Assembly: GCA_021464415.1 (NCBI GenBank)
Contig: CM038470.1
Span: 31,231,122 to 31,295,121 of the forward strand
Direction of reading: 5' to 3'
DNA: 64,000 bases
From: Lonicera japonica
Lineage: Eukaryota; Streptophyta; Magnoliopsida; Dipsacales; Caprifoliaceae
Positions 1-64,000 of this stretch are shown piece after piece. The translations under genes were made by a program, and so were the position numbers. The notes beneath the pieces are model-generated. The model was not told the origin of the DNA, did no database searches, and worked only from the letters and a program-made list of their open reading frames with translations. Each line of letters begins with the position of its first letter. Within the stretch, counting starts at the first letter, position 1.

Positions 1-172
1 AGTTATTAACGGGATTTCATTGCAATGAATATCATAAGGGTGCACTATGCAACTGAATGGGAGAGACGAATTTATGAATGATTGTTTGCTGACATACATT
101 GAACAAGATATTTTCAATAATATTGACAAAGAGGAAAGTGTTGCAATACATCTAAAATATGAAAAACCATAG
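1..172 (+). pseudogene. hAT-type transposase C-terminal fragment, copy 1 (frameshifted)
   Basis: The reading frame from the left edge gives a short stretch with the look of the extreme C-terminus of plant hAT transposases: a Met-Asn-Asp-Cys segment, then Thr-Tyr-Ile-Glu-Gln-Asp-Ile-Phe. The same exon is found at 23,622-23,803, where the frame is intact to its stop. Here an extra A (gaggaaagtg against gaggaagtg) shifts the frame and ends it early at 170-172. The upstream part lies outside the window. The family call rests on recalled resemblance of the tail to hAT dimerisation-domain proteins. Seen: the two copies and the indel. Inferred: the family. Confidence 0.42.
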
Positions 173-357
173 AATATTATTGTAATTTATCGTAATTGTT
201 TGCATTTACTATTTGAGTTGTATGAACTATTATTATTAATACTATTATGTTTGCGTTAAAATTTTAAGGCTTTAAATACGATTTAGTTTGCTTTGAATTC
301 TGACCAAATTTCGCCTCCTGTTAGTCCAATTCCCTGGCTTCACCACTGCATGCATTG

Positions 358-388
<31 letters not shown>

Positions 389-830
389 AAAAAATGAACT
401 CTTAATTTGAGATTTAATTAGATGTTTGATTTAGTTTCTTAGCTTGTGCTTATATTTTATTAGTTCAAAAAAATAAAATAAAAATCCCCATCGGGAGAGA
501 ATTAAGGAGCCACAGCATAACCATAAATTTTATTAAAGGGGGCAAGTTTACTACTAGTTTAGCAAAAACACCCGGATCTACTTAAAATCATGGCCGACTT
601 GACCCGAACTAGTTCAAAGAAGGTTAACTTTCAAAACCTACAACCACCCCATTTACATATGCATGACCCAAACCCTCCTAGCCTTGTCAATCCATTGTAA
701 TTATACACAAGTAAATTTGTACAAGGAAATAAATTATATTAGGGTCAGTTCAAAATTTTCAAACTAATTTATCTGAACTCAAACTCAAACCAACCTGAGC
801 CATACTTGTATTTTAAAACATCTACCCATT
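173..830. repeat. Block A, copy 1, proximal part (non-coding)
   Basis: A+T-rich sequence with no credible gene. It matches 23,804-24,440 nearly base for base, and 35,086-35,333 and 45,050-45,530 with more divergence; a shared landmark is the run reading gttcaaagaaggttaac near 610, 24,225, 35,090 and 45,315. A (TA)n microsatellite lies at about 357-385. Confidence 0.75.
357..385. repeat. (TA)n microsatellite
   Basis: About 14 TA dinucleotides. The homologous tract at about 23,976-23,992 is shorter, so length changed after duplication. Confidence 0.9.
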
Positions 831-1680
831 GCATGGTTCAAAGTTGCGGTTTCAGATGCCGACTCGGCCACTCAATTTTCAACTCGGATATCGGTATTTG
901 TTTCGGCGATACGCACCGATTTGTTATTTAAAAGGCCCAAAAAAATTACAAAAAAAAATATATAGAAAAATTCAAAAGTATGAGATTAATAAGATTGATC
1001 AATTAGATAATTGTAATACCATTATCTAGTCTGAATTACATAGTCTATATTGAAATACCAACATCTATCGCACTTAGTAATACAATTTAAAATCATAGTT
1101 TAATAAAAAGATAACAATAAAATTTTGTGAGATACAAATTTCTCAAATATAAGTCAATTAAATCTATAATAACGATATGGATTATACTCAATATTATTAC
1201 TCTAGGACTTCAGGGATGAGAAATGAGGATATAAAGGATGTTGAGAATTAGCGCTTGTGCAGTAAGATGAGATGAATGGCTAGATGACTCAAAAGATTGA
1301 GCCAATTTAATCAAGCAAAGACTAACAAATTACTTTGAAACAAATCAATATTTTTTTTTCAATAGTTGACAATTTAATTAAGTAAAGATTAACAAATTAC
1401 TTTGGAACAAATCAACATTTTTTTTTTCAATAGTTATCAATCTAACTAAGCTAAGCAAAGATTAACAAATTATTTTGGAACAAATCAACATTTTTTTTTC
1501 AGTAGTACCAAGTCAACTCGGAGAAATATCGATGAAATATCGCGAAATATTGGTGACTCGGTCAATTTCGGTGAAATATCACCGATTCAATGAAATACCG
1601 CTATTTACCCATATCATGTCACGGCTACCTCCATTCTAACTCGATATCGGCCGATATTTTGCCAAAATAGTTTTGCCTTT
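831..1680. repeat. Unclassified inserted repeat, copy 1
   Basis: This 850-bp segment is shared with 24,441-25,290 but absent from copies 3 and 4, which have an unrelated stretch of about 90 bp here (35,333-35,425 and about 45,531-45,610). It carries recurring short motifs (gactcgg, gaaatatcg) and three copies of a roughly 60-bp direct repeat built around aagcaaagattaacaaattac (about 1,312-1,500). I found neither clean terminal inverted repeats nor a target duplication, so no class is assigned. Confidence 0.5.
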
Positions 1681-4600
1681 TGTTAAAGGAAATTATGCAT
1701 TTCATGGATGTACAATATTATGCTTTAGGAAAATTGTTGCTTTTGCAATTAAGCGTCCTTTTTTTTTTTATCTTTTTAAATAACTCAGTATGTTTTTATT
1801 TCTTCCATTCACAAACTTTTCTCTACTACAAACGCAAAAACAAATATATGAAGTTATCTAAATTTTTTTATTCAATCATAGATTTATTATGATAGATTGA
1901 TTTTGAGAGTTAATGTAAAATTATTCTTAGAATTACTTAAAGAAGAGATAAATTTCACTTTTGACCCCTAAGGTTTATGGTTCGAGATTCACTTTGGTCC
2001 CCAATCTCCACAATGCACAAATAAAACCCTAAAATTTTAGGATGTGTTACTTTATCCAAAAGTGGACTGTTGTTCACAATATAGTAACAGAGTTGGCAGC
2101 TCCTCATGTGCATATTTGTAAGGCAAAAGAGGAAAATTACAATGATTAGCAACATTTCTATCTCATAAAGTTTATTTTGAGTTTCACTTTTTGGTACTTA
2201 ACATTTAGTTTGTTCGCAGGTGCAAGACCTCAAAGTTCAGGTACCAAAGTGAAACATGAAACAAACTTGAAAGGAAGTAAATATTGCTAATTATCATAAT
2301 TTTCCTTTTTTACATCTTACATTGATTTTCTTTCTCGTTGATTTTTTTTAAAGAACAATTCCATGTCACAAATATTAAAAAACAAGTAATTAATGTTATG
2401 GCATACTTCAAATATATTTGTGTAGGCATGTCATTTAAATGTTGTGAGATGTAAATCTCATTTATACCCAGCATGTTGCTACTTCAACTTATTGTGCATA
2501 AAAATGTTATTTGCTATCCCTTTAATTGAGAGATGGCTAATTTATTTGCTCACTTTATAAACTTAACTCATTCAAATACAAAACTTGTAGGATCATATTT
2601 AGTTATCTCAATTATATACTTTAGCAACATCTTAGCTCCGATCTTTTCTTTTTTTACATCTTTTATCATGATGTAATGCCATCAATTGAGATATTGGAGT
2701 AAATTAATGGGGATAAAATTTAACAAAATTTAGTTCAAATCGAAGAATTTTTAAAATCTTTATTTTTTCAAAAAAATTATTAGTTTATTAAGTTACTGAA
2801 CTTAAAGGTGGTTGGTTTTTCTGTGCTATGGTAGTAGTGAAGGGTAAGGTGTTTGATTATGATTATGTAGTATGAGCTACAAAAGCTACTATCTCTTATA
2901 CACATCATAAACTTTCGTTACAAAAATATTATCCATTACTTCATTATATGTAAATAATTTTATACTTAGTTAAACATAAATTAATTTTGATTGCAATAAG
3001 TATAATAAGAAATTAAATTATTACATTTTTCCTTTTAGCTTTAAATTTCTTTTCCAATGCTTCATATTTTTACCCCGTATTTTTATTCTTCATTTTTTGT
3101 CCTTTTATGTAACTATTCTGTTTTCTACTTGTCAATTAATACTATATAACTCATACATATTTTACTATTGAGATATTAGAATCTAGATTATTTTTTTGAA
3201 ATTTTTTTGAAATTTTTTTTCTACAAAAGATTCGAGAAATAATATTTTTATTGATTAAGGGTTTGTATTTGACAAAATTCTAAAATGAGTACAACTTTAA
3301 CTTTGCAATAAATGGCTAATTTTAAAATAAATGACCCACCATGCCACCATCTTCAACACATTGTACATAACAATGTTATGTGCTATCCCTTTAGAAAGAG
3401 ATGGCTAATTTATTTTGGGGACCCAAACTTAATTAATTGATTACAAATACTTAACTTTTTGTAGTGCAAATTAATATATATTACTGGAACTGATTGTATT
3501 TTTATTACCATTTTATTATTTTTAATTTGTATTATTATCATTACAAGTAATGTTCTTAATTGAGATATTGGAGAAAATTAATGGTAATAACATTCAATGA
3601 TTTCTGATTCTGATCCAGTCACAGATAAAATATTACAATGAAATTCTTCTGAAAATCATTCAATATAAAAACTCTCAAATTAATTGTTTGTCACTCAGAA
3701 TACTTCGAGCTTGGAAATTTTTTGAAAGAACTGGTGGCGTTAGAGTAGGAAAGTATTAATTGTATTCTTATTTTACTTTTTTTTTTGTTTTATAATTGTA
3801 TTAAGTTTTTATTTTACACTGTTTTCGATAAATTTATAAAAGTTTTGTATAACGACTCTAAGCTTCAACAATTCTTCTATTGTAATATAAATACTTGTAT
3901 ATATATATATATATAGATATATATTAAAAAAAAGAAGAAGAAGAAGCCTTCAAAAAGGGAAAACGGCATGTAGTTGGTCAATGGGGAACAACTAATACTC
4001 CCGTTTTTTATCTCTTCTCATATTCAAGCTTTTCATACTATAAAATCAATATGAGGAGAAATAATGAAATCAATATGCAAAAAATAATACGATAGAATGT
4101 AAACACTTATTATTGAAATAAAACTAGTTTACTTTTCTTAATAAAGATAAAATAAAATTGAGTCTTTATTTCTAAGAAGACATCTTTTAAAATATTGTCC
4201 AGTGCATAAAAATGGCCAGAACAGCCCTGATGGAGGTTTAAATTTTAGGAACAAGATTTTCTCTCTCGTTCTACAACTGCTAATTAAGATTGTTTCAAGT
4301 GGAAGAAATCAGAAATGTTGCCCATATTTTCTTACAATTAAGTTAAGACTTTGTTTTTAAAGAAAAAAATTATGTACGAATATATATTAATAACAAAAAA
4401 AACATTGGCTCACTTCAATTATGTTTGTATAGGCCTTTCATTTAATTATTGTGAGATCAATGCAAGTCTCATGACTCATCATGCTGTTAACTCCAGTACA
4501 TTGTTCATCAAAATATTATGTATTTTCCCTTTATTTGAGAGATGGCTAATTTATTCTCTAACTTGTCCTAAAAAATATACACATTTCAGACGGGTAACTA

Positions 4601-5058
4601 ATTTAATTATTTAGCTAACTTAGCCTTAGTAATTAGGTTATTAGGTATACATGAATCATTACATTTTTAGTATAATTTTATTTTGATATTATTATAATTA
4701 TTTATTACCTAAATGTATTGCATTTATTGAGATATTAGTGTAAATTATTAGTGATATAACAAATGACAAATGAGTTATCACTCAAAATAATTTTACTTGA
4801 AAGTTATATTATTGTGGGTAAAGTTTTATTTTAGAAATAAAATACTTATAAAATTTCAAAATAATAATAGAAATTAGCGCGGATTGAAAGAAAATAAGGA
4901 AGACATAATTCGGAACCTATCTTTGATCAGATAATTTTGTTTTAACAAAATAACAGTATGAATATTGCAAGTGGCTTAGTATATATATTATTTTATTTAG
5001 CTATATTTTAATTTTTTTTTCTTAATTAAATTAGTAGTAATTATGTTTATATATATAT
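1681..5058. repeat. Block A, copy 1, distal part (non-coding)
   Basis: Non-coding DNA homologous to 25,291-26,850 plus 30,440-31,880 (copy 2), 35,425-40,340 (copy 3) and 45,610-47,650 (copy 4). Landmarks shared by the copies include gcatttcatggatg (near 1,695, 25,311, 35,438) and aaggaagacataattcgga (near 4,897, 31,700, 40,170). The unoccupied target of the copia element is visible at about 3,053-3,057. A (TA)n tract and a short (GAA)n tract lie at about 3,897-3,945. The block ends in a (TA)n tract where copy 1 departs from the others. Confidence 0.7.
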
Positions 5059-5952
5059 ATACTAGCTAATACCCTTGCCAACGGCACGATTTGATTTTTC
5101 TTATATATAATTAGTGACACTATCTAAAATTCTATTTATTGATTTATATATATATGTAATTACTTGTAATTTTAATATTTTTTTATCTTTTATTAAGAGT
5201 CCTTATTCTAATTTTTCTATTTTGTAGAGAAATTAATTTTAACATTAACCCGAAAAATTAGTAGTATACTCTTAATTTAAGAGCAAGAGGAATTAAATTT
5301 TCCCATACAACATTAATTTTAATTTTTAATCTTAATTATATTTTAAAAATACAATTGTATGCATATTATTCAAATAGTGGTAGAATAAATTAAGGGTCCT
5401 TTAGTTCTCACTCCTATATCTTTCCATTTTGTTGTATAAACTCCAAGCACTTTTGAAAATTAGTGATTCATACATATGCAATTAAATAAACTGCCAGGTC
5501 ACAAATGTAAAAAATATAGATGACCTCGTTACCCTTATTTAATACATTAATTCTCAGTTTTAAAATCCCTAAAATCAGCTTGTAATTTGAAAAGATAAAG
5601 GATGATTAAATATAGCATTAAATCAACTAATAAATAGGCATGTCATCAGGATTAATTACTCAATAAAGACAATTTAATCAAAATTTTAACTCTACCTTAA
5701 ATGTCATAAATTATATATTTACAAAAAAGTTGGTCTAATGTTTATTTTCATATAAAATCACGGAATCTAGTTAAGCAACACCTGTGTAACAATAGACACT
5801 GTTAGATTAACAGTGTTAATTAACATAAATAGTTGCAATATAATAGTGACGGACATTAGACTTCGGGGAAGAGAGACGGAAAACGAAATTTAAGTCGATT
5901 GTACTCACCGGTTTCTGGTGTGCAATCACTATTAATCAAAACGTCGACTTGA

Positions 5953-6294
5953 TTAATGATGAGTGGCTGTATGGATATGATTTCCACAATAGACATCTAT
6001 GCTTCTATAATGTTTGGGCATTCTCATATATTTGTATAAGCCCAGAACACAAAACCCAATAGCTCCCAGTATGGAAGATGATGAACTTCCATAATTCTCC
6101 CGTTGAATATTGAACCAAAGAGGAAGACTAATAACACAGAGCATAAGAAGGGCGAACGTGCGTAAAAGATTTGTGCTCATAATAAACAAAGGGGTTGGAT
6201 CAAGGACCATGTAAACGATGATGATTTCTTTCCACCGTGGCGCAGTGTGGAGATAGAAGGCCATTGAGATTAAGTATTGGTCTGATGGCGACAT
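5953..6294 (-). CDS. Hypothetical membrane protein fragment, 113 aa
   Basis: An ATG-started ORF of 113 codons on the minus strand, richer in G+C than its surroundings. The product has two or three hydrophobic stretches (about residues 24-40, 45-60 and 76-88) separated by charged or Ser-rich loops, and a His-rich tail. The frame stays open upstream of the ATG for 15 codons, to a TAG preceded by a possible AG acceptor, so this could be a terminal exon of a captured or decayed gene. I do not recognise the family. No other exon could be joined with confidence, and no copy exists elsewhere in the window. It may equally be a chance ORF. Confidence 0.28.
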   Translation of the reverse strand: MSPSDQYLISMAFYLHTAPRWKEIIIVYMVLDPTPLFIMSTNLLRTFALLMLCVISLPLWFNIQRENYGSSSSSILGAIGFCVLGLYKYMRMPKHYRSIDVYCGNHIHTATHH

Positions 6295-8105
6295 TAACGA
6301 AAGTTTTGAGCACTGTGGTTGTTCTCTCCCACAAAACTAACATACCCAAGCTGGATCTCCGATGCAGATGATAATGAAGACTGGAACAATTGGGGGATGC
6401 AGTTTGCTTAAGGGTTACAGAGGTCGTGAATAGGGTATGATTGAATGTTTGTGTGAATATTGTTCTTTTTTTCTTTTCCTTTTTTGGGTGTTTTTGGATC
6501 TACTATATCTTTGACTTTATTAAGTACTTAAAAATGGTAAGTGTGATCTTATTACTTCATATTTTAAATTCAAAATAATGATATTGGTGGAAAAATATAT
6601 GGATTTATAGATGATAATTACATGTCAGATATATGTGGAAGAAATACTAATTTAATATATAAAATCTTAATTTTTATGGTTTTTCATCCCGGCGAGAATG
6701 TTATCAAGAATGATACAGGTAATCAAGTTTTTATAAAAATGAAGATAATCCTTTAAATAATAAATAGTTTATTACATTGCTTAATTCCACGTGTGAAAGA
6801 TTAAGAATTATTTTATGGCATGAATCAATTAAGTTAAAAAATATATAGTTAGGGGTTTCGAACTCACAAATTTTGACCCAAATGTAAAAATAATTACCAC
6901 TTTAGCTACTAATCATCATTTATCAAATTAACTTTTTTTTTTCTATTGACCAATGGGAGTAACCGCCAGTCAGTTAATTTAAGAAATGTATACCAATTTA
7001 TACCACATTTTATTTGGTTACGTCCTTAAACTTGTACATTAATGACCACTTATTTTTCTAATAGGCTTGGTTTTATCTACCTTAGAATAATGTGGGTTAT
7101 ATTCATTCAGCTAGTAGATAAAGTTAATAACTTAATACGTAAGAGCATCTCCAATAGTTCTGTAAATATTAAAGTGTAAATATGATGCGTCAACTCACTT
7201 TTACACAAGAAATAAAAGTAGAAAAAAATTGTAATCCTATTATAGTTTTTCAAACTCTTGTGTAAAAATTGAAATAACCAGTAACATATCAACACATGTG
7301 TAAAATTGTAATCCTATTGTTTTTTTTTTGCATTTTGAAATAAGATATGATGGATATTTTTGTTACAGTTATCAATATAAATTTATTTCAAATTATACTA
7401 TGGGTTTTGTTGGTGTGTCTTTCGTACTCATGTATAACTTGCTGGGTGTTGTTGATAAACTGGACAGAATGATAAATTGCGTGGAAGGACCACCAATTAG
7501 CATTGCTTTAAATTCATTATATTTTTGAAGTGCAAAAGTGACAAATTATTGAGGCATTATTTGTTATATCTGATACAATCCTTCAGATAAGAAAATTAAT
7601 ATAAAGAGCAATGTGTTTGGTAATTTGCAGGCAATGTCAATGAACGGTAATTATTTTACACGGATCAAGTTGAGCGTAATAGAAAACATAGTCACCATAG
7701 TTATACGTTTTGAAATTGATAGGAGCTAGTTTATCGCTGTGGGTGGCTTCTTTATTCAAGATACAAAAGAATAGACCACATAATGATAAAGAGAAATATC
7801 AAATGGAGTCCATGGATGTCTAAACAAATCTAAAGGCTCAATCCATCACAGCGGATTGAATTGTAGTAGTACAAATGAATTTATCAAAATCAACAAACGA
7901 GAAAAGATACAAATGAACAAGTAATTATAGGGAAACTAAATTAAATACAGTAAAGTATATGGCAAAACTCTCATTTGGCCAGAACATGTATGAGTCCATA
8001 TAAGGAACAAAGGGTAAATAGTGTCTCACTTATAGAAAAAAACACAAAAAATTTCATTAAAATGAAGGCCCGGAAAAAGGATCAATTTTAAAATACTGAA
8101 GAAGA
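6295..8105. other. Non-coding A+T-rich DNA with one MITE-like sequence
   Basis: No gene is seen. 6,295-6,450 is less A+T-rich and may be upstream sequence or another exon of the 5,953-6,294 ORF. The remainder is A+T-rich, with a MITE-like segment at about 7,143-7,320. Confidence 0.5.
7143..7320. mobile_element. MITE-like sequence
   Basis: It begins gagcatctccaatag, a terminal motif frequent in plant MITEs, and has internal ttttacacaag and gtgtaaaa segments in opposite orientation. Related material occurs near 11,300 (actggagatgcta), 32,760-32,840 and 44,430-44,540. A complete right terminal repeat is not visible, so the borders are approximate. Confidence 0.35.
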
Positions 8106-8333
8106 TCAAATAAGAGTATCAACGAAATACATAATATAACCAGTCACAGGATTTTGAGTTAACATCACCCAGATTCCCCAACCAGTACTAATTATAGGAG
8201 TATTGGTGCAAAATCCATAAGACTGAATCAAAACAATAATGTAACAGTGTATGTTTAACAGTGTTGTCAGTTCCCTATTTATCTGATGCGTGTAGAAGAA
8301 CCCATGCTGCTTCTTTATACGATTGATGTGCAT

Positions 8334-9247
8334 AATTAAGGGAGGAGTGTTTTATAATTGCAGACAAAGTTCTAGGCTTGACAAAGGGAACTGAAGCTCG
8401 AGAAGTAACTCTCGTTTTCCCTTGTCTGTTATCTCGCAAGACATACGCAACTTTTAATGTTCAACAGCAAACTCATGGAAGGGCAAAATAGACAATATCA
8501 CTTTGCTCCCTCTTTCCTTGTCAGCACAAGATGACAAAAATACAAACAAGTAAACATTAAAGAAGGAGCTGACCCTAATTTGAAATCTAAGTAGTAGTGG
8601 ACATTAAAAAAAATTATGAGATTGTAGTTGAGCCTAATTATCTGATAAATTAAGTCCGTCTAATTTCACTTTTATTACAATTACGGATAAGAAATGGCCC
8701 AATTTGATGGGTTTTCAACTAATCAAACCCCAATATAGGGTAGACTCTTTATTTTTCCTTTTACAATCCGAAAAAATACGGGTTCTAAGTGGTTTCAGTT
8801 CGAGTTCACATAAATTATGTTCATTTGTCTCAACTCTACTAAAATATAACATTTTTTCTTTAAAATACCTTTATGATACAATCTAATTACAACTAATAAG
8901 AAGGGAAATAGTGAGTTGGGATTTATACGTATAGTATAGTAAACTAGGTAGATTTTTTTTTTTAAATAAATATAATTTTAGTCAAGTTTGGTTTTAATCA
9001 TATTTTTAAATATATCGAATTCGAATTTGGTAAAACCCTAAACTCAACTATTGATCCCCTAAAGTTAATTCCAACACAATCTATTTATATATTTCCATTA
9101 ATACCTTTTAGATTTTTAAAATTTAAAAATTATTAATAGCATATAGAATAAACGTATGCCAAAACAATAATCAAGTAAGTTTAAATTAATATGTTTATAT
9201 TTAGATCAACATAATATTTCAAAATTATAATTGGTTTTCAGAGAAAA
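8334..9247. other. Non-coding DNA
   Basis: No convincing coding sequence. 8,360-8,560 is less A+T-rich than average but has no sustained frame. The last five bases (9,243-9,247, GAAAA) are the left target duplication of the TRIM array. Confidence 0.5.
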
Positions 9248-9400
9248 TGTAACAATCTGAGTTATCCCTTAAAATTGCTAGCTTAAGTTGTAATTAGGTT
9301 TATTGCCCCCACATATATACCAATATATATCAAGGGCCTTCCCATTACACTATCGATGTTCCCATTACACTTCCGATGTGGGATATTTTGGGTCGTCATA
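9248..9400 (-). repeat. TRIM LTR 1 (left-most)
   Basis: On the plus strand it reads from tgtaacaatctgag to ttgggtcgtcata. It is longer than the others because a short segment (cccattacactatcgatgtt and its near copy) is duplicated at about 9,341-9,380. Confidence 0.7.
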
Positions 9401-9535
9401 ATCTCCGCCTGTTAAATCCCTGACACTATCGTCAGGTCAGGATCACACACAAAGGCTTGTCGTTAGCCGCACAAACTCGACTTACAATATCAACACCTCA
9501 TGTGATAGTAGTCCTGGGTCCACTCTAATACCATA

Positions 9536-9660
9536 TGTAACCACCCGGGTTTTTTCCCAAAATGGCTAGCCTAAGTTGTGATATAGGGTCATTGTTCATA
9601 CATATATACCAAGGATTTTCTCATTATACTATTAATGTAGGATATTTTTGAGTCATTACA
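9536..9660 (-). repeat. TRIM LTR 2
   Basis: 125 bp, plus-strand tgtaaccacccggg to gagtcattaca, complete with TG and CA ends. The purine tract follows on its right as atctccccctgtt, and PBS-like ctctaatacca precedes it. Confidence 0.75.
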
Positions 9661-9767
9661 ATCTCCCCCTGTTAGCTAGCCACGTCCAATTATTGCGACT
9701 CGCAGTCAGCATTACAAATCCGACCCACAATATTAGCACGTCACGTGGTTGTAGTCCAGGGTCCCCC

Positions 9768-9872
9768 CTAAAATGGCTAGCTCAAATTGTAAGTTAAATT
9801 CATTACACTTACATATATACACCAAAGAACTTCTCATTACACTTTCGATGTGAAATATTTTGGGTAGTTACA
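9768..9872 (-). repeat. TRIM LTR 3 (truncated)
   Basis: It starts abruptly at aaaatggctagctc: the first bases of the LTR and the adjoining PBS are missing relative to LTR 2 and LTR 4. It ends normally in tgggtagttaca. Confidence 0.7.
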
Positions 9873-9985
9873 ATCTCCCATCATTAAATCCCTGAAGTCC
9901 TCGTCAAGCCGGGCACAGACCCGACCCGCAATATCCACACGTCACGTGATAGTGGTACGTCCTGGATCCACTCTCTGATATCATA

Positions 9986-10109
9986 TGTAACCATTCGGGT
10001 TCTCTATCAAAATGGCTAGCCCAAGTTGTAAGTTAGATTCATTACACCTACATAGATACCAAGGAACTTTCCATTATACTATCAATATAAGATATTTTGA
10101 GTCATTATA
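9986..10109 (-). repeat. TRIM LTR 4 (right-most)
   Basis: 124 bp, tgtaaccattcggg to gagtcattata. PBS-like ctctgatatca lies immediately to its left and the GAAAA target duplication immediately to its right. Confidence 0.75.
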
Positions 10110-10114
10110 GAAAA

Positions 10115-11644
10115 TAAACTATTATTATTTTATTTTAAAAAAATAATAAATATAATACCTTATATGCTCTAAGTTTTGGATATGCCCTTATCACATATAA
10201 TTAATTTTTTTATTTTTTATCCTTTCTTACAATTAATTATATTTTTTTCATCAAACAAATTGATATTGTAAATATGAGTACTTTAATCTTGAGAGATAAA
10301 TAAATAAATTCGAGAGTTTTAATTTTTTTAATGATTAAAAATGAAGTTGTTAATGTATATATGATATGATGTCCTTTGTATTTGTTTTTCAGAAATAAAG
10401 GGGTGTTAAAAATTAAAATTCTTACATTTAGAAAATTAATTTTTGCTATTTATAATAAGAAAATAGAACTAAATTTGAAAACGTATAAATAATTTTGAAC
10501 AATCGAAACTTACATTGAATTTAATATAATTAAATGTTAAAATATTAACAAATAATTGATATTGATAGTAAAAACTACTCATACATGCCTAATAATCGAA
10601 AAATGGTAGGGTACACAATATTATTAGGTAATTTTGGACATCAACATGGGAATCGTCAATGCTCCAAAAAGATGGCTCTCCTTCATCGAATATATGGGTT
10701 TGTTTGAGTTCATCATGCTATATTTACATGAACCTAAGCTGGATATAACCCAAATCGTATTTATGTTTAGAATGTACCCATACTTACCACAGTTTAAAAA
10801 ATAAAAAATATCAGGCTTTAAGGTCATGGTTAGTCAAAAACTCATTAGGATGAATATTTTGTCATCCTAAATCCTGATTGCTATTGCTAAGGTAGTTTTA
10901 TTTGTTATCGAATCAAATTTATAGGTTTTTTCAAAGTAACAAAATTTATAGTTTATTAATTATGTTTAAGGAAGATAATTTTCTTTAACATAATTTTTTT
11001 GCTTGTACAATAATATTAATCTATTTTTGTATATACAATTTGTAAACTTTAAGAAACAAAATCATAAATAAATCAATGTCTCTAGAAAAATAACTTTAAA
11101 TATTGTTAAATTAAAATTTATTATATTTTGAAGTTTTAAAAAAAAGTTGGAGAGAGAGAAAGCTGACATAATAGTGCAAATAAGATATAAATATGCACTA
11201 TTATTACTCGACATATTCATTTATAGATAATCTACATGTTAAATAGTATGGGACTGCTAAAAATATAGAAAAATTATAATTTATAATTAAATAAAATAGG
11301 AATATATAATAGTACTGGAGATGCTATTATATAAATAATTTACATGTTAAATAATTAGGGACATATTGGAGATATTAAAAAAAATTCTAATTTACAAATA
11401 AATATTTAATGGCTATAGAGATACAATTAGAATTTTCATAGGTTTTAAACTATTTAAAACTTTAATATAGTTAATTAACTAAATACTTATTATTATATTC
11501 AATATTACCAACATACCTTAATAATTCTGAGACATTGGATCGAAAGATAAACATCCACATTAAATTTGAGCCACCAATTGAGAACATAAACATAAATGGG
11601 TCCTGCTATATTAGGACTGACCTGATTATTAATAGATTATATGA

Positions 11645-11683
<39 letters not shown>

Positions 11684-12110
11684 AATGAAGTAAAGAGATA
11701 AAAAAATTATGTATTATTTAGTATTACAATTAAAAAATTGGATCTGAACTTTCAATTATGATGATAAATTAAATCACTATTTATATATTTGTTAATAAAA
11801 CAATCAATAAGTTTGAAAGATTGCAATATTTAATAATAAATTAATTAAAAACAATTATTGTTATGATTAATGGATAAAGATATAACATAAGAATTTGTAA
11901 ATGCTTCAAATACTTCATATCTACTAATAAAATAAATATGTAGTCATAATTATCATTATAATTATCAGTACGCCATCACAATTCTAAGTCGTCAAATTAA
12001 AACATAAAAGCTCAAATTAAATCTGAACCACCAGTTGGGAACATAAGTTAAGAGAGTCCTAGCATATTAGGACTGACCTGATTTATTAATAGATATATAT
12101 ATATATATAT
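10115..12110. other. A+T-rich non-coding DNA with short repeats
   Basis: No gene is seen. Contents: MITE-like fragments around 11,160-11,400 (ctggagatgcta, attggagat); an (ATT)n tract at 11,645-11,681; and a direct repeat of about 75-80 bp at 11,565-11,645 and 12,020-12,095, recognisable by tattaggactgacctgat in both. Confidence 0.55.
11645..11681. repeat. (ATT)n microsatellite
   Basis: About 12 uninterrupted trinucleotides. Confidence 0.9.
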
Positions 12111-12118
12111 ATATATAT
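12093..12118. repeat. (TA)n microsatellite at a block junction
   Basis: Uninterrupted TA tract. It coincides with the point where copy 1 rejoins copies 2 and 3. Confidence 0.85.
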
Positions 12119-12472
12119 GTTAAGAAGATTGATTGAAATAGTATTTTGATAGGAAGTTATTTCAAATTTTTGTACGAACACAAAAAATTAAAATTTTCGA
12201 ATATATTGTTTATCATAAATCTAGTTTGTTTACGTGAAAATATTACAATGATTAGTAATATTTATACACTTTTCAAAGATACACATGATGTGCATATTCT
12301 AATACACCATTAGTGCATGTGAATGACCATCAACCTTTAAACTAATTTGGCACGTAAATTTTAAAATTTTATGAGTGGATTAGTGTGCAAAATGTAACTC
12401 GATCTATTTTTTGAGGGATAAAGGTATAGTTTACGTAGGAATGGGAAAATGGTATTGATCGAAATATCAAGT
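12111..12472. repeat. Block B, copy 1, part left of the solo LTR
   Basis: Aligned with 40,336-40,669 and, more distantly, 47,640-47,916. Non-coding. The last five bases (CAAGT) are the left target duplication of the solo LTR. Confidence 0.75.
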
Positions 12473-14155
12473 TGTAGACACTCCAATCCGTGACTCTCGC
12501 ATGAAACCTAAGAACTCTCAATAGCACCTTTTTTGAGTTTAGAATTCACCCAAAAATACTAGAAACTACTCTAGGAAGTTTGTGGCCCAACAAACCTATT
12601 CCCAGAGGGATTTGTCGTGCGACAAACCAAATTTTCGCACGACAAACCTTCAGATGTCGTACAACAAACCCCTCTAACTCAAACCATCCATTCTTTGACA
12701 TATCAGTCTTCATGGATATCACTTCAGCCGTTTGTCGCATGACATTGTCCCAAATGTTGTGCAACAAACTCCTCCGAGCAGTATAAATAGGCCAACACCA
12801 CAAAGGTTTAAGGACGGCCACTTGAATCCAAAAGAAGAGGGTTATCATATCTAAAAATCTGATTTTCTAAAGTTCAACTTATCAAGTTTTCAAGGAATCT
12901 TTGAGTTTCGATACTCGACGTCTTAGATCTCAGAGTCAAATTTCTCAACTTTATCTGAAGGAGAAAAGTCTATATTCGCCGGATCTTCTTCGGTCATATT
13001 ATATTTTCTCTTTCTTATCTTATTTATATCATCGGGAAGGTAATTAAAATTTCTTATAGTAATTAAATAAGATATTTGCGTACTTATTTTATTGTACTTT
13101 ATTTTTTAGTTATAGATTCGTTTAGAATTCTTATTTAAGCTTATTATATATACGTATTTGTTATTTTCGGAAGTACTATAAGTGAGTAGGGAGTTGGTTT
13201 GCTTGGGCCAACATAAACTGAAATCATTTACTTCCACTATCCTCAATTTAAGTTGTTTTGTAATATAGACTTCTTATATCAGTTATTTTGTCCACTTTCT
13301 AGCTGGACTAACTTATTTTCGAGTTATTATTAGTTTATTGTTTTCAAAACAAAATTTCTTTTCTAAACCTTTGTAAAACTATTTCCAAAAATCAAAAGAA
13401 GTTAAGCTTTATCGTCTAATTAAAACTATTTTCAAAACCATGACTGATAAAGTTTACTTAGGAATTAAGCTCGGATATATTATGTCTTCCATATAGACTG
13501 CAATATATATATTTGATATACTCTCCTCAAATAGTCCAATTCCATATTAAAATTAATTCTGATAAAGATCCGATCTTTTCTAAAATTAACCTAAAACGAA
13601 ATAATTGATATTGCTATCTGAGGAAACAATATCGAATCTCTCTCAATTCAAAATAGTTAAAGATAAACTTTTGTGATTAGTAATTAGACTTCGACAAAAC
13701 CAAAATATCGAATTACGGAATACAAGGTTTTTATCCCTTTCCCTGTTTTCCCAAAAAAATTAGTTTTCTTTACAAGTAGTAGACTCCTTAGTAAAAGGCA
13801 TCCAAGTTTTTCAATATATAATAAACATATAAAGCCACTAGAGACTAAAAAGGCGGAATGGGTGCCTAACACCTTCCCAAACCGTAATATAGTTCTCGAA
13901 CCCTATAAGAATCTCGATTTCGTAGACTAAACGCGTACGGATAAGGTTTGCTTTGGCCTTTACCCCTAGGCAGACTTTTTGTACGACTTCTCGTAAAATG
14001 TGCTGGCGACTTTGAACGAATCCACTTGCATTTAGAAATAGAAAATATGATTTATCTCTATAATTGAAGTGAATGAAATGACGGAATCCGTTCCGACGTT
14101 TTAGACTCCCAAACACGGGAATGAGACCCGGGGGTCGTATTTTTGAATTCTCACA
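12473..14155 (+). mobile_element. Solo LTR A (1,683 bp), LTR retrotransposon remnant
   Basis: It starts TGTAGACACTCC and ends TTCTCACA, flanked by a perfect 5-bp duplication CAAGT (12,468-12,472 and 14,156-14,160). No internal retrotransposon sequence adjoins it, so it is a solo LTR left by LTR-LTR recombination. A TATA box at 12,782 places transcription on the plus strand. Upstream of it are several copies, in both orientations, of a motif around TTTGTCGCGCGACAAA. The same insertion with the same duplication lies at 40,670-42,292, and an empty site is at 47,912-47,916. The superfamily (Gypsy or Copia) cannot be settled without internal sequence. Confidence 0.85.
12782..12789 (+). promoter_or_regulatory. 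TATA box of solo LTR A
   Basis: TATAAATA, about 310 bp into the LTR and conserved in position in the other two LTR copies. It fits the U3 promoter of an LTR. Confidence 0.6.
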
Positions 14156-15322
14156 CAAGTGCTTTAAAGATTAGATTTCTATGAGTATTAGTAAGTACAA
14201 TAATTTGATATGTACATGGATCAATGGACTTTCATCAAACAAAACATTGCAGTGTAGGATAACCAAATAACAAAGTTGGTTTCAAATATATCAAATTGGT
14301 ATGGTCAAAAGAAATTCAAGCGCGTATAAATAACGGTGATCCAGATGGGAAGGAGAAAAAAATGGTTTTCTAGACACTTCGTGTTCAGTTATTGTGGGCT
14401 GAATATATGTACACCTTTATCTAGATACGTCCTACTCATTTAACCCATTTTCATCATATCATTTTTTTGCGCATAAAGTAAGTAATTTAAATTAACTTAT
14501 CTTAATTTACACAATATATACTACATTATTGTGGAGATTGTAAGAAATTTGATTTTATTAATCCAAGATTGCATCAAGTGGAAGAATTCAAAAATATACC
14601 CCTCCTTTACTTCAGATAAGTTAGACTTTTGTGTTTAAAGAAAAGTCAATGTTAAATAATAAAAAATATACCACATTAAGTAAGCTGAAGATTTTTGTAT
14701 GCACGTGCATGATATAACAAAATTAATTTTTAAATGATAATAAAAATAATACTTGTAATAATACTTAAACTCCCCACCTTAAACACGAAGAACATATATA
14801 TTATCACCACGTAACCAAATATCAACAAAATTTTAAACTCTATATAATATTAATAATTATTAAGTATAATATTAGATATGCATGGAATGTAGTTACATAC
14901 ATTCTAGTATATGTATGGGTCACTTTAAATATGTTTGTGCAGGCATGCCATGTAAGTCATCTTGTGAAATGTAATCATGACCCATTATGCCACTATCTTC
15001 AACACATTGTGCATAAAAATGTTATGTGCTATCCCCTTTATCAAGAGATGACTAATTTATCTTGCTTACCCAAACTTAATTAATTTGTTACAAATTCATA
15101 ACCTTTTCTAGTATAAATTAATATATATTACTGGAATTGATTATATTTTTATTATTTTTATTTTTTATTATTATCGTTGCGAGCAAATAATGTTATTAAT
15201 TGAGATATTAGAGAAAATTAAATGATTACCGTTTTTACGGTCACATATTGAATATTGTAATGAAATCCTTATGAGAATTATTCAATACAAAATCTCTCAA
15301 ATCGTAATTATGTTAAATAACC
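14156..15322. repeat. Block B, copy 1, part between the two solo LTRs
   Basis: Aligned with 42,293-44,170 once the hAT insertion there is removed, and with parts of 31,920-32,440 and 47,917-48,880. Non-coding. The empty site of the hAT element is at 14,215-14,222 (CATGGATC, single copy). The last five bases (TAACC) flank solo LTR B. Confidence 0.75.
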
Positions 15323-16913
15323 TGTAGACACCCCAATATGTGACCCCCGCAAGAACCATAAAACACTAGAAACTGCTTCAGGGAGTTTTGTGTTCTAGCG
15401 AACCTGATTTAAGGGGCACTTTGTCGCGCGACAAACCCTTATTCAAAAGGCGCGCGACAAACCCTTATTCAAAAGGCTTTATCATGCGACAAATGCCTCT
15501 GAGATGACCATCCACTTCCAGACACATTAGTTTGTCAGACACATTATATCAGTTGTTTGTCGTGAGACATTGGTCTAAATGTCGCGTGACAAACCCCTCT
15601 GACCCAGACCATCAACTCCCTATCACACCAATCTCTCAGGTACATTATTTCAGCCATTTGTCGTGCGGCAATTCCACTTTTCAGAGGAATGCCGCGCCAC
15701 AAATCCTCCTAGGCGCTATAAATAAGCTAACACCCCTAAGGGTTCAAAGACACCAACTTGGCATTTAAAATTTCTAGCTTTCTATTTGATTTTTTTGGTT
15801 TTTTTTTATCAAGTGTATTCTACAAACATCTGATTTCTGAAGAATTATCCGATCTATTCTCGACATTCGACGTGTCTCACTTTTGAAATCGAATTCTCGG
15901 AAATATCTGAAAAGGAAAAGCTTATTATCGCCAGAGGTTTCTTTGCCGTATTATATTCTCTCTTTTTTATTATTATATTTCTCGTCGAGAAGGTAAAGAA
16001 AGGCTCTTCTAGTATTTAAAATTAGATATTTGTGTATTTGTTTTACTTTTATATATCTGTTGTTCTGTCCGCATTTTATTTGAATAAACTTATTGTCAAG
16101 TTTTAAATATTCTACTGTTTTCAAAACAAAACCCTGATAAAATCATTTGTAAACCAGAAAATTAAGTACATTATCATCCAAATAAAACTAAGTTTTCAAA
16201 ACCCGGACTGATAAAGTTTACTTAGGAATTAAACTCGAATATATTATGTCTTCCATATAGTCTACAATATATCTGATACACTCTCCTCAAGAGTTCAATT
16301 CTATTTTAAATTAATTTCGATAAAGATCCGATATTTTTCAAATTAACCAAACGAGATAATTGATATTGTCATATGAGGAAACAATATCGAATCACTCTCA
16401 TTTCAAAACAGATAAGATAAACTTTTATCACTAGTAATCAAACTTTGACAAAACCAAAATATCGAATTACGGAATAAAAGGTTTTCATCAATTTCCCTGT
16501 TTTTTCCCAAAATTAGGGTTCCTCATAAATCATTTTTCAGAAAGTAGTAGACTGTTAATAAAAGTATCAAAGTTCTTCAAACATAGAATAAACATATAAA
16601 ACAATTAAAGATCGAAAGGGTGGAATGAGTGCCTAATACCTTCCCAAACTGTAACATGGTTCCCAGAATCCCAGTTTCGTAGACAACCGTGTAAGGAAAA
16701 GGCTCACTTTGGCCTTTTCCTTTACACAACTCTTTTTGTCCATTTTCTCGTAAAACGTACTAACGACTCTGAATCAAACTCACTTACATCTAGAAATAAG
16801 AAAATAGGATTCATCCCTATATCGAAGCAAATGAAACGACGGAACTCATTCCGATGTTTCAAACTTCCAAACACAGGAATGAGACTTGGGGGTCGCATTT
16901 ACGAATTCTCACA
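15323..16913 (+). mobile_element. Solo LTR B (1,591 bp), same family as A
   Basis: It starts TGTAGACACCCC and ends TTCTCACA. The flanks are TAACC (15,318-15,322) and TAGCC (16,914-16,918), a 5-bp duplication with one later substitution. The empty site is preserved in copy 3 at 44,166-44,170, so this insertion came after that duplication or was confined to copy 1. It is clearly diverged from LTRs A and C and is a separate insertion of the family. The palindromic gacaaa/tttgtc motifs and the TATA box are present. Confidence 0.83.
15717..15724 (+). promoter_or_regulatory. TATA box of solo LTR B
   Basis: TATAAATA at the position equivalent to 12,782 in LTR A. Confidence 0.55.
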
Positions 16914-17352
16914 TAGCCAAATTTCATTTCAAATTTTAGCCCATTCCTTAACCTAGTGTTAGTCTCATTTTTTCGATTCGCAATTTTATTGAAATGATTG
17001 GGCACCGACCTCAGAGCAGGGATATTTTAATTCTATTCTTATTTTGGATATTTTTTTAGTTATGAAAATGTTTTAATTTTTTTTATTTTTACACTTTTTC
17101 TGTATATATTCATTTTGTGTAAAATTTACACAAGTTGTAAAATTTTTGATGTTCAACAGTCTTTTAAAAGTGAGAGTTGTGTAAAATGATTTTATTTTAT
17201 ATACTCTCATTTTACACTGCCACATTGGCTTTCTCTATCCTCAATATTTTAATAAATTTTAAAATGCTATAACTTTAAATACAAATTATGGATTCTAATA
17301 AAAATTACTCATCAAGACCTATAAATCAAGATCCATTGTAATTATAAGATTA
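16914..17352. repeat. Block B, copy 1, right part
   Basis: Aligned with 44,171-44,684, and from 17,215 with 32,510-32,640. Non-coding, with MITE-like segments rich in gtgtaaaat. It ends at the CACTA insertion. Confidence 0.7.
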
Positions 17353-17370
17353 CAGTATGCCCAGCAGGGG

Positions 17371-17925
17371 TTTAGGTGACGTACACTGTACGTCGCTTAA
17401 GTAAAGATTGTTCGTCGTCTAAGATTAAAGCGATGAACACCGAGTCGCCTAAGCTCCGTCGGCTAAGTCTCGTAACAAAATGCATTAGGCAACGGACAAA
17501 TAAAGGCACGTCATCTAAGTGATTCTTAGGCGACGTACACGTTGTTCGTCACCTAAGTGATACTTAGGCCTCGTACGTATAACCTGTCGCCTAAGGTTCA
17601 CTTGTTTGTCGCATAAGTTTTACACTTAGGCGACGTATAGTTTGTGTTTGTCGCCTAAAGTTACATTTAAGGCGACGGACATTTTTTGTGTTCGTTTCAT
17701 ATAAGTATTTTCTATGCGACGTACTCTTTTATGTTCGTCGCATAAGTTTTACACTTAGGCGATGTATAGTTTGTGTTCGTCGCCTATAAATATTTTATAT
17801 GCGACGTACTCTTTTATGTTCGTCATTTAAGATGTAAAAATAGTGACGTACTCTTTTTATGTATGTCACTTAAGTGGGAGAATTAGGCGACGTACCTAAA
17901 CTATGTACGTCGCCTAAGTGAAAAA
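17371..17925. repeat. CACTA left subterminal repeat region
   Basis: About a dozen copies, in both orientations, of a motif around TTAGGCGACGTAC, often paired as inverted repeats. In En/Spm elements such subterminal repeats are binding sites of the TNPA-type protein; that role is inferred here. Confidence 0.8.
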
Positions 17926-18469
17926 CCATAATTAACAAAATTGCTGGAATTACAGCAATCCCTGCAGTCAAAACTGAATTTTAAACACAAAAACCTGCAC
18001 TTAATTCCAAACAAATAATTCTAGTATACGCTAGTTCACAAACATATAATTCTAAATATCTAATAAAATTTTGAATTATATTTATATAAGGTCTCAAATA
18101 TACAAAATATAAACAAGGTAAAAAAAAGTTCAATACTCATAAAAATACTCAATATTCAAGTACAAAAATAAAGTATCTACGGCTTCTGGTTGGTAAAGGA
18201 ACCACTGGAAGCATCCCTTCGAAGAAGCTCGAGGACCTGACATTGCAAGTCGGCCATACCCGTCGGAGTCCTTCGTTGTCTTACCTTAGCATTTCGACGG
18301 TGGATCGGAGATCCCCGTTGTTCGCAGCCATCGGCTACGCATTGCCCCTCGTCTGTGGGTCCCTCCTATACCCTGACCCCATGCCGCGGACGACCCTCCC
18401 TCTCTGAACACCGACCTCTCCCTGAAGAACCTCGATATGTGTCTGGAAAGGGAGGACCATCGATGCCGA
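17926..18469. other. CACTA interior downstream of the gene
   Basis: Between the left subterminal repeats and the gene's stop. 17,930-18,180 is A+T-rich and featureless. 18,180-18,469 is G+C-rich and looks like former coding sequence on the minus strand (one open stretch ends at 18,178-18,180), possibly a last exon lost by frameshift. Confidence 0.4.
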
Positions 18470-18871
18470 TTAGATTAAGTCCGAATCGTCTTCCACAGGC
18501 AGCGGCATGGGATTTGAGGATTCAAAGGAGGCGATGGAAGCCTTCGCCACGGACCTCATCGCATCCTGCAAATAAACAATAAGAGCCAACAATTAATTAG
18601 TAATTCAATATCATACTATAAACAATAACAAATCAACAAACAATTTTTAAACTATTACTGCTTTATCTGTAGCATTCTTCACATAGGCGTCTGCCCAGGC
18701 ATTTAGAATAGGGGCCTTATCCCCTTTCTCCTTTAGCTTCTTTGCTCGGTAGGCGAAGGGGGTGGGTCTCGAGGTGTGGTCCACTTTATTTTGAGACGCC
18801 CGAATCACCTTCATTCTTTGGGATCGGGCATGCAATACGAACTTTAAAGTTAGTAAAAATTTGAAACAACG

Positions 18872-18953
<82 letters not shown>

Positions 18954-19816
18954 GATAGATGCAAATGATAGACGATATTACCTTATCCTTCTCGGTCAAA
19001 AAATGCTCCGTTAGCCACGTCCACTGCTCCACACGATGGACGAACTCACGTGGAACCTCTGAACCATATGTCTCAAAGTGGGACGTACAATCCGAAATCC
19101 AATCTCTATAGCGCAAAGCTGCTAATGTCTGGATGTAGTCGAATATTGCATTATGCTTAGGGTTGATGTCGTAGTAGGTCTACAAAAGAAAAACAACATG
19201 TGTAAGTCAAACATATTGAATATACATGCAAGTAATAAAAAATAAAAGTAACTATATCAGTACTTACGTAAATGTTATTGAAGACAATCATCTGGTCCTC
19301 TTGAGGCCGCTCCCAATATGAAACCGCCCTTATGGGGACAGAGTCCCTCACGATACTACCTAGGTTGCATGCGAGGCGATCCTGATAATCCTCGTCCAAC
19401 GGCAGCTTGAGCTCGTCAGACCAGGGGAAGGTAATCTTCTTCCCCGTCTTCCGCACTTCCTCGTGCGTCTTTCTACACACGCATATGCCACAAGTTCGAG
19501 TGGCAGAGGTGGAGGTGGAGGTAGTAACATTTTTAGTATTATAAAGAAAAAAATAGAAAAAAAAATATTAAAGATGTAAGTAATCACCTCTGCTCTTGCA
19601 GCGAAGGCTGCGAGGAAGCAAACGCCCGGTGGTGGCGGTGCTCGTGGCAGTGGACTGCTCTGTAGCAATCAGAGCTGTAGTAACTGGCAGTATCTCCAAC
19701 GGAGGCGGTGCAGCGTCGTCCTCAAGAGCTGCTATAGGCGCAAAGCATTGTGCAACGACCTTGCGCAAAGAATCGAGCGAGGAAGCAGACGAGGGATGTT
19801 TCCTCTTAGGACGCAT
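18470..19816 (-). CDS. CACTA-encoded TNP1-like protein (plant transposase, Ptta/En/Spm type), 5-exon model
   Basis: Minus-strand model: exon 1 19,816-19,588; exon 2 about 19,475-19,268; exon 3 19,179-18,982; exon 4 18,841-18,659; exon 5 18,565-18,470 (stop TAA). Introns 2 to 4 have GT and AG ends and join in phase 0; the exon 1-2 junction does not close in frame as I read it, so there is a wrong border or an indel. About 300 aa: a basic, Ser/Ala-rich N-terminus; then the Arg-Lys-Thr-His and Gly-Lys-Lys-Ile stretch; a Leu-Gly-Ser-Ile-Val-Arg, Val-Pro-Ile, Trp segment; and in exon 4 an Arg/Lys-rich segment followed by His-Thr, matching the layout of the Transposase_24-type family (PF03004) as I recall it. 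Intron 3 contains a long (TAA)n microsatellite. It probably encodes the accessory DNA-binding protein rather than the catalytic transposase. Confidence 0.6.
18872..18953. repeat. (TAA)n microsatellite inside a CACTA intron
   Basis: About 27 uninterrupted trinucleotides. It produces spurious poly-Tyr and poly-Ile ORFs. Confidence 0.95.
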
Positions 19817-20438
19817 AGTCTAATATCTGTATAGCTACGTAATTATAATTAAAGGAAACGAGCAATTGAATTAGTCAATTCATATCTAATTATATAGTTT
19901 GGCTGGAGGATCCGCCTAATTAACTTGAAATTTAGTTGTTGCGTGATATTTCCTTTATTTAATGGCATGTAGCTTCTATTTTTATCTCAAAAATATTTTT
20001 GTCTTATGCCAAAACAACTTATACATTAATTGATGAGCACACTATTTAAAATAAAGTATAACTTTGTTAATAATCAAAACCATTTTCAAAATAATCAAAA
20101 TATAGTTGAAAATATTGTATGTTGCTATTAATAACTTGGTCATCTCTTTGGAGACCAAATGCTTAAATTTAGAAAATGTACTAAAATAGGCAAGTAGGAA
20201 AATCTATGTTTTACTTTGAAAGGCCTTTTCGTAATCATGATAGGGGAAAATTGTGACGTAAAGGTATGGAAGTCTTCGCATAATTTTATATCCGATGCAT
20301 GTGCCATGATATCTTAAAATTTTCTATTCACGGTCATAGTGATAGACTGATAGTGATTTTCACTCAAATAAAAAGGATTAAAAGTTCAATTGGCCAATGC
20401 AATTCAAATAAAAGAAAGAAAAAAATTATTTATATTTC

Positions 20439-20478
<40 letters not shown>

Positions 20479-20744
20479 TATTATTATTATTATTATAAAA
20501 ATAATAATCATACTAAACATACAATTTTAACGCCAAACATTACGTAAATATACAAATTTCGACACTAAACCTACAAATTAGAATGATTAAGAAAGATTAC
20601 AAAAACCTTGAAATCAAGTAGGAGACAAGATCAAACCCTTGGGAGATAGGAATGACCAAAATCTCCCAAAATCAACTCTCCTCAGTACTCACCACAATTT
20701 TCTTGAAAGGAGGAGGGGCAGTTGTTTTAAAGGCACACTGGACA
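19817..20744. other. CACTA interior upstream of the gene
   Basis: Presumed promoter side of the TNP1-like gene. No ORF is credible. An (AAT)n/(ATT)n microsatellite sits at 20,440-20,496. Confidence 0.5.
20440..20496. repeat. Palindromic (AAT)n(ATT)n microsatellite
   Basis: About 12 AAT-type units followed by about 7 of the complementary ATT type, giving a perfect hairpin. Confidence 0.9.
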
Positions 20745-21175
20745 CTTAGGCGACGAACATTTACCAGAGTCCGTCACCTAAGTGGCACTTTAGGTGACGT
20801 ACATTGACGAATGTTCGTCGTCTAAGGTCCATGTAACCAACTAAAAAATGTGACTGTTGGGGGAACTTTACGCGATGCACATTTAACAATGTACGTTGCT
20901 TAAGGTTAACTCTTAAGCGACGTACATTGTTTATGTATGTCGCCTAAGAACAACGTCCTTTCACTAAATTAAAATGTGACGTACATCATAGAGTTCGTCA
21001 CCTAAGTTCAACTTTAGGCGACGTAGTTGCATTGTTCGTCGCCTAAGTAATGATTAGGCGACTTACGAACGTGTGCGTCACCTAAAGTTTCACTTAGGTG
21101 ACGTAGCTTAATGTTTGTCGCCTTAAGGTATCTTAAGCGACAAATCCTATTAGGTTATGTCGCCTAAACTCCTGA
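20745..21175. repeat. CACTA right subterminal repeat region
   Basis: About ten copies of the TTAGGCGACGTAC-type motif in both orientations, equivalent to the left end. Confidence 0.8.
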
Positions 21176-21186
21176 TGGGTATAGTG

Positions 21187-22010
21187 AATTATGCATAAAA
21201 GATTTAAAAAATGCATAAAAATAATATCTAACATATGTTAGTATCTTATTAGCTTTTTCAAATTTTACAAGAGAATTTACAAAACTATAATTTGGTATCC
21301 AAATTTGTTCGATAAGAATAAATTAATTTAATATGCCGTAGTATCACCAGGGCAAAAAAATTTTTATCAAAGCAACTTTTATTTAAATGGGCAAAAAAGT
21401 CCTTGTTGTCCTCTGTGTCAACAATCTTTATTATCAGCAATAAGGACTTTTTATTTATTTATTTAGACAAAAATTGCTCTAGCGAGAATATTTTACTTTG
21501 ACAAATAGATCCACACTCATTTAATAACAATTAATAATTTAAAGCATATCTTCAAAATGTGTATATTAAAACATGCATTGATATATATTTTTTCTTAACA
21601 AAAATTGAATTCTTAATTTGAGATTCTAAAAATCTTATGAATTTTTGATTTGGTTTCTTAGCTTGTGCTTGTATTTCATTACTCCAAAAAAAAGGGAGAG
21701 AAGGAGCCACAGTGGAATCATAAATTTTATTAAAAAAGGCAACTTTAGCACTAGTTTAGCAAAACCACCTCGATCCGCTTAAAATCATGGCCAACTTGAG
21801 CTCAACTAGTTCAAAGAAGGTTAACTTTCAAAACCTACAACCACCACATTTACCTATGCATGATCCAAACCCTCCTTGTCGATCCATTATAATTATATAC
21901 AAGTAGATTTGTACGAGAAAATACATTCTATTCGAGTTGGTTCAGATTTTACAGACTAAATTTATCTGAACTTAAACTCAAACCCGAGCCATATTTGTAT
22001 TTTAAAACAT
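21187..22010. repeat. Block C, copy 1
   Basis: Continues block B beyond the CACTA: aligned with 44,685-45,530, and in part with 32,642-32,745 and 22,870-23,070. From about 21,540 it is also a diverged copy of the start of block A. Non-coding. Confidence 0.65.
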
Positions 22011-22580
22011 TTAAAAAAATTCCTTTCGAAAAATTATGACCAAATCACTTTTAAGGAAGAAATAAATAGGAACTGGCAACATAATATTAATAGAGCATAG
22101 TTTCGGAGGGCTCAAGTAAGCTATTATTTTATTTTATTTTTCCAAATCCAACACCAGAAAACTCAATGATGTAGTAAAATTGCAGGAGCACGTCAATAAC
22201 GATCACTATTTTTATTTATTTATTATTATTATTAATTTTTTTTTAGTGCATGTCTTTGGCATGAGTTATCCTCATACTTGCATTAAGATGACACTAAATC
22301 CTGCTTAGAAAACTGATTATTCCTAAAACTCAAATAATTTCAACGGTAATCAAATTTCTATTACAAGAACATGCATTTCCCTCGTGTTTCCAAATTATTG
22401 ATTGTAACACTTTTGGCAACATTGACATACGCATAATAGTTTGGTGATGGGTACGTTGATGAGGTAAATGTAATATAAATATATAATATTTGCTCTTTGC
22501 TTTGATGAGAATTTTCTTGTACCTATGATGCCTGCTTAAGTTGAAGAAAATGCTAGCTAGCTTGTAATATATGCTTTAGA
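22011..22580. repeat. Block D, copy 1
   Basis: Aligned with 34,480-35,060; shared landmarks are ttaaggaagaaataaatagga and ttggtgatgggtacgttgatg. Non-coding. Confidence 0.65.
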
Positions 22581-23621
22581 GCTTAATTATATATGTCGAT
22601 GCGTGCAATTCGGTTGTTGGTCTTAGTGTTTGAAATAGTAGGTTATCATACTCCGGATTAAAGTTTGAATCCCTCTCTCTTTTTCTAAAAACTACTAGAT
22701 CTATCATTGTTAGTCTCAAAACAAAATAAATTATGTTGAGGCGTGCGTAAGATGACAGGCCTTTTCCTTGCCTAAAAACAAATTTAAGCTCCATTGCTCC
22801 TGTTTAGGCACCCACTTCGATGAAATTCGTTCATACCGACCTCCCTTAGTCCTTTGTCAAAGTTCTTTGTTCAGTAAGAATACATTAATTTAAAATATCC
22901 TATTATCGCCAAAGCAAAATATTTTTATCAAAGCAATTTTTATTTAAATGAGCAAAAAAATCCCTGCAATCCTTTGTGTCATCGAGCTTTATTGCAAGCA
23001 TAAGGACTTCTGTTATTTTTTTTTTGGTCAATTTGGACAAAAGTTGCTATGGCAAGAATATTTTAATTAAGAGACAATTTTTTGTTTTGCTGGTATTTTA
23101 AGAGACATTTGAAAATTTCAAACTTAACAAATTAAAGCCATGACTACACTTTCCAGACTCCAGTGCACGACTTCCTTCTCTCTCTCTCTCTCTCTCTCTC
23201 TCACAGTTTCTTCTCCATTTTATTTCTCACTTCTCCGTCTGACTCTAGCTCACACGACAATGCCACGCCACGATCATGCCCATAGCCCACTATTTTTCTA
23301 GGTATATTTTTTAGATCTACTTTTAAAAATTATAAATTACTTTATTGTTTGATTACTTGCATAATATTAGTTTTATTTCTTTATTAATTGCATAATATTA
23401 AGTGTATATCTTGAACTATTGATTTTTGGTTGAATTTGGTGATTTAGGTCTAAACCCCTACTTGTTAAATATTATATTAATTATATTGTTGATTAATTGT
23501 ATTATAGTAGTTGTATTTCTTTATTAATTACATAATATTAAGTGTATTTCTTGAACTACTGTTGATTAATTATTGAAACTTTTGTGATTTAGGTCTAAAT
23601 TCTTAATTTTTGAATATTAGT
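22581..23621. other. Junction region with (CT)n and a short tandem duplication
   Basis: 22,870-23,070 is another copy of the segment at 21,305-21,500 and 44,800-45,000. 23,177-23,202 is a (CT)n tract. 23,376-23,474 and 23,513-23,619 are two related stretches of about 100 bp, each with tttattaatt-cataatattaagtgtat and gtgatttaggtctaaa; the second ends gaatattag, a plausible intron end directly before the hAT exon. Confidence 0.5.
23177..23202. repeat. (CT)n microsatellite
   Basis: About 13 CT dinucleotides. Confidence 0.9.
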
Positions 23622-23803
23622 TATTAACGAGATTTCATTGCAATGAATATCGTAAACGGTACACTATGCAACTGAATGGGAGAGACGAATTTATGAATGA
23701 TTGTTGGCTGACATACATTGAACAAGATATTTTCAATAATATTGACAAAGAGGAAGTGTTGCAATACATCCAAAATATGAAAAATCATAGAATATTATTG
23801 TAA
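23622..23803 (+). pseudogene. hAT-type transposase terminal exon, copy 2
   Basis: After an AG at 23,620-23,621 the frame runs open to TAA at 23,801-23,803 and gives about 60 aa resembling the C-terminus of plant hAT transposases, with the Met-Asn-Asp-Cys-Trp-Leu-Thr-Tyr-Ile-Glu core and a basic end. Unlike copy 1 it has no frameshift. No upstream hAT exon (BED zinc finger or dimerisation core) is visible nearby, so this is an isolated fragment. Family call from recalled resemblance. Confidence 0.45.
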
Positions 23804-24440
23804 TTTATCGTAATTGTTTGCATTTGCTATTTGAGTTGTATGAACTATTATTATTAATACTATTATGTTTGCATTAAAATTTTAAGGCTTTAAATATGAT
23901 TTAGTTTGCTTTGAATTTTGACCAAATTTCGCCTCCTGTTAGTCCAATTCCTTGGCTTCACCACTGCATGCATTGATATATATATATATATATTTTTTAA
24001 AAAATGAACTCTTAATTTGAGATTTAATTAGATTTTTGATTTAGTTTCTTAGCTTGTGCTTATATTTTATTAGTCCAAAAAAATAAAATAAAAATCCCCA
24101 TCGGGAGAGAATTAAGGAGCCACAGCATAACCATAAATTTTATCAAAGGGGGCAAGTTTACTACTAGTTTAGCAAAAACACCCGGATCTGCTTAAAATCA
24201 TGGCCGACTTGACCTGAACTAATTCAAAGAAGGTTAACTTTCAAAACCTACAACCACCCCATTTACATATGCATGACCCAAACCCTACTAGCCTTGTCAA
24301 TCCGTTGTAATTATACACAAGTAAATTTGTACAAGGAAATAAATTATATTAGGGTCAGTTCAAATTTTACAAACTAATTTATCTGAACTCAAACTCAAAC
24401 AAACCTGAGCCATACTTGTATTTTAAAACATCTATCCATC
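23804..24440. repeat. Block A, copy 2, proximal part
   Basis: Very close to 173-830; the two share even the 850-bp insertion that follows, so they descend from a more recent duplication than copies 3 and 4. Confidence 0.75.
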
Positions 24441-25290
24441 GCATGGTTCAAAGTTGCAGTTTCGGAGGCTGACTCGGCCACTCAATTTTCAACTCGGATA
24501 TCGGTATTTATTTCGGCGATACGCATCGATTTGTTATTTAAAAGGCCCAAAAAATTACAAAAAATATATATATAGAAAAATTCAAAAGTATGAGATTAAT
24601 AAGATGGATCAATTAGATAATCGTAATACCATTATCTAGTATGAATTACATAGTCTATATTGAAATACCAACATCTATCGCACTTAGTAATACAATTTAA
24701 AATCATAGTTTAATAAAAAGATAAGAGTAAAATTTTGTGAGATACAAATATCTCAAATATAAGTCAATTAAATCTATAATAACGATATGGATTATACTCA
24801 ATATTATTACTCCAGGACTTCAGGGATGAGAAATGAGGATATAAAGGAAGTTGAGAATTAGCACTTGTGCAGTAAAGATGAGATGAATGGCTAGATGACT
24901 CAAAAGATTGAGCCAATTTAATCAAGCAAAGACTAACAAATTACTTTGAAACAAATCAATATTTTTTTTTCAATAGTTGACAATTTAATTAAGTAAAGAT
25001 TAACAAATTACTTTGGAACAAATGAACATTTTTTTTTCAATAGTTATCAATTTAACTAAGCTAAGCAAAGATTAACAAATTATTTTGGAACAAATTAACA
25101 TTTTTTTTTCAGTAGTACCAAGTCAACTCGGTGAAATATAGGTGAAATATCGCGAAATATCGGTGACTCGGTCAATTTCAGTGAAATATCACAGATTCAA
25201 TGAAATACCGCTATTTACCCATATCATGTCACGGCTACCTCCATTCTAACTCGATATCGGCCGATATTTTGCCAAAATAGTTTTGCCTTT
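24441..25290. repeat. Unclassified inserted repeat, copy 2
   Basis: Second copy of 831-1,680, with scattered substitutions and small indels. Confidence 0.55.
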
Positions 25291-26170
25291 TATTAAAGGA
25301 AATTATGCATTTCATGGATGTATAATATTATGCTTTAGGAATATTGTTGCTTTTTCAATTAAGCGTCCTCTTTTTTTATTTTTTTAAATAACTCAGTATG
25401 TTTTTATTTCTTCCATTAATTCTTCTTAGAATTACTTAAAGAAGAGATAAATTTCATTTTTGACCCCTAAGGTTTATGGTTCGATCTTCACTTTGGTCCC
25501 CAATCTCCACAATGCACAAATAAAACCCTAAAATTTTAGGATGTGTTTCACTTTATCCAAAAGTGGACTGCTGTTCACAATATAGTAACAGAGTTGGCAG
25601 CTCCTCGTGTGCATATTTGTAAGGCAAAAGAGGAAAATTACAATGATTAGCAACATTTCTATCTCATAAAGTTTATTTTGAGTTTCACTTTTTGGTACCT
25701 AACATTTAGTTTCTTCGCAGGTGCAAGACCTCAAACTTCAGGTACCAAAGTGAAACATTAAACAAACTTCAAATTAAGTAAATATTGCTAATTATCATAA
25801 TTTTCCTTTTTTGCCCCTTACATTGATTTTCTTTCTCGTTGATTTTTTTTAAAGAACAATTCCATGTCACAAATATTAAAAAACAAGTAATTAATGTTAT
25901 GGCACACTTAAAATATATTTATGTAGGCATGTCATTTAAGTGTTGTGAGATGTAAATCTCAATTTTTCCCATCATGTTGCTACTTCAACTTATAGTGCAT
26001 AAAAATGTTATGTGCTATCCCTTTAATTGAGAGATGGCTAATTTATTTGCCGACTTTATAAACTTAACTCATGCAAATAAAAAAATTTGTCTGATCGTAT
26101 TTAGTTATTTAGCTATCTCAATTGTTTTAGTAATTAACATCTTAGCTCCGATCTTTTCATTTATATCTTT

Positions 26171-26214
<44 letters not shown>

Positions 26215-26850
26215 TATTTTATTATTTTATCATTTTAATTTTGTATTACTATCATTAATTATTGCATGACTGTAATGCAATCAATTGAGATATTAGAGTA
26301 AATTAATGGAGATAAAATTTAATAAATCCCAATGTCTAGATATTTAAAAAAATTAATATATCTATTTTTTTTTTGCTATTATGATCAATCGCTTCTACTC
26401 GAAAAGTTGAAGGAAAAGAATAAATTAGAAATTTGACAGTATTGTCTGTATGATTCATTACAAGAGAATAAATCAAATTAAATATAACAACGTAGAAGTG
26501 GTTTATCATTTATATATTTAACAAAATTTAGTGGACATCTAGCAATTTTTATAATCTTTATTTTTACAAAAAAGTTTATTAGTTTATTAAGTTACTGAAC
26601 GTAAAGGTTTTGTTTGTTTTTTGTTTTTTTGGTGTTTTTTATTATTATTATTTCTGATAGAAGGGTGTTTGATTATGATTATGTTGTATCTTATATCATA
26701 AACTTTCATTACAAAAATATTCTCCATTGCTCATTATATAAGTAAATAATTTTATACTTAGTTAAACATAAACCAATTTGGATTGCAATCACTATAATAG
26801 TTAGTTTAATTACTGCGTTTTTCCTTCTAGCTTTAAATTTTCTTTTCCAG
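25291..26850. repeat. Block A, copy 2, part left of the copia element
   Basis: Aligned with 1,681-3,057 and 35,425-38,038. A (TA)n tract at 26,176-26,210 produces spurious Tyr-Ile ORFs. The last five bases (TCCAG, 26,846-26,850) are the left target duplication of the copia element. Confidence 0.7.
26176..26210. repeat. (TA)n microsatellite
   Basis: About 17 TA dinucleotides. Confidence 0.9.
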
Positions 26851-27119
26851 TGTTAAATTATACAACACAAGAAATAGAGAAATTATATTAATGAGCAAGA
26901 AATCCACAAGGGGTTACATTGTTACAATCTCACATCTTCTTTACAATGGGGAAAGGCCCTATATATATACAAGGCAAGAGGCTAAAGAACATAACATAAT
27001 TACATGGCAAATGATGAAAGAAAACAACATAATTGCATTACACCTCAAAAGAACATGGAAGAACATGGAGAGGGAATATACACATCAAAAGAACATGGAG
27101 AGGATATATTCTTTTAACA
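26851..27119 (-). repeat. 3' LTR of the copia-type element
   Basis: 269 bp, plus-strand tgttaaattatac to attcttttaaca. Matches the other LTR base for base by eye. The ORF on its plus strand is spurious and is repeated in the other LTR. Confidence 0.92.
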
Positions 27120-27134
27120 CCCCCCCTCAAGCTG
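27120..27134 (-). other. Polypurine tract
   Basis: Minus-strand reading cagcttgaggggggg, immediately upstream of the 3' LTR, in the place and style of Ty1/copia plus-strand primers. Confidence 0.8.
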
Positions 27135-27411
27135 AAGGAGGCTCTTAGGGATCCGAAGCTTGGATACGAGAAAATGGAATTTGGTTTTGGTTGTTTGACA
27201 TGTTTGATTTGACCGGCAGACGGAACGGCGATAACTGGAGCCGACGGAACGGCGAGGTCCGGTGTAGAATTTTCGGAAGAGTAGCAGTGGTGCTAGTAGT
27301 CAATGATGGCCCTTTCTTTGGTTTTGGTTTTAGAGAGATAAACTGAAGTTTCGATATGAGAGGCGAGAGGTTTCCGAGGGTGTTGGCGGTGCGGAAGGAA
27401 GGGAACACACA
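27135..27411 (-). other. 3' non-coding part of the element interior
   Basis: Between the last open frame and the polypurine tract. It contains an 87-codon open stretch rich in Ser, Pro, Thr and Lys (27,145-27,408) with no recognisable domain, probably former 3' UTR or gene tail. Confidence 0.35.
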
Positions 27412-27785
27412 TTATTGAGATAAAAAAGAGAAAGGCGATGGATTCTGAGAATCATCAGCACCAAAATTCAAGATATCAGTGAAGTTAGAAGCAGAGAGCG
27501 AATTGTATCCTATATCTCCTAAGGTAGTCCAATCCGGAGTCATTAATCCAGCAACCTCCGCAACAGAACTAATTTGAGGAGACCCCTTTGAGAAACCATC
27601 CAAAACAACTTGGTAATCTGACAGAGTCGGATATGCCGGCATATCCACTGCTGTCAGAGGATCCCCGTGTTCTGAAAGATTCACGGTCGGTAGATGGATA
27701 TCAGGGGTTTATGAAAGGAGCTTTAAAAAACTTTTGTAGTGAGGATGCTCCAACAAATCTTCCTGGGTCGGAAGAACCCCAGGTT
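27412..27785 (-). pseudogene. C-terminal coding remainder of the LOB-domain gene
   Basis: In a frame one base off that of the LOB domain, the sequence stays open from the 129-bp repeats through this stretch except for one TAA at 27,709-27,711, then runs for 99 codons to a TAG at 27,412. The product is acidic with Ser/Thr/Asp-rich parts and no known domain. A single missing G at about 28,559-28,561 explains the frame difference: with that base present in register, LOB domain, repeats and this tail share one frame. So this is the natural C-terminus, now separated by a frameshift and one nonsense codon. Confidence 0.55.
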
Positions 27786-28985
27786 CTAGAGGATTCTCTG
27801 AGGGGCCATATGGAGAAGCGAAGGAGCCTGGTGGGTGAGCAAGGGAGTCGGATGGATTGGCCCTTGAGGAACTTGCAGGAGGGTTAAAGGAGCCAGGTGG
27901 AGAGGCAAAGGAGCCGGATGGGTGAGTAAAGGAGCCGGATGGAGAAGCGAAGGAGCCTGGTGGGTGAGCAAGGGAGTCAAATGGATTGGCCCTTGAGGAA
28001 CTTGCAGGAGGGTTAAAGGAGCCAGGTGGAGAGGCAAAGGAGCCGGATGGGTGAGTAAAGAAGCCGGATGGAGAAGCGAAGGAGCCTGGTGGGTGAGCAA
28101 GGGAGTCGGATGGATTGGCCCTTGAGGAACTTGCAGGAGGGTTAAAGGAGCCAGGTGGAGAGGCAAAGGAGCCGGATGGGTGAGTAAAGGAGCCGGATGG
28201 AGAAGCGAAGGAGCCTGGTGGGTGAGCAAGGGAGTCAGATGGATTGGCCCTTGAGGAACTTGCAGGAGGGTTAAAGGAGCCAGGTGGAGAGGCAAAGGAG
28301 CCGGATGGGTGAGTAAAGAAGCCGGATGGAGAAGCGAAGGAGCCTGGTGGGTGAGCAAGGGAGTCGGATGGATTGGCCCTTGAGGAACTTGCAGGAGGGT
28401 TAAAGGAGCCAGGTGGAGAGGCAAAGGAGCCGGATGGGTGAGTAAAGGAGCCGGATGGGTAGGCAAATGACCTGGAGGCTGGAGATTTCTCTGGCAGTTT
28501 TCCGGTCGAACGGTGGCGGCGTCGACCAGAGCCGGATGGAGAAGCGAAGGAGCCTGGTGGTGAGCAAGGGAGTCGGATGGATTGGCCCTTGAGGAACTTG
28601 CAGGAGGGACAAAGGAAAATGACGGATTAACCCTGGGAGACTCGCTGTCCAGTCGAGCCTCCAACGCCGTCATTCGTGACTGCAGAGCCTCAAGCTTTTG
28701 ATCAAGAGAGGTAAGGAGGGCAGCGCATCCACCAGCAGGATTTAGGATTCTTGCCTTAGCTTCAAAGAGAAACGAATCGAGAGTTTCACGATGTTTGTGA
28801 TCCGGTACGTGTTGTAAAAAAAATTCAACACTTTTTACCCCGAAAACGGAAAAGATTGTGTGATAATCTCGACGATGATACGCATTTGGAAAGATTTTAA
28901 CTGATTCACAAGAAGGAGGACAAGCTCTGCGGCGAAAAGAGCAGGCAGGACATGGAGTACCTCGCTGGCGGATGCTGATCGACAT
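27786..28985 (-). CDS. LOB-domain (LBD) protein captured by the retroelement, 399-aa frame
   Basis: LBD proteins are plant-specific transcription factors of organ-boundary and gametophyte development. The ATG at 28,985 is preferred over the in-frame ATG at 29,162 because the family starts just before its zinc-finger-like motif. Residues 12-26 are Cys-X2-Cys-X6-Cys-X3-Cys, the LOB signature; residues 45-57 match the GAS block (Phe-Gly-Val-Lys-Ser-Val, as in LBD22/27-type members rather than Phe-Gly-Ala-Ser-Asn-Val); residues 82-87 match the Asp-Pro-Val-Tyr-Gly-Cys region; residues 91-112 form a Leu heptad coiled coil (91, 94, 98, 101, 105, 108, 112). No intron interrupts it, as expected after reverse transcription. 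From about residue 142 the frame runs out of register through a 129-bp repeat, giving a Leu/Pro/His-rich tail that is probably an artefact of one missing base. Sense orientation to the element. Confidence 0.75.
   Translation of the reverse strand: MSISIRQRGTPCPACSFRRRACPPSCESVKIFPNAYHRRDYHTIFSVFGVKSVEFFLQHVPDHKHRETLDSFLFEAKARILNPAGGCAALLTSLDQKLEALQSRMTALEARLDSESPRVNPSFSFVPPASSSRANPSDSLAHHQAPSLLHPALVDAATVRPENCQRNLQPPGHLPTHPAPLLTHPAPLPLHLAPLTLLQVPQGPIHPTPLLTHQAPSLLHPASLLTHPAPLPLHLAPLTLLQVPQGPIHLTPLLTHQAPSLLHPAPLLTHPAPLPLHLAPLTLLQVPQGPIHPTPLLTHQAPSLLHPASLLTHPAPLPLHLAPLTLLQVPQGPIHLTPLLTHQAPSLLHPAPLLTHPAPLPLHLAPLTLLQVPQGPIHPTPLLTHQAPSLLHMAPQRIL
27806..28458 (-). repeat. 129-bp coding minisatellite, about five units
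   Basis: Units are exactly 129 bp (43 codons): gcctggtggg recurs at 27,826, 27,955, 28,084, 28,213 and 28,342. Two variants alternate (ggagccgg and aagaagccgg types), so the real amplification step was a 258-bp dimer. A further partial unit at about 28,530-28,612, nearest the LOB domain, lacks one G (ggtggtgag). In the register of that partial unit the repeat encodes a Ser/Pro/Gly-rich 43-mer; in the register now joined to the LOB domain it encodes a Leu/Pro/His-rich one. Confidence 0.9.
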
Positions 28986-29490
28986 GGCTGTTTGTATTGG
29001 ATTTGAATGGGAGATTTGCAGTGAGGATGGTGCTATTGGGTGATTTGCAGTGAGGATGGTGTGTTTTGATTTTAATGGCAGGAAGCTGGTGAAAGGGTTA
29101 AAGGCGCCGATCTCGAAATTTGAATTTCGAATTTCGAGGTCAGAGCAAAAAGATGTCGGCATTTGATGATGGCGAGGGTTTGGAGTTTACGGAATTTGCG
29201 GGTTGTCGGTTATGGTATGGATTAGGGGTTGTCGGTTATGGTATGACTTAGGAAATGGACAGTGTTGCTTGGGATTGACGGAGGAGAGAATCGGGAAGTT
29301 GAACGAGTGGATGAGTGGTGCAATGAGATCAACGGCTCTTGATGTTAGAATAGGAAAATAAGAAGGTTTAGGGGCTAGAATAGAAATATCAGAAAGTACA
29401 GGGGTGAAATTGTAAATATATCTGACGGTGTCTGGAATATTCCGTCAATTCTGACGGCAAGCAAACGGCGTTAACCGCTGACGTGGCTGA

Positions 29491-29817
29491 CACGTGACTG
29501 ACACGTGGCGCTGACTGGATGTCACGTGGCGGACACGTGGCGCTGACTGGATGCCACGTGGCGCTGACTGGATGTCACGTGGCGGACACGTGGCGCTGAC
29601 TGGATGCCACGTGGCGCTTACTGGATGTCACGTGGCGGACACGTGGCGCTGACTGGATGCCACGTGGCCCTGGCGTGGATACCACGTGGCGCTGACTGGA
29701 TGTCACGTGGCGGACACGTGGCGCTGACTGGATGTCACGTGGCGGACACGTGGCGCTGACTGGATGCCACGTGGCACTGACTGGATGTCACATGGCGCTG
29801 GCGTGGCTGACACGTGG
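29491..29817. promoter_or_regulatory. G-box/ABRE-type minisatellite: 18 CACGTG in about 330 bp
   Basis: Tandem array built on CACGTGGCGCTGACTGGATG (20 bp) and a longer form with an extra tcacgtggcgga, combined in places into 53-bp units (29,522 and 29,575). I count 18 CACGTG hexamers, most within ACGTGGC, the core of abscisic-acid response elements bound by bZIP factors; CACGTG is also bound by bHLH factors. It lies between the 5' LTR and the LOB ORF. That it acts as an enhancer is inference. Confidence 0.75.
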
Positions 29818-29884
29818 CGCTTGTGTGTCAATGATGTGGCAGTTGCAGTTTGTAAGGAAATAGAGGAAAAATAAAATGCTATTA

Positions 29885-29950
29885 GTAGGAATCGAACCTT
29901 GCACTAAGCTGTGGTTACCTGATGGTCTTGCCAGCCAGGCTGAATGCTTC
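29885..29950 (-). other. Possible tRNA- or SINE-derived stretch
   Basis: The minus strand contains GGTTCGATTCC (29,888-29,898), a perfect match to the RNA polymerase III B box (T-loop), preceded about 35 bases upstream by a weaker A-box-like cctggctggcaaga. No full cloverleaf could be folded by eye, so it is not called a tRNA gene. Confidence 0.25.
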
Positions 29951-30153
29951 AATAATAATTATTTGGACGTGGTTTTATTTGAACAGGTTTGCTGCGTAAA
30001 GTCTGATTCGAGTAGTGTTTGGAGGCGTATTTGATTTGTTTGATAATGGTGATAGGTGTGGTGGCTTGGTGGCGAGGTTGTGTGGTGGCTGGTGGTTGGT
30101 GGCGAGGTCGTGGTGACTAGTGGCGAGGTCGTGGTGGCTAGTGGCGAGATTGT

Positions 30154-30165
30154 GCTCTGATACCA
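30154..30165 (-). other. Primer-binding site (initiator tRNA-Met)
   Basis: Minus-strand TGGTATCAGAGC directly abutting the 5' LTR, complementary to the 3' end of plant initiator tRNA-Met, the usual Ty1/copia primer. Confidence 0.9.
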
Positions 30166-30434
30166 TGTTAAATTATACAACACAAGAAATAGAGAAATTA
30201 TATTAATGAGCAAGAAATCCACAAGGGGTTACATTGTTACAATCTCACATCTTCTTTACAATGGGGAAAGGCCCTATATATATACAAGGCAAGAGGCTAA
30301 AGAACATAACATAATTACATGGCAAATGATGAAAGAAAACAACATAATTGCATTACACCTCAAAAGAACATGGAAGAACATGGAGAGGGAATATACACAT
30401 CAAAAGAACATGGAGAGGATATATTCTTTTAACA
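30166..30434 (-). repeat. 5' LTR of the copia-type element
   Basis: 269 bp, ending on the minus strand in ...TTTAACA directly before the PBS. It holds a TATA-type sequence at 30,275-30,284. Confidence 0.92.
30275..30284 (-). promoter_or_regulatory. TATA box of the 5' LTR
   Basis: TATATATATA followed on the minus strand by gggcc, about 150 bp into the LTR; also at 26,960-26,969 in the 3' LTR. It would start transcription toward the PBS and the LOB ORF. Confidence 0.5.
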
Positions 30435-32745
30435 TCCAGCACTTCATATATATTTTTGTTCGGTATTTTTCCTTCGTTCTTCATTTTCGTCCTTTCATAT
30501 AACTTTTCTCTTTACTACACGTCAATTAATACTATATAGCTTGTACATTTTTATTATTGGGATATTAGAAAATGGGGCTTTTTTGAATTTTTTTTTCGGG
30601 TCAATTTAGACTTAGGTACTCCCACAATGGACGAAATTAGACTTAGGTATTCTTTCGTTTCAAAATTAAACTTTAATACAAATTCTGTCAATCTCCGTCC
30701 AAAATTAATGGGCACGTGATTTGCACGTGCCTTTAACCCACCAAATCCACCTATAGTTAACATTTTCAAGAAAAAAAATGGAAAATAAATTAATTCAGCA
30801 ACACCACACACAAAAGAGTGAGGGGAGCTTCATCTTCTTCCTCCATTATCATACATCTCCATTGCCACACATATCCACCACCCATACCTATCATTTCTTC
30901 ATGAACTGCTGCCATTTTTTTTCTTTTCATGCCACTTTTTTACCTGATTCTATATTCTTATTTTAGATTTTTTTTAGTTACATAATTATATTAAGTTCTT
31001 TATTTTTTCACTTTTTCGATAAATTTATGAAAGTTTTGTATTTTTTTTTTAAATTTTGAAATTGGCAAACATTAATAAAAAAAATTATAGTAGAAACACT
31101 CTAAGCTTCAACAATTCTTCTTCTGTCATATAAAGACTTGTACATCAAATAACCAAATTACAATAATTAACTGGAAGTAAAACGTCGAGAATGTGGGACC
31201 TCAAACGTAGATACCTATAATTAACACACATCCAATGACCATACAAAATCATTTAATTGAAATCGACATTGATAGAAAAATACAACAACAACAACAAAAA
31301 AAAAAAATATTATGTATTATCCCTTTATTTGAGAGATGGCTAATTTATTTTCAACTTGCCATAAATAAATACACTTTTCAGATGGGTAATTATGTTAATT
31401 ATTTAGCTAATTTAGGAATTAGGTTATTAGGTATGCATGAATGATTGCATTTTTATTATAATTTTATTTTCATATTATTATCATTGTTTATAATTACCTA
31501 AATGTAGTGTATTTACTGAGATATTGGTGTAAATTATTAGTGATATAACAAATAACAGATGAGTTAGCACTAAAAGTAATTTTACTTGAAAGTTACATTA
31601 TTATGGGTAAAGTTTTATTTTAGAGATACAATACTTATAAGATTTAGAAATAGTAATAGAGATATAGTAATAGAGATTATGCGCGGATTGAAAGAAAATA
31701 AGGAAGACATAATTCGGAACCTGTTATGGATCAAATAATTTTGTTTTAATAAAAAAATTCTATGAATATTGTAAGTGGCTTAGTATATATATTATTTTTA
31801 TTTAGTTATATTTTAATTATTTTTAATTAAATTAGTAGTAATTATGTTTATATATATATATATATATATATTAAGAAGATTGATTGAAATAGTATTTTGA
31901 TAGGAAGTTATTTGAAATTTTGATATTACAAAATTACTCTTTATATGATAATAAAAATAATGTTAATTGGTAATAATACTTAAACTCCCGACCTTAAACA
32001 TGAAGAACACATATTACCACTATACTTAACCAAATATCAATACAATTTTAAACTCTATATGATATTAAAAATTATTAAGTATAATATTAGACATACATAT
32101 GTAATTATACACATTCTAGTATATGTATGGGTCACTTTAAATATGTTTTGTGTAGGCATGCCACGTAAGTCTTGTGAAATGTAATCATGACCCATCATGC
32201 CACTATCTTTAACACATTGCGCATGAAAATGTTATGTGCTATCCCTTTTATCAAAGAGGTGGCTAATTCATCTTGCTGACCCAAACTTAATTAATTGATC
32301 ACAAATGCATAACCTTTTCTAGTACAAGTTAATTAATATATATTACTGAAACTAATTATATTTTTATTATTTTAATTTTATATTATTATCGTTGCTAGCA
32401 AGTAATGTTATTAATTGAGATATAAGAGAAAAATAAATGTAATCAGTTTAATTTTATTACATTTATTACCTTTTCTAGTACAAGTTAATATTTCTTTTAT
32501 TAGCTTGCCACATGGGCTTTCTCTCTTCTCAATATTTTAATAAAATTTTAAAATGCAATAACTTTAAATACAAATTATGGATTCTAATAAAAATTACTCA
32601 TCAATACCTATAAATCAAGATCAATTGTAATTATAAGATTATGTATAAAAGATTAAAAAAAATGCATAAAAATAATATCTATCATATGTTGGTATCTTAT
32701 TGGCTTTTTCAAATTTTACACGGGAGTTTACAAAACTACGATTTG
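30435..32745. repeat. Blocks A and B, copy 2, right of the copia element
   Basis: 30,440-31,880 aligns with 38,039-40,340, except that 30,597-30,960 is a different sequence (acttaggtactcccac and so on), perhaps a replacement. 31,860-32,745 aligns with block B but lacks the part equivalent to 40,385-43,545, including the solo LTR, and a second part equivalent to about 44,060-44,540. The empty site of the CACTA element is near 32,639. Non-coding; a (TA)n tract lies at about 31,849-31,871. Confidence 0.65.
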
Positions 32746-33905
32746 GGTATATTTTTTAGACTTTAAGTTTTGTGTAAAATTGTATTGACACATAGAATTT
32801 ACGCTTCAACTTTTACACAACCATTAGAACTGCTCTAAAGACTTATTAAATAATACCTATAAGTAACACATTCGATGACCAGACAAAATCATCAATTGAA
32901 ACCCTCAAAATCGACCATGATAGAAAATAAGAAGAAAAACAAAACGAAAAATTAATTCCTGTACGTATGTGAAAAAAAGGTTCCAAAACAACCTCTTTTC
33001 CGATTTTTTCTCTTCCCATGTTTAATCTTCTCATGCTTTAAAGTCAATATGAGGAGAACTAATGAAATCAATTAGCAAAAAATATTATGATGTCAGTTAG
33101 ACTCTAATCATCAAAATAAAGCTTATTTACTTTATTTTTTTAATAAAAAAATTGAGTCATTTATTTATAAGAGGACATCTTTTATAATTTTGCCCAATGC
33201 CTAAGAATGGCCAGTACCGATCTTCGTGGAGGTTTAAAGTTATGAAAAATTATGAACATATATTGAATTTCTCTCCTTATACAACTGCTAATTAAGATTA
33301 TTTTAAGTGGAAGAAATCAGAAATATTACCCATCTTTTATTACAATTAAATTAGACGTTTGTTTTTAAAGAAAAAATCATATACGAATATTAAGAGCAAA
33401 AAAACATTAAGGCTCGCGTAAAATATGTTTGCATAAGCCTTTCAGTAAATTGTTGTGAGATGGATGCAAGTTTCATAACTCATCATGCTGCTAACTCCCT
33501 ACATTGTGCATAAAAATATTGTGAACTATCCCTTTAATTGAGATATGGCTAATTTATTTGTGTACTCAACTTAAATCATAAGCATATATACACATTGGGT
33601 AATTTAATTAGGTGGCTAAGTAAGCTTAGTATACATTTTGTTAGGGGATTGCATTTTTGTTATTGTTTTAGTTTAATTTCATATTATTAAGTATCATTAT
33701 TTATAACTTAAATTATGTAATGTTGTTATTGAGATATTGGTGTAAATTATTAATGGTAAAATTTAAATAATGTCAAATGCATTTCTTTGAAAAATAATTG
33801 AATCATAGTTTAATTGTAAAAGTGGGAATTTACCTCTAAGAAAAAAATATGTAAAAATTTGGTATATTGAGTGTTTAGCAGAATGGGATCTAGAAATAGT
33901 AATAG
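32746..33905. repeat. MITE-like fragment and extra partial copy of block A
   Basis: 32,746-32,840 is a MITE-like fragment (tttgtgtaaaat, ttttacacaacc, agaactgctct). 32,850-33,905 is a further, more diverged copy of the block A segment at 39,080-40,150. Non-coding. Confidence 0.55.
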
Positions 33906-34479
33906 ACATAATTTATTTGGACGATTTGGCATGTAAAGAAGCACTTGACAACGCAAAATCTAGATTTTATAATAAAATACATATACAACCATCACAGTAT
34001 AGCTTTGCCAGATCCCGATCTGTATATCGCCAGCAACTTTGATCCTTCAATTATAGGATCTTATGATGATAAAATTTACGACATTTCAGAGACTCAAGAG
34101 GATGAAAAAGAAAATTACTTAAAAAACTAATGATATAAATTAAGTATATATCCTCATATCCTGATCTGCAGGATATTAAGCATACAAGATGAGATGAAGA
34201 TAAATAGATGATTGTGGATCATTAGAAAAAATAGTAAGATTTTTATTTTTGTGTTAGGGAATATTGATATAATATTTTGATTAAAGCATGTTTGAAATTC
34301 CCAAACAAAAAAAATAAAGTACAATTTCATCATTGTTTCTCTTAATAAAATCTAGTATGCAAAATTCAAAAGTGTGAAGTAAAGCATATTTTTTTTCAAT
34401 TTGATATATCATTGAAGGAATTAATTATTTTATACTCTATCGTATATACAACTTATTATATTGCTTTAGAAAAAAATAA
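33906..34479. other. Orphan segment with a short open frame
   Basis: It has no counterpart in the other block copies. A frame at 33,945-34,130 (no ATG; 61 codons to TAA) has an ordinary, acidic composition (Pro-Asp-Pro-Asp, Tyr-Asp-Asp and a Glu/Asp/Lys-rich end) that looks more protein-like than its surroundings, perhaps a gene fragment. I do not recognise it. Confidence 0.3.
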
Positions 34480-35069
34480 TTTCCTTTTGAAAAATTATGA
34501 GCAAATCACTTTTAAGGAAGAAATAAATAGGAACTGCCAACATAGTATTAATAGAGCTTAGTTTAAGAGGGCTTTAAAAACGAGTAAGCTATTATTTTTT
34601 TTCAAAACCAACACCACAAAACTAAATGATATGATGTAGTAAAATTGCAGGAACCCGTCAATCACGATCACCATTTTTATTTATTTATTTATTTATTATT
34701 ATTATTTTTTTTTCTTTTTTGTGCATGTCTTTGTCATGAGTTATCCTTGTACCTGCATTAAGATGTGACTACTCCTGCTTAAAAAATTGGTTGTTCCGAA
34801 ACTCAAATATTTTCAACGAAAATCAAATTTCTATAATACAAGAACATTTCCCTCGTGTTTCCAAATAATTGATTGTAACACTTTTGGCAACATTGACGTA
34901 CATGTACATAATAGTTAATTTGGTGATGGGTACGTTGATGAGGTAGTGTAATATAAATATATAATCTTTGCTCTTTGCTATGATGGGAATTTTCTTTTAC
35001 CTATAATGCCTGCGTAAGTCGAAGAAAATGTTAGCTTGTAATATATGCTTTAGTGCTTAACTATATGTG
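34480..35069. repeat. Block D, copy 2
   Basis: Aligned with 22,020-22,580. Non-coding. Confidence 0.65.
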
Positions 35070-38000
35070 TTAATTTTGACCTGAACTAGTTCAAAGAAGG
35101 TTAACTTTGAAAACCTACAACCACCCCATTTACATATATATGCATGACCCAAACCCTCCTAGCCCTGCCAATCCATTGTAATTATACACAAGTAAATTTG
35201 TTCAAGGCAATAAATTATATATTCCAGTCAGTTCAAATTTTAAAAATTAAATTTATCTGAACTCAAACTCAAACAAACATGAGCCATACTTGTATTTTAA
35301 AACATCTACCCATTGCGATTGAAAAAATTAATACCCATCCCCTTAAGGTCAGGTTAGTCTAAAATCTGTGGGATTGAATCTTTTTACCATCCTTGTAATT
35401 GAGAATATATATTTTGCTTTTTATTAAAGGAAATTATGCATTTCATGGATGCACAATATTATGCTTTAGGAATATTGTTGCTTTATCAATTAAGCTTCCT
35501 ATTTTTCTAAATAACTTAGTATATTTTTATTTCTTCCATTCACAAAGTTTTCTCTATCACAAACGCAAAAACAAATATATAAAGTTTTCTAATTATTTTT
35601 ATTAAATCTTAGATTTATTATGATAGATTGATTTTGAGAGTCAATATAGAATTATTCTAAGAATTACTCAAAGAAGAGATAAATTTCACTTTTGGCTCCT
35701 AAGGTTTAGGATTCGAGATTCACTTAATTTGGTCCCTAATCTCCACAATGCACAAATAAGACCCTAAAATTTTAAGATGTGTTTCACTTTATCCAAAAGT
35801 GGACTGTTGTTCACAATATACTAACAGAGTTGGCAACTCCTCGTGTGCATATTTGTTAGGCAAAAGAGGAAAATTAATTACAATGATTAGCAACATTTCT
35901 ATCCCATAAAGTTTATTTTGAGTTTCACTTTGGTACCTAACATTTAGTTTGTACGCATGCAGGTGCAAGACCTCAAACTTCAAGTACCAAAGTGAAACAT
36001 TAAACAAACTTCAAAGGAAGTAAATATTGCTAATTATCACAATTTTCCTTTTTTTGCCCCTTACATTGATTTTCTTTCTCATTATTTTTTTTAAAGAACA
36101 ATTCCAGGTCACAAATATTAAAAAACAAGTAATTAATGTTATGGCACACTTCAAATATATTTGTATATACATGTCATTTAAGTGTCGTGAGATGTAAATC
36201 TCATTACCCATCATGTTGCTACTTCAACTTATTGTGCATAAAAATGTTATTTGCTATCCCTTTAATTAAGAGATTGCTAATTTATTTGTTCACTTTTTAA
36301 ACTTAACTCATTCAAATACAAAAACTTGTAGGATCATAATTAGTTATTTAGTTATCTCAATTATTTTAGTAACATCTTAGCTCTGATCTTTTCATTTTTT
36401 ACATCTTTTTATATGATGATGTAATGCAATCAATTGAGATATTGGAGTAAACTAATGGGGATAAAATTTAACAAAATTTAGTTCAAATCTAAGAATTTTT
36501 AAAATCTTTATTTTTTCAAAAAAATTATTAGTTTATTAAGTTACTGAACGTAAAGGTGGTTGGTTTTTCTGTGCTATGGTACTAGTGAAGGGTAAGGTGT
36601 TTGATTATGATTATGTAGTATGAGCTACAAAATGTACTATCTCTTATATCATAAACTTTCGTTACAAAAATATTCTCCATTACTTCATTATATGTAAATA
36701 GTTTTATACTTAGTTAAACATAAATTAATTTTGATTGCAATAAGTATAATAATAAATTAAATTATTACATTTTTCCTTTTAGCTTTAAATTTCTTTTCCA
36801 ACGCTTCATATTTTTCTTCCGTATTTTTCTTTTATTCTTCATTTTTCCTCCTTTCATGTAACTATTCTGTTTTCTACTTGTCAATTAATACTATATAACT
36901 CATACATTTTTCACTATTGAGATATTATAAAATATAATTTTTTTTTGAATTTTTTTTCTACAAAAGAATTGAAAAATAATATTTTTATTAATTAAGGGCT
37001 TGTATTTGATAAAATTTTAAAAGGAGTACAACTTTAACTTTGTAATATATATATATATATATAAAGCAGCATTCTAAAGGAGAAAACAGCGTGTATTCGT
37101 TCAATGGAAACAACCTCTTCTCATGTTTTTTCTCTTCCCATATTCAATATGAGAAGAAATATTGAAATCAATTTGCAAAAATTAATATGATTGTATATAA
37201 ACTCTTATCATTAAAATAAAACAAATTTTCCTTTTTAATTAAAAAAAATTGAGTCACTTATTTCTTAGAGGATATCTTATAAAATTTTGATCAATGCATA
37301 AAAATGGTCAGGACAGCCCTGATGGAACTTTAAAGTATATACCTTTTATTTTATACAAAAATTATATTTTTATTATTTTATCATTTTAATTTTGTATTAC
37401 TATCATTAATTATTGCATGACTGTAATACAATCAATTGAGATATTGGAGTAAATTAATGGGGATAAATTTTAATAAATCCCAATATCTAGATATTTAAAA
37501 AAATTAATATATCTATTTTTTTTTTGTTTGTTATTGTGATCAATCACTTCTACCAAAAAAATTGAAGGAAAAGAATAAATTAAGATTTTACATGCTTGTC
37601 TCTATGACTTATTACAAGGGTATGATTTATTACAAGGGAGAATACATCAAATTAAATGCAAGATCGAAGAAAGTAGTTGATCATTTATGCATTTAATAAA
37701 ATTTAGTTGACGATAATTGATAACTAATCTTACCTAGCAATTTTTTGGAATCTTTATATTTTTTTAAAAAATATTAGTTTATTAAGTTACTGAACATAAA
37801 TTGGTTGGTTTTTTGTAGAAGCAGTGAGTTTTTTTATTATGATTATGTAGTGTGAGTTACAAAATGTACTGGCTACCTCTTATTTCATAAACTTTTATTA
37901 AAAAAATATTCTCCATTGCTTCATTATATATGTAAATAGTTTTATACTTAGTTAAACATAAATTAATTTGGATTGAAATCACTATTTAATAAGTTTAATT

Positions 38001-40340
38001 ACTACATTTTTCTTTTCAGCTTTAAATTTCTTTTCTAGCACTTCATATATATTTTTCTTCTGTATTTTTCTTTCATCTTTCATTTTTTGTCCTTTCATAT
38101 ATATAACTATTCTCTTTTCCACTCATCAATTAATACTATATAATTCGTACATTTTTCACTATTGAAATATTAGAAAATGGGGCTTCTTTGAAATATTTTT
38201 TTACAAAAGAACTGGAAAATAATATTTTTATTAGTTAAGAGTTTATTTTTAACCAAATTCTAAAAAGAGTACAACTTTAACTTTGCAGTAGTGTACTAAT
38301 TTTTAAAATAAATGACCCATCATGCCCTATCTTCAACACATTATGCATAAAAATGTTATGTGCTATCCCTTTATGAAGAGTTGGCTAATTTATTTTGGTG
38401 ACCCAAACTTAATTAATTTATTACAAATATATAAATTTTTTTGTGCAAATTTATAAATATTTTTCAAACTGATTGTATTTTTATGATCGTTTTATTATTT
38501 TAATTTTATTATTATCATTGCAAGTAATGTTGTTAATTGAGATATTAGAGAAAATTAAAGAAAATAACATTTAATGATTCCTGATTCTATCTCATTCTCG
38601 GTCACTAGTAAAATATTGCAATGATATCCTTCTCAAAATTATTAAATGCAAAATATGTCAAAACTATTATTTACCACTCAGAATGCTTCCAGCTAGGCTG
38701 GATATCAATTCAAATTTTAGCCAACCTCTTAACCAGTGGATGTTAGTTGCTTCTTTCCTCATTTTTTTGAAGGATCGGGACGGGAATCAGAATATGAAGA
38801 TTTTAATTATATTCTTATTTTAGAGTTTTTTTAGTTACATAATTATATTAAGTTCATAATTTATTTTTTCACTTTTTCGATAAATTTATGAAAGTTTTGT
38901 ATTTTTTTTAAAATTTTGAAATTGGCAAACATCAATAAATAAAAAATTATAGTAAAAGCGACTCTAAACTTCAACAATTCTTCTATTGTCATTTAAAGGC
39001 TTGTACATCAAATAACCAACTTACAATAATTAACTGGAAGTAAAACGTGGAGAATGTGGGACCTCAAACATAGATACCCATAATTAACACACATCCAATG
39101 ACCATACAAAATCATTTAATTGAAATCGACAGTGATAGAAAAAAAAACACAAACATAAAAATTAATATACATATATATTAAAAAAATAAAAGAAAAGAAG
39201 AAGCAGCCTTCAAAAGGGGAAAACGGCGTGTGCTCCGGGTTTTTTTCTCTTCTCATATTCAATTTTTTGATACTATAAAATCAATATGAGGAGAAATAAT
39301 GAAATCAATTTGCAAAAATTAATATGATAATTGAAATAAAACTACTTTACTTTTATTAATAAAAATAAAATAAATTTGAGTCTTTATTTCTAAGAAGACA
39401 TCTTTTAAAATATTGTCCAGTGCATAAAAATGGCCAGAACAGCCCTGGTGGAGCTTTAAAGTTTAGGAAAATCTAAGAAGAAGATTTTCTCTCTCGTTCT
39501 ACAACCGCTAATTAAGATTGTTTCAAGTGGAAGAAATCAGAAATGTTGCCCATCTTTTATTCCAATTAAGTTAAGACTTTGTTTTTAAAGAAAAAAATTA
39601 TGTACGAATATATTTTAATAAAAAAAAATATTGGTTCACTTCAAATATGTTTGTATAGGCCTTTCATTTAATTATTATGAGATCAATGCAAGTTTCATGA
39701 CTCATCATGCTGTTAACTCCAGTACATTGTGCATAAAAATATTATGTTTTATCCCTTTATTTGAGAGATGGCTAATTTATTCTCTAACTTGTCATAAACA
39801 AATATACACATTTCAGAGGGGTAACTAATTTAATTATTTAGCTAACTTAGCCTTAATAATGACGGATAATTAATTTCATTATTTAGCTAACTTAGCCTTA
39901 ATAATTAGGTTATTAGGTATACATGAACGATTACATTTTTAGTATAATTTTATTTTGATATTATTATAATTATTTATTACCTAAATGTATTGCATTTACT
40001 GAGATATTGGTGTAAATTATTAGTGATACAACAAATGACAAATGAGTTAGCACTCAAAGTAATATTACTTGAAAGATACATTATTGTGGGTAAAGTTTTA
40101 TTTTAGAAATAAAATACTTATAAGATTTAGAAATAATAATAGAAATCATGCGTGGATTGAAAGAAAATAAGGAAGACATAATTCGGAACCCGTCTTTCAT
40201 CAGATAATTTTGTTTTAACAAAATAACACTATGAATATTGCAAGTGGCTTAGTATATATATTATTTTTATTTAGTTATATTTTTATTTTTTCTTAATTAA
40301 ATTAGTAGTAATTATGTTTATATATATATATATATATTAA
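35070..40340. repeat. Block A, copy 3
   Basis: The longest version of block A without large insertions. It lacks the 850-bp insert of copies 1 and 2 and contains an internal partial duplication (36,370-36,960 against 37,360-38,200). The copia target, unoccupied, is at 38,034-38,038 (TCTAG for TCCAG). It ends in a (TA)n tract at about 40,319-40,336. Non-coding. Confidence 0.7.
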
Positions 40341-40669
40341 GAAGATTGATTGAAATAGTATTTTGATAGGAAGTTATATCAAATTTTTGAACGAACGCAT
40401 AAAATTAAAATTTCTGAATATATTGTTCCTCATGAATCTAGTTTGTTTACGTGAAAATATTACAATGATTAGTAATATTTATACACATTTCAAAGATACA
40501 CGTGATGTGCATATTCTAATACACCCTCAACCTTTAAACTAATTTGGCACGTAAAATTTAAAATTTTATGAGTGGATTAGTATGTAAATTGTAACTCGAT
40601 CTATTTTTTGAGGGATAAAGATATAGTTTACGTACGAATGGAAAAATGGTACGGATCGAAGTATCAAGT
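40341..40669. repeat. Block B, copy 3, part left of the solo LTR
   Basis: Aligned with 12,120-12,472. It ends in the CAAGT target duplication (40,665-40,669). Confidence 0.75.
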
Positions 40670-42292
40670 TGTAGACACTCCAATCTGTGACCTCCGCAAG
40701 AACCCTAAAAACTCCTTATAGCGCCTTTTTTGAGTCTAGAACTCACCCAAAACTAATGGAAACTGCTCTGGGAAGTTTGTGGCCTAACAAACCTATTCCC
40801 AGAGGGATTTGTTGTGCGACAAACTCCTCTGACCCAGACCATCCAATCCCTGACATATTAGTCTGTCAGGGACACCACTTCAGCTATTTGTCGCACAACA
40901 TTGTCCTAAATGTCGCGCAACAAACTCTCCCGAGCATTATAAATAGGCCAACATCCCAAAGGTTTAAGGACGGCCACTTGAATCCAAAAGAAGAGGGTTA
41001 CCATCTCTAAAAATATGATTTTCTAAAGTTCAACTTATCAAATTTTCAAGGAATCTCCGAGTTTCGATACTCGAAGTCTTAAATCTCAGAGTCAAATTTC
41101 TCGTCTGTATTTGAAGGAGAAAAGTCTATATTCGCCGGATCATCTTCGGTCATATTATATTTTCTCTTTCTTATCTTATTTATATCATCAGGAAGGTAGT
41201 TAAAATTTCTTCTAGTAATTAAATAAGATATCTTCGGTCATAATATATTTTCTCTTTATTTTTTAATTATAGATTCGTTTAAAATTCTTATTTAAGCTTA
41301 TTATATATACGTATTTGTTATTTTCGGAAGTACTATAAGTGAGTAGGGAGCTGTCTTGTTTGGGCCGACATAAACTGAAATCATTTACTTCTATTATCCT
41401 CAATTTAAGTTGTTTTGTTATATAGACTTGTTATATCCGTTATTTAAGCTTATTTTCGAGTTACTGTTAGTTTATTGTTTTCAAAACAAAACTTCTTTTT
41501 GAAACCCTAATAAAACTATTTCCAAAAATCAAAGGAAGTTAAGCTTTATCATCTAGTTAAAACTATTTTCAAAACCCGGACTGATAAAGTTTACTGAGGA
41601 ATTAAGCTCGGATATATTCTGTCTTCCATATAAGCTGTAATATATATCTAATACATTCTCCTCAAATAGTCCAATTCCATATTAAAATTAATTCTGATAA
41701 AGATCCAATCTTTTTTAAAATTAACCCAAAACGAGATAATTGATATTGCTATATGAGAAAACAATATCGAATCTCTCTCAATTCAAAACAGTTAAAGATA
41801 ACTTTTTGTCATTAGTAATTAGACTTCGACAAAACCATAACATCGGATTACGGAATACAAGATTTTTTTATCCCTTTCGCTGTTTTCCCCAAAAAATCAG
41901 TTTTCTTTACAAGTTGTAGACTCCTTAGTAAAAGGCATTCAACTTTTCCAATATAGAATAAACATATAAATTCACTAAAGACTGAAAAGGCGGAATGGGT
42001 GCCTAACACTTTTCCAAACTGTAACATAGTTCCCGAACCCTATAAGAATCCCTGTTTCATTGGCCAAACGCGTAAGGGTAAGGCTTGCTTTGGCCTTTAC
42101 CCCTACGCGGACTTTTTGTACATTTTCTCGTAAAATGTGTCGGCAACTTTAAACAAATCCACTTGTATTTAGAAATAGAAAATATGATTTATCTCTATAA
42201 TTGAAGTGAATGAAACGTCGGAATCCGTTTCAACGTTTTAGACTCCCAAACACGGGAATAAGACCCGAGGGTCTCATTTGCGGATTCTTACA
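40670..42292 (+). mobile_element. Solo LTR C (1,623 bp), same insertion event as LTR A
   Basis: TGTAGACACTCC to TTCTTACA, flanked by CAAGT (40,665-40,669 and 42,293-42,297). Flanks and duplication are the same as at 12,473-14,155, so the LTR was inserted once and then duplicated with its block. Differences from A are substitutions and short deletions (for example in the palindromic gacaaac region near 40,815). Confidence 0.85.
40938..40945 (+). promoter_or_regulatory. TATA box of solo LTR C
   Basis: TATAAATA at the position conserved in all three LTRs. Confidence 0.55.
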
Positions 42293-42359
42293 CAAGTGCT
42301 TTAAAGATTAGATTTCTATGAGTATTAGTAAGTACGATAATTTGATATGTACATGGATC

Positions 42360-43040
42360 TAGGGCTGGCAATTCGGGTTCGCGTGTCGTATTCGGGTCGT
42401 ATCAACACACAAGTATTACAAAATTAGTGTCAACCCGAACACGACCTGTTTAACTAATCGTGTCATTTATATTAACTCGAACACGGCCTGTTTTTTTTAC
42501 AGGTTACACGACATAACCCGACTAACCCGTTTAATAAATAGGTCGTGTTAAACTTGCAACTCGACATGACACGATTAATCTTTTAAGATTATAATTACAA
42601 CTAAGTCTCATGTGAAAAAAATTAACTTGTTTTATATCACCCAATACCAAAATTCAATATTAACAATCTAGAGTCAAAATATATAACATTCCATCAACGA
42701 AGTATAAATATAAAAAATTAGTAATTTATCCATCATAAACAACATAATAACTATCATCTACTACCAATACTCAAAATAAGAATATAATTGTTCAAGCAAG
42801 ATGACAAAATAAAAAATATATATATATATATAGCTGAAAAAAAAAGAAAAAAAATTAATCGTGTTAATTGTGGGTCAATTTCGAGTTAGCGGGTTAACCC
42901 GAACATGACCCGTTTAGTTTACGGGTTAAGCGTGTCTGACCCGAAATTGACCCGAACTTGTTTATACTTAACCCAAACCCGCTAACTCTGTGTCGAGTTC
43001 GTGTCGAGTTAGTGTGTCGTGTCAAATATTGCCGGCCCTA
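42360..43040. mobile_element. Non-autonomous hAT transposon (681 bp)
   Basis: Left end TAGGGCTGGCAATT; right end, inverted, TAGGGCCGGCAATA: 13-bp terminal inverted repeats with one mismatch. It is flanked by a perfect 8-bp duplication CATGGATC (42,352-42,359 and 43,041-43,048), diagnostic of hAT. The empty site is intact in copy 1 at 14,215-14,222. The subterminal parts are full of gacccgaa/ttcgggtc-type motifs in both orientations; the centre is A+T-rich and codes for nothing, so it needs a transposase in trans. Confidence 0.9.
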
Positions 43041-45049
43041 CATGGATCAATGGACTTTCATCAGACAAAACATTGTAGTGTAGGATAACCAAATAACAAA
43101 GTTGGTTGCAACTATATCAAAGTGGTATGGTCAAAAGAAATTCAAGCACGTATAAATAACGGTGATCCGGATGGGAAGGAGAAAAAAATGGTTTTCTATA
43201 CACTTCGTGTTCAGTTCTTGTGGGCTGAATATATGTACACCTTTATCTAGATGCGTCCTACTCGTTTAACCCATTTTCATCATATCATTGTTTTGCGCAT
43301 AAAGTAAGTAATTTAAATTAACTTATCTTAATTTACACAATATATACTACATTATTGTGGATATTGTAAGAAATTTGATTTTATTCTGATTGTATTGATC
43401 CAAGATTGCATCAAGTGGAAGAATTCAAAAATATACCCCTCCTTTACTTAAGATAATTAGTTAGACTTTTGTGTTTAAATAAAAGTCAATGTTAAATAAT
43501 AAAAAATATACCACATTAAGTAAGCCGAAGATTTTTGTATGCACGTGATATAACAAAATTACGTTTTAAATGATAATAAAAATAATACTTGTAATAATAC
43601 TTAAATTCCCCACCTTAAACACAAAGAACATATATTATCACCACTTAACCAAATATCAACACAATTTCAAACTCTATATAATATTAAAAATTATTAAGTA
43701 TAATATTAGATATGCATGGAATGCAATTACACACATTCTAGTATATTATGTTTGGGTCACTTTAAATATGTTTGTGTAGCATGCCATGTAAGTCTTGTGA
43801 AATGTAATCATGCCCCATCATGCCACTATCTTCAACACATTGTGCATAAAAATGTTATGTGCTATCCCCTTTATCAAGAGATGGCTAATTTATCTTGCTG
43901 ACCCAAATTTAGTTAATTGATTACAAATTCATAACCTTTTATAGTATAAATTAAAATATACTACTGGAACTAATTATATTTTTATTATTTTAATTTTATA
44001 TTATTATCATTGCAAGCAAGTAATGTTATTTATTGAGATACTAGAGAAAATTAAATGTAATAAAATTAAATTATTACCGTTTCTACGGTTACAGATTAAA
44101 TATTGTAATGAAATCCTTAAGAGAATTATTCAATACAAAATCTCTCAAATCGTAATTATGTTAAATAACCAAATATCAATTCAAATTTTAGCTCATTCCT
44201 TAACTCGGTGTTAATCTCTTTTTTCCTGTTCGCGAAATGATTGGGCATCCACCTCAGAGCAGGGATATTTTAATTCTATTCTTATTTTGGATATTTTTTT
44301 AGTTATGCAATTGTTTTAAGTTTTTTTTTATTTTTACACTTTTTCTATAATTTTATGGAAGGTTTATATTTTTTTTTTGCATAAATTCGACTCTAAGTTC
44401 CAACAATTCTTCTATTGTCATATATATAAGAGTATCTCCGACAGTAGTAATGTATATATTCATTTGGTGTAAAATTTTTGATGTTCAGCAGTCTTTTAAA
44501 AGTGAGATTTGTGTAAAATGATTTTATTTTATATATTCTCATTTTACACTGCCACATTGGCTTTCTCTCTCCTCAATATTTTAATAAATTTTAAAATGCA
44601 ATAACTTTAAATACAAATTATGTATTCTAATAAAAATTACTCATCAAAACCTATAAATCAAGATACATTGTAATTATAAGATTATGCATAGAAGATTAAA
44701 AAAATGCATAAAAATAATATCTAACATATGTTAGTATCTTATTAGCTTTTCCAAATTTTACAAGAGAGTTTACAAAACTATGATTTGGTATTCAAATTTA
44801 TTCGATAAGAATAAATTAATTTAATACGCCATAGTATCACCAGAGCAAAAATATTTTTATCAAAGCAACTTTTATTTAAATGAGCAAAAAATTAAGTCCT
44901 TGTTGTCCTCTGTGTCATCATCTTTATTGTCAGCAATAAGGACTTTTTTTTTGGTTTATTTAGACAAAAATTGCTCTGGCGAGAATATTTTGCTTTGACA
45001 ATAGAACCACGTTCATTTAATAACAATTAACAATTAATTTAAATCAAAT
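43041..45049. repeat. Blocks B and C, copy 3, right part
   Basis: Aligned with 14,223-15,322, 16,914-17,352 and 21,187-21,540. It keeps the unoccupied sites of solo LTR B (44,166-44,170) and of the CACTA element (44,681-44,685). A MITE-like stretch starts near 44,430 (gtatctccgacag). Non-coding. Confidence 0.72.
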
Positions 45050-48000
45050 TTTCAAATTATGTATATTAATACATGCATTGATATATATTTTTTCTTAAAA
45101 AAAAATAGAATTCTTAATTTGAGATTCTAAAAAACGTATGGATTTTTGATTTGGTTTATTAGTTTATTTCATTACTCCAAAAGAAAAAAAAATGGAGAGA
45201 AGGAGCCACGGCGCGCGGAACCATAAATTTTATTAAAAAGGGCAACTTTAGCACTGGTTTAGCAAAACCACCCCGATCCGCTTAAAATCATGGCGAACTT
45301 GTGCTGAACTTGTTCAAAGAAGGTTAACTTTCAAAACCTACAACCACCACATTTACATATGCATGACCCAAACCCTCCTTAATTGTCGATCAATTATAAT
45401 TATATACAAGTAAATTTGTAAGAGAAAATACATTCTATTCGAGTTGGTTCAGATTTTACAGACTAAATTTATCTGAACCTAAACTCAAACCCAAGCCATA
45501 TTTGTATTTTAAAACATTTACCTCTTGCGATTGATAAAATAATGCCCACCTTATTGACCCGTGGAGTTGGGTCTTTTTACCATCGATCCTTGTAATTGCT
45601 AAAATATTTTTGACTTTTATTAAATGAAATGATGCATTTCATAGATGTACATTATACTTTCTATAGGAATATTGTTGCCTTATCATAAGCATTTTTTGTT
45701 TTTACAATAACTTACTGTGTTTTTATTTCTTCCATTCACAAAGTTTTCTCTACTACAAACGCAAACACCAATTTGAAGTTAGTTTGTATTCAAAGATTTA
45801 TTTTGAGAGTCAATGTAGAATTATTAAAGAAGAGATAAATTCACTTTTTCCCCCTAAAATTTTGGTCCTAATGTCTCCAAGAGTGTTTCACTTTGGTCCC
45901 TAATCTACCCAATGCACAAATAAAGCTATCAAATTTTACAATGTGTTCCACTTTTGGATAAAGTGGACTGTTGTTCACAATATACTAACAGAGTTCACAG
46001 CTCCTCGATCATGTGCATAATTGTAAGGCAAAAGAGGAAAATTACAATGATTCACAACATTTCTATCTCATAAAGTTTATTTTGAGTTTCACTTTGGTAC
46101 CTATCATTTAGTTTTTTTGCAGGCGCAAGACCTCAAACTTCAGGTAAAAGTGAAACTTGAACCAAATTTCAAAAGAAATAAATATTGCTAGTTATTATAA
46201 TTTTACTTTTTTGCTCCTTACATTGATTTTCTTTTTTGTTGGAATTTTTTTTAAAGAACAATTTCATATCATGAATATATAAAAATATAAAAAAAAAAAC
46301 ATGTAATTAATGTTATGGTACACTTTATTTTCAAAAAAATAAAATAAAATGTTATGGCACGTACACTTCTAATATATTTGTGTAGGCTTCTCATTTAAGT
46401 GTTGTGAGATATAAATTTCATGACCCATCATGCTGCTACTTCCAGCATATTGTGCATAAAAATATTATGTGCTATCCCTTTAATTCAGAGATGGATAATT
46501 CATTTGCCGAGTTTATAAACTTAATTAACTCATATGCCAATACAATATCTTGTATGGTCGTATTTAGTTATTTAGCTAACTTAATTGTTTTAGTAGCAAT
46601 TTAGCTCCAACCTTCTTATTTATATCCTTCGTTTTATAAAAAAAATATATTTTTATCATTTTATTATTTTAATTATTACATACCTCTAATGCTGTTAATT
46701 GAGTTATTGGAGGAAATTAATAATGATAAAATTTAGTAAATCCCAATACGTAGATATTTAAAAAAATTAATATATATATATTTTTTTCGCTTTTGTTATC
46801 GATCGCTTCTATCCATAAAATAGAAACAAAATAAGCAATTAAGGATTTGACATGTTTGTCTGCATGATTGGGGTACAAGTAAAAATATATCAAAATTCGA
46901 TAATATTGAAGTGGAACATCAATCATGCATGTATTTACCAAAATTTACTAAATGATAAATGATAATATACTTAATAATTTTTAAAAGAGATTTATTTTTT
47001 CAATAAGAATTTGATCATAATATAGACTCTTCTTACATCATAAACTTTCGTTACAAAATCATCTCCACTATGATATCATAGGTTTAATTACTAAATTTTT
47101 TTCCTATTAACAGCTTCAATTTTCTTTTCCAACACTTCATACGTTTTTCTTTGTTCTTTCTTCCATTCCTCATTTTTGGTCGTTTCATTTAAGTGTTTTT
47201 CTTTCCACTTGTCAATTAATGCTATATAACTCGTACTTTTTTCCTCTCGGAATATTAAATTGACAATGCTTTAAAATTATTTTAACAAGTTACAAATTTA
47301 AACTTATTTATGGATAAAAATACTCATTATAATTATATAACAAATGACAGATGAGTTAACCCTAAAAGATAGTAATTTTCATTGAAAATTACATTATTGT
47401 AGGTAAAGTTCTATTTTAGAAAGGAAATACTTATAAGATTTACAAATAATAATAGAGATATTGGGCGAATTGAAAGAAAATAAAAAAATATAATTTGTAA
47501 CCCATCATGGTGTAGACAAAAACTTTGTTACAAAATAAGGCTAGGTATATTGCATGTTGCTTAGTATATCTTATTTTTATTTAGTTATATTCAATTTTTT
47601 TGTCAATTAAATTAGTAGTAACTATGTTTTTTTATATATATTAAAAAGATTGATTGAAGTAACATTTTGATAGAAATTTATTTGAAATTTGTAAACAAAC
47701 ACAAAAAAATAAAATTTCCCAACGAGGAGCACATTCCAATACGGCATTAATGTATTGTGAATGACTTTCAACTTTTGAACTAATTTGGCACCTAAATTTT
47801 AGAATTTTATGTGTGGATTCTATAAGATCAAGGGGGCAAACAGTAACTCGATCTATTCTTTAAGGGATAAAAGTGTAGTTTACCTACAAATGGAAAAATG
47901 TCATGGAGGATCAAGTGCTTTAAAGTTTAGATTTTTACGAGCATCAACAACAGAAATGTTGAAGTTAGTAAGTACGATCATTTTTATCTGATATGTTGAT

Positions 48001-48890
48001 TGATCAATGGACTTTCGTTAGACAAAATATTATAGAGTAGGATAACCAAATAGGAAAGTTGATTGCGACTATATCACTAACATATGATGATTCGTGTTGG
48101 ATTAAATCTTAATCCAATGTAATTGCAGTGGTATAGTCAAATGGTGTCAGAATAAAAATGGAAATTCAAGTGTGTACGAATAAAGGTGATTTGAATTGGA
48201 AGATAAACAAAATGAATTTTTGGATGTGTCCGGTTCTTGTAGGCCAAATATATATCCACCTTTATATGGATATCTCCTATCCGTTTAGCCCATTTTCATA
48301 TCATATTATTATTTTGCGCATGAAATAAGTAGTTTAAATTAACTTATTTTATTTTACACAATAGTGGATGTTGTATTAACTTTGATTTTATTGGGATTGT
48401 ATTAATCCATGATTGCTTTAAGTGGACAAATTCAGAAATACACCCATCTTTTAGTTTTGTTAAGTTAGACATTTTTGTTTAACGAAAAACCTAATGTTAA
48501 ATAACAAAAAATATACCACATTAAGTAAGCCGAAATTTTTTGGTATGCATGTGAAATTATAAAATTACTCTTTATATGATAATAAAAGTAATGCTTGTAA
48601 TAATACTGAAACATCCAATCTCAAACATGAAGAACACATGCATGTTATCATCACTTAACCAAATATCATCACACATTTTTAAACTCTATATAATGTTAAA
48701 AATTATTAAGTATAATATTGCACATCAATTAAATATGATACAAATTTATGTATGGTCACTTCAAATATGTTTGTATAGGCTCGTCATGTAAGTCTTGTGA
48801 AATACAATCATTACCCATCACGCCACTATCTTTTAACATATTTGCATAAAAATGTTATGTGCTATCATTTTTTATCAAGACATCGCTAAT
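45050..48890. repeat. Blocks A and B, copy 4 (most diverged)
   Basis: 45,050-47,650 aligns with block A and 47,640-48,880 with block B, with more substitutions and deletions than the other copies. The site of solo LTRs A and C is empty here (gatcaagtgctttaaag, CAAGT at 47,912-47,916). Non-coding. Confidence 0.65.
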
Positions 48891-49489
48891 TTATTTTGGT
48901 GACCCAAACTTAATTAATTGATTACAATACATAAATTTTTTGTAGTGCAAATTAATATATATTACTGGAACTGATTCTATTTTTATTATCGTTTCATTAT
49001 TTTTATTTATATTATTATCATTACAAGTAATGTTGTTAATTGAGATATTAGAGAAAATTAAAGATAATAACATTTAACAATTCCTGATTCTATCTGATTC
49101 TCCGGCCACAGATAAAATATTGCAATGAAATCCTTCACAAAATCATTGAATGCAAAACTTTTCAAATCAATTGTTTGCCACTCAAAATGCTTCTAGCTGG
49201 CAGGAAAAAAAATATATCATTTCAAAGTTTAACCCCACTGTTAACCAGTGGATCTCGAATGCTTTCTTTCCTCAATTTTTTTGAAAGGATTGGGACGGGT
49301 GTCAGAGTAGAAATATTTTAATTATATTATTATTTTAGATTTTTTAGTTACATAATTATATATATTAAGTTTTTTATTTTTACACTTTTTTGAAAAATTT
49401 ATGAAAGTTTTGTATTTTTTATTTTTTTTTAATTGGTAAACATCAATTCAAAAAAAAAATTACAGTAAAAGCGACTCTAACCTTCAACA
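48891..49489. repeat. Partial copy of the inner part of block A
   Basis: From gtgacccaaacttaattaat the sequence switches to a copy of 38,398-38,990 (and 3,418-3,860). It ends near cgactctaaccttcaacaa. Non-coding. Confidence 0.6.
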
Positions 49490-49965
49490 ACCCAATTCTG
49501 CTAAGATTCCTCTAAAGTGACAAATTTAACTTTAAAATGACAAATTTAACTTCATCAGTGTAGATAGTTGAAAAATTTAGACTGTTTATTACAAATAAGT
49601 GGTTTGGATTTTGAGACACAAGCACACACTCCAACCAAAACAAGATCAAACGACAACATTTTATAAATTTTAAAAAATTAATGCCGTCATCTTCTATTTC
49701 AACGCTGACTCACCTGGTAATTCATAAAACCTTGGCCGAATTCAATCGTCATCTAACACCATCAAGAAAGAATTTGACATCTATAGAATCTCCTACTCTC
49801 TAATTCATTGATTTAACCATGGTACCTTATTGTAACAAAATTTCATTTAAAAAAGAAATAGGAAAAAAAATCCAATCTTCAACATTAATTTAGTGACTGA
49901 AATCGGTGAAGATGACAAGGTTTTCTTCATTCTTTTGTATCTTTTCAATTTTTATTAGTAGATTT
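49490..49965. other. Single-copy stretch left of the satellite array
   Basis: No match elsewhere in the window and no sustained frame. It starts with a short direct repeat (gacaaatttaact, twice). It may be part of whatever brought in the array. Confidence 0.4.
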
Positions 49966-50401
49966 AGTAGAATTTTATAATATTGCATAAATATACTCAT
50001 TTGTGATTTTTCTTAAATAAGATCTTTGGATTACTCTACACACCATAGGTTATCCCATTTTGGTTCAAGAGTTAAGAATCCACTACCAAATTATCAATGG
50101 ATCTAGAATAATATATTATTGCACATATATACCCAAAATAAATTCTATACTAGTTTGATTAAATGGAATCACCTATGGTATGCAGAGTGAACCCAAAAGC
50201 TAACCAAATAGTATTTGACAATTTATTTGTTTATAAGAGATTTTTCCTTTCAGGATCTATATTTTCTTCTTTTAGAAATAATAATAATATAAGGTTGTCA
50301 CTCACTCACATTAACACTCAAGAACTAGAAGATAAATTTGGAAAATAAAATGAACTTAAGAAAATCCTATGGTATGTAGCTCATCTCTTAAGTCAAGTAT
50401 A

Positions 50402-51190
50402 AAAACCAAAATAGGATCACCTATGGTGTGTAGAGTAATTCAAAGATCTTATTTAAGAAAAATCACAAATGAGTATATTTATACAATATTATAAAATTCT
50501 AAATCACAAATAAAAATGAGGCTTCATCTCTCCCCTTGAAAGGGAGATTAGCCTTCCATAAAGATAGAAGAACAAAACAAATAATAAAATAGCTCCTTAA
50601 ATATCTCCAAATATGTGAGTAAAAAACAATTTCTCTCAACACTCTACAATATTGTCTTCTTCAACAAAATGAAACAATAATACAAGAAGAAGAAAAATAT
50701 GTAGCACTCAAATATTTTCTCTCTCTACAACAAGCTATCTTGCTCCAAGCTCTCCTCCTTTCTTTCAAACTCTCGGATGGTTGTCCTCTCCCTTGGCCAA
50801 ATATCAATCAATATATGTGAGAAAATGGGAGAGAATATTAATGATGAAAGTAGACAATGGGGTGAGGGGGTGTAAGAGAATAATGAGACTTTGTATAGAC
50901 AGTGGTGTGTGTAAGAGAATAATGTGGACATTGTCTAGGTAGTGGAGTGTTGGGTTATGGGTTGAGAGATTAAAAAATATGAGAGTGGGCACACACACTT
51001 TTGGGATATTTTTCTCTCTTTTTTTTTCTTTTTCTGCGGGAATGTTGTAATGGAATTTCCGATATGAAGATGAACGAATTTGGAAAAGTATTGAACTGGA
51101 AAGTTGTAGCTCTCGAAATTCTCTTGATTTTAGGCTCAAGAAACGCATGATTCGGAGTTTCGAGCAAAAAGTTATGCATTAAAAACTATC
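50402..51190 (+). repeat. Satellite unit 1, left arm
   Basis: Runs from accaaaataggatcacc to ttaaaaactatc. Its reverse complement is the right arm at 51,356-52,132. It contains a T-rich tract near 51,017 that varies in length between units. Confidence 0.85.
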
Positions 51191-51355
51191 CGAGCAACTT
51201 TAGGTGTCCTGTCTCACATATTCAACAAAGTTAAGCATTTAATTACATCAATTGAGACAAGAACCTGAAAAACAACTAAATGTCAACATTAGATAATATA
51301 ATGCAATTTTTGACACTTAAATTTCGGCATTTGGGGAATTAAAAATAACAGTTTT
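51191..51355. repeat. Satellite unit 1, central spacer (palindrome loop)
   Basis: 165 bp between the arms, with no inverted partner. It would be the loop of a hairpin transcript. Equivalent spacers occur about every 2.07 kb. Confidence 0.8.
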
Positions 51356-52132
51356 GGTAGTTTTTAAAGCATAACTTTTTGTTCGGAACTCCGAATCATG
51401 CGGTTCTTGATCCTAAAATCAAGAGAATTTCGAGAGCTACAACTTTCATGTTCAACACTTTTCCTAATTTGGCCATCTTCATATCCGAAATTTCATTACA
51501 ACATTCCGACAGCAAAAGAAAAAAATAGAGAAAAATATCCCAAAAGTGTGTGTGCCCACTCTCATATTTTTAATCACTCAACCCATAACCCAACACTCCA
51601 CTACCTAGACAATGTCCACATTATTCTCTTACACACCCCACTCTCTAGACAAAGTCTCATTATTCTCTTACACCCCCTCACCCCATTGTCTACTTTCATC
51701 ATGAATATTCTCTCCCATTTTCTCACATATATTGATTGATATTTGGCCAAGGTAGAAAACACCTACGAGAGTTTGAAAGAAAGGAGGAGAGCTTGGAGAA
51801 AGAGAGCTTGTTCTAGAGAGAGAAAATATTTTAGTGCTACATATTTTTCTTCTTCTTGTATTATTGTTTCATTTTATTGAATAAGACAATATTGTAGAGT
51901 GTTGAGAGAAATTGTTTTACTCACATATTTGGAGATATTTAAGGAGCTATTTTATTATTTGTGTTCTTCTATCTTTATGGAAGGCTAATCTCTCTTTGAA
52001 GGGGAGAGATGAAGCCTCATTTTTATTTGTGATTTAGTAGAATTTTATAATATTGCATAAATATACTCATTTGTGATTTTTCTTAAATAAGATCTTTGGA
52101 TTACTCTACACACCATAGGTTATCCCATTTTG
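51356..52132 (-). repeat. Satellite unit 1, right arm (inverted)
   Basis: Begins ggtagtttttaaagcataac and ends ccataggttatcccatttt, the inverted counterpart of the left arm. Differences from it include ggtagaaaacacctacg where the left arm has the complement of cggatggttgtcctctccc. Confidence 0.85.
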
Positions 52133-52471
52133 GTTCAAGAGTTAAGAATCCACTACCAAATTATCAATGGATCTAGAATAATATATTATTGCACATATAT
52201 ACCCAAAATAAATTCTATGCTAGTTTGATTAAATGGAATCACCTATGGTATGCAGAGTGAACCCAAAAGCTAACCAAATAGTATTTGAGCTTTTATTTGT
52301 TTATAAGAGATTTTTCCTTTCAGGATCTATATTTTCTTCTTTTAGAAATAATAATAATATAAGGTTGTCACTCACTCACATTAACACTCAAGAACTAGAA
52401 GATAAATTTGGAAAATAAAATGAACTTAAGAAAATCCTATGGTATGTAGCTCATCTCTTAAGTCAAGTATA
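52133..52471. repeat. Satellite inter-palindrome spacer
   Basis: About 340 bp linking one palindrome to the next. It contains two further short versions of the motif cctatggtatg. A 61-codon frame (52,233-52,418) recurs in each unit but shows no sign of being a gene. Confidence 0.75.
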
Positions 52472-55400
52472 AAAACCAAAATAGGATCACCTATGGTGTG
52501 TAGAGTAATCCAAAGATCTTATTTAAGAAAAATCACAAATGAGTATATTTATGCAATATTATAAAATTCTAAATCACAAATAAAAATGAGGCTTCATCTC
52601 TCCCCTTGAAAGGGAGATTAGCCTTCCATAAAGATAGAAGAACAAAACAAATAATAAAATAGCTCCTTAAATATCTCCAAATATGTGAGTAAAACAATTT
52701 CTCTCAACACTCTACAATATTGTCTTCTTCAACAAAATGAAACAATAATACAAGAAGAAGAAAAATATGTAGCACTCAAATATTTTCTCTCTCTACAACA
52801 AGCTATCTTGCTCCAAGCTCTCCTCCTTTCTTTCAAACTCTCGGATGGTTGTCCTCTCCCTTGGCCAAATATCAATCAATATATGTGAGAAAATGGGAGA
52901 GAATATTAATGATGAAAGTAGACAATGGGGTGAGGGGGTGTAAGAGAATAATGAGACTTTGTCTAGACAGTGGTGTGTGTAAGAGAATAATGTGGACATT
53001 GTCTAGGTAGTGGAGTGTTGGGTTATGGGTTGAGAGATTAAAAAATATGAGAGTGGGCACACACACTTTTGGGATATTTTTCTCTCTTTTTTTTTTTTTT
53101 CTGCGGGAATGTTGTAATGGAATTTCCGATATGAAGATGGACGAATTTGGAAAATTATTGAACTGGAAAGTTGTAGCTCTCGAAATTCTCTTGATTTTAG
53201 GCTCAAGAAACGCATGATTCGAAGTTTCGAGCAAAAAGTTATGCATTAAAAACTATCCGAGCAACTTTAGGTGTCCTGTCTCACATATTCAACAAAGTTA
53301 AGCATTTAATTACATCAATTGAGACAAGAACCTGAAAAACAACTAAATGTCAACATTAGATAATATAATGCAATTTTTGACACTTAAATTTCGGCATTTG
53401 GGGAATTAAAAATAACAGTTTTGGTAGTTTTTAAAGCATAACTTTTTGTTCGGAACTCCGAATCATGCGGTTCTTGAGCCTAAAATCAATAGAATTTCGA
53501 GAGCTACAACTTTCATGTTCAACACTTTTCCTAATTTGGCCATCTTCATATCCGAAATTTCATTACAACATTCCGACAGCAAAAGAAAAAAATAGAGAAA
53601 AATATCCCAAAAGTGTGTGTGCCCACTCTCATATTTTTAATCACTCAACCCATAACCCAACACTCCACTACCTAGACAATGTCCACATTATTCTCTTACA
53701 CACCCCACTCTCTAGACAAAGTCTCATTATTCTCTTACACCCCCTCACCCCATTGTCTACTTTCATCATGAATATTCTCTCCCATTTTCTCACATATATT
53801 GATTGATATTTGGCCAAGGTAGAAAACACCTACGAGAGTTTGAAAGAAAGGAGGAGAGCTTGGAGAAAGAGAGCTTGTTCTAGAGAGAGAAAATATTTTA
53901 GTGCTACATATTTTTCTTCTTCTTGTATTATTGTTTCATTTTATTGAATAAGACAATATTGTAGAGTGTTGAGAGAAATTGTTTTACTCACATATTTGGA
54001 GATATTTAAGGAGCTATTTTATTATTTGTGTTCTTCTATCTTTATGGAAGGCTAATCTCTCTTTGAAGGGGAGAGATGAAGCCTCATTTTTATTTGTGAT
54101 TTAGTAGAATTTTATAATATTGCATAAATATACTCATTTGTGATTTTTCTTAAATAAGATCTTTGGATTACTCTACACACCATAGGTTATCCCATTTTGG
54201 TTCAAGAGTTAAGAATCCACTACCAAATTATCAATGGATCTAGAATAATATATTATTGCACATATATACCCAAAATAAATTCTATGCTAGTTTGATTAAA
54301 TGGAATCACCTATGGTATGCAGAGTGAACCCAAAAGCTAACCAAATAGTATTTGAGCTTTTATTTGTTTATAAGAGATTTTTCCTTTCAGGATCTATATT
54401 TTCTTCTTTTAGAAATAATAATAATATAAGGTTGTCACTCACTCACATTAACACTCAAGAACTAGAAGATAAATTTGGAAAATAAAATGAACTTAAGAAA
54501 ATCCTATGGTATGTAGCTCATCTCTTAAGTCAAGTATAAAAACCAAAATAGGATCACCTATGGTGTGTAGAGTAATCCAAAGATCTTATTTAAGAAAAAT
54601 CACAAATGAGTATATTTATGCAATATTATAAAATTCTAAATCACAAATAAAAATGAGGCTTCATCTCTCCCCTTGAAAGGGAGATTAGCCTTCCATAAAG
54701 ATAGAAGAACAAAACAAATAATAAAATAGCTCCTTAAATATCTCCAAATATGTGAGTAAAACAATTTCTCTCAACACTCTACAATATTGTCTTCTTCAAC
54801 AAAATGAAACAATAATACAAGAAGAAGAAAAATATGTAGCACTCAAATATTTTCTCTCTCTACAACAAGCTATCTTGCTCCAAGCTCTCCTCCTTTCTTT
54901 CAAACTCTCGGATGGTTGTCCTCTCCCTTGGCCAAATATCAATCAATATATGTGAGAAAATGGGAGAGAATATTAATGATGAAAGTAGACAATGGGTGAG
55001 GGGGTGTAAGAGAATAATGAGACTTTGTCTAGACAGTGGTGTGTGTAAGAGAATAATGTGGACATTGTCTAGGTAGTGGAGTGTTGGGTTATGGGTTGAG
55101 AGATTAAAAAATATGAGAGTGGGCACACACACTTTTGGGATATTTTTCTCTCTTTTTTTTTTTTTCTGCGGGAATGTTGTAATGGAATTTCCGATATGAA
55201 GATGGACGAATTTGGAAAATTATTGAACTGGAAAGTTGTAGCTCTCGAAATTCTCTTGATTTTAGGCTCAAGAAACGCATGATTCGAAGTTTCGAGCAAA
55301 AAGTTATGCATTAAAAACTATCCGAGCAACTTTAGGTGTCCTGTCTCACATATTCAACAAAGTTAAGCATTTAATTACATCAATTGAGACAAGAACCTGA

Positions 55401-58400
55401 AAAACAACTAAATGTCAACATTAGATAATATAATGCAATTTTTGACACTTAAATTTCGGCATTTGGGGAATTAAAAATAACAGTTTTGGTAGTTTTTAAA
55501 GCATAACTTTTTGTTCGGAACTCCGAATCATGCGGTTCTTGAGCCTAAAATCAATAGAATTTCGAGAGCTACAACTTTCATGTTCAACACTTTTCCTAAT
55601 TTGGCCATCTTCATATCCGAAATTTCATTACAACATTCCGACAGCAAAAGAAAAAAATAGAGAAAAATATCCCAAAAGTGTGTGTGCCCACTCTCATATT
55701 TTTAATCACTCAACCCATAACCCAACACTCCACTACCTAGACAATGTCCACATTATTCTCTTACACACCCCACTCTCTAGACAAAGTCTCATTATTCTCT
55801 TACACCCCCTCACCCCATTGTCTACTTTCATCATGAATATTCTCTCCCATTTTCTCACATATATTGATTGATATTTGGCCAAGGTAGAAAACACCTACGA
55901 GAGTTTGAAAGAAAGGAGGAGAGCTTGGAGAAAGAGAGCTTGTTCTAGAGAGAGAAAATATTTTAGTGCTACATATTTTTCTTCTTCTTGTATTATTGTT
56001 TCATTTTATTGAATAAGACAATATTGTAGAGTGTTGAGAGAAATTGTTTTACTCACATATTTGGAGATATTTAAGGAGCTATTTTATTATTTGTGTTCTT
56101 CTATCTTTATGGAAGGCTAATCTCTCTTTGAAGGGGAGAGATGAAGCCTCATTTTTATTTGTGATTTAGTAGAATTTTATAATATTGCATAAATATACTC
56201 ATTTGTGATTTTTCTTAAATAAGATCTTTGGATTACTCTACACACCATAGGTTATCCCATTTTGGTTCAAGAGTTAAGAATCCACTACCAAATTATCAAT
56301 GGATCTAGAATAATATATTATTGCACATATATACCCAAAATAAATTCTATGCTAGTTTGATTAAATGGAATCACCTATGGTATGCAGAGTGAACCCAAAA
56401 GCTAACCAAATAGTATTTGAGCTTTTATTTGTTTATAAGAGATTTTTCCTTTCAGGATCTATATTTTCTTCTTTTAGAAATAATAATAATATAAGGTTGT
56501 CACTCACTCACATTAACACTCAAGAACTAGAAGATAAATTTGGAAAATAAAATGAACTTAAGAAAATCCTATGGTATGTAGCTCATCTCTTAAGTCAAGT
56601 ATAAAAACCAAAATAGGATCACCTATGGTGTGTAGAGTAATCCAAAGATCTTATTTAAGAAAAATCACAAATGAGTATATTTATGCAATATTATAAAATT
56701 CTAAATCACAAATAAAAATGAGGCTTCATCTCTCCCCTTGAAAGGGAGATTAGCCTTCCATAAAGATAGAAGAACAAAACAAATAATAAAATAGCTCCTT
56801 AAATATCTCCAAATATGTGAGTAAAACAATTTCTCTCAACACTCTACAATATTGTCTTCTTCAACAAAATGAAACAATAATACAAGAAGAAGAAAAATAT
56901 GTAGCACTCAAATATTTTCTCTCTCTACAACAAGCTATCTTGCTCCAAGCTCTCCTCCTTTCTTTCAAACTCTCGGATGGTTGTCCTCTCCCTTGGCCAA
57001 ATATCAATCAATATATGTGAGAAAATGGGAGAGAATATTAATGATGAAAGTAGACAATGGGGTGAGGGGGTGTAAGAGAATAATGAGACTTTGTCTAGAC
57101 AGTGGTGTGTGTAAGAGAATAATGTGGACATTGTCTAGGTAGTGGAGTGTTGGGTTATGGGTTGAGAGATTAAAAAATATGAGAGTGGGCACACACACTT
57201 TTGGGATATTTTTCTCTCTTTTTTTTTTTTTCTGCGGGAATGTTGTAATGGAATTTCCGATATGAAGATGGACGAATTTGGAAAATTATTGAACTGGAAA
57301 GTTGTAGCTCTCGAAATTCTCTTGATTTTAGGCTCAAGAAACGCATGATTCGAAGTTTCGAGCAAAAAGTTATGCATTAAAAACTATCCGAGCAACTTTA
57401 GGTGTCCTGTCTCACATATTCAACAAAGTTAAGCATTTAATTACATCAATTGAGACAAGAACCTGAAAAACAACTAAATGTCAACATTAGATAATATAAT
57501 GCAATTTTTGACACTTAAATTTCGGCATTTGGGGAATTAAAAATAACAGTTTTGGTAGTTTTTAAAGCATAACTTTTTGTTCGGAACTCCGAATCATGCG
57601 GTTCTTGAGCCTAAAATCAAGAGAATTTCGAGAGCTACAACTTTCATGTTCAACACTTTTCCTAATTTGGCCATCTTCATATCCGAAATTTCATTACAAC
57701 ATTCCGACAGCAAAAGAAAAAAATAGAGAAAAATATCCCAAAAGTGTGTGTGCCCACTCTCATATTTTTAATCACTCAACCCATAACCCAACACTCCACT
57801 ACCTAGACAATGTCCACATTATTCTCTTACACACCCCACTCTCTAGACAAAGTCTCATTATTCTCTTACACCCCCTCACCCCATTGTCTACTTTCATCAT
57901 GAATATTCTCTCCCATTTTCTCACATATATTGATTGATATTTGGCCAAGGTAGAAAACACCTACGAGAGTTTGAAAGAAAGGAGGAGAGCTTGGAGAAAG
58001 AGAGCTTGTTCTAGAGAGAGAAAATATTTTAGTGCTACATATTTTTCTTCTTCTTGTATTATTGTTTCATTTTATTGAATAAGACAATATTGTAGAGTGT
58101 TGAGAGAAATTGTTTTACTCACATATTTGGAGATATTTAAGGAGCTATTTTATTATTTGTGTTCTTCTATCTTTATGGAAGGCTAATCTCTCTTTGAAGG
58201 GGAGAGATGAAGCCTCATTTTTATTTGTGATTTAGTAGAATTTTATAATATTGCATAAATATACTCATTTGTGATTTTTCTTAAATAAGATCTTTGGATT
58301 ACTCTACACACCATAGGTTATCCCATTTTGGTTCAAGAGTTAAGAATCCACTACCAAATTATCAATGGATCTAGAATAATATATTATTGCACATATATAC

Positions 58401-61400
58401 CCAGAATAAATTCTATGCTAGTTTGATTAAATGGAATCACCTATGGTATGCAGAGTGAACCCAAAAGCTAACCAAATAGTAATTGAGCTTTTATTTGTTT
58501 ATAAGAGATTTTTCCTTTCAGGATCTATATTTTCTTCTTTTAGAAATAATAATAATATAAGGTTGTCACTCACTCACATTAACACTCAAGAACTAGAAGA
58601 TAAATTTGGAAAATAAAATGAACTTAAGAAAATCCTATGGTATGTAGCTCATCTCTTAAGTCAAGTATAAAAACCAAAATAGGATCACCTATGGTGTGTA
58701 GAGTAATCCAAAGATCTTATTTAAGAAAAATCACAAATGAGTATATTTATGCAATATTATAAAATTCTAAATCACAAATAAAAATGAGGCTTCATCTCTC
58801 CCCTTGAAAGGGAGATTAGCCTTCCATAAAGATAGAAGAACAAAACAAATAATAAAATAGCTCCTTAAATATCTCCAAATATGTGAGTAAAACAATTTCT
58901 CTCAACACTCTACAATATTGTCTTCTTCAACAAAATGAAACAATAATACAAGAAGAAGAAAAATATGTAGCACTCAAATATTTTCTCTCTCTACAACAAG
59001 CTATCTTGCTCCAAGCTCTCCTCCTTTCTTTCAAACTCTCGGATGGTTGTCCTCTCCCTTGGCCAAATATCAATCAATATATGTGAGAAAATGGGAGAGA
59101 ATATTAATGATGAAAGTAGACAATGGGGTGAGGGGGTGTAAGAGAATAATGAGACTTTGTCTAGACAGTGGTGTGTGTAAGAGAATAATGTGGACATTGT
59201 CTAGGTAGTGGAGTGTTGGGTTATGGGTTGAGAGATTAAAAAATATGAGAGTGGGCACACACACTTTTGGGATATTTTTCTCTTTTTTTTTTTTTTTTTT
59301 TCTGCGGGAATGTTGTAATGGAATTTCCGATATGAAGATGGACGAATTTGGAAAATTATTGAACTGGAAAGTTGTAGCTCTCGAAATTCTCTTGATTTTA
59401 GGCTCAAGAAACGCATGATTCGAAGTTTCGAGCAAAAAGTTATGCATTAAAAACTATCCGAGCAACTTTAGGTGTCCTGTCTCACATATTCAACAAAGTT
59501 AAGCATTTAATTACATCAATTGAGACAAGAACCTGAAAAACAACTAAATGTCAACATTAGATAATATAATGCAATTTTTGACACTTAAATTTCGGCATTT
59601 GAGGAATTAAAAATAACAGTTTTGGTAGTTTTTAAAGCATAACTTTTTGTTCGGAACTCCGAATCATGCGGTTCTTGAGCCTAAAATCAAGAGAATTTCG
59701 AGAGCTACAACTTTCATGTTCAACACTTTTCCTAATTTGGCCATCTTCATATCCGAAATTTCATTACAACATTCCGACAGCAAAAGAAAAAAATAGAGAA
59801 AAATATCCCAAAAGTGTGTGTGCCCACTCTCATATTTTTAATCACTCAACCCATAACCCAACACTCCACTACCTAGACAATGTCCACATTATTCTCTTAC
59901 ACACCCCACTCTCTAGACAAAGTCTCATTATTCTCTTACACCCCCTCACCCCATTGTCTACTTTCATCATGAATATTCTCTCCCATTTTCTCACATATAT
60001 TGATTGATATTTGGCCAAGGTAGAAAACACCTACGAGAGTTTGAAAGAAAGGAGGAGAGCTTGGAGAAAGAGAGCTTGTTCTAGAGAGAGAAAATATTTT
60101 AGTGCTACATATTTTTCTTCTTCTTGTATTATTGTTTCATTTTATTGAATAAGACAATATTGTAGAGTGTTGAGAGAAATTGTTTTACTCACATATTTGG
60201 AGATATTTAAGGAGCTATTTTATTATTTGTTTTGTTCTTCTATCTTTATGGAAGGCTAATCTCTTTTTGAAGGGGAGAGATGAAGCCTCATTTTTATTTG
60301 TGATTTAGTAGAATTTTATAATATTGCATAAATATACTCATTTGTGATTTTTCTTAAATAAGATCTTTGGATTACTCTACACACCATAGGTTATCCCATT
60401 TTGGTTCAAGAGTTAAGAATCTACTACCAAATTATCAATGGATCTAGAATAATATATTATTGCACATATATACCCAAAATAAATTCTATGCTAGTTTGAT
60501 TAAATGGAATCACCTATGGTATGCAGAGTGAACCCAAAAGCTAACCAAATAGTATTTGACAATTTATTTGTTTATAAGAGATTTTTCCTTTCAGGATCTA
60601 TATTTTCTTCTTTTAGAAATAATAATAATATAAGGTTGTCACTCACTCACATTAACACTCAAGAACTAGAAGATAAATTTGGAAAATAAAATGAACTTAA
60701 GAAAATCCTATGGTATGTAGCTCATCTCTTAAGTCAAGTATAAAAACCAAAATAGGATCACCTATGGTGTGTAGAGTAATCCAAAGATCTTATTTAAGAA
60801 AAATCACAAATGAGTATATTTATGCAATATTATAAAATTCTAAATCACAAATAAAAATGAGGCTTCATCTCTCCCCTTGAAAGGGAGATTAGCCTTCCAT
60901 AAAGATAGAAGAACAAAACAAATAATAAAATAGCTCCTTAAATATCTCCAAATATGTGAGTAAAACAATTTCTCTCAACACTCGACAATATTGTCTTCTT
61001 CAACAAAATGAAACAATAATACAAGAAGAAGAAAAATATGTAGCACTCAAATATTTTCTCTCTCTACAACAAGCTATCTTGCTCCAAGCTCTCCTCCTTT
61101 CTTTCAAACTCTCGAATGGTTGTCCTCTCCCTTGGCCAAATATCAATCAATATATGTGAGAAAATGGGAGAGAATATTAATGATGAAAGTAGACAATGGG
61201 GTGAGGGGGTGTAAGAGAATAATGAGACTTTGTCTAGACAGTGGTGTGTGTAAGAGAATAATGTGGACATTGTCTAGGTAGTGGAGTGTTGGGTTATGGG
61301 TTGAGAGATTAAAAAATATGAGAGTGGGCACACACACTTTTGGGATATTTTTCTCTCTTTTTTTTTCTTTTTCTGCGGGAATGTTGTAATGGAATTTTCG

Positions 61401-62571
61401 ATATGAAGATGGACGAATTTGGAAAATTATTGAACTGGAAAGTTGTAGCTCTCGAAATTCTCTTGATTTTAGGCTCAAGAAACGCATGATTCGAAGTTTC
61501 GAGCAAAAAGTTTTGCATTAAAAACTATCCGAGCAACTTTAGGTGTCCTGTCTCACATATTCAACAAAGTTAAGCATTTAATTACATCAATTGAGACAAG
61601 AACCTGAAAAACAACTAAATGTCAACATTAGATAATATAATGCAATTTTTGACACTTAAATTTCAGCATTTGGGGAATTAAAAATAACAGTTTTGGTAGT
61701 TTTTAAAGCATAACTTTTTGTTCGGAACTCGGAATCATGCGTTTCTTGAGCCTAAAATCAAGAGAATTTCGAGAGCTACAACTTTCATGTTCAACAATTT
61801 TCCTAATTTGGCCATCTTCATATCCGAAATTTCATTACAACATTCCGACAGCAAAAGAAAAAAATAGAGAAAAATATCCCAAAAGTGTGTGTGCCCACTC
61901 TCATATTTTTAATCACTCAACCCATAACCCAAGACTCCACTACCTAGACAATGTCCACATTATTCTCTTACACACCCCACTCTCTAGACAAAGTCTCATT
62001 ATTCTCTTACACCCCCTCACCCCATTGTCTACTTTCATCATGAATATTCTCTCCCATTTTCTCACATATATTGATTGATATTTGGCCAAGGGAGAAAACA
62101 CCTACGAGAGTTTGAAAGAAAGGAGGAGAGCTTGGAGAAAGAGAGCTTGTTCTAGAGAGAGAAAATATTTGAGTGCTACATATTTTTCTTCTTCTTGTAT
62201 TATTGTTTCATTTTATTGAATAAGACAATATTGTAGAGTGTTGAGAGAAATTGTTTTACTCACATATTTGGAGATATTTAAGGAGCTATTTTATTATTTG
62301 TTTTGTTCTTCTATCTTTATGGAAGGCTAATCTCTCTTTCAAGGGGAGAGATGAAGCCTCATTTTTATTTGTGATTTAGAATTTTATAATATTGCATAAA
62401 TATACTCATTTGTGATTTTTCTTAAATAAGATCTTTGGATTACGCTACACACCATAGGTTATCCCATTTTGGTTCAAGAGTTAAGAATCCACTACCAAAT
62501 TATCAATGGATCTAGAATAATATATTATTGCACATATATACCCAAAATAAATTCTATACTAGTTTGATTAA

Positions 62572-63360
62572 ATGGAATCACCTATGGTATGCAGAGTGAA
62601 CCCAAAAGCTAACCAAATAGTATTTGACAATTTATTTGTTTATAAGAGATTTTTCCTTTCAAGATCTATATTTTCTTCTTTTAGAAATAATAATAATATA
62701 AGGTTGTCACTCACTCACATTAACACTCAAGAATTAGAAGATAAATTTGGAAAATAAAATGAACTTAAGAAAATCCTATGGTATGTAGCTCATCTCTTAA
62801 GTCAAGTATAAAAACCAAAATAGGATCACATATGGTGTGTAGAGTAATCCAAAGATCTTATTTAAGAAAAATCACAAATGAGTATATTTATGCAATATTA
62901 TAAAATTCTAAATCACAAATAAAAATGAGGCTTCATCTCTCCCCTTGAAAGGGAGATTAGCCTTCCATAAAGATAGAAGAACAAAACAAATAATAAAATA
63001 GCTCCTTAAATATCTCCAAATATGTGAGTAAAACAATTTCTCTCAACACTCTACAATATTGTCTTCTTCAACAAAATGAAACAATAATACAAGAAGAAGA
63101 AAAATATGTAGCACTCAAATATTTTCTCTCTCTACAACAAGCTATCTTGCTCCAAGCTCTCCTCCTTTCTTTCAAACTCTCGGATGGTTGTCCTCTCCCT
63201 TGGCCAAATATCAATCAATATATGTGAGAAAATGGGAGAGAATATTAATGATGAAAGTAGACAATGGGGTGAGGGGGTGTAAGAGAATAATGAGACTTTG
63301 TCTAGACAGTGGTGTGTGTAAGAGAATAATGTGGACATTGTCTAGGTAGTGGCGTGTTGG
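62572..63360. repeat. Last, truncated satellite unit
   Basis: Keeps the inter-palindrome spacer and about 550 bp of left arm, then stops at gtgttgg where the CACTA element begins; intact units continue gttatggg at that point (for example 50,951). Confidence 0.88.
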
Positions 63361-64000
63361 CACTAGGCCCGACAAGCTCTTAGGCGACGCACATTGTTCG
63401 TCTCCTAAGCTAAGTATGTTCGTCTCCTAAGAGTCGGGCGACGAACAAGCTGTCTCCTAAGTTGCGTCGCCTAAGCTCTTAGGCGACGTACAAATATAGG
63501 TTCGTCTCCTAAGTATCTCTTAAGCGACGCACATAATGTACGTCTCCTAAGTGATCTCTTAAGCGACGCACATAATGTACGTCTCCTAAGTGATCTCTTA
63601 AGCGACGTACATAATGAACGTCTCTTAAGTGTTCCTCTTAGGAGACGTACACTGACCAATGTGCGTCTCCTAAGTGGTCACTTAGGAGACGAACATTGAC
63701 CAATGTACGTCTCCTAGGTGACCACTTAGGAGACGCACATTGGTCAGTGTACGTCTCCTAAGAGGAACACTTAGGCAACGTACATTGGTGAATGTACGTC
63801 TCTTAAGTCATACCCTTAGGAGACGTACATTGACCAATGTGCGTCTCCTAAGATGGGCACAAGTCCTTCTTAGGAGACGCACATTGGTCAATGTACGTCT
63901 CTTAAGTGTACCCTTAGGAGACGTACATTGACCAATGTGCGTCTTCTAAGATGGGACACAGGTCCTTCTTAGGCGACGTACATAGACCAATGTACGTGTC
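63361..64000. mobile_element. CACTA (En/Spm) transposon, left end, running off the window
   Basis: Begins exactly with CACTAGGCCCGACAAG at a breakpoint in the satellite unit (last host bases TGG, probably the 3-bp target duplication; the right flank is not visible). It is followed at once by subterminal repeats around cttaggagacgtacattg, mostly as inverted pairs. The motif is closely related to the ttaggcgacgtac repeats of the CACTA element at 17,353, so both belong to related families. No coding part lies in the visible 640 bp; the Arg/Leu-rich frames here are readings of the repeats. Confidence 0.85.
63403..63985. repeat. CACTA subterminal inverted-repeat array
   Basis: About twelve hairpin-like units of roughly 40-60 bp, each a cttaggagacg(t/c)acatt half facing a aatgt(a/g)cgtctcctaag half. 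Toward the terminus the variant has ggcgacg in place of ggagacg. Confidence 0.85.

Follow-up and report, generated by a model that had tools for sequence, protein, structure and literature searches.

The locus considered here, at positions 26851..30434 of a 64,000-nucleotide stretch of Lonicera japonica DNA (the window, meaning the whole stretch that was analysed), raises a simple question: what is a gene for a LOB-domain (LBD) protein doing between two identical long terminal repeats (LTRs), and is it of any use to the element that carries it? An earlier note described an LTR element with a sense-oriented LOB-domain open reading frame (ORF), and this observation is confirmed; its interpretation, that a cellular LBD transcript was captured and then mobilised as a non-autonomous family, is partly supported. 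Our best explanation, which we hold to be very probable, is that the locus belongs to a high-copy, recently active, non-autonomous LTR family, mobilised in trans, that is spreading a two-part LBD protein in honeysuckle.

Anatomy of the window copy

The element is 3,584 bp long, lies on the minus strand, and is bounded by identical LTRs and target duplications. The 3' LTR (26851..27119, minus strand, 269 bp, TGTT...AACA) and the 5' LTR (30166..30434, minus strand, 269 bp) agree at 269/269 positions, and the element is flanked on both sides by the 5-bp target duplication TCCAG (26846..26850 and 30435..30439). The 3' LTR is adjoined by GAGGGGGGG, with the polypurine tract TGAGGGGGGG at 27120..27129 (minus strand), and the 5' LTR is directly abutted by the primer binding site TGGTATCAGAGC (30154..30165, minus strand), of the initiator-methionine tRNA type. 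Paired LTRs with TG...CA ends, a 5-bp target duplication, a primer binding site and a polypurine tract identify an LTR retrotransposon; apart from the TG...CA ends, these had been claimed in the earlier note and are borne out, and the identity of the LTRs agrees with its claim of a recent insertion. The gene stands in the place of gag-pol, as had also been proposed: in 13 translated pieces of this copy, Pfam finds LOB only, and no gag, protease, reverse transcriptase, RNase H or integrase. The copia type named in the earlier note is therefore a tentative label, since it would be read from a pol with integrase ahead of reverse transcriptase, or from a linked autonomous copia partner, and the element has no pol that could be found. 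Rfam reports nothing at gathering score in the window.

The LOB domain spans residues 70-166 of a 458-amino-acid ORF (28665..28955, minus strand; PF03195, E 3.8e-20, 72.7 bits, the cut-off being 24.2). With this score and a CX2CX6CX3C zinc motif that begins at LOB residue 12, the protein is a member of the LBD/LOB family. Proteins of LBD class I are recognised by LX6LX3LX6L following the GAS block. The cysteine signature reported earlier stands, but the leucine heptad reported with it does not in its exact form: LX6LX3LX6L has no exact match in the LOB piece, where L94-L101-M105-L112 has a methionine in the third leucine place, and the protein is not assigned to class I. Wheat Ramosa2 (5ly0), whose type presumably includes barley HvRA2, matches the domain by sequence (E 5.1e-16). 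It is also the top PDB match by fold, a weak one (E 2.4e-4, TM 0.42/0.49, rmsd 9.3) with a weak AF2 model behind it (pLDDT 70.7, pTM 0.46).

The start codon is likely at 28985, the place where the closest relatives, P0001 and P0002, begin, and not at the first ATG of the ORF, 29162. Read from this position, the ORF has 399 amino acids (27786..28985, minus strand) and leaves the family frame inside a tandem array of five copies of a 129-bp (43-codon) unit (27810..28458, minus strand), which in the family frame encodes a Ser/Pro-rich linker. Beyond it lies a conserved C-terminal block with its own stop codon (27412..27708, minus strand; 27415-27708 for the block itself), 95% identical to P0001 and P0002 and recognisable in many further relatives; it is separated from LOB by an in-frame stop codon that directly precedes it. 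With its frame change and this stop, the window copy no longer encodes the full LBD protein.

A dispersed family with shuffled parts

A genome search with the LTR gave 927 candidates, of which 40 were scored, including the two LTRs of the window; all 40 match. The window copy and L009-L028, chosen as best LTR matches, make up 21 LTR-picked elements of 2.1-3.6 kb. Perfect 5-bp target duplications, each different, flank 19/21, and LOB DNA is present in 20/21, so that the test of a family proposed in the earlier note, dispersed copies with distinct target duplications and LOB inside, has a positive outcome. In all 21, the primer binding site word TGGTATCA is present and a G-run closes the internal region. 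Over 20 LTR pairs (L028 excluded, gaps not counted), mismatches total 14. Matching target duplications are missing in L022 and L028, and also in L065, one of the LOB-picked loci described next.

A second search, with LOB, gave 1,715 candidates: the 150 that were scored are all 98-100% identical over 127-129 residues, and the matched piece contains a stop codon in only one of them. The best LOB matches were taken as L029-L058, with L059-L066 as longer views of L030, L031, L032, L034, L035, L036, L040 and L049. Seven of these eight loci fetched in full have LTR pairs, six of the seven with target duplications; in L061, the 3' LTR is absent from the fetched stretch. The same LBD gene is also found in elements with a second type of LTR, which differs in its U3. 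The variants of U3 and R/U5 are shuffled, all four combinations being found, and all four combinations also occur at two coding sites. Since both samples consist of best matches, the youth and the intactness seen in them are biased.

In the family, the internal region holds one long sense ORF, composed of the LBD protein, a repetitive Ser/Pro linker and the conserved C-terminal block, and an ORF of 362-438 amino acids is found in many copies. Among the LTR-picked elements, 19/21 have the C-terminal block and 11/21 a single unbroken ORF from LOB through the C-terminus; in the other ten, a clean full ORF is missing, nine being broken or lacking and one running past its end. Broken forms have nevertheless transposed: the window copy and L009 have the same frame-changed ORF end, L024 and L025 both lack most of LOB, and each of the four has its own target duplication.

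That the family is non-autonomous, as had been suggested, agrees with the Pfam result for the window copy and with the size of all fetched elements, only 2.1-3.9 kb; no autonomous partner is found among them. The RNA of an element would be packaged, copied and inserted by the proteins of an autonomous element. Different element RNAs would share particles, and template switching would thus mix U3, R/U5 and gene. An intact ORF would then be unnecessary in cis, and the LBD protein, if of use to the element, would act in trans. Its LBD part was probably derived long ago from a host LBD gene, which may have been captured as a spliced cellular transcript.

Passenger, regulator or host gene?

A serious contender, with a chance a little short of even, is that the element carries the LBD ORF as a passive passenger, the result of a single capture and without a role; it would look intact only because of the youth of the copies and of the recombining masters common to them. 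The transposition of broken forms and the ten copies without a clean full ORF are in its favour, as is a pN/pS of 0.77, computed from 25 variable sites in the 14/21 LTR-picked copies kept for this purpose. The wider coding comparison had 49 copies; L029, a second record of L022, and L013, which has no LOB, are not among them, and the 39 gap-free copies were kept for shared variants. Those common to at least two copies comprise 7 synonymous changes, 6 nonsynonymous ones and 1 stop, which suggests no strong constraint. Only two variants occur in more than two copies, and that both are synonymous speaks against a passenger, though the LOB-picked share of this sample owes its inclusion to an unaltered LOB protein. 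The LOB of L022 equals that of the window copy at all 387 nucleotides in spite of a divergence of about 3% between their LTRs, a sign of exchange rather than of selection. Low divergence of LOB was accordingly dropped as a direct proof of selection: the LTR lineages agree at synonymous sites as well, and exchange explains this.

A further argument against a passenger comes from diverged relatives, of which 85/87 are annotated proteins named Lonicera macranthoides. Their LOB identity is mostly 50-60%, and yet the zinc cysteines, the C-terminal block and the helix with the heptad are largely kept: of the 20 sequences in A2, at least 90% have any given zinc cysteine, and the relatives, seen as proteins alone, often keep both blocks. 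A scan of viral contigs with A1 gave 24 pattern stretches and no relative, in a collection from which records near the genome of the window may be left out.

The protein could instead be a trans-acting activator of its own or a helper family, in the manner of a viral transactivator, through the LTR or through an array of CACGTG hexamers (G-boxes) in the 5' leader; we consider this possible but unlikely. LOB together with an acidic-hydrophobic C-terminal motif, whose pattern is matched in 48/88 relatives, may resemble an activator, and the tandem array (29476..29821, minus strand) counts 18 CACGTG over its 346 bp, whereas the remaining 60.3 kb of the window have 9. The count ranges from 0 to 24 among the copies examined: the array is short, 2-8, in L023-L028, and has 11-24 hexamers in the other 15 LTR-picked copies. 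However, CACGTG is a bHLH/bZIP site, and GCGGC, the LBD binding core, is absent from both the leader array and the LTR by motif count; the LOB-picked copies L041, L047 and L048 have full ORFs with 0-3 CACGTG; and long arrays are found in both LTR clades, so that their growth may be slippage or exchange. The most ambitious form of this idea is decidedly doubtful: a captured LBD gene, turned into the family's own trans-acting activator and kept for it in the genus Lonicera, would regulate the family by way of U3 promoters that recombine and a G-box array that grows, and would spread a transcription-factor network of its own across the honeysuckle genome.

It is also improbable that most Lonicera LOB relatives are ordinary host LBD paralogues, the lineage of the window alone being mobile and the long conservation reflecting host genes. 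The types of P0003, P0006 and P0007 are indeed known here from proteins alone, but several gene models of diverged relatives are fused to unrelated domains (whose names we take from their Pfam numbers), as expected from dispersed insertions, and a single cluster comprises 22 sequences. Finally, a resident LBD gene between two separate LTR insertions, or LTRs from different elements, for which barley HvRA2, flanked by two BARE elements, is a look-alike (PMC5333098), is next to impossible given the identical LTRs, the matching target duplication and the primer binding site and polypurine tract in place, and a chance pairing is refuted by the same layout at 19/21 dispersed sites with distinct target duplications.

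Comparison with known systems

Genes captured by LTR elements are for the most part met as scattered fragments, and maize Bs1 is the classic LTR element with a transduced host gene. Like LARD and TRIM elements, the honeysuckle family is short, has no gag-pol and would be mobilised in trans; unlike them, since they are noncoding, it keeps an ORF in many copies.

A survey of rice and sorghum, in the text available of PMC3726574, reports non-autonomous LTR retrotransposons that have transduced host genes and show the same LTRs, primer binding site and polypurine tract around host-derived coding sequence, without gag-pol. The difference is that here the family carries a whole two-block transcription-factor-like ORF and is high-copy, recombining and young, with many intact ORFs. 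Extra protein domains retained by many copies are also described in the available portions of two other papers: the 5'aORF of sunflower Tekay, in 500/523 Tekay group 2 elements (PMC11728184), and the AlkB domain of orchid Gypsy elements (PMC9289625). In contrast with our family, these sit beside gag-pol or reverse transcriptase. In the latter paper, a survey of 121 genomes places 15/15 extra domains in Gypsy and 0 in Copia, and its section 12 names no LOB; the honeysuckle element would be missed by such a screen, because it started from reverse transcriptase.

Judged by title and opening of the abstract, none of the papers listed on LBD/LOB with retrotransposons, gene capture or Lonicera, on Lonicera genomes, or on plant LTR elements with extra ORFs and transcription factors describes an LTR element that contains an LBD gene. 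The words "lob", "lateral organ" and "lonicera" do not appear in the available main text of a 2026 review (PMC13317346), nor "lbd" and "g-box" in PMC12786077; in the paper on the L. oblata genome (PMC13195435), "lbd" and "lateral organ" have no occurrence and "lob" has five, those seen being gene names.

The earlier note had also foreseen that LOB-like ORFs would multiply and inflate LBD counts: the near-identity of all scored copies and the many annotated proteins among the relatives agree with this, and the LBD-carrying LTR family should be masked before LBD genes are counted in honeysuckle genomes. The case makes it possible to test how host transcription-factor families become inflated, and whether plant retroelements are able to code for a transcriptional regulator of their own. 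With LBD factors such as wheat Ramosa2, the protein has in common the zinc cysteine motif and the LOB sequence profile, and it may share the fold, where the match is weak; it differs from them by its diverged LOB, its Ser/Pro tandem linker, its own C-terminal block and its location inside LTRs. In contrast with scattered fragments, a protein of transcription-factor type and its C-terminal block are here carried by a young family whose copies are dispersed and in many cases have an intact ORF.

The window element and its family

The earlier note had described an LTR element with a LOB-domain gene in place of gag-pol, and had expected a dispersed family with distinct target duplications and the LOB inside; the first is confirmed and the second strongly supported. 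The element is 3,584 bp long, on the minus strand at window 26851-30434, with identical LTRs (269/269) and TCCAG on either side. The segment TGGTATCAGAGC immediately after the 5' LTR is the PBS, presumably a match to the initiator-Met tRNA, and GAGGGGGGG lies immediately before the 3' LTR. Between the LTRs come a leader with a tandem array, the LOB ORF, a 43-codon tandem linker and a conserved C-terminal block (27412-27708, minus strand). Across 13 translated pieces of the element, the Pfam search recovers the LOB domain (E 3.8e-20) and no domain of a retroelement.

Searching the 886,079,548 bases of the genome with the LTR gave 927 candidates; 40 of these were scored, and all 40 match. We fetched 20 stretches (L009-L028), which form with the window copy a sample of 21 elements, biased to good LTR matches. 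Perfect 5-bp target duplications, every one different, flank 19 of the 21; the 3' end of L022 is altered, and the 5' LTR of L028 is truncated. LOB DNA is present in 20 of the 21 elements, with only its first 125 nt left in L024 and L025, and the C-terminal block in 19. A single unbroken ORF spans both in 11 of the 21, eight of these being exactly 438 aa long, and the full ORF is found in 31 of the 49 copies that have the LOB start, when 29 loci picked by their LOB (L030-L058) are counted with those picked by LTR. Of the 1,715 candidates from the LOB search, the 150 that were scored each share 98-100% identity with the LOB of the window copy. Being the best matches by design, they set 150 as a minimum copy number and do not measure average intactness.

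Mismatches between LTRs, gaps uncounted, sum to 14 over the 20 pairs that exclude L028, or about 0.26% per site. With a substitution rate of 1.3e-8, this divergence suggests an age of roughly 0.1 million years for a sample biased to good LTR matches. A dispersed family and recent mobility are strongly supported.

Other repeats share the window. At 49948-63360, about 6.5 copies of a unit of some 2,067 bp stand head to tail, with 98.5-99.4% identity; each unit contains inverted arms of 784-788 bp, about 93-95% identical, in which sit the ORFs of 113-125 aa at 50.8-62.1 kb. Three long repeats are dispersed: 1-1809 and 23619-25417 (96% identical), 1667-3310 and 35409-37047 (90%), and 12655-14222 and 40810-42359 (89%).

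The LBD protein and its relatives

The LOB signature claimed for the element holds as far as CX2CX6CX3C is concerned; the leucine heptad is inexact, the helix following the class I pattern LX6LX3LX6L with Met at the third position. Wheat Ramosa2 (5ly0) is a relative of solved structure, matching clearly in sequence at E 5.1e-16; in fold it ranks first against a weak model (pLDDT 70.7, pTM 0.46), with E 2.4e-4 but TM 0.42/0.49 and rmsd 9.3, so the shared fold is no more than possible. The 458-aa ORF of the window element probably has its start called too early, since the first codon of the closest relatives, proteins P0001 and P0002, is the one equivalent to 28985. At the other end, the reading frame shifts within the 43-codon array and a stop codon lies directly upstream of the C-terminal block: as it reads, the window copy therefore cannot make the full LBD protein.

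A first protein search gave 19 relatives. A wider one, with E up to 1e-6 among the best 7,998 candidates, those sharing most words, gave 87: 85 carry the name L. macranthoides, and the other two are P0001 and P0070. P0088 is one further relative. The relatives run from a LOB domain through a variable linker to the C-terminal block, whose last motif fits our pattern in 48 of the 88. P0070 and P0088, both from ENA contigs, are 61% identical to each other, and P0070 is mostly 36-43% identical to the Lonicera proteins compared; they possibly belong to an older or non-Lonicera lineage. Seven L. macranthoides gene models (P0017, P0036, P0045, P0060, P0066, P0076 and P0087) have parts of the LBD protein fused to unrelated domains, which we take from their Pfam numbers to be ABC, 2OG-Fe, BTB, PPR, transposase-like, glycosyltransferase and TIR-NBS. 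Such fusions would be given by insertions in or near genes, or could be annotation chimeras.

Constraint on the ORF and exchange between copies

Over 14 LTR-picked copies, pN/pS is 0.77, close to the value that young unconstrained copies would give. Variants common to at least two of 39 copies comprise seven synonymous, six nonsynonymous and one stop; the two found in more than two copies are both synonymous. An off-frame ORF end is common to the window copy and L009, and a loss of most of the LOB to L024 and L025. On this sequence evidence, broken forms of the element have transposed, and an intact ORF is therefore not required in cis. In relatives at mostly 50-60% LOB identity, the zinc cysteines, the helix and the C-terminal block are largely kept; this conservation may count against a purely passive ORF, yet it is possibly that of host genes.

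The same LBD gene travels with a second type of LTR. Compared with the 29 LOB-picked loci, the window LTR matches 28 over its 3' part only, and L041 not at all; 18 of the 29 have the second type and none the window type, the remainder being six with an unassignable U3 and five untyped. Eight of these loci were fetched in full (L059-L066), with LOB DNA identity of 99.5-100%. Seven (L059, L060 and L062-L066) have LTR pairs, of 278-291 bp and with a different U3, and all but L065 have target duplications; L061 has no 3' LTR within the stretch fetched. Two R/U5 variants are each paired with both U3 types, and two coding sites show all four combinations among the 39 copies. The simplest explanation would be template switching between co-packaged RNAs, shuffling U3, R/U5 and coding variants; recurrent transitions could have contributed to the pattern at the coding sites.

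The tandem array of the leader (29476-29821) holds 18 CACGTG in the window element. Counts are 11-24 in the window copy and L009-L022, 2-8 in L023-L028 and 0-21 in the LOB-picked copies, hence 0-24 among the copies examined (window and L009-L058), and both clades of the LTR tree include copies with long arrays. The array could be an enhancer that has expanded, or a product of slippage or exchange.

Comparison with known systems

In the literature searched, by titles and the beginnings of abstracts, we found no description of an LTR element that contains an LBD gene. A survey of 121 genomes anchored on reverse transcriptase reports 15 non-canonical domains, every one of them in a Gypsy element, and LOB is absent from its main text (PMC9289625); 'lob' is likewise absent from the main text of a survey of captured genes in rice and sorghum (PMC3726574). 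In sunflower, 500 of 523 Tekay elements are reported to retain an extra ORF on their 5' side (PMC11728184). Barley HvRA2 is described as sitting between two BARE elements: there, unlike in the window element, the gene is a neighbour and does not lie inside one element (PMC5333098).
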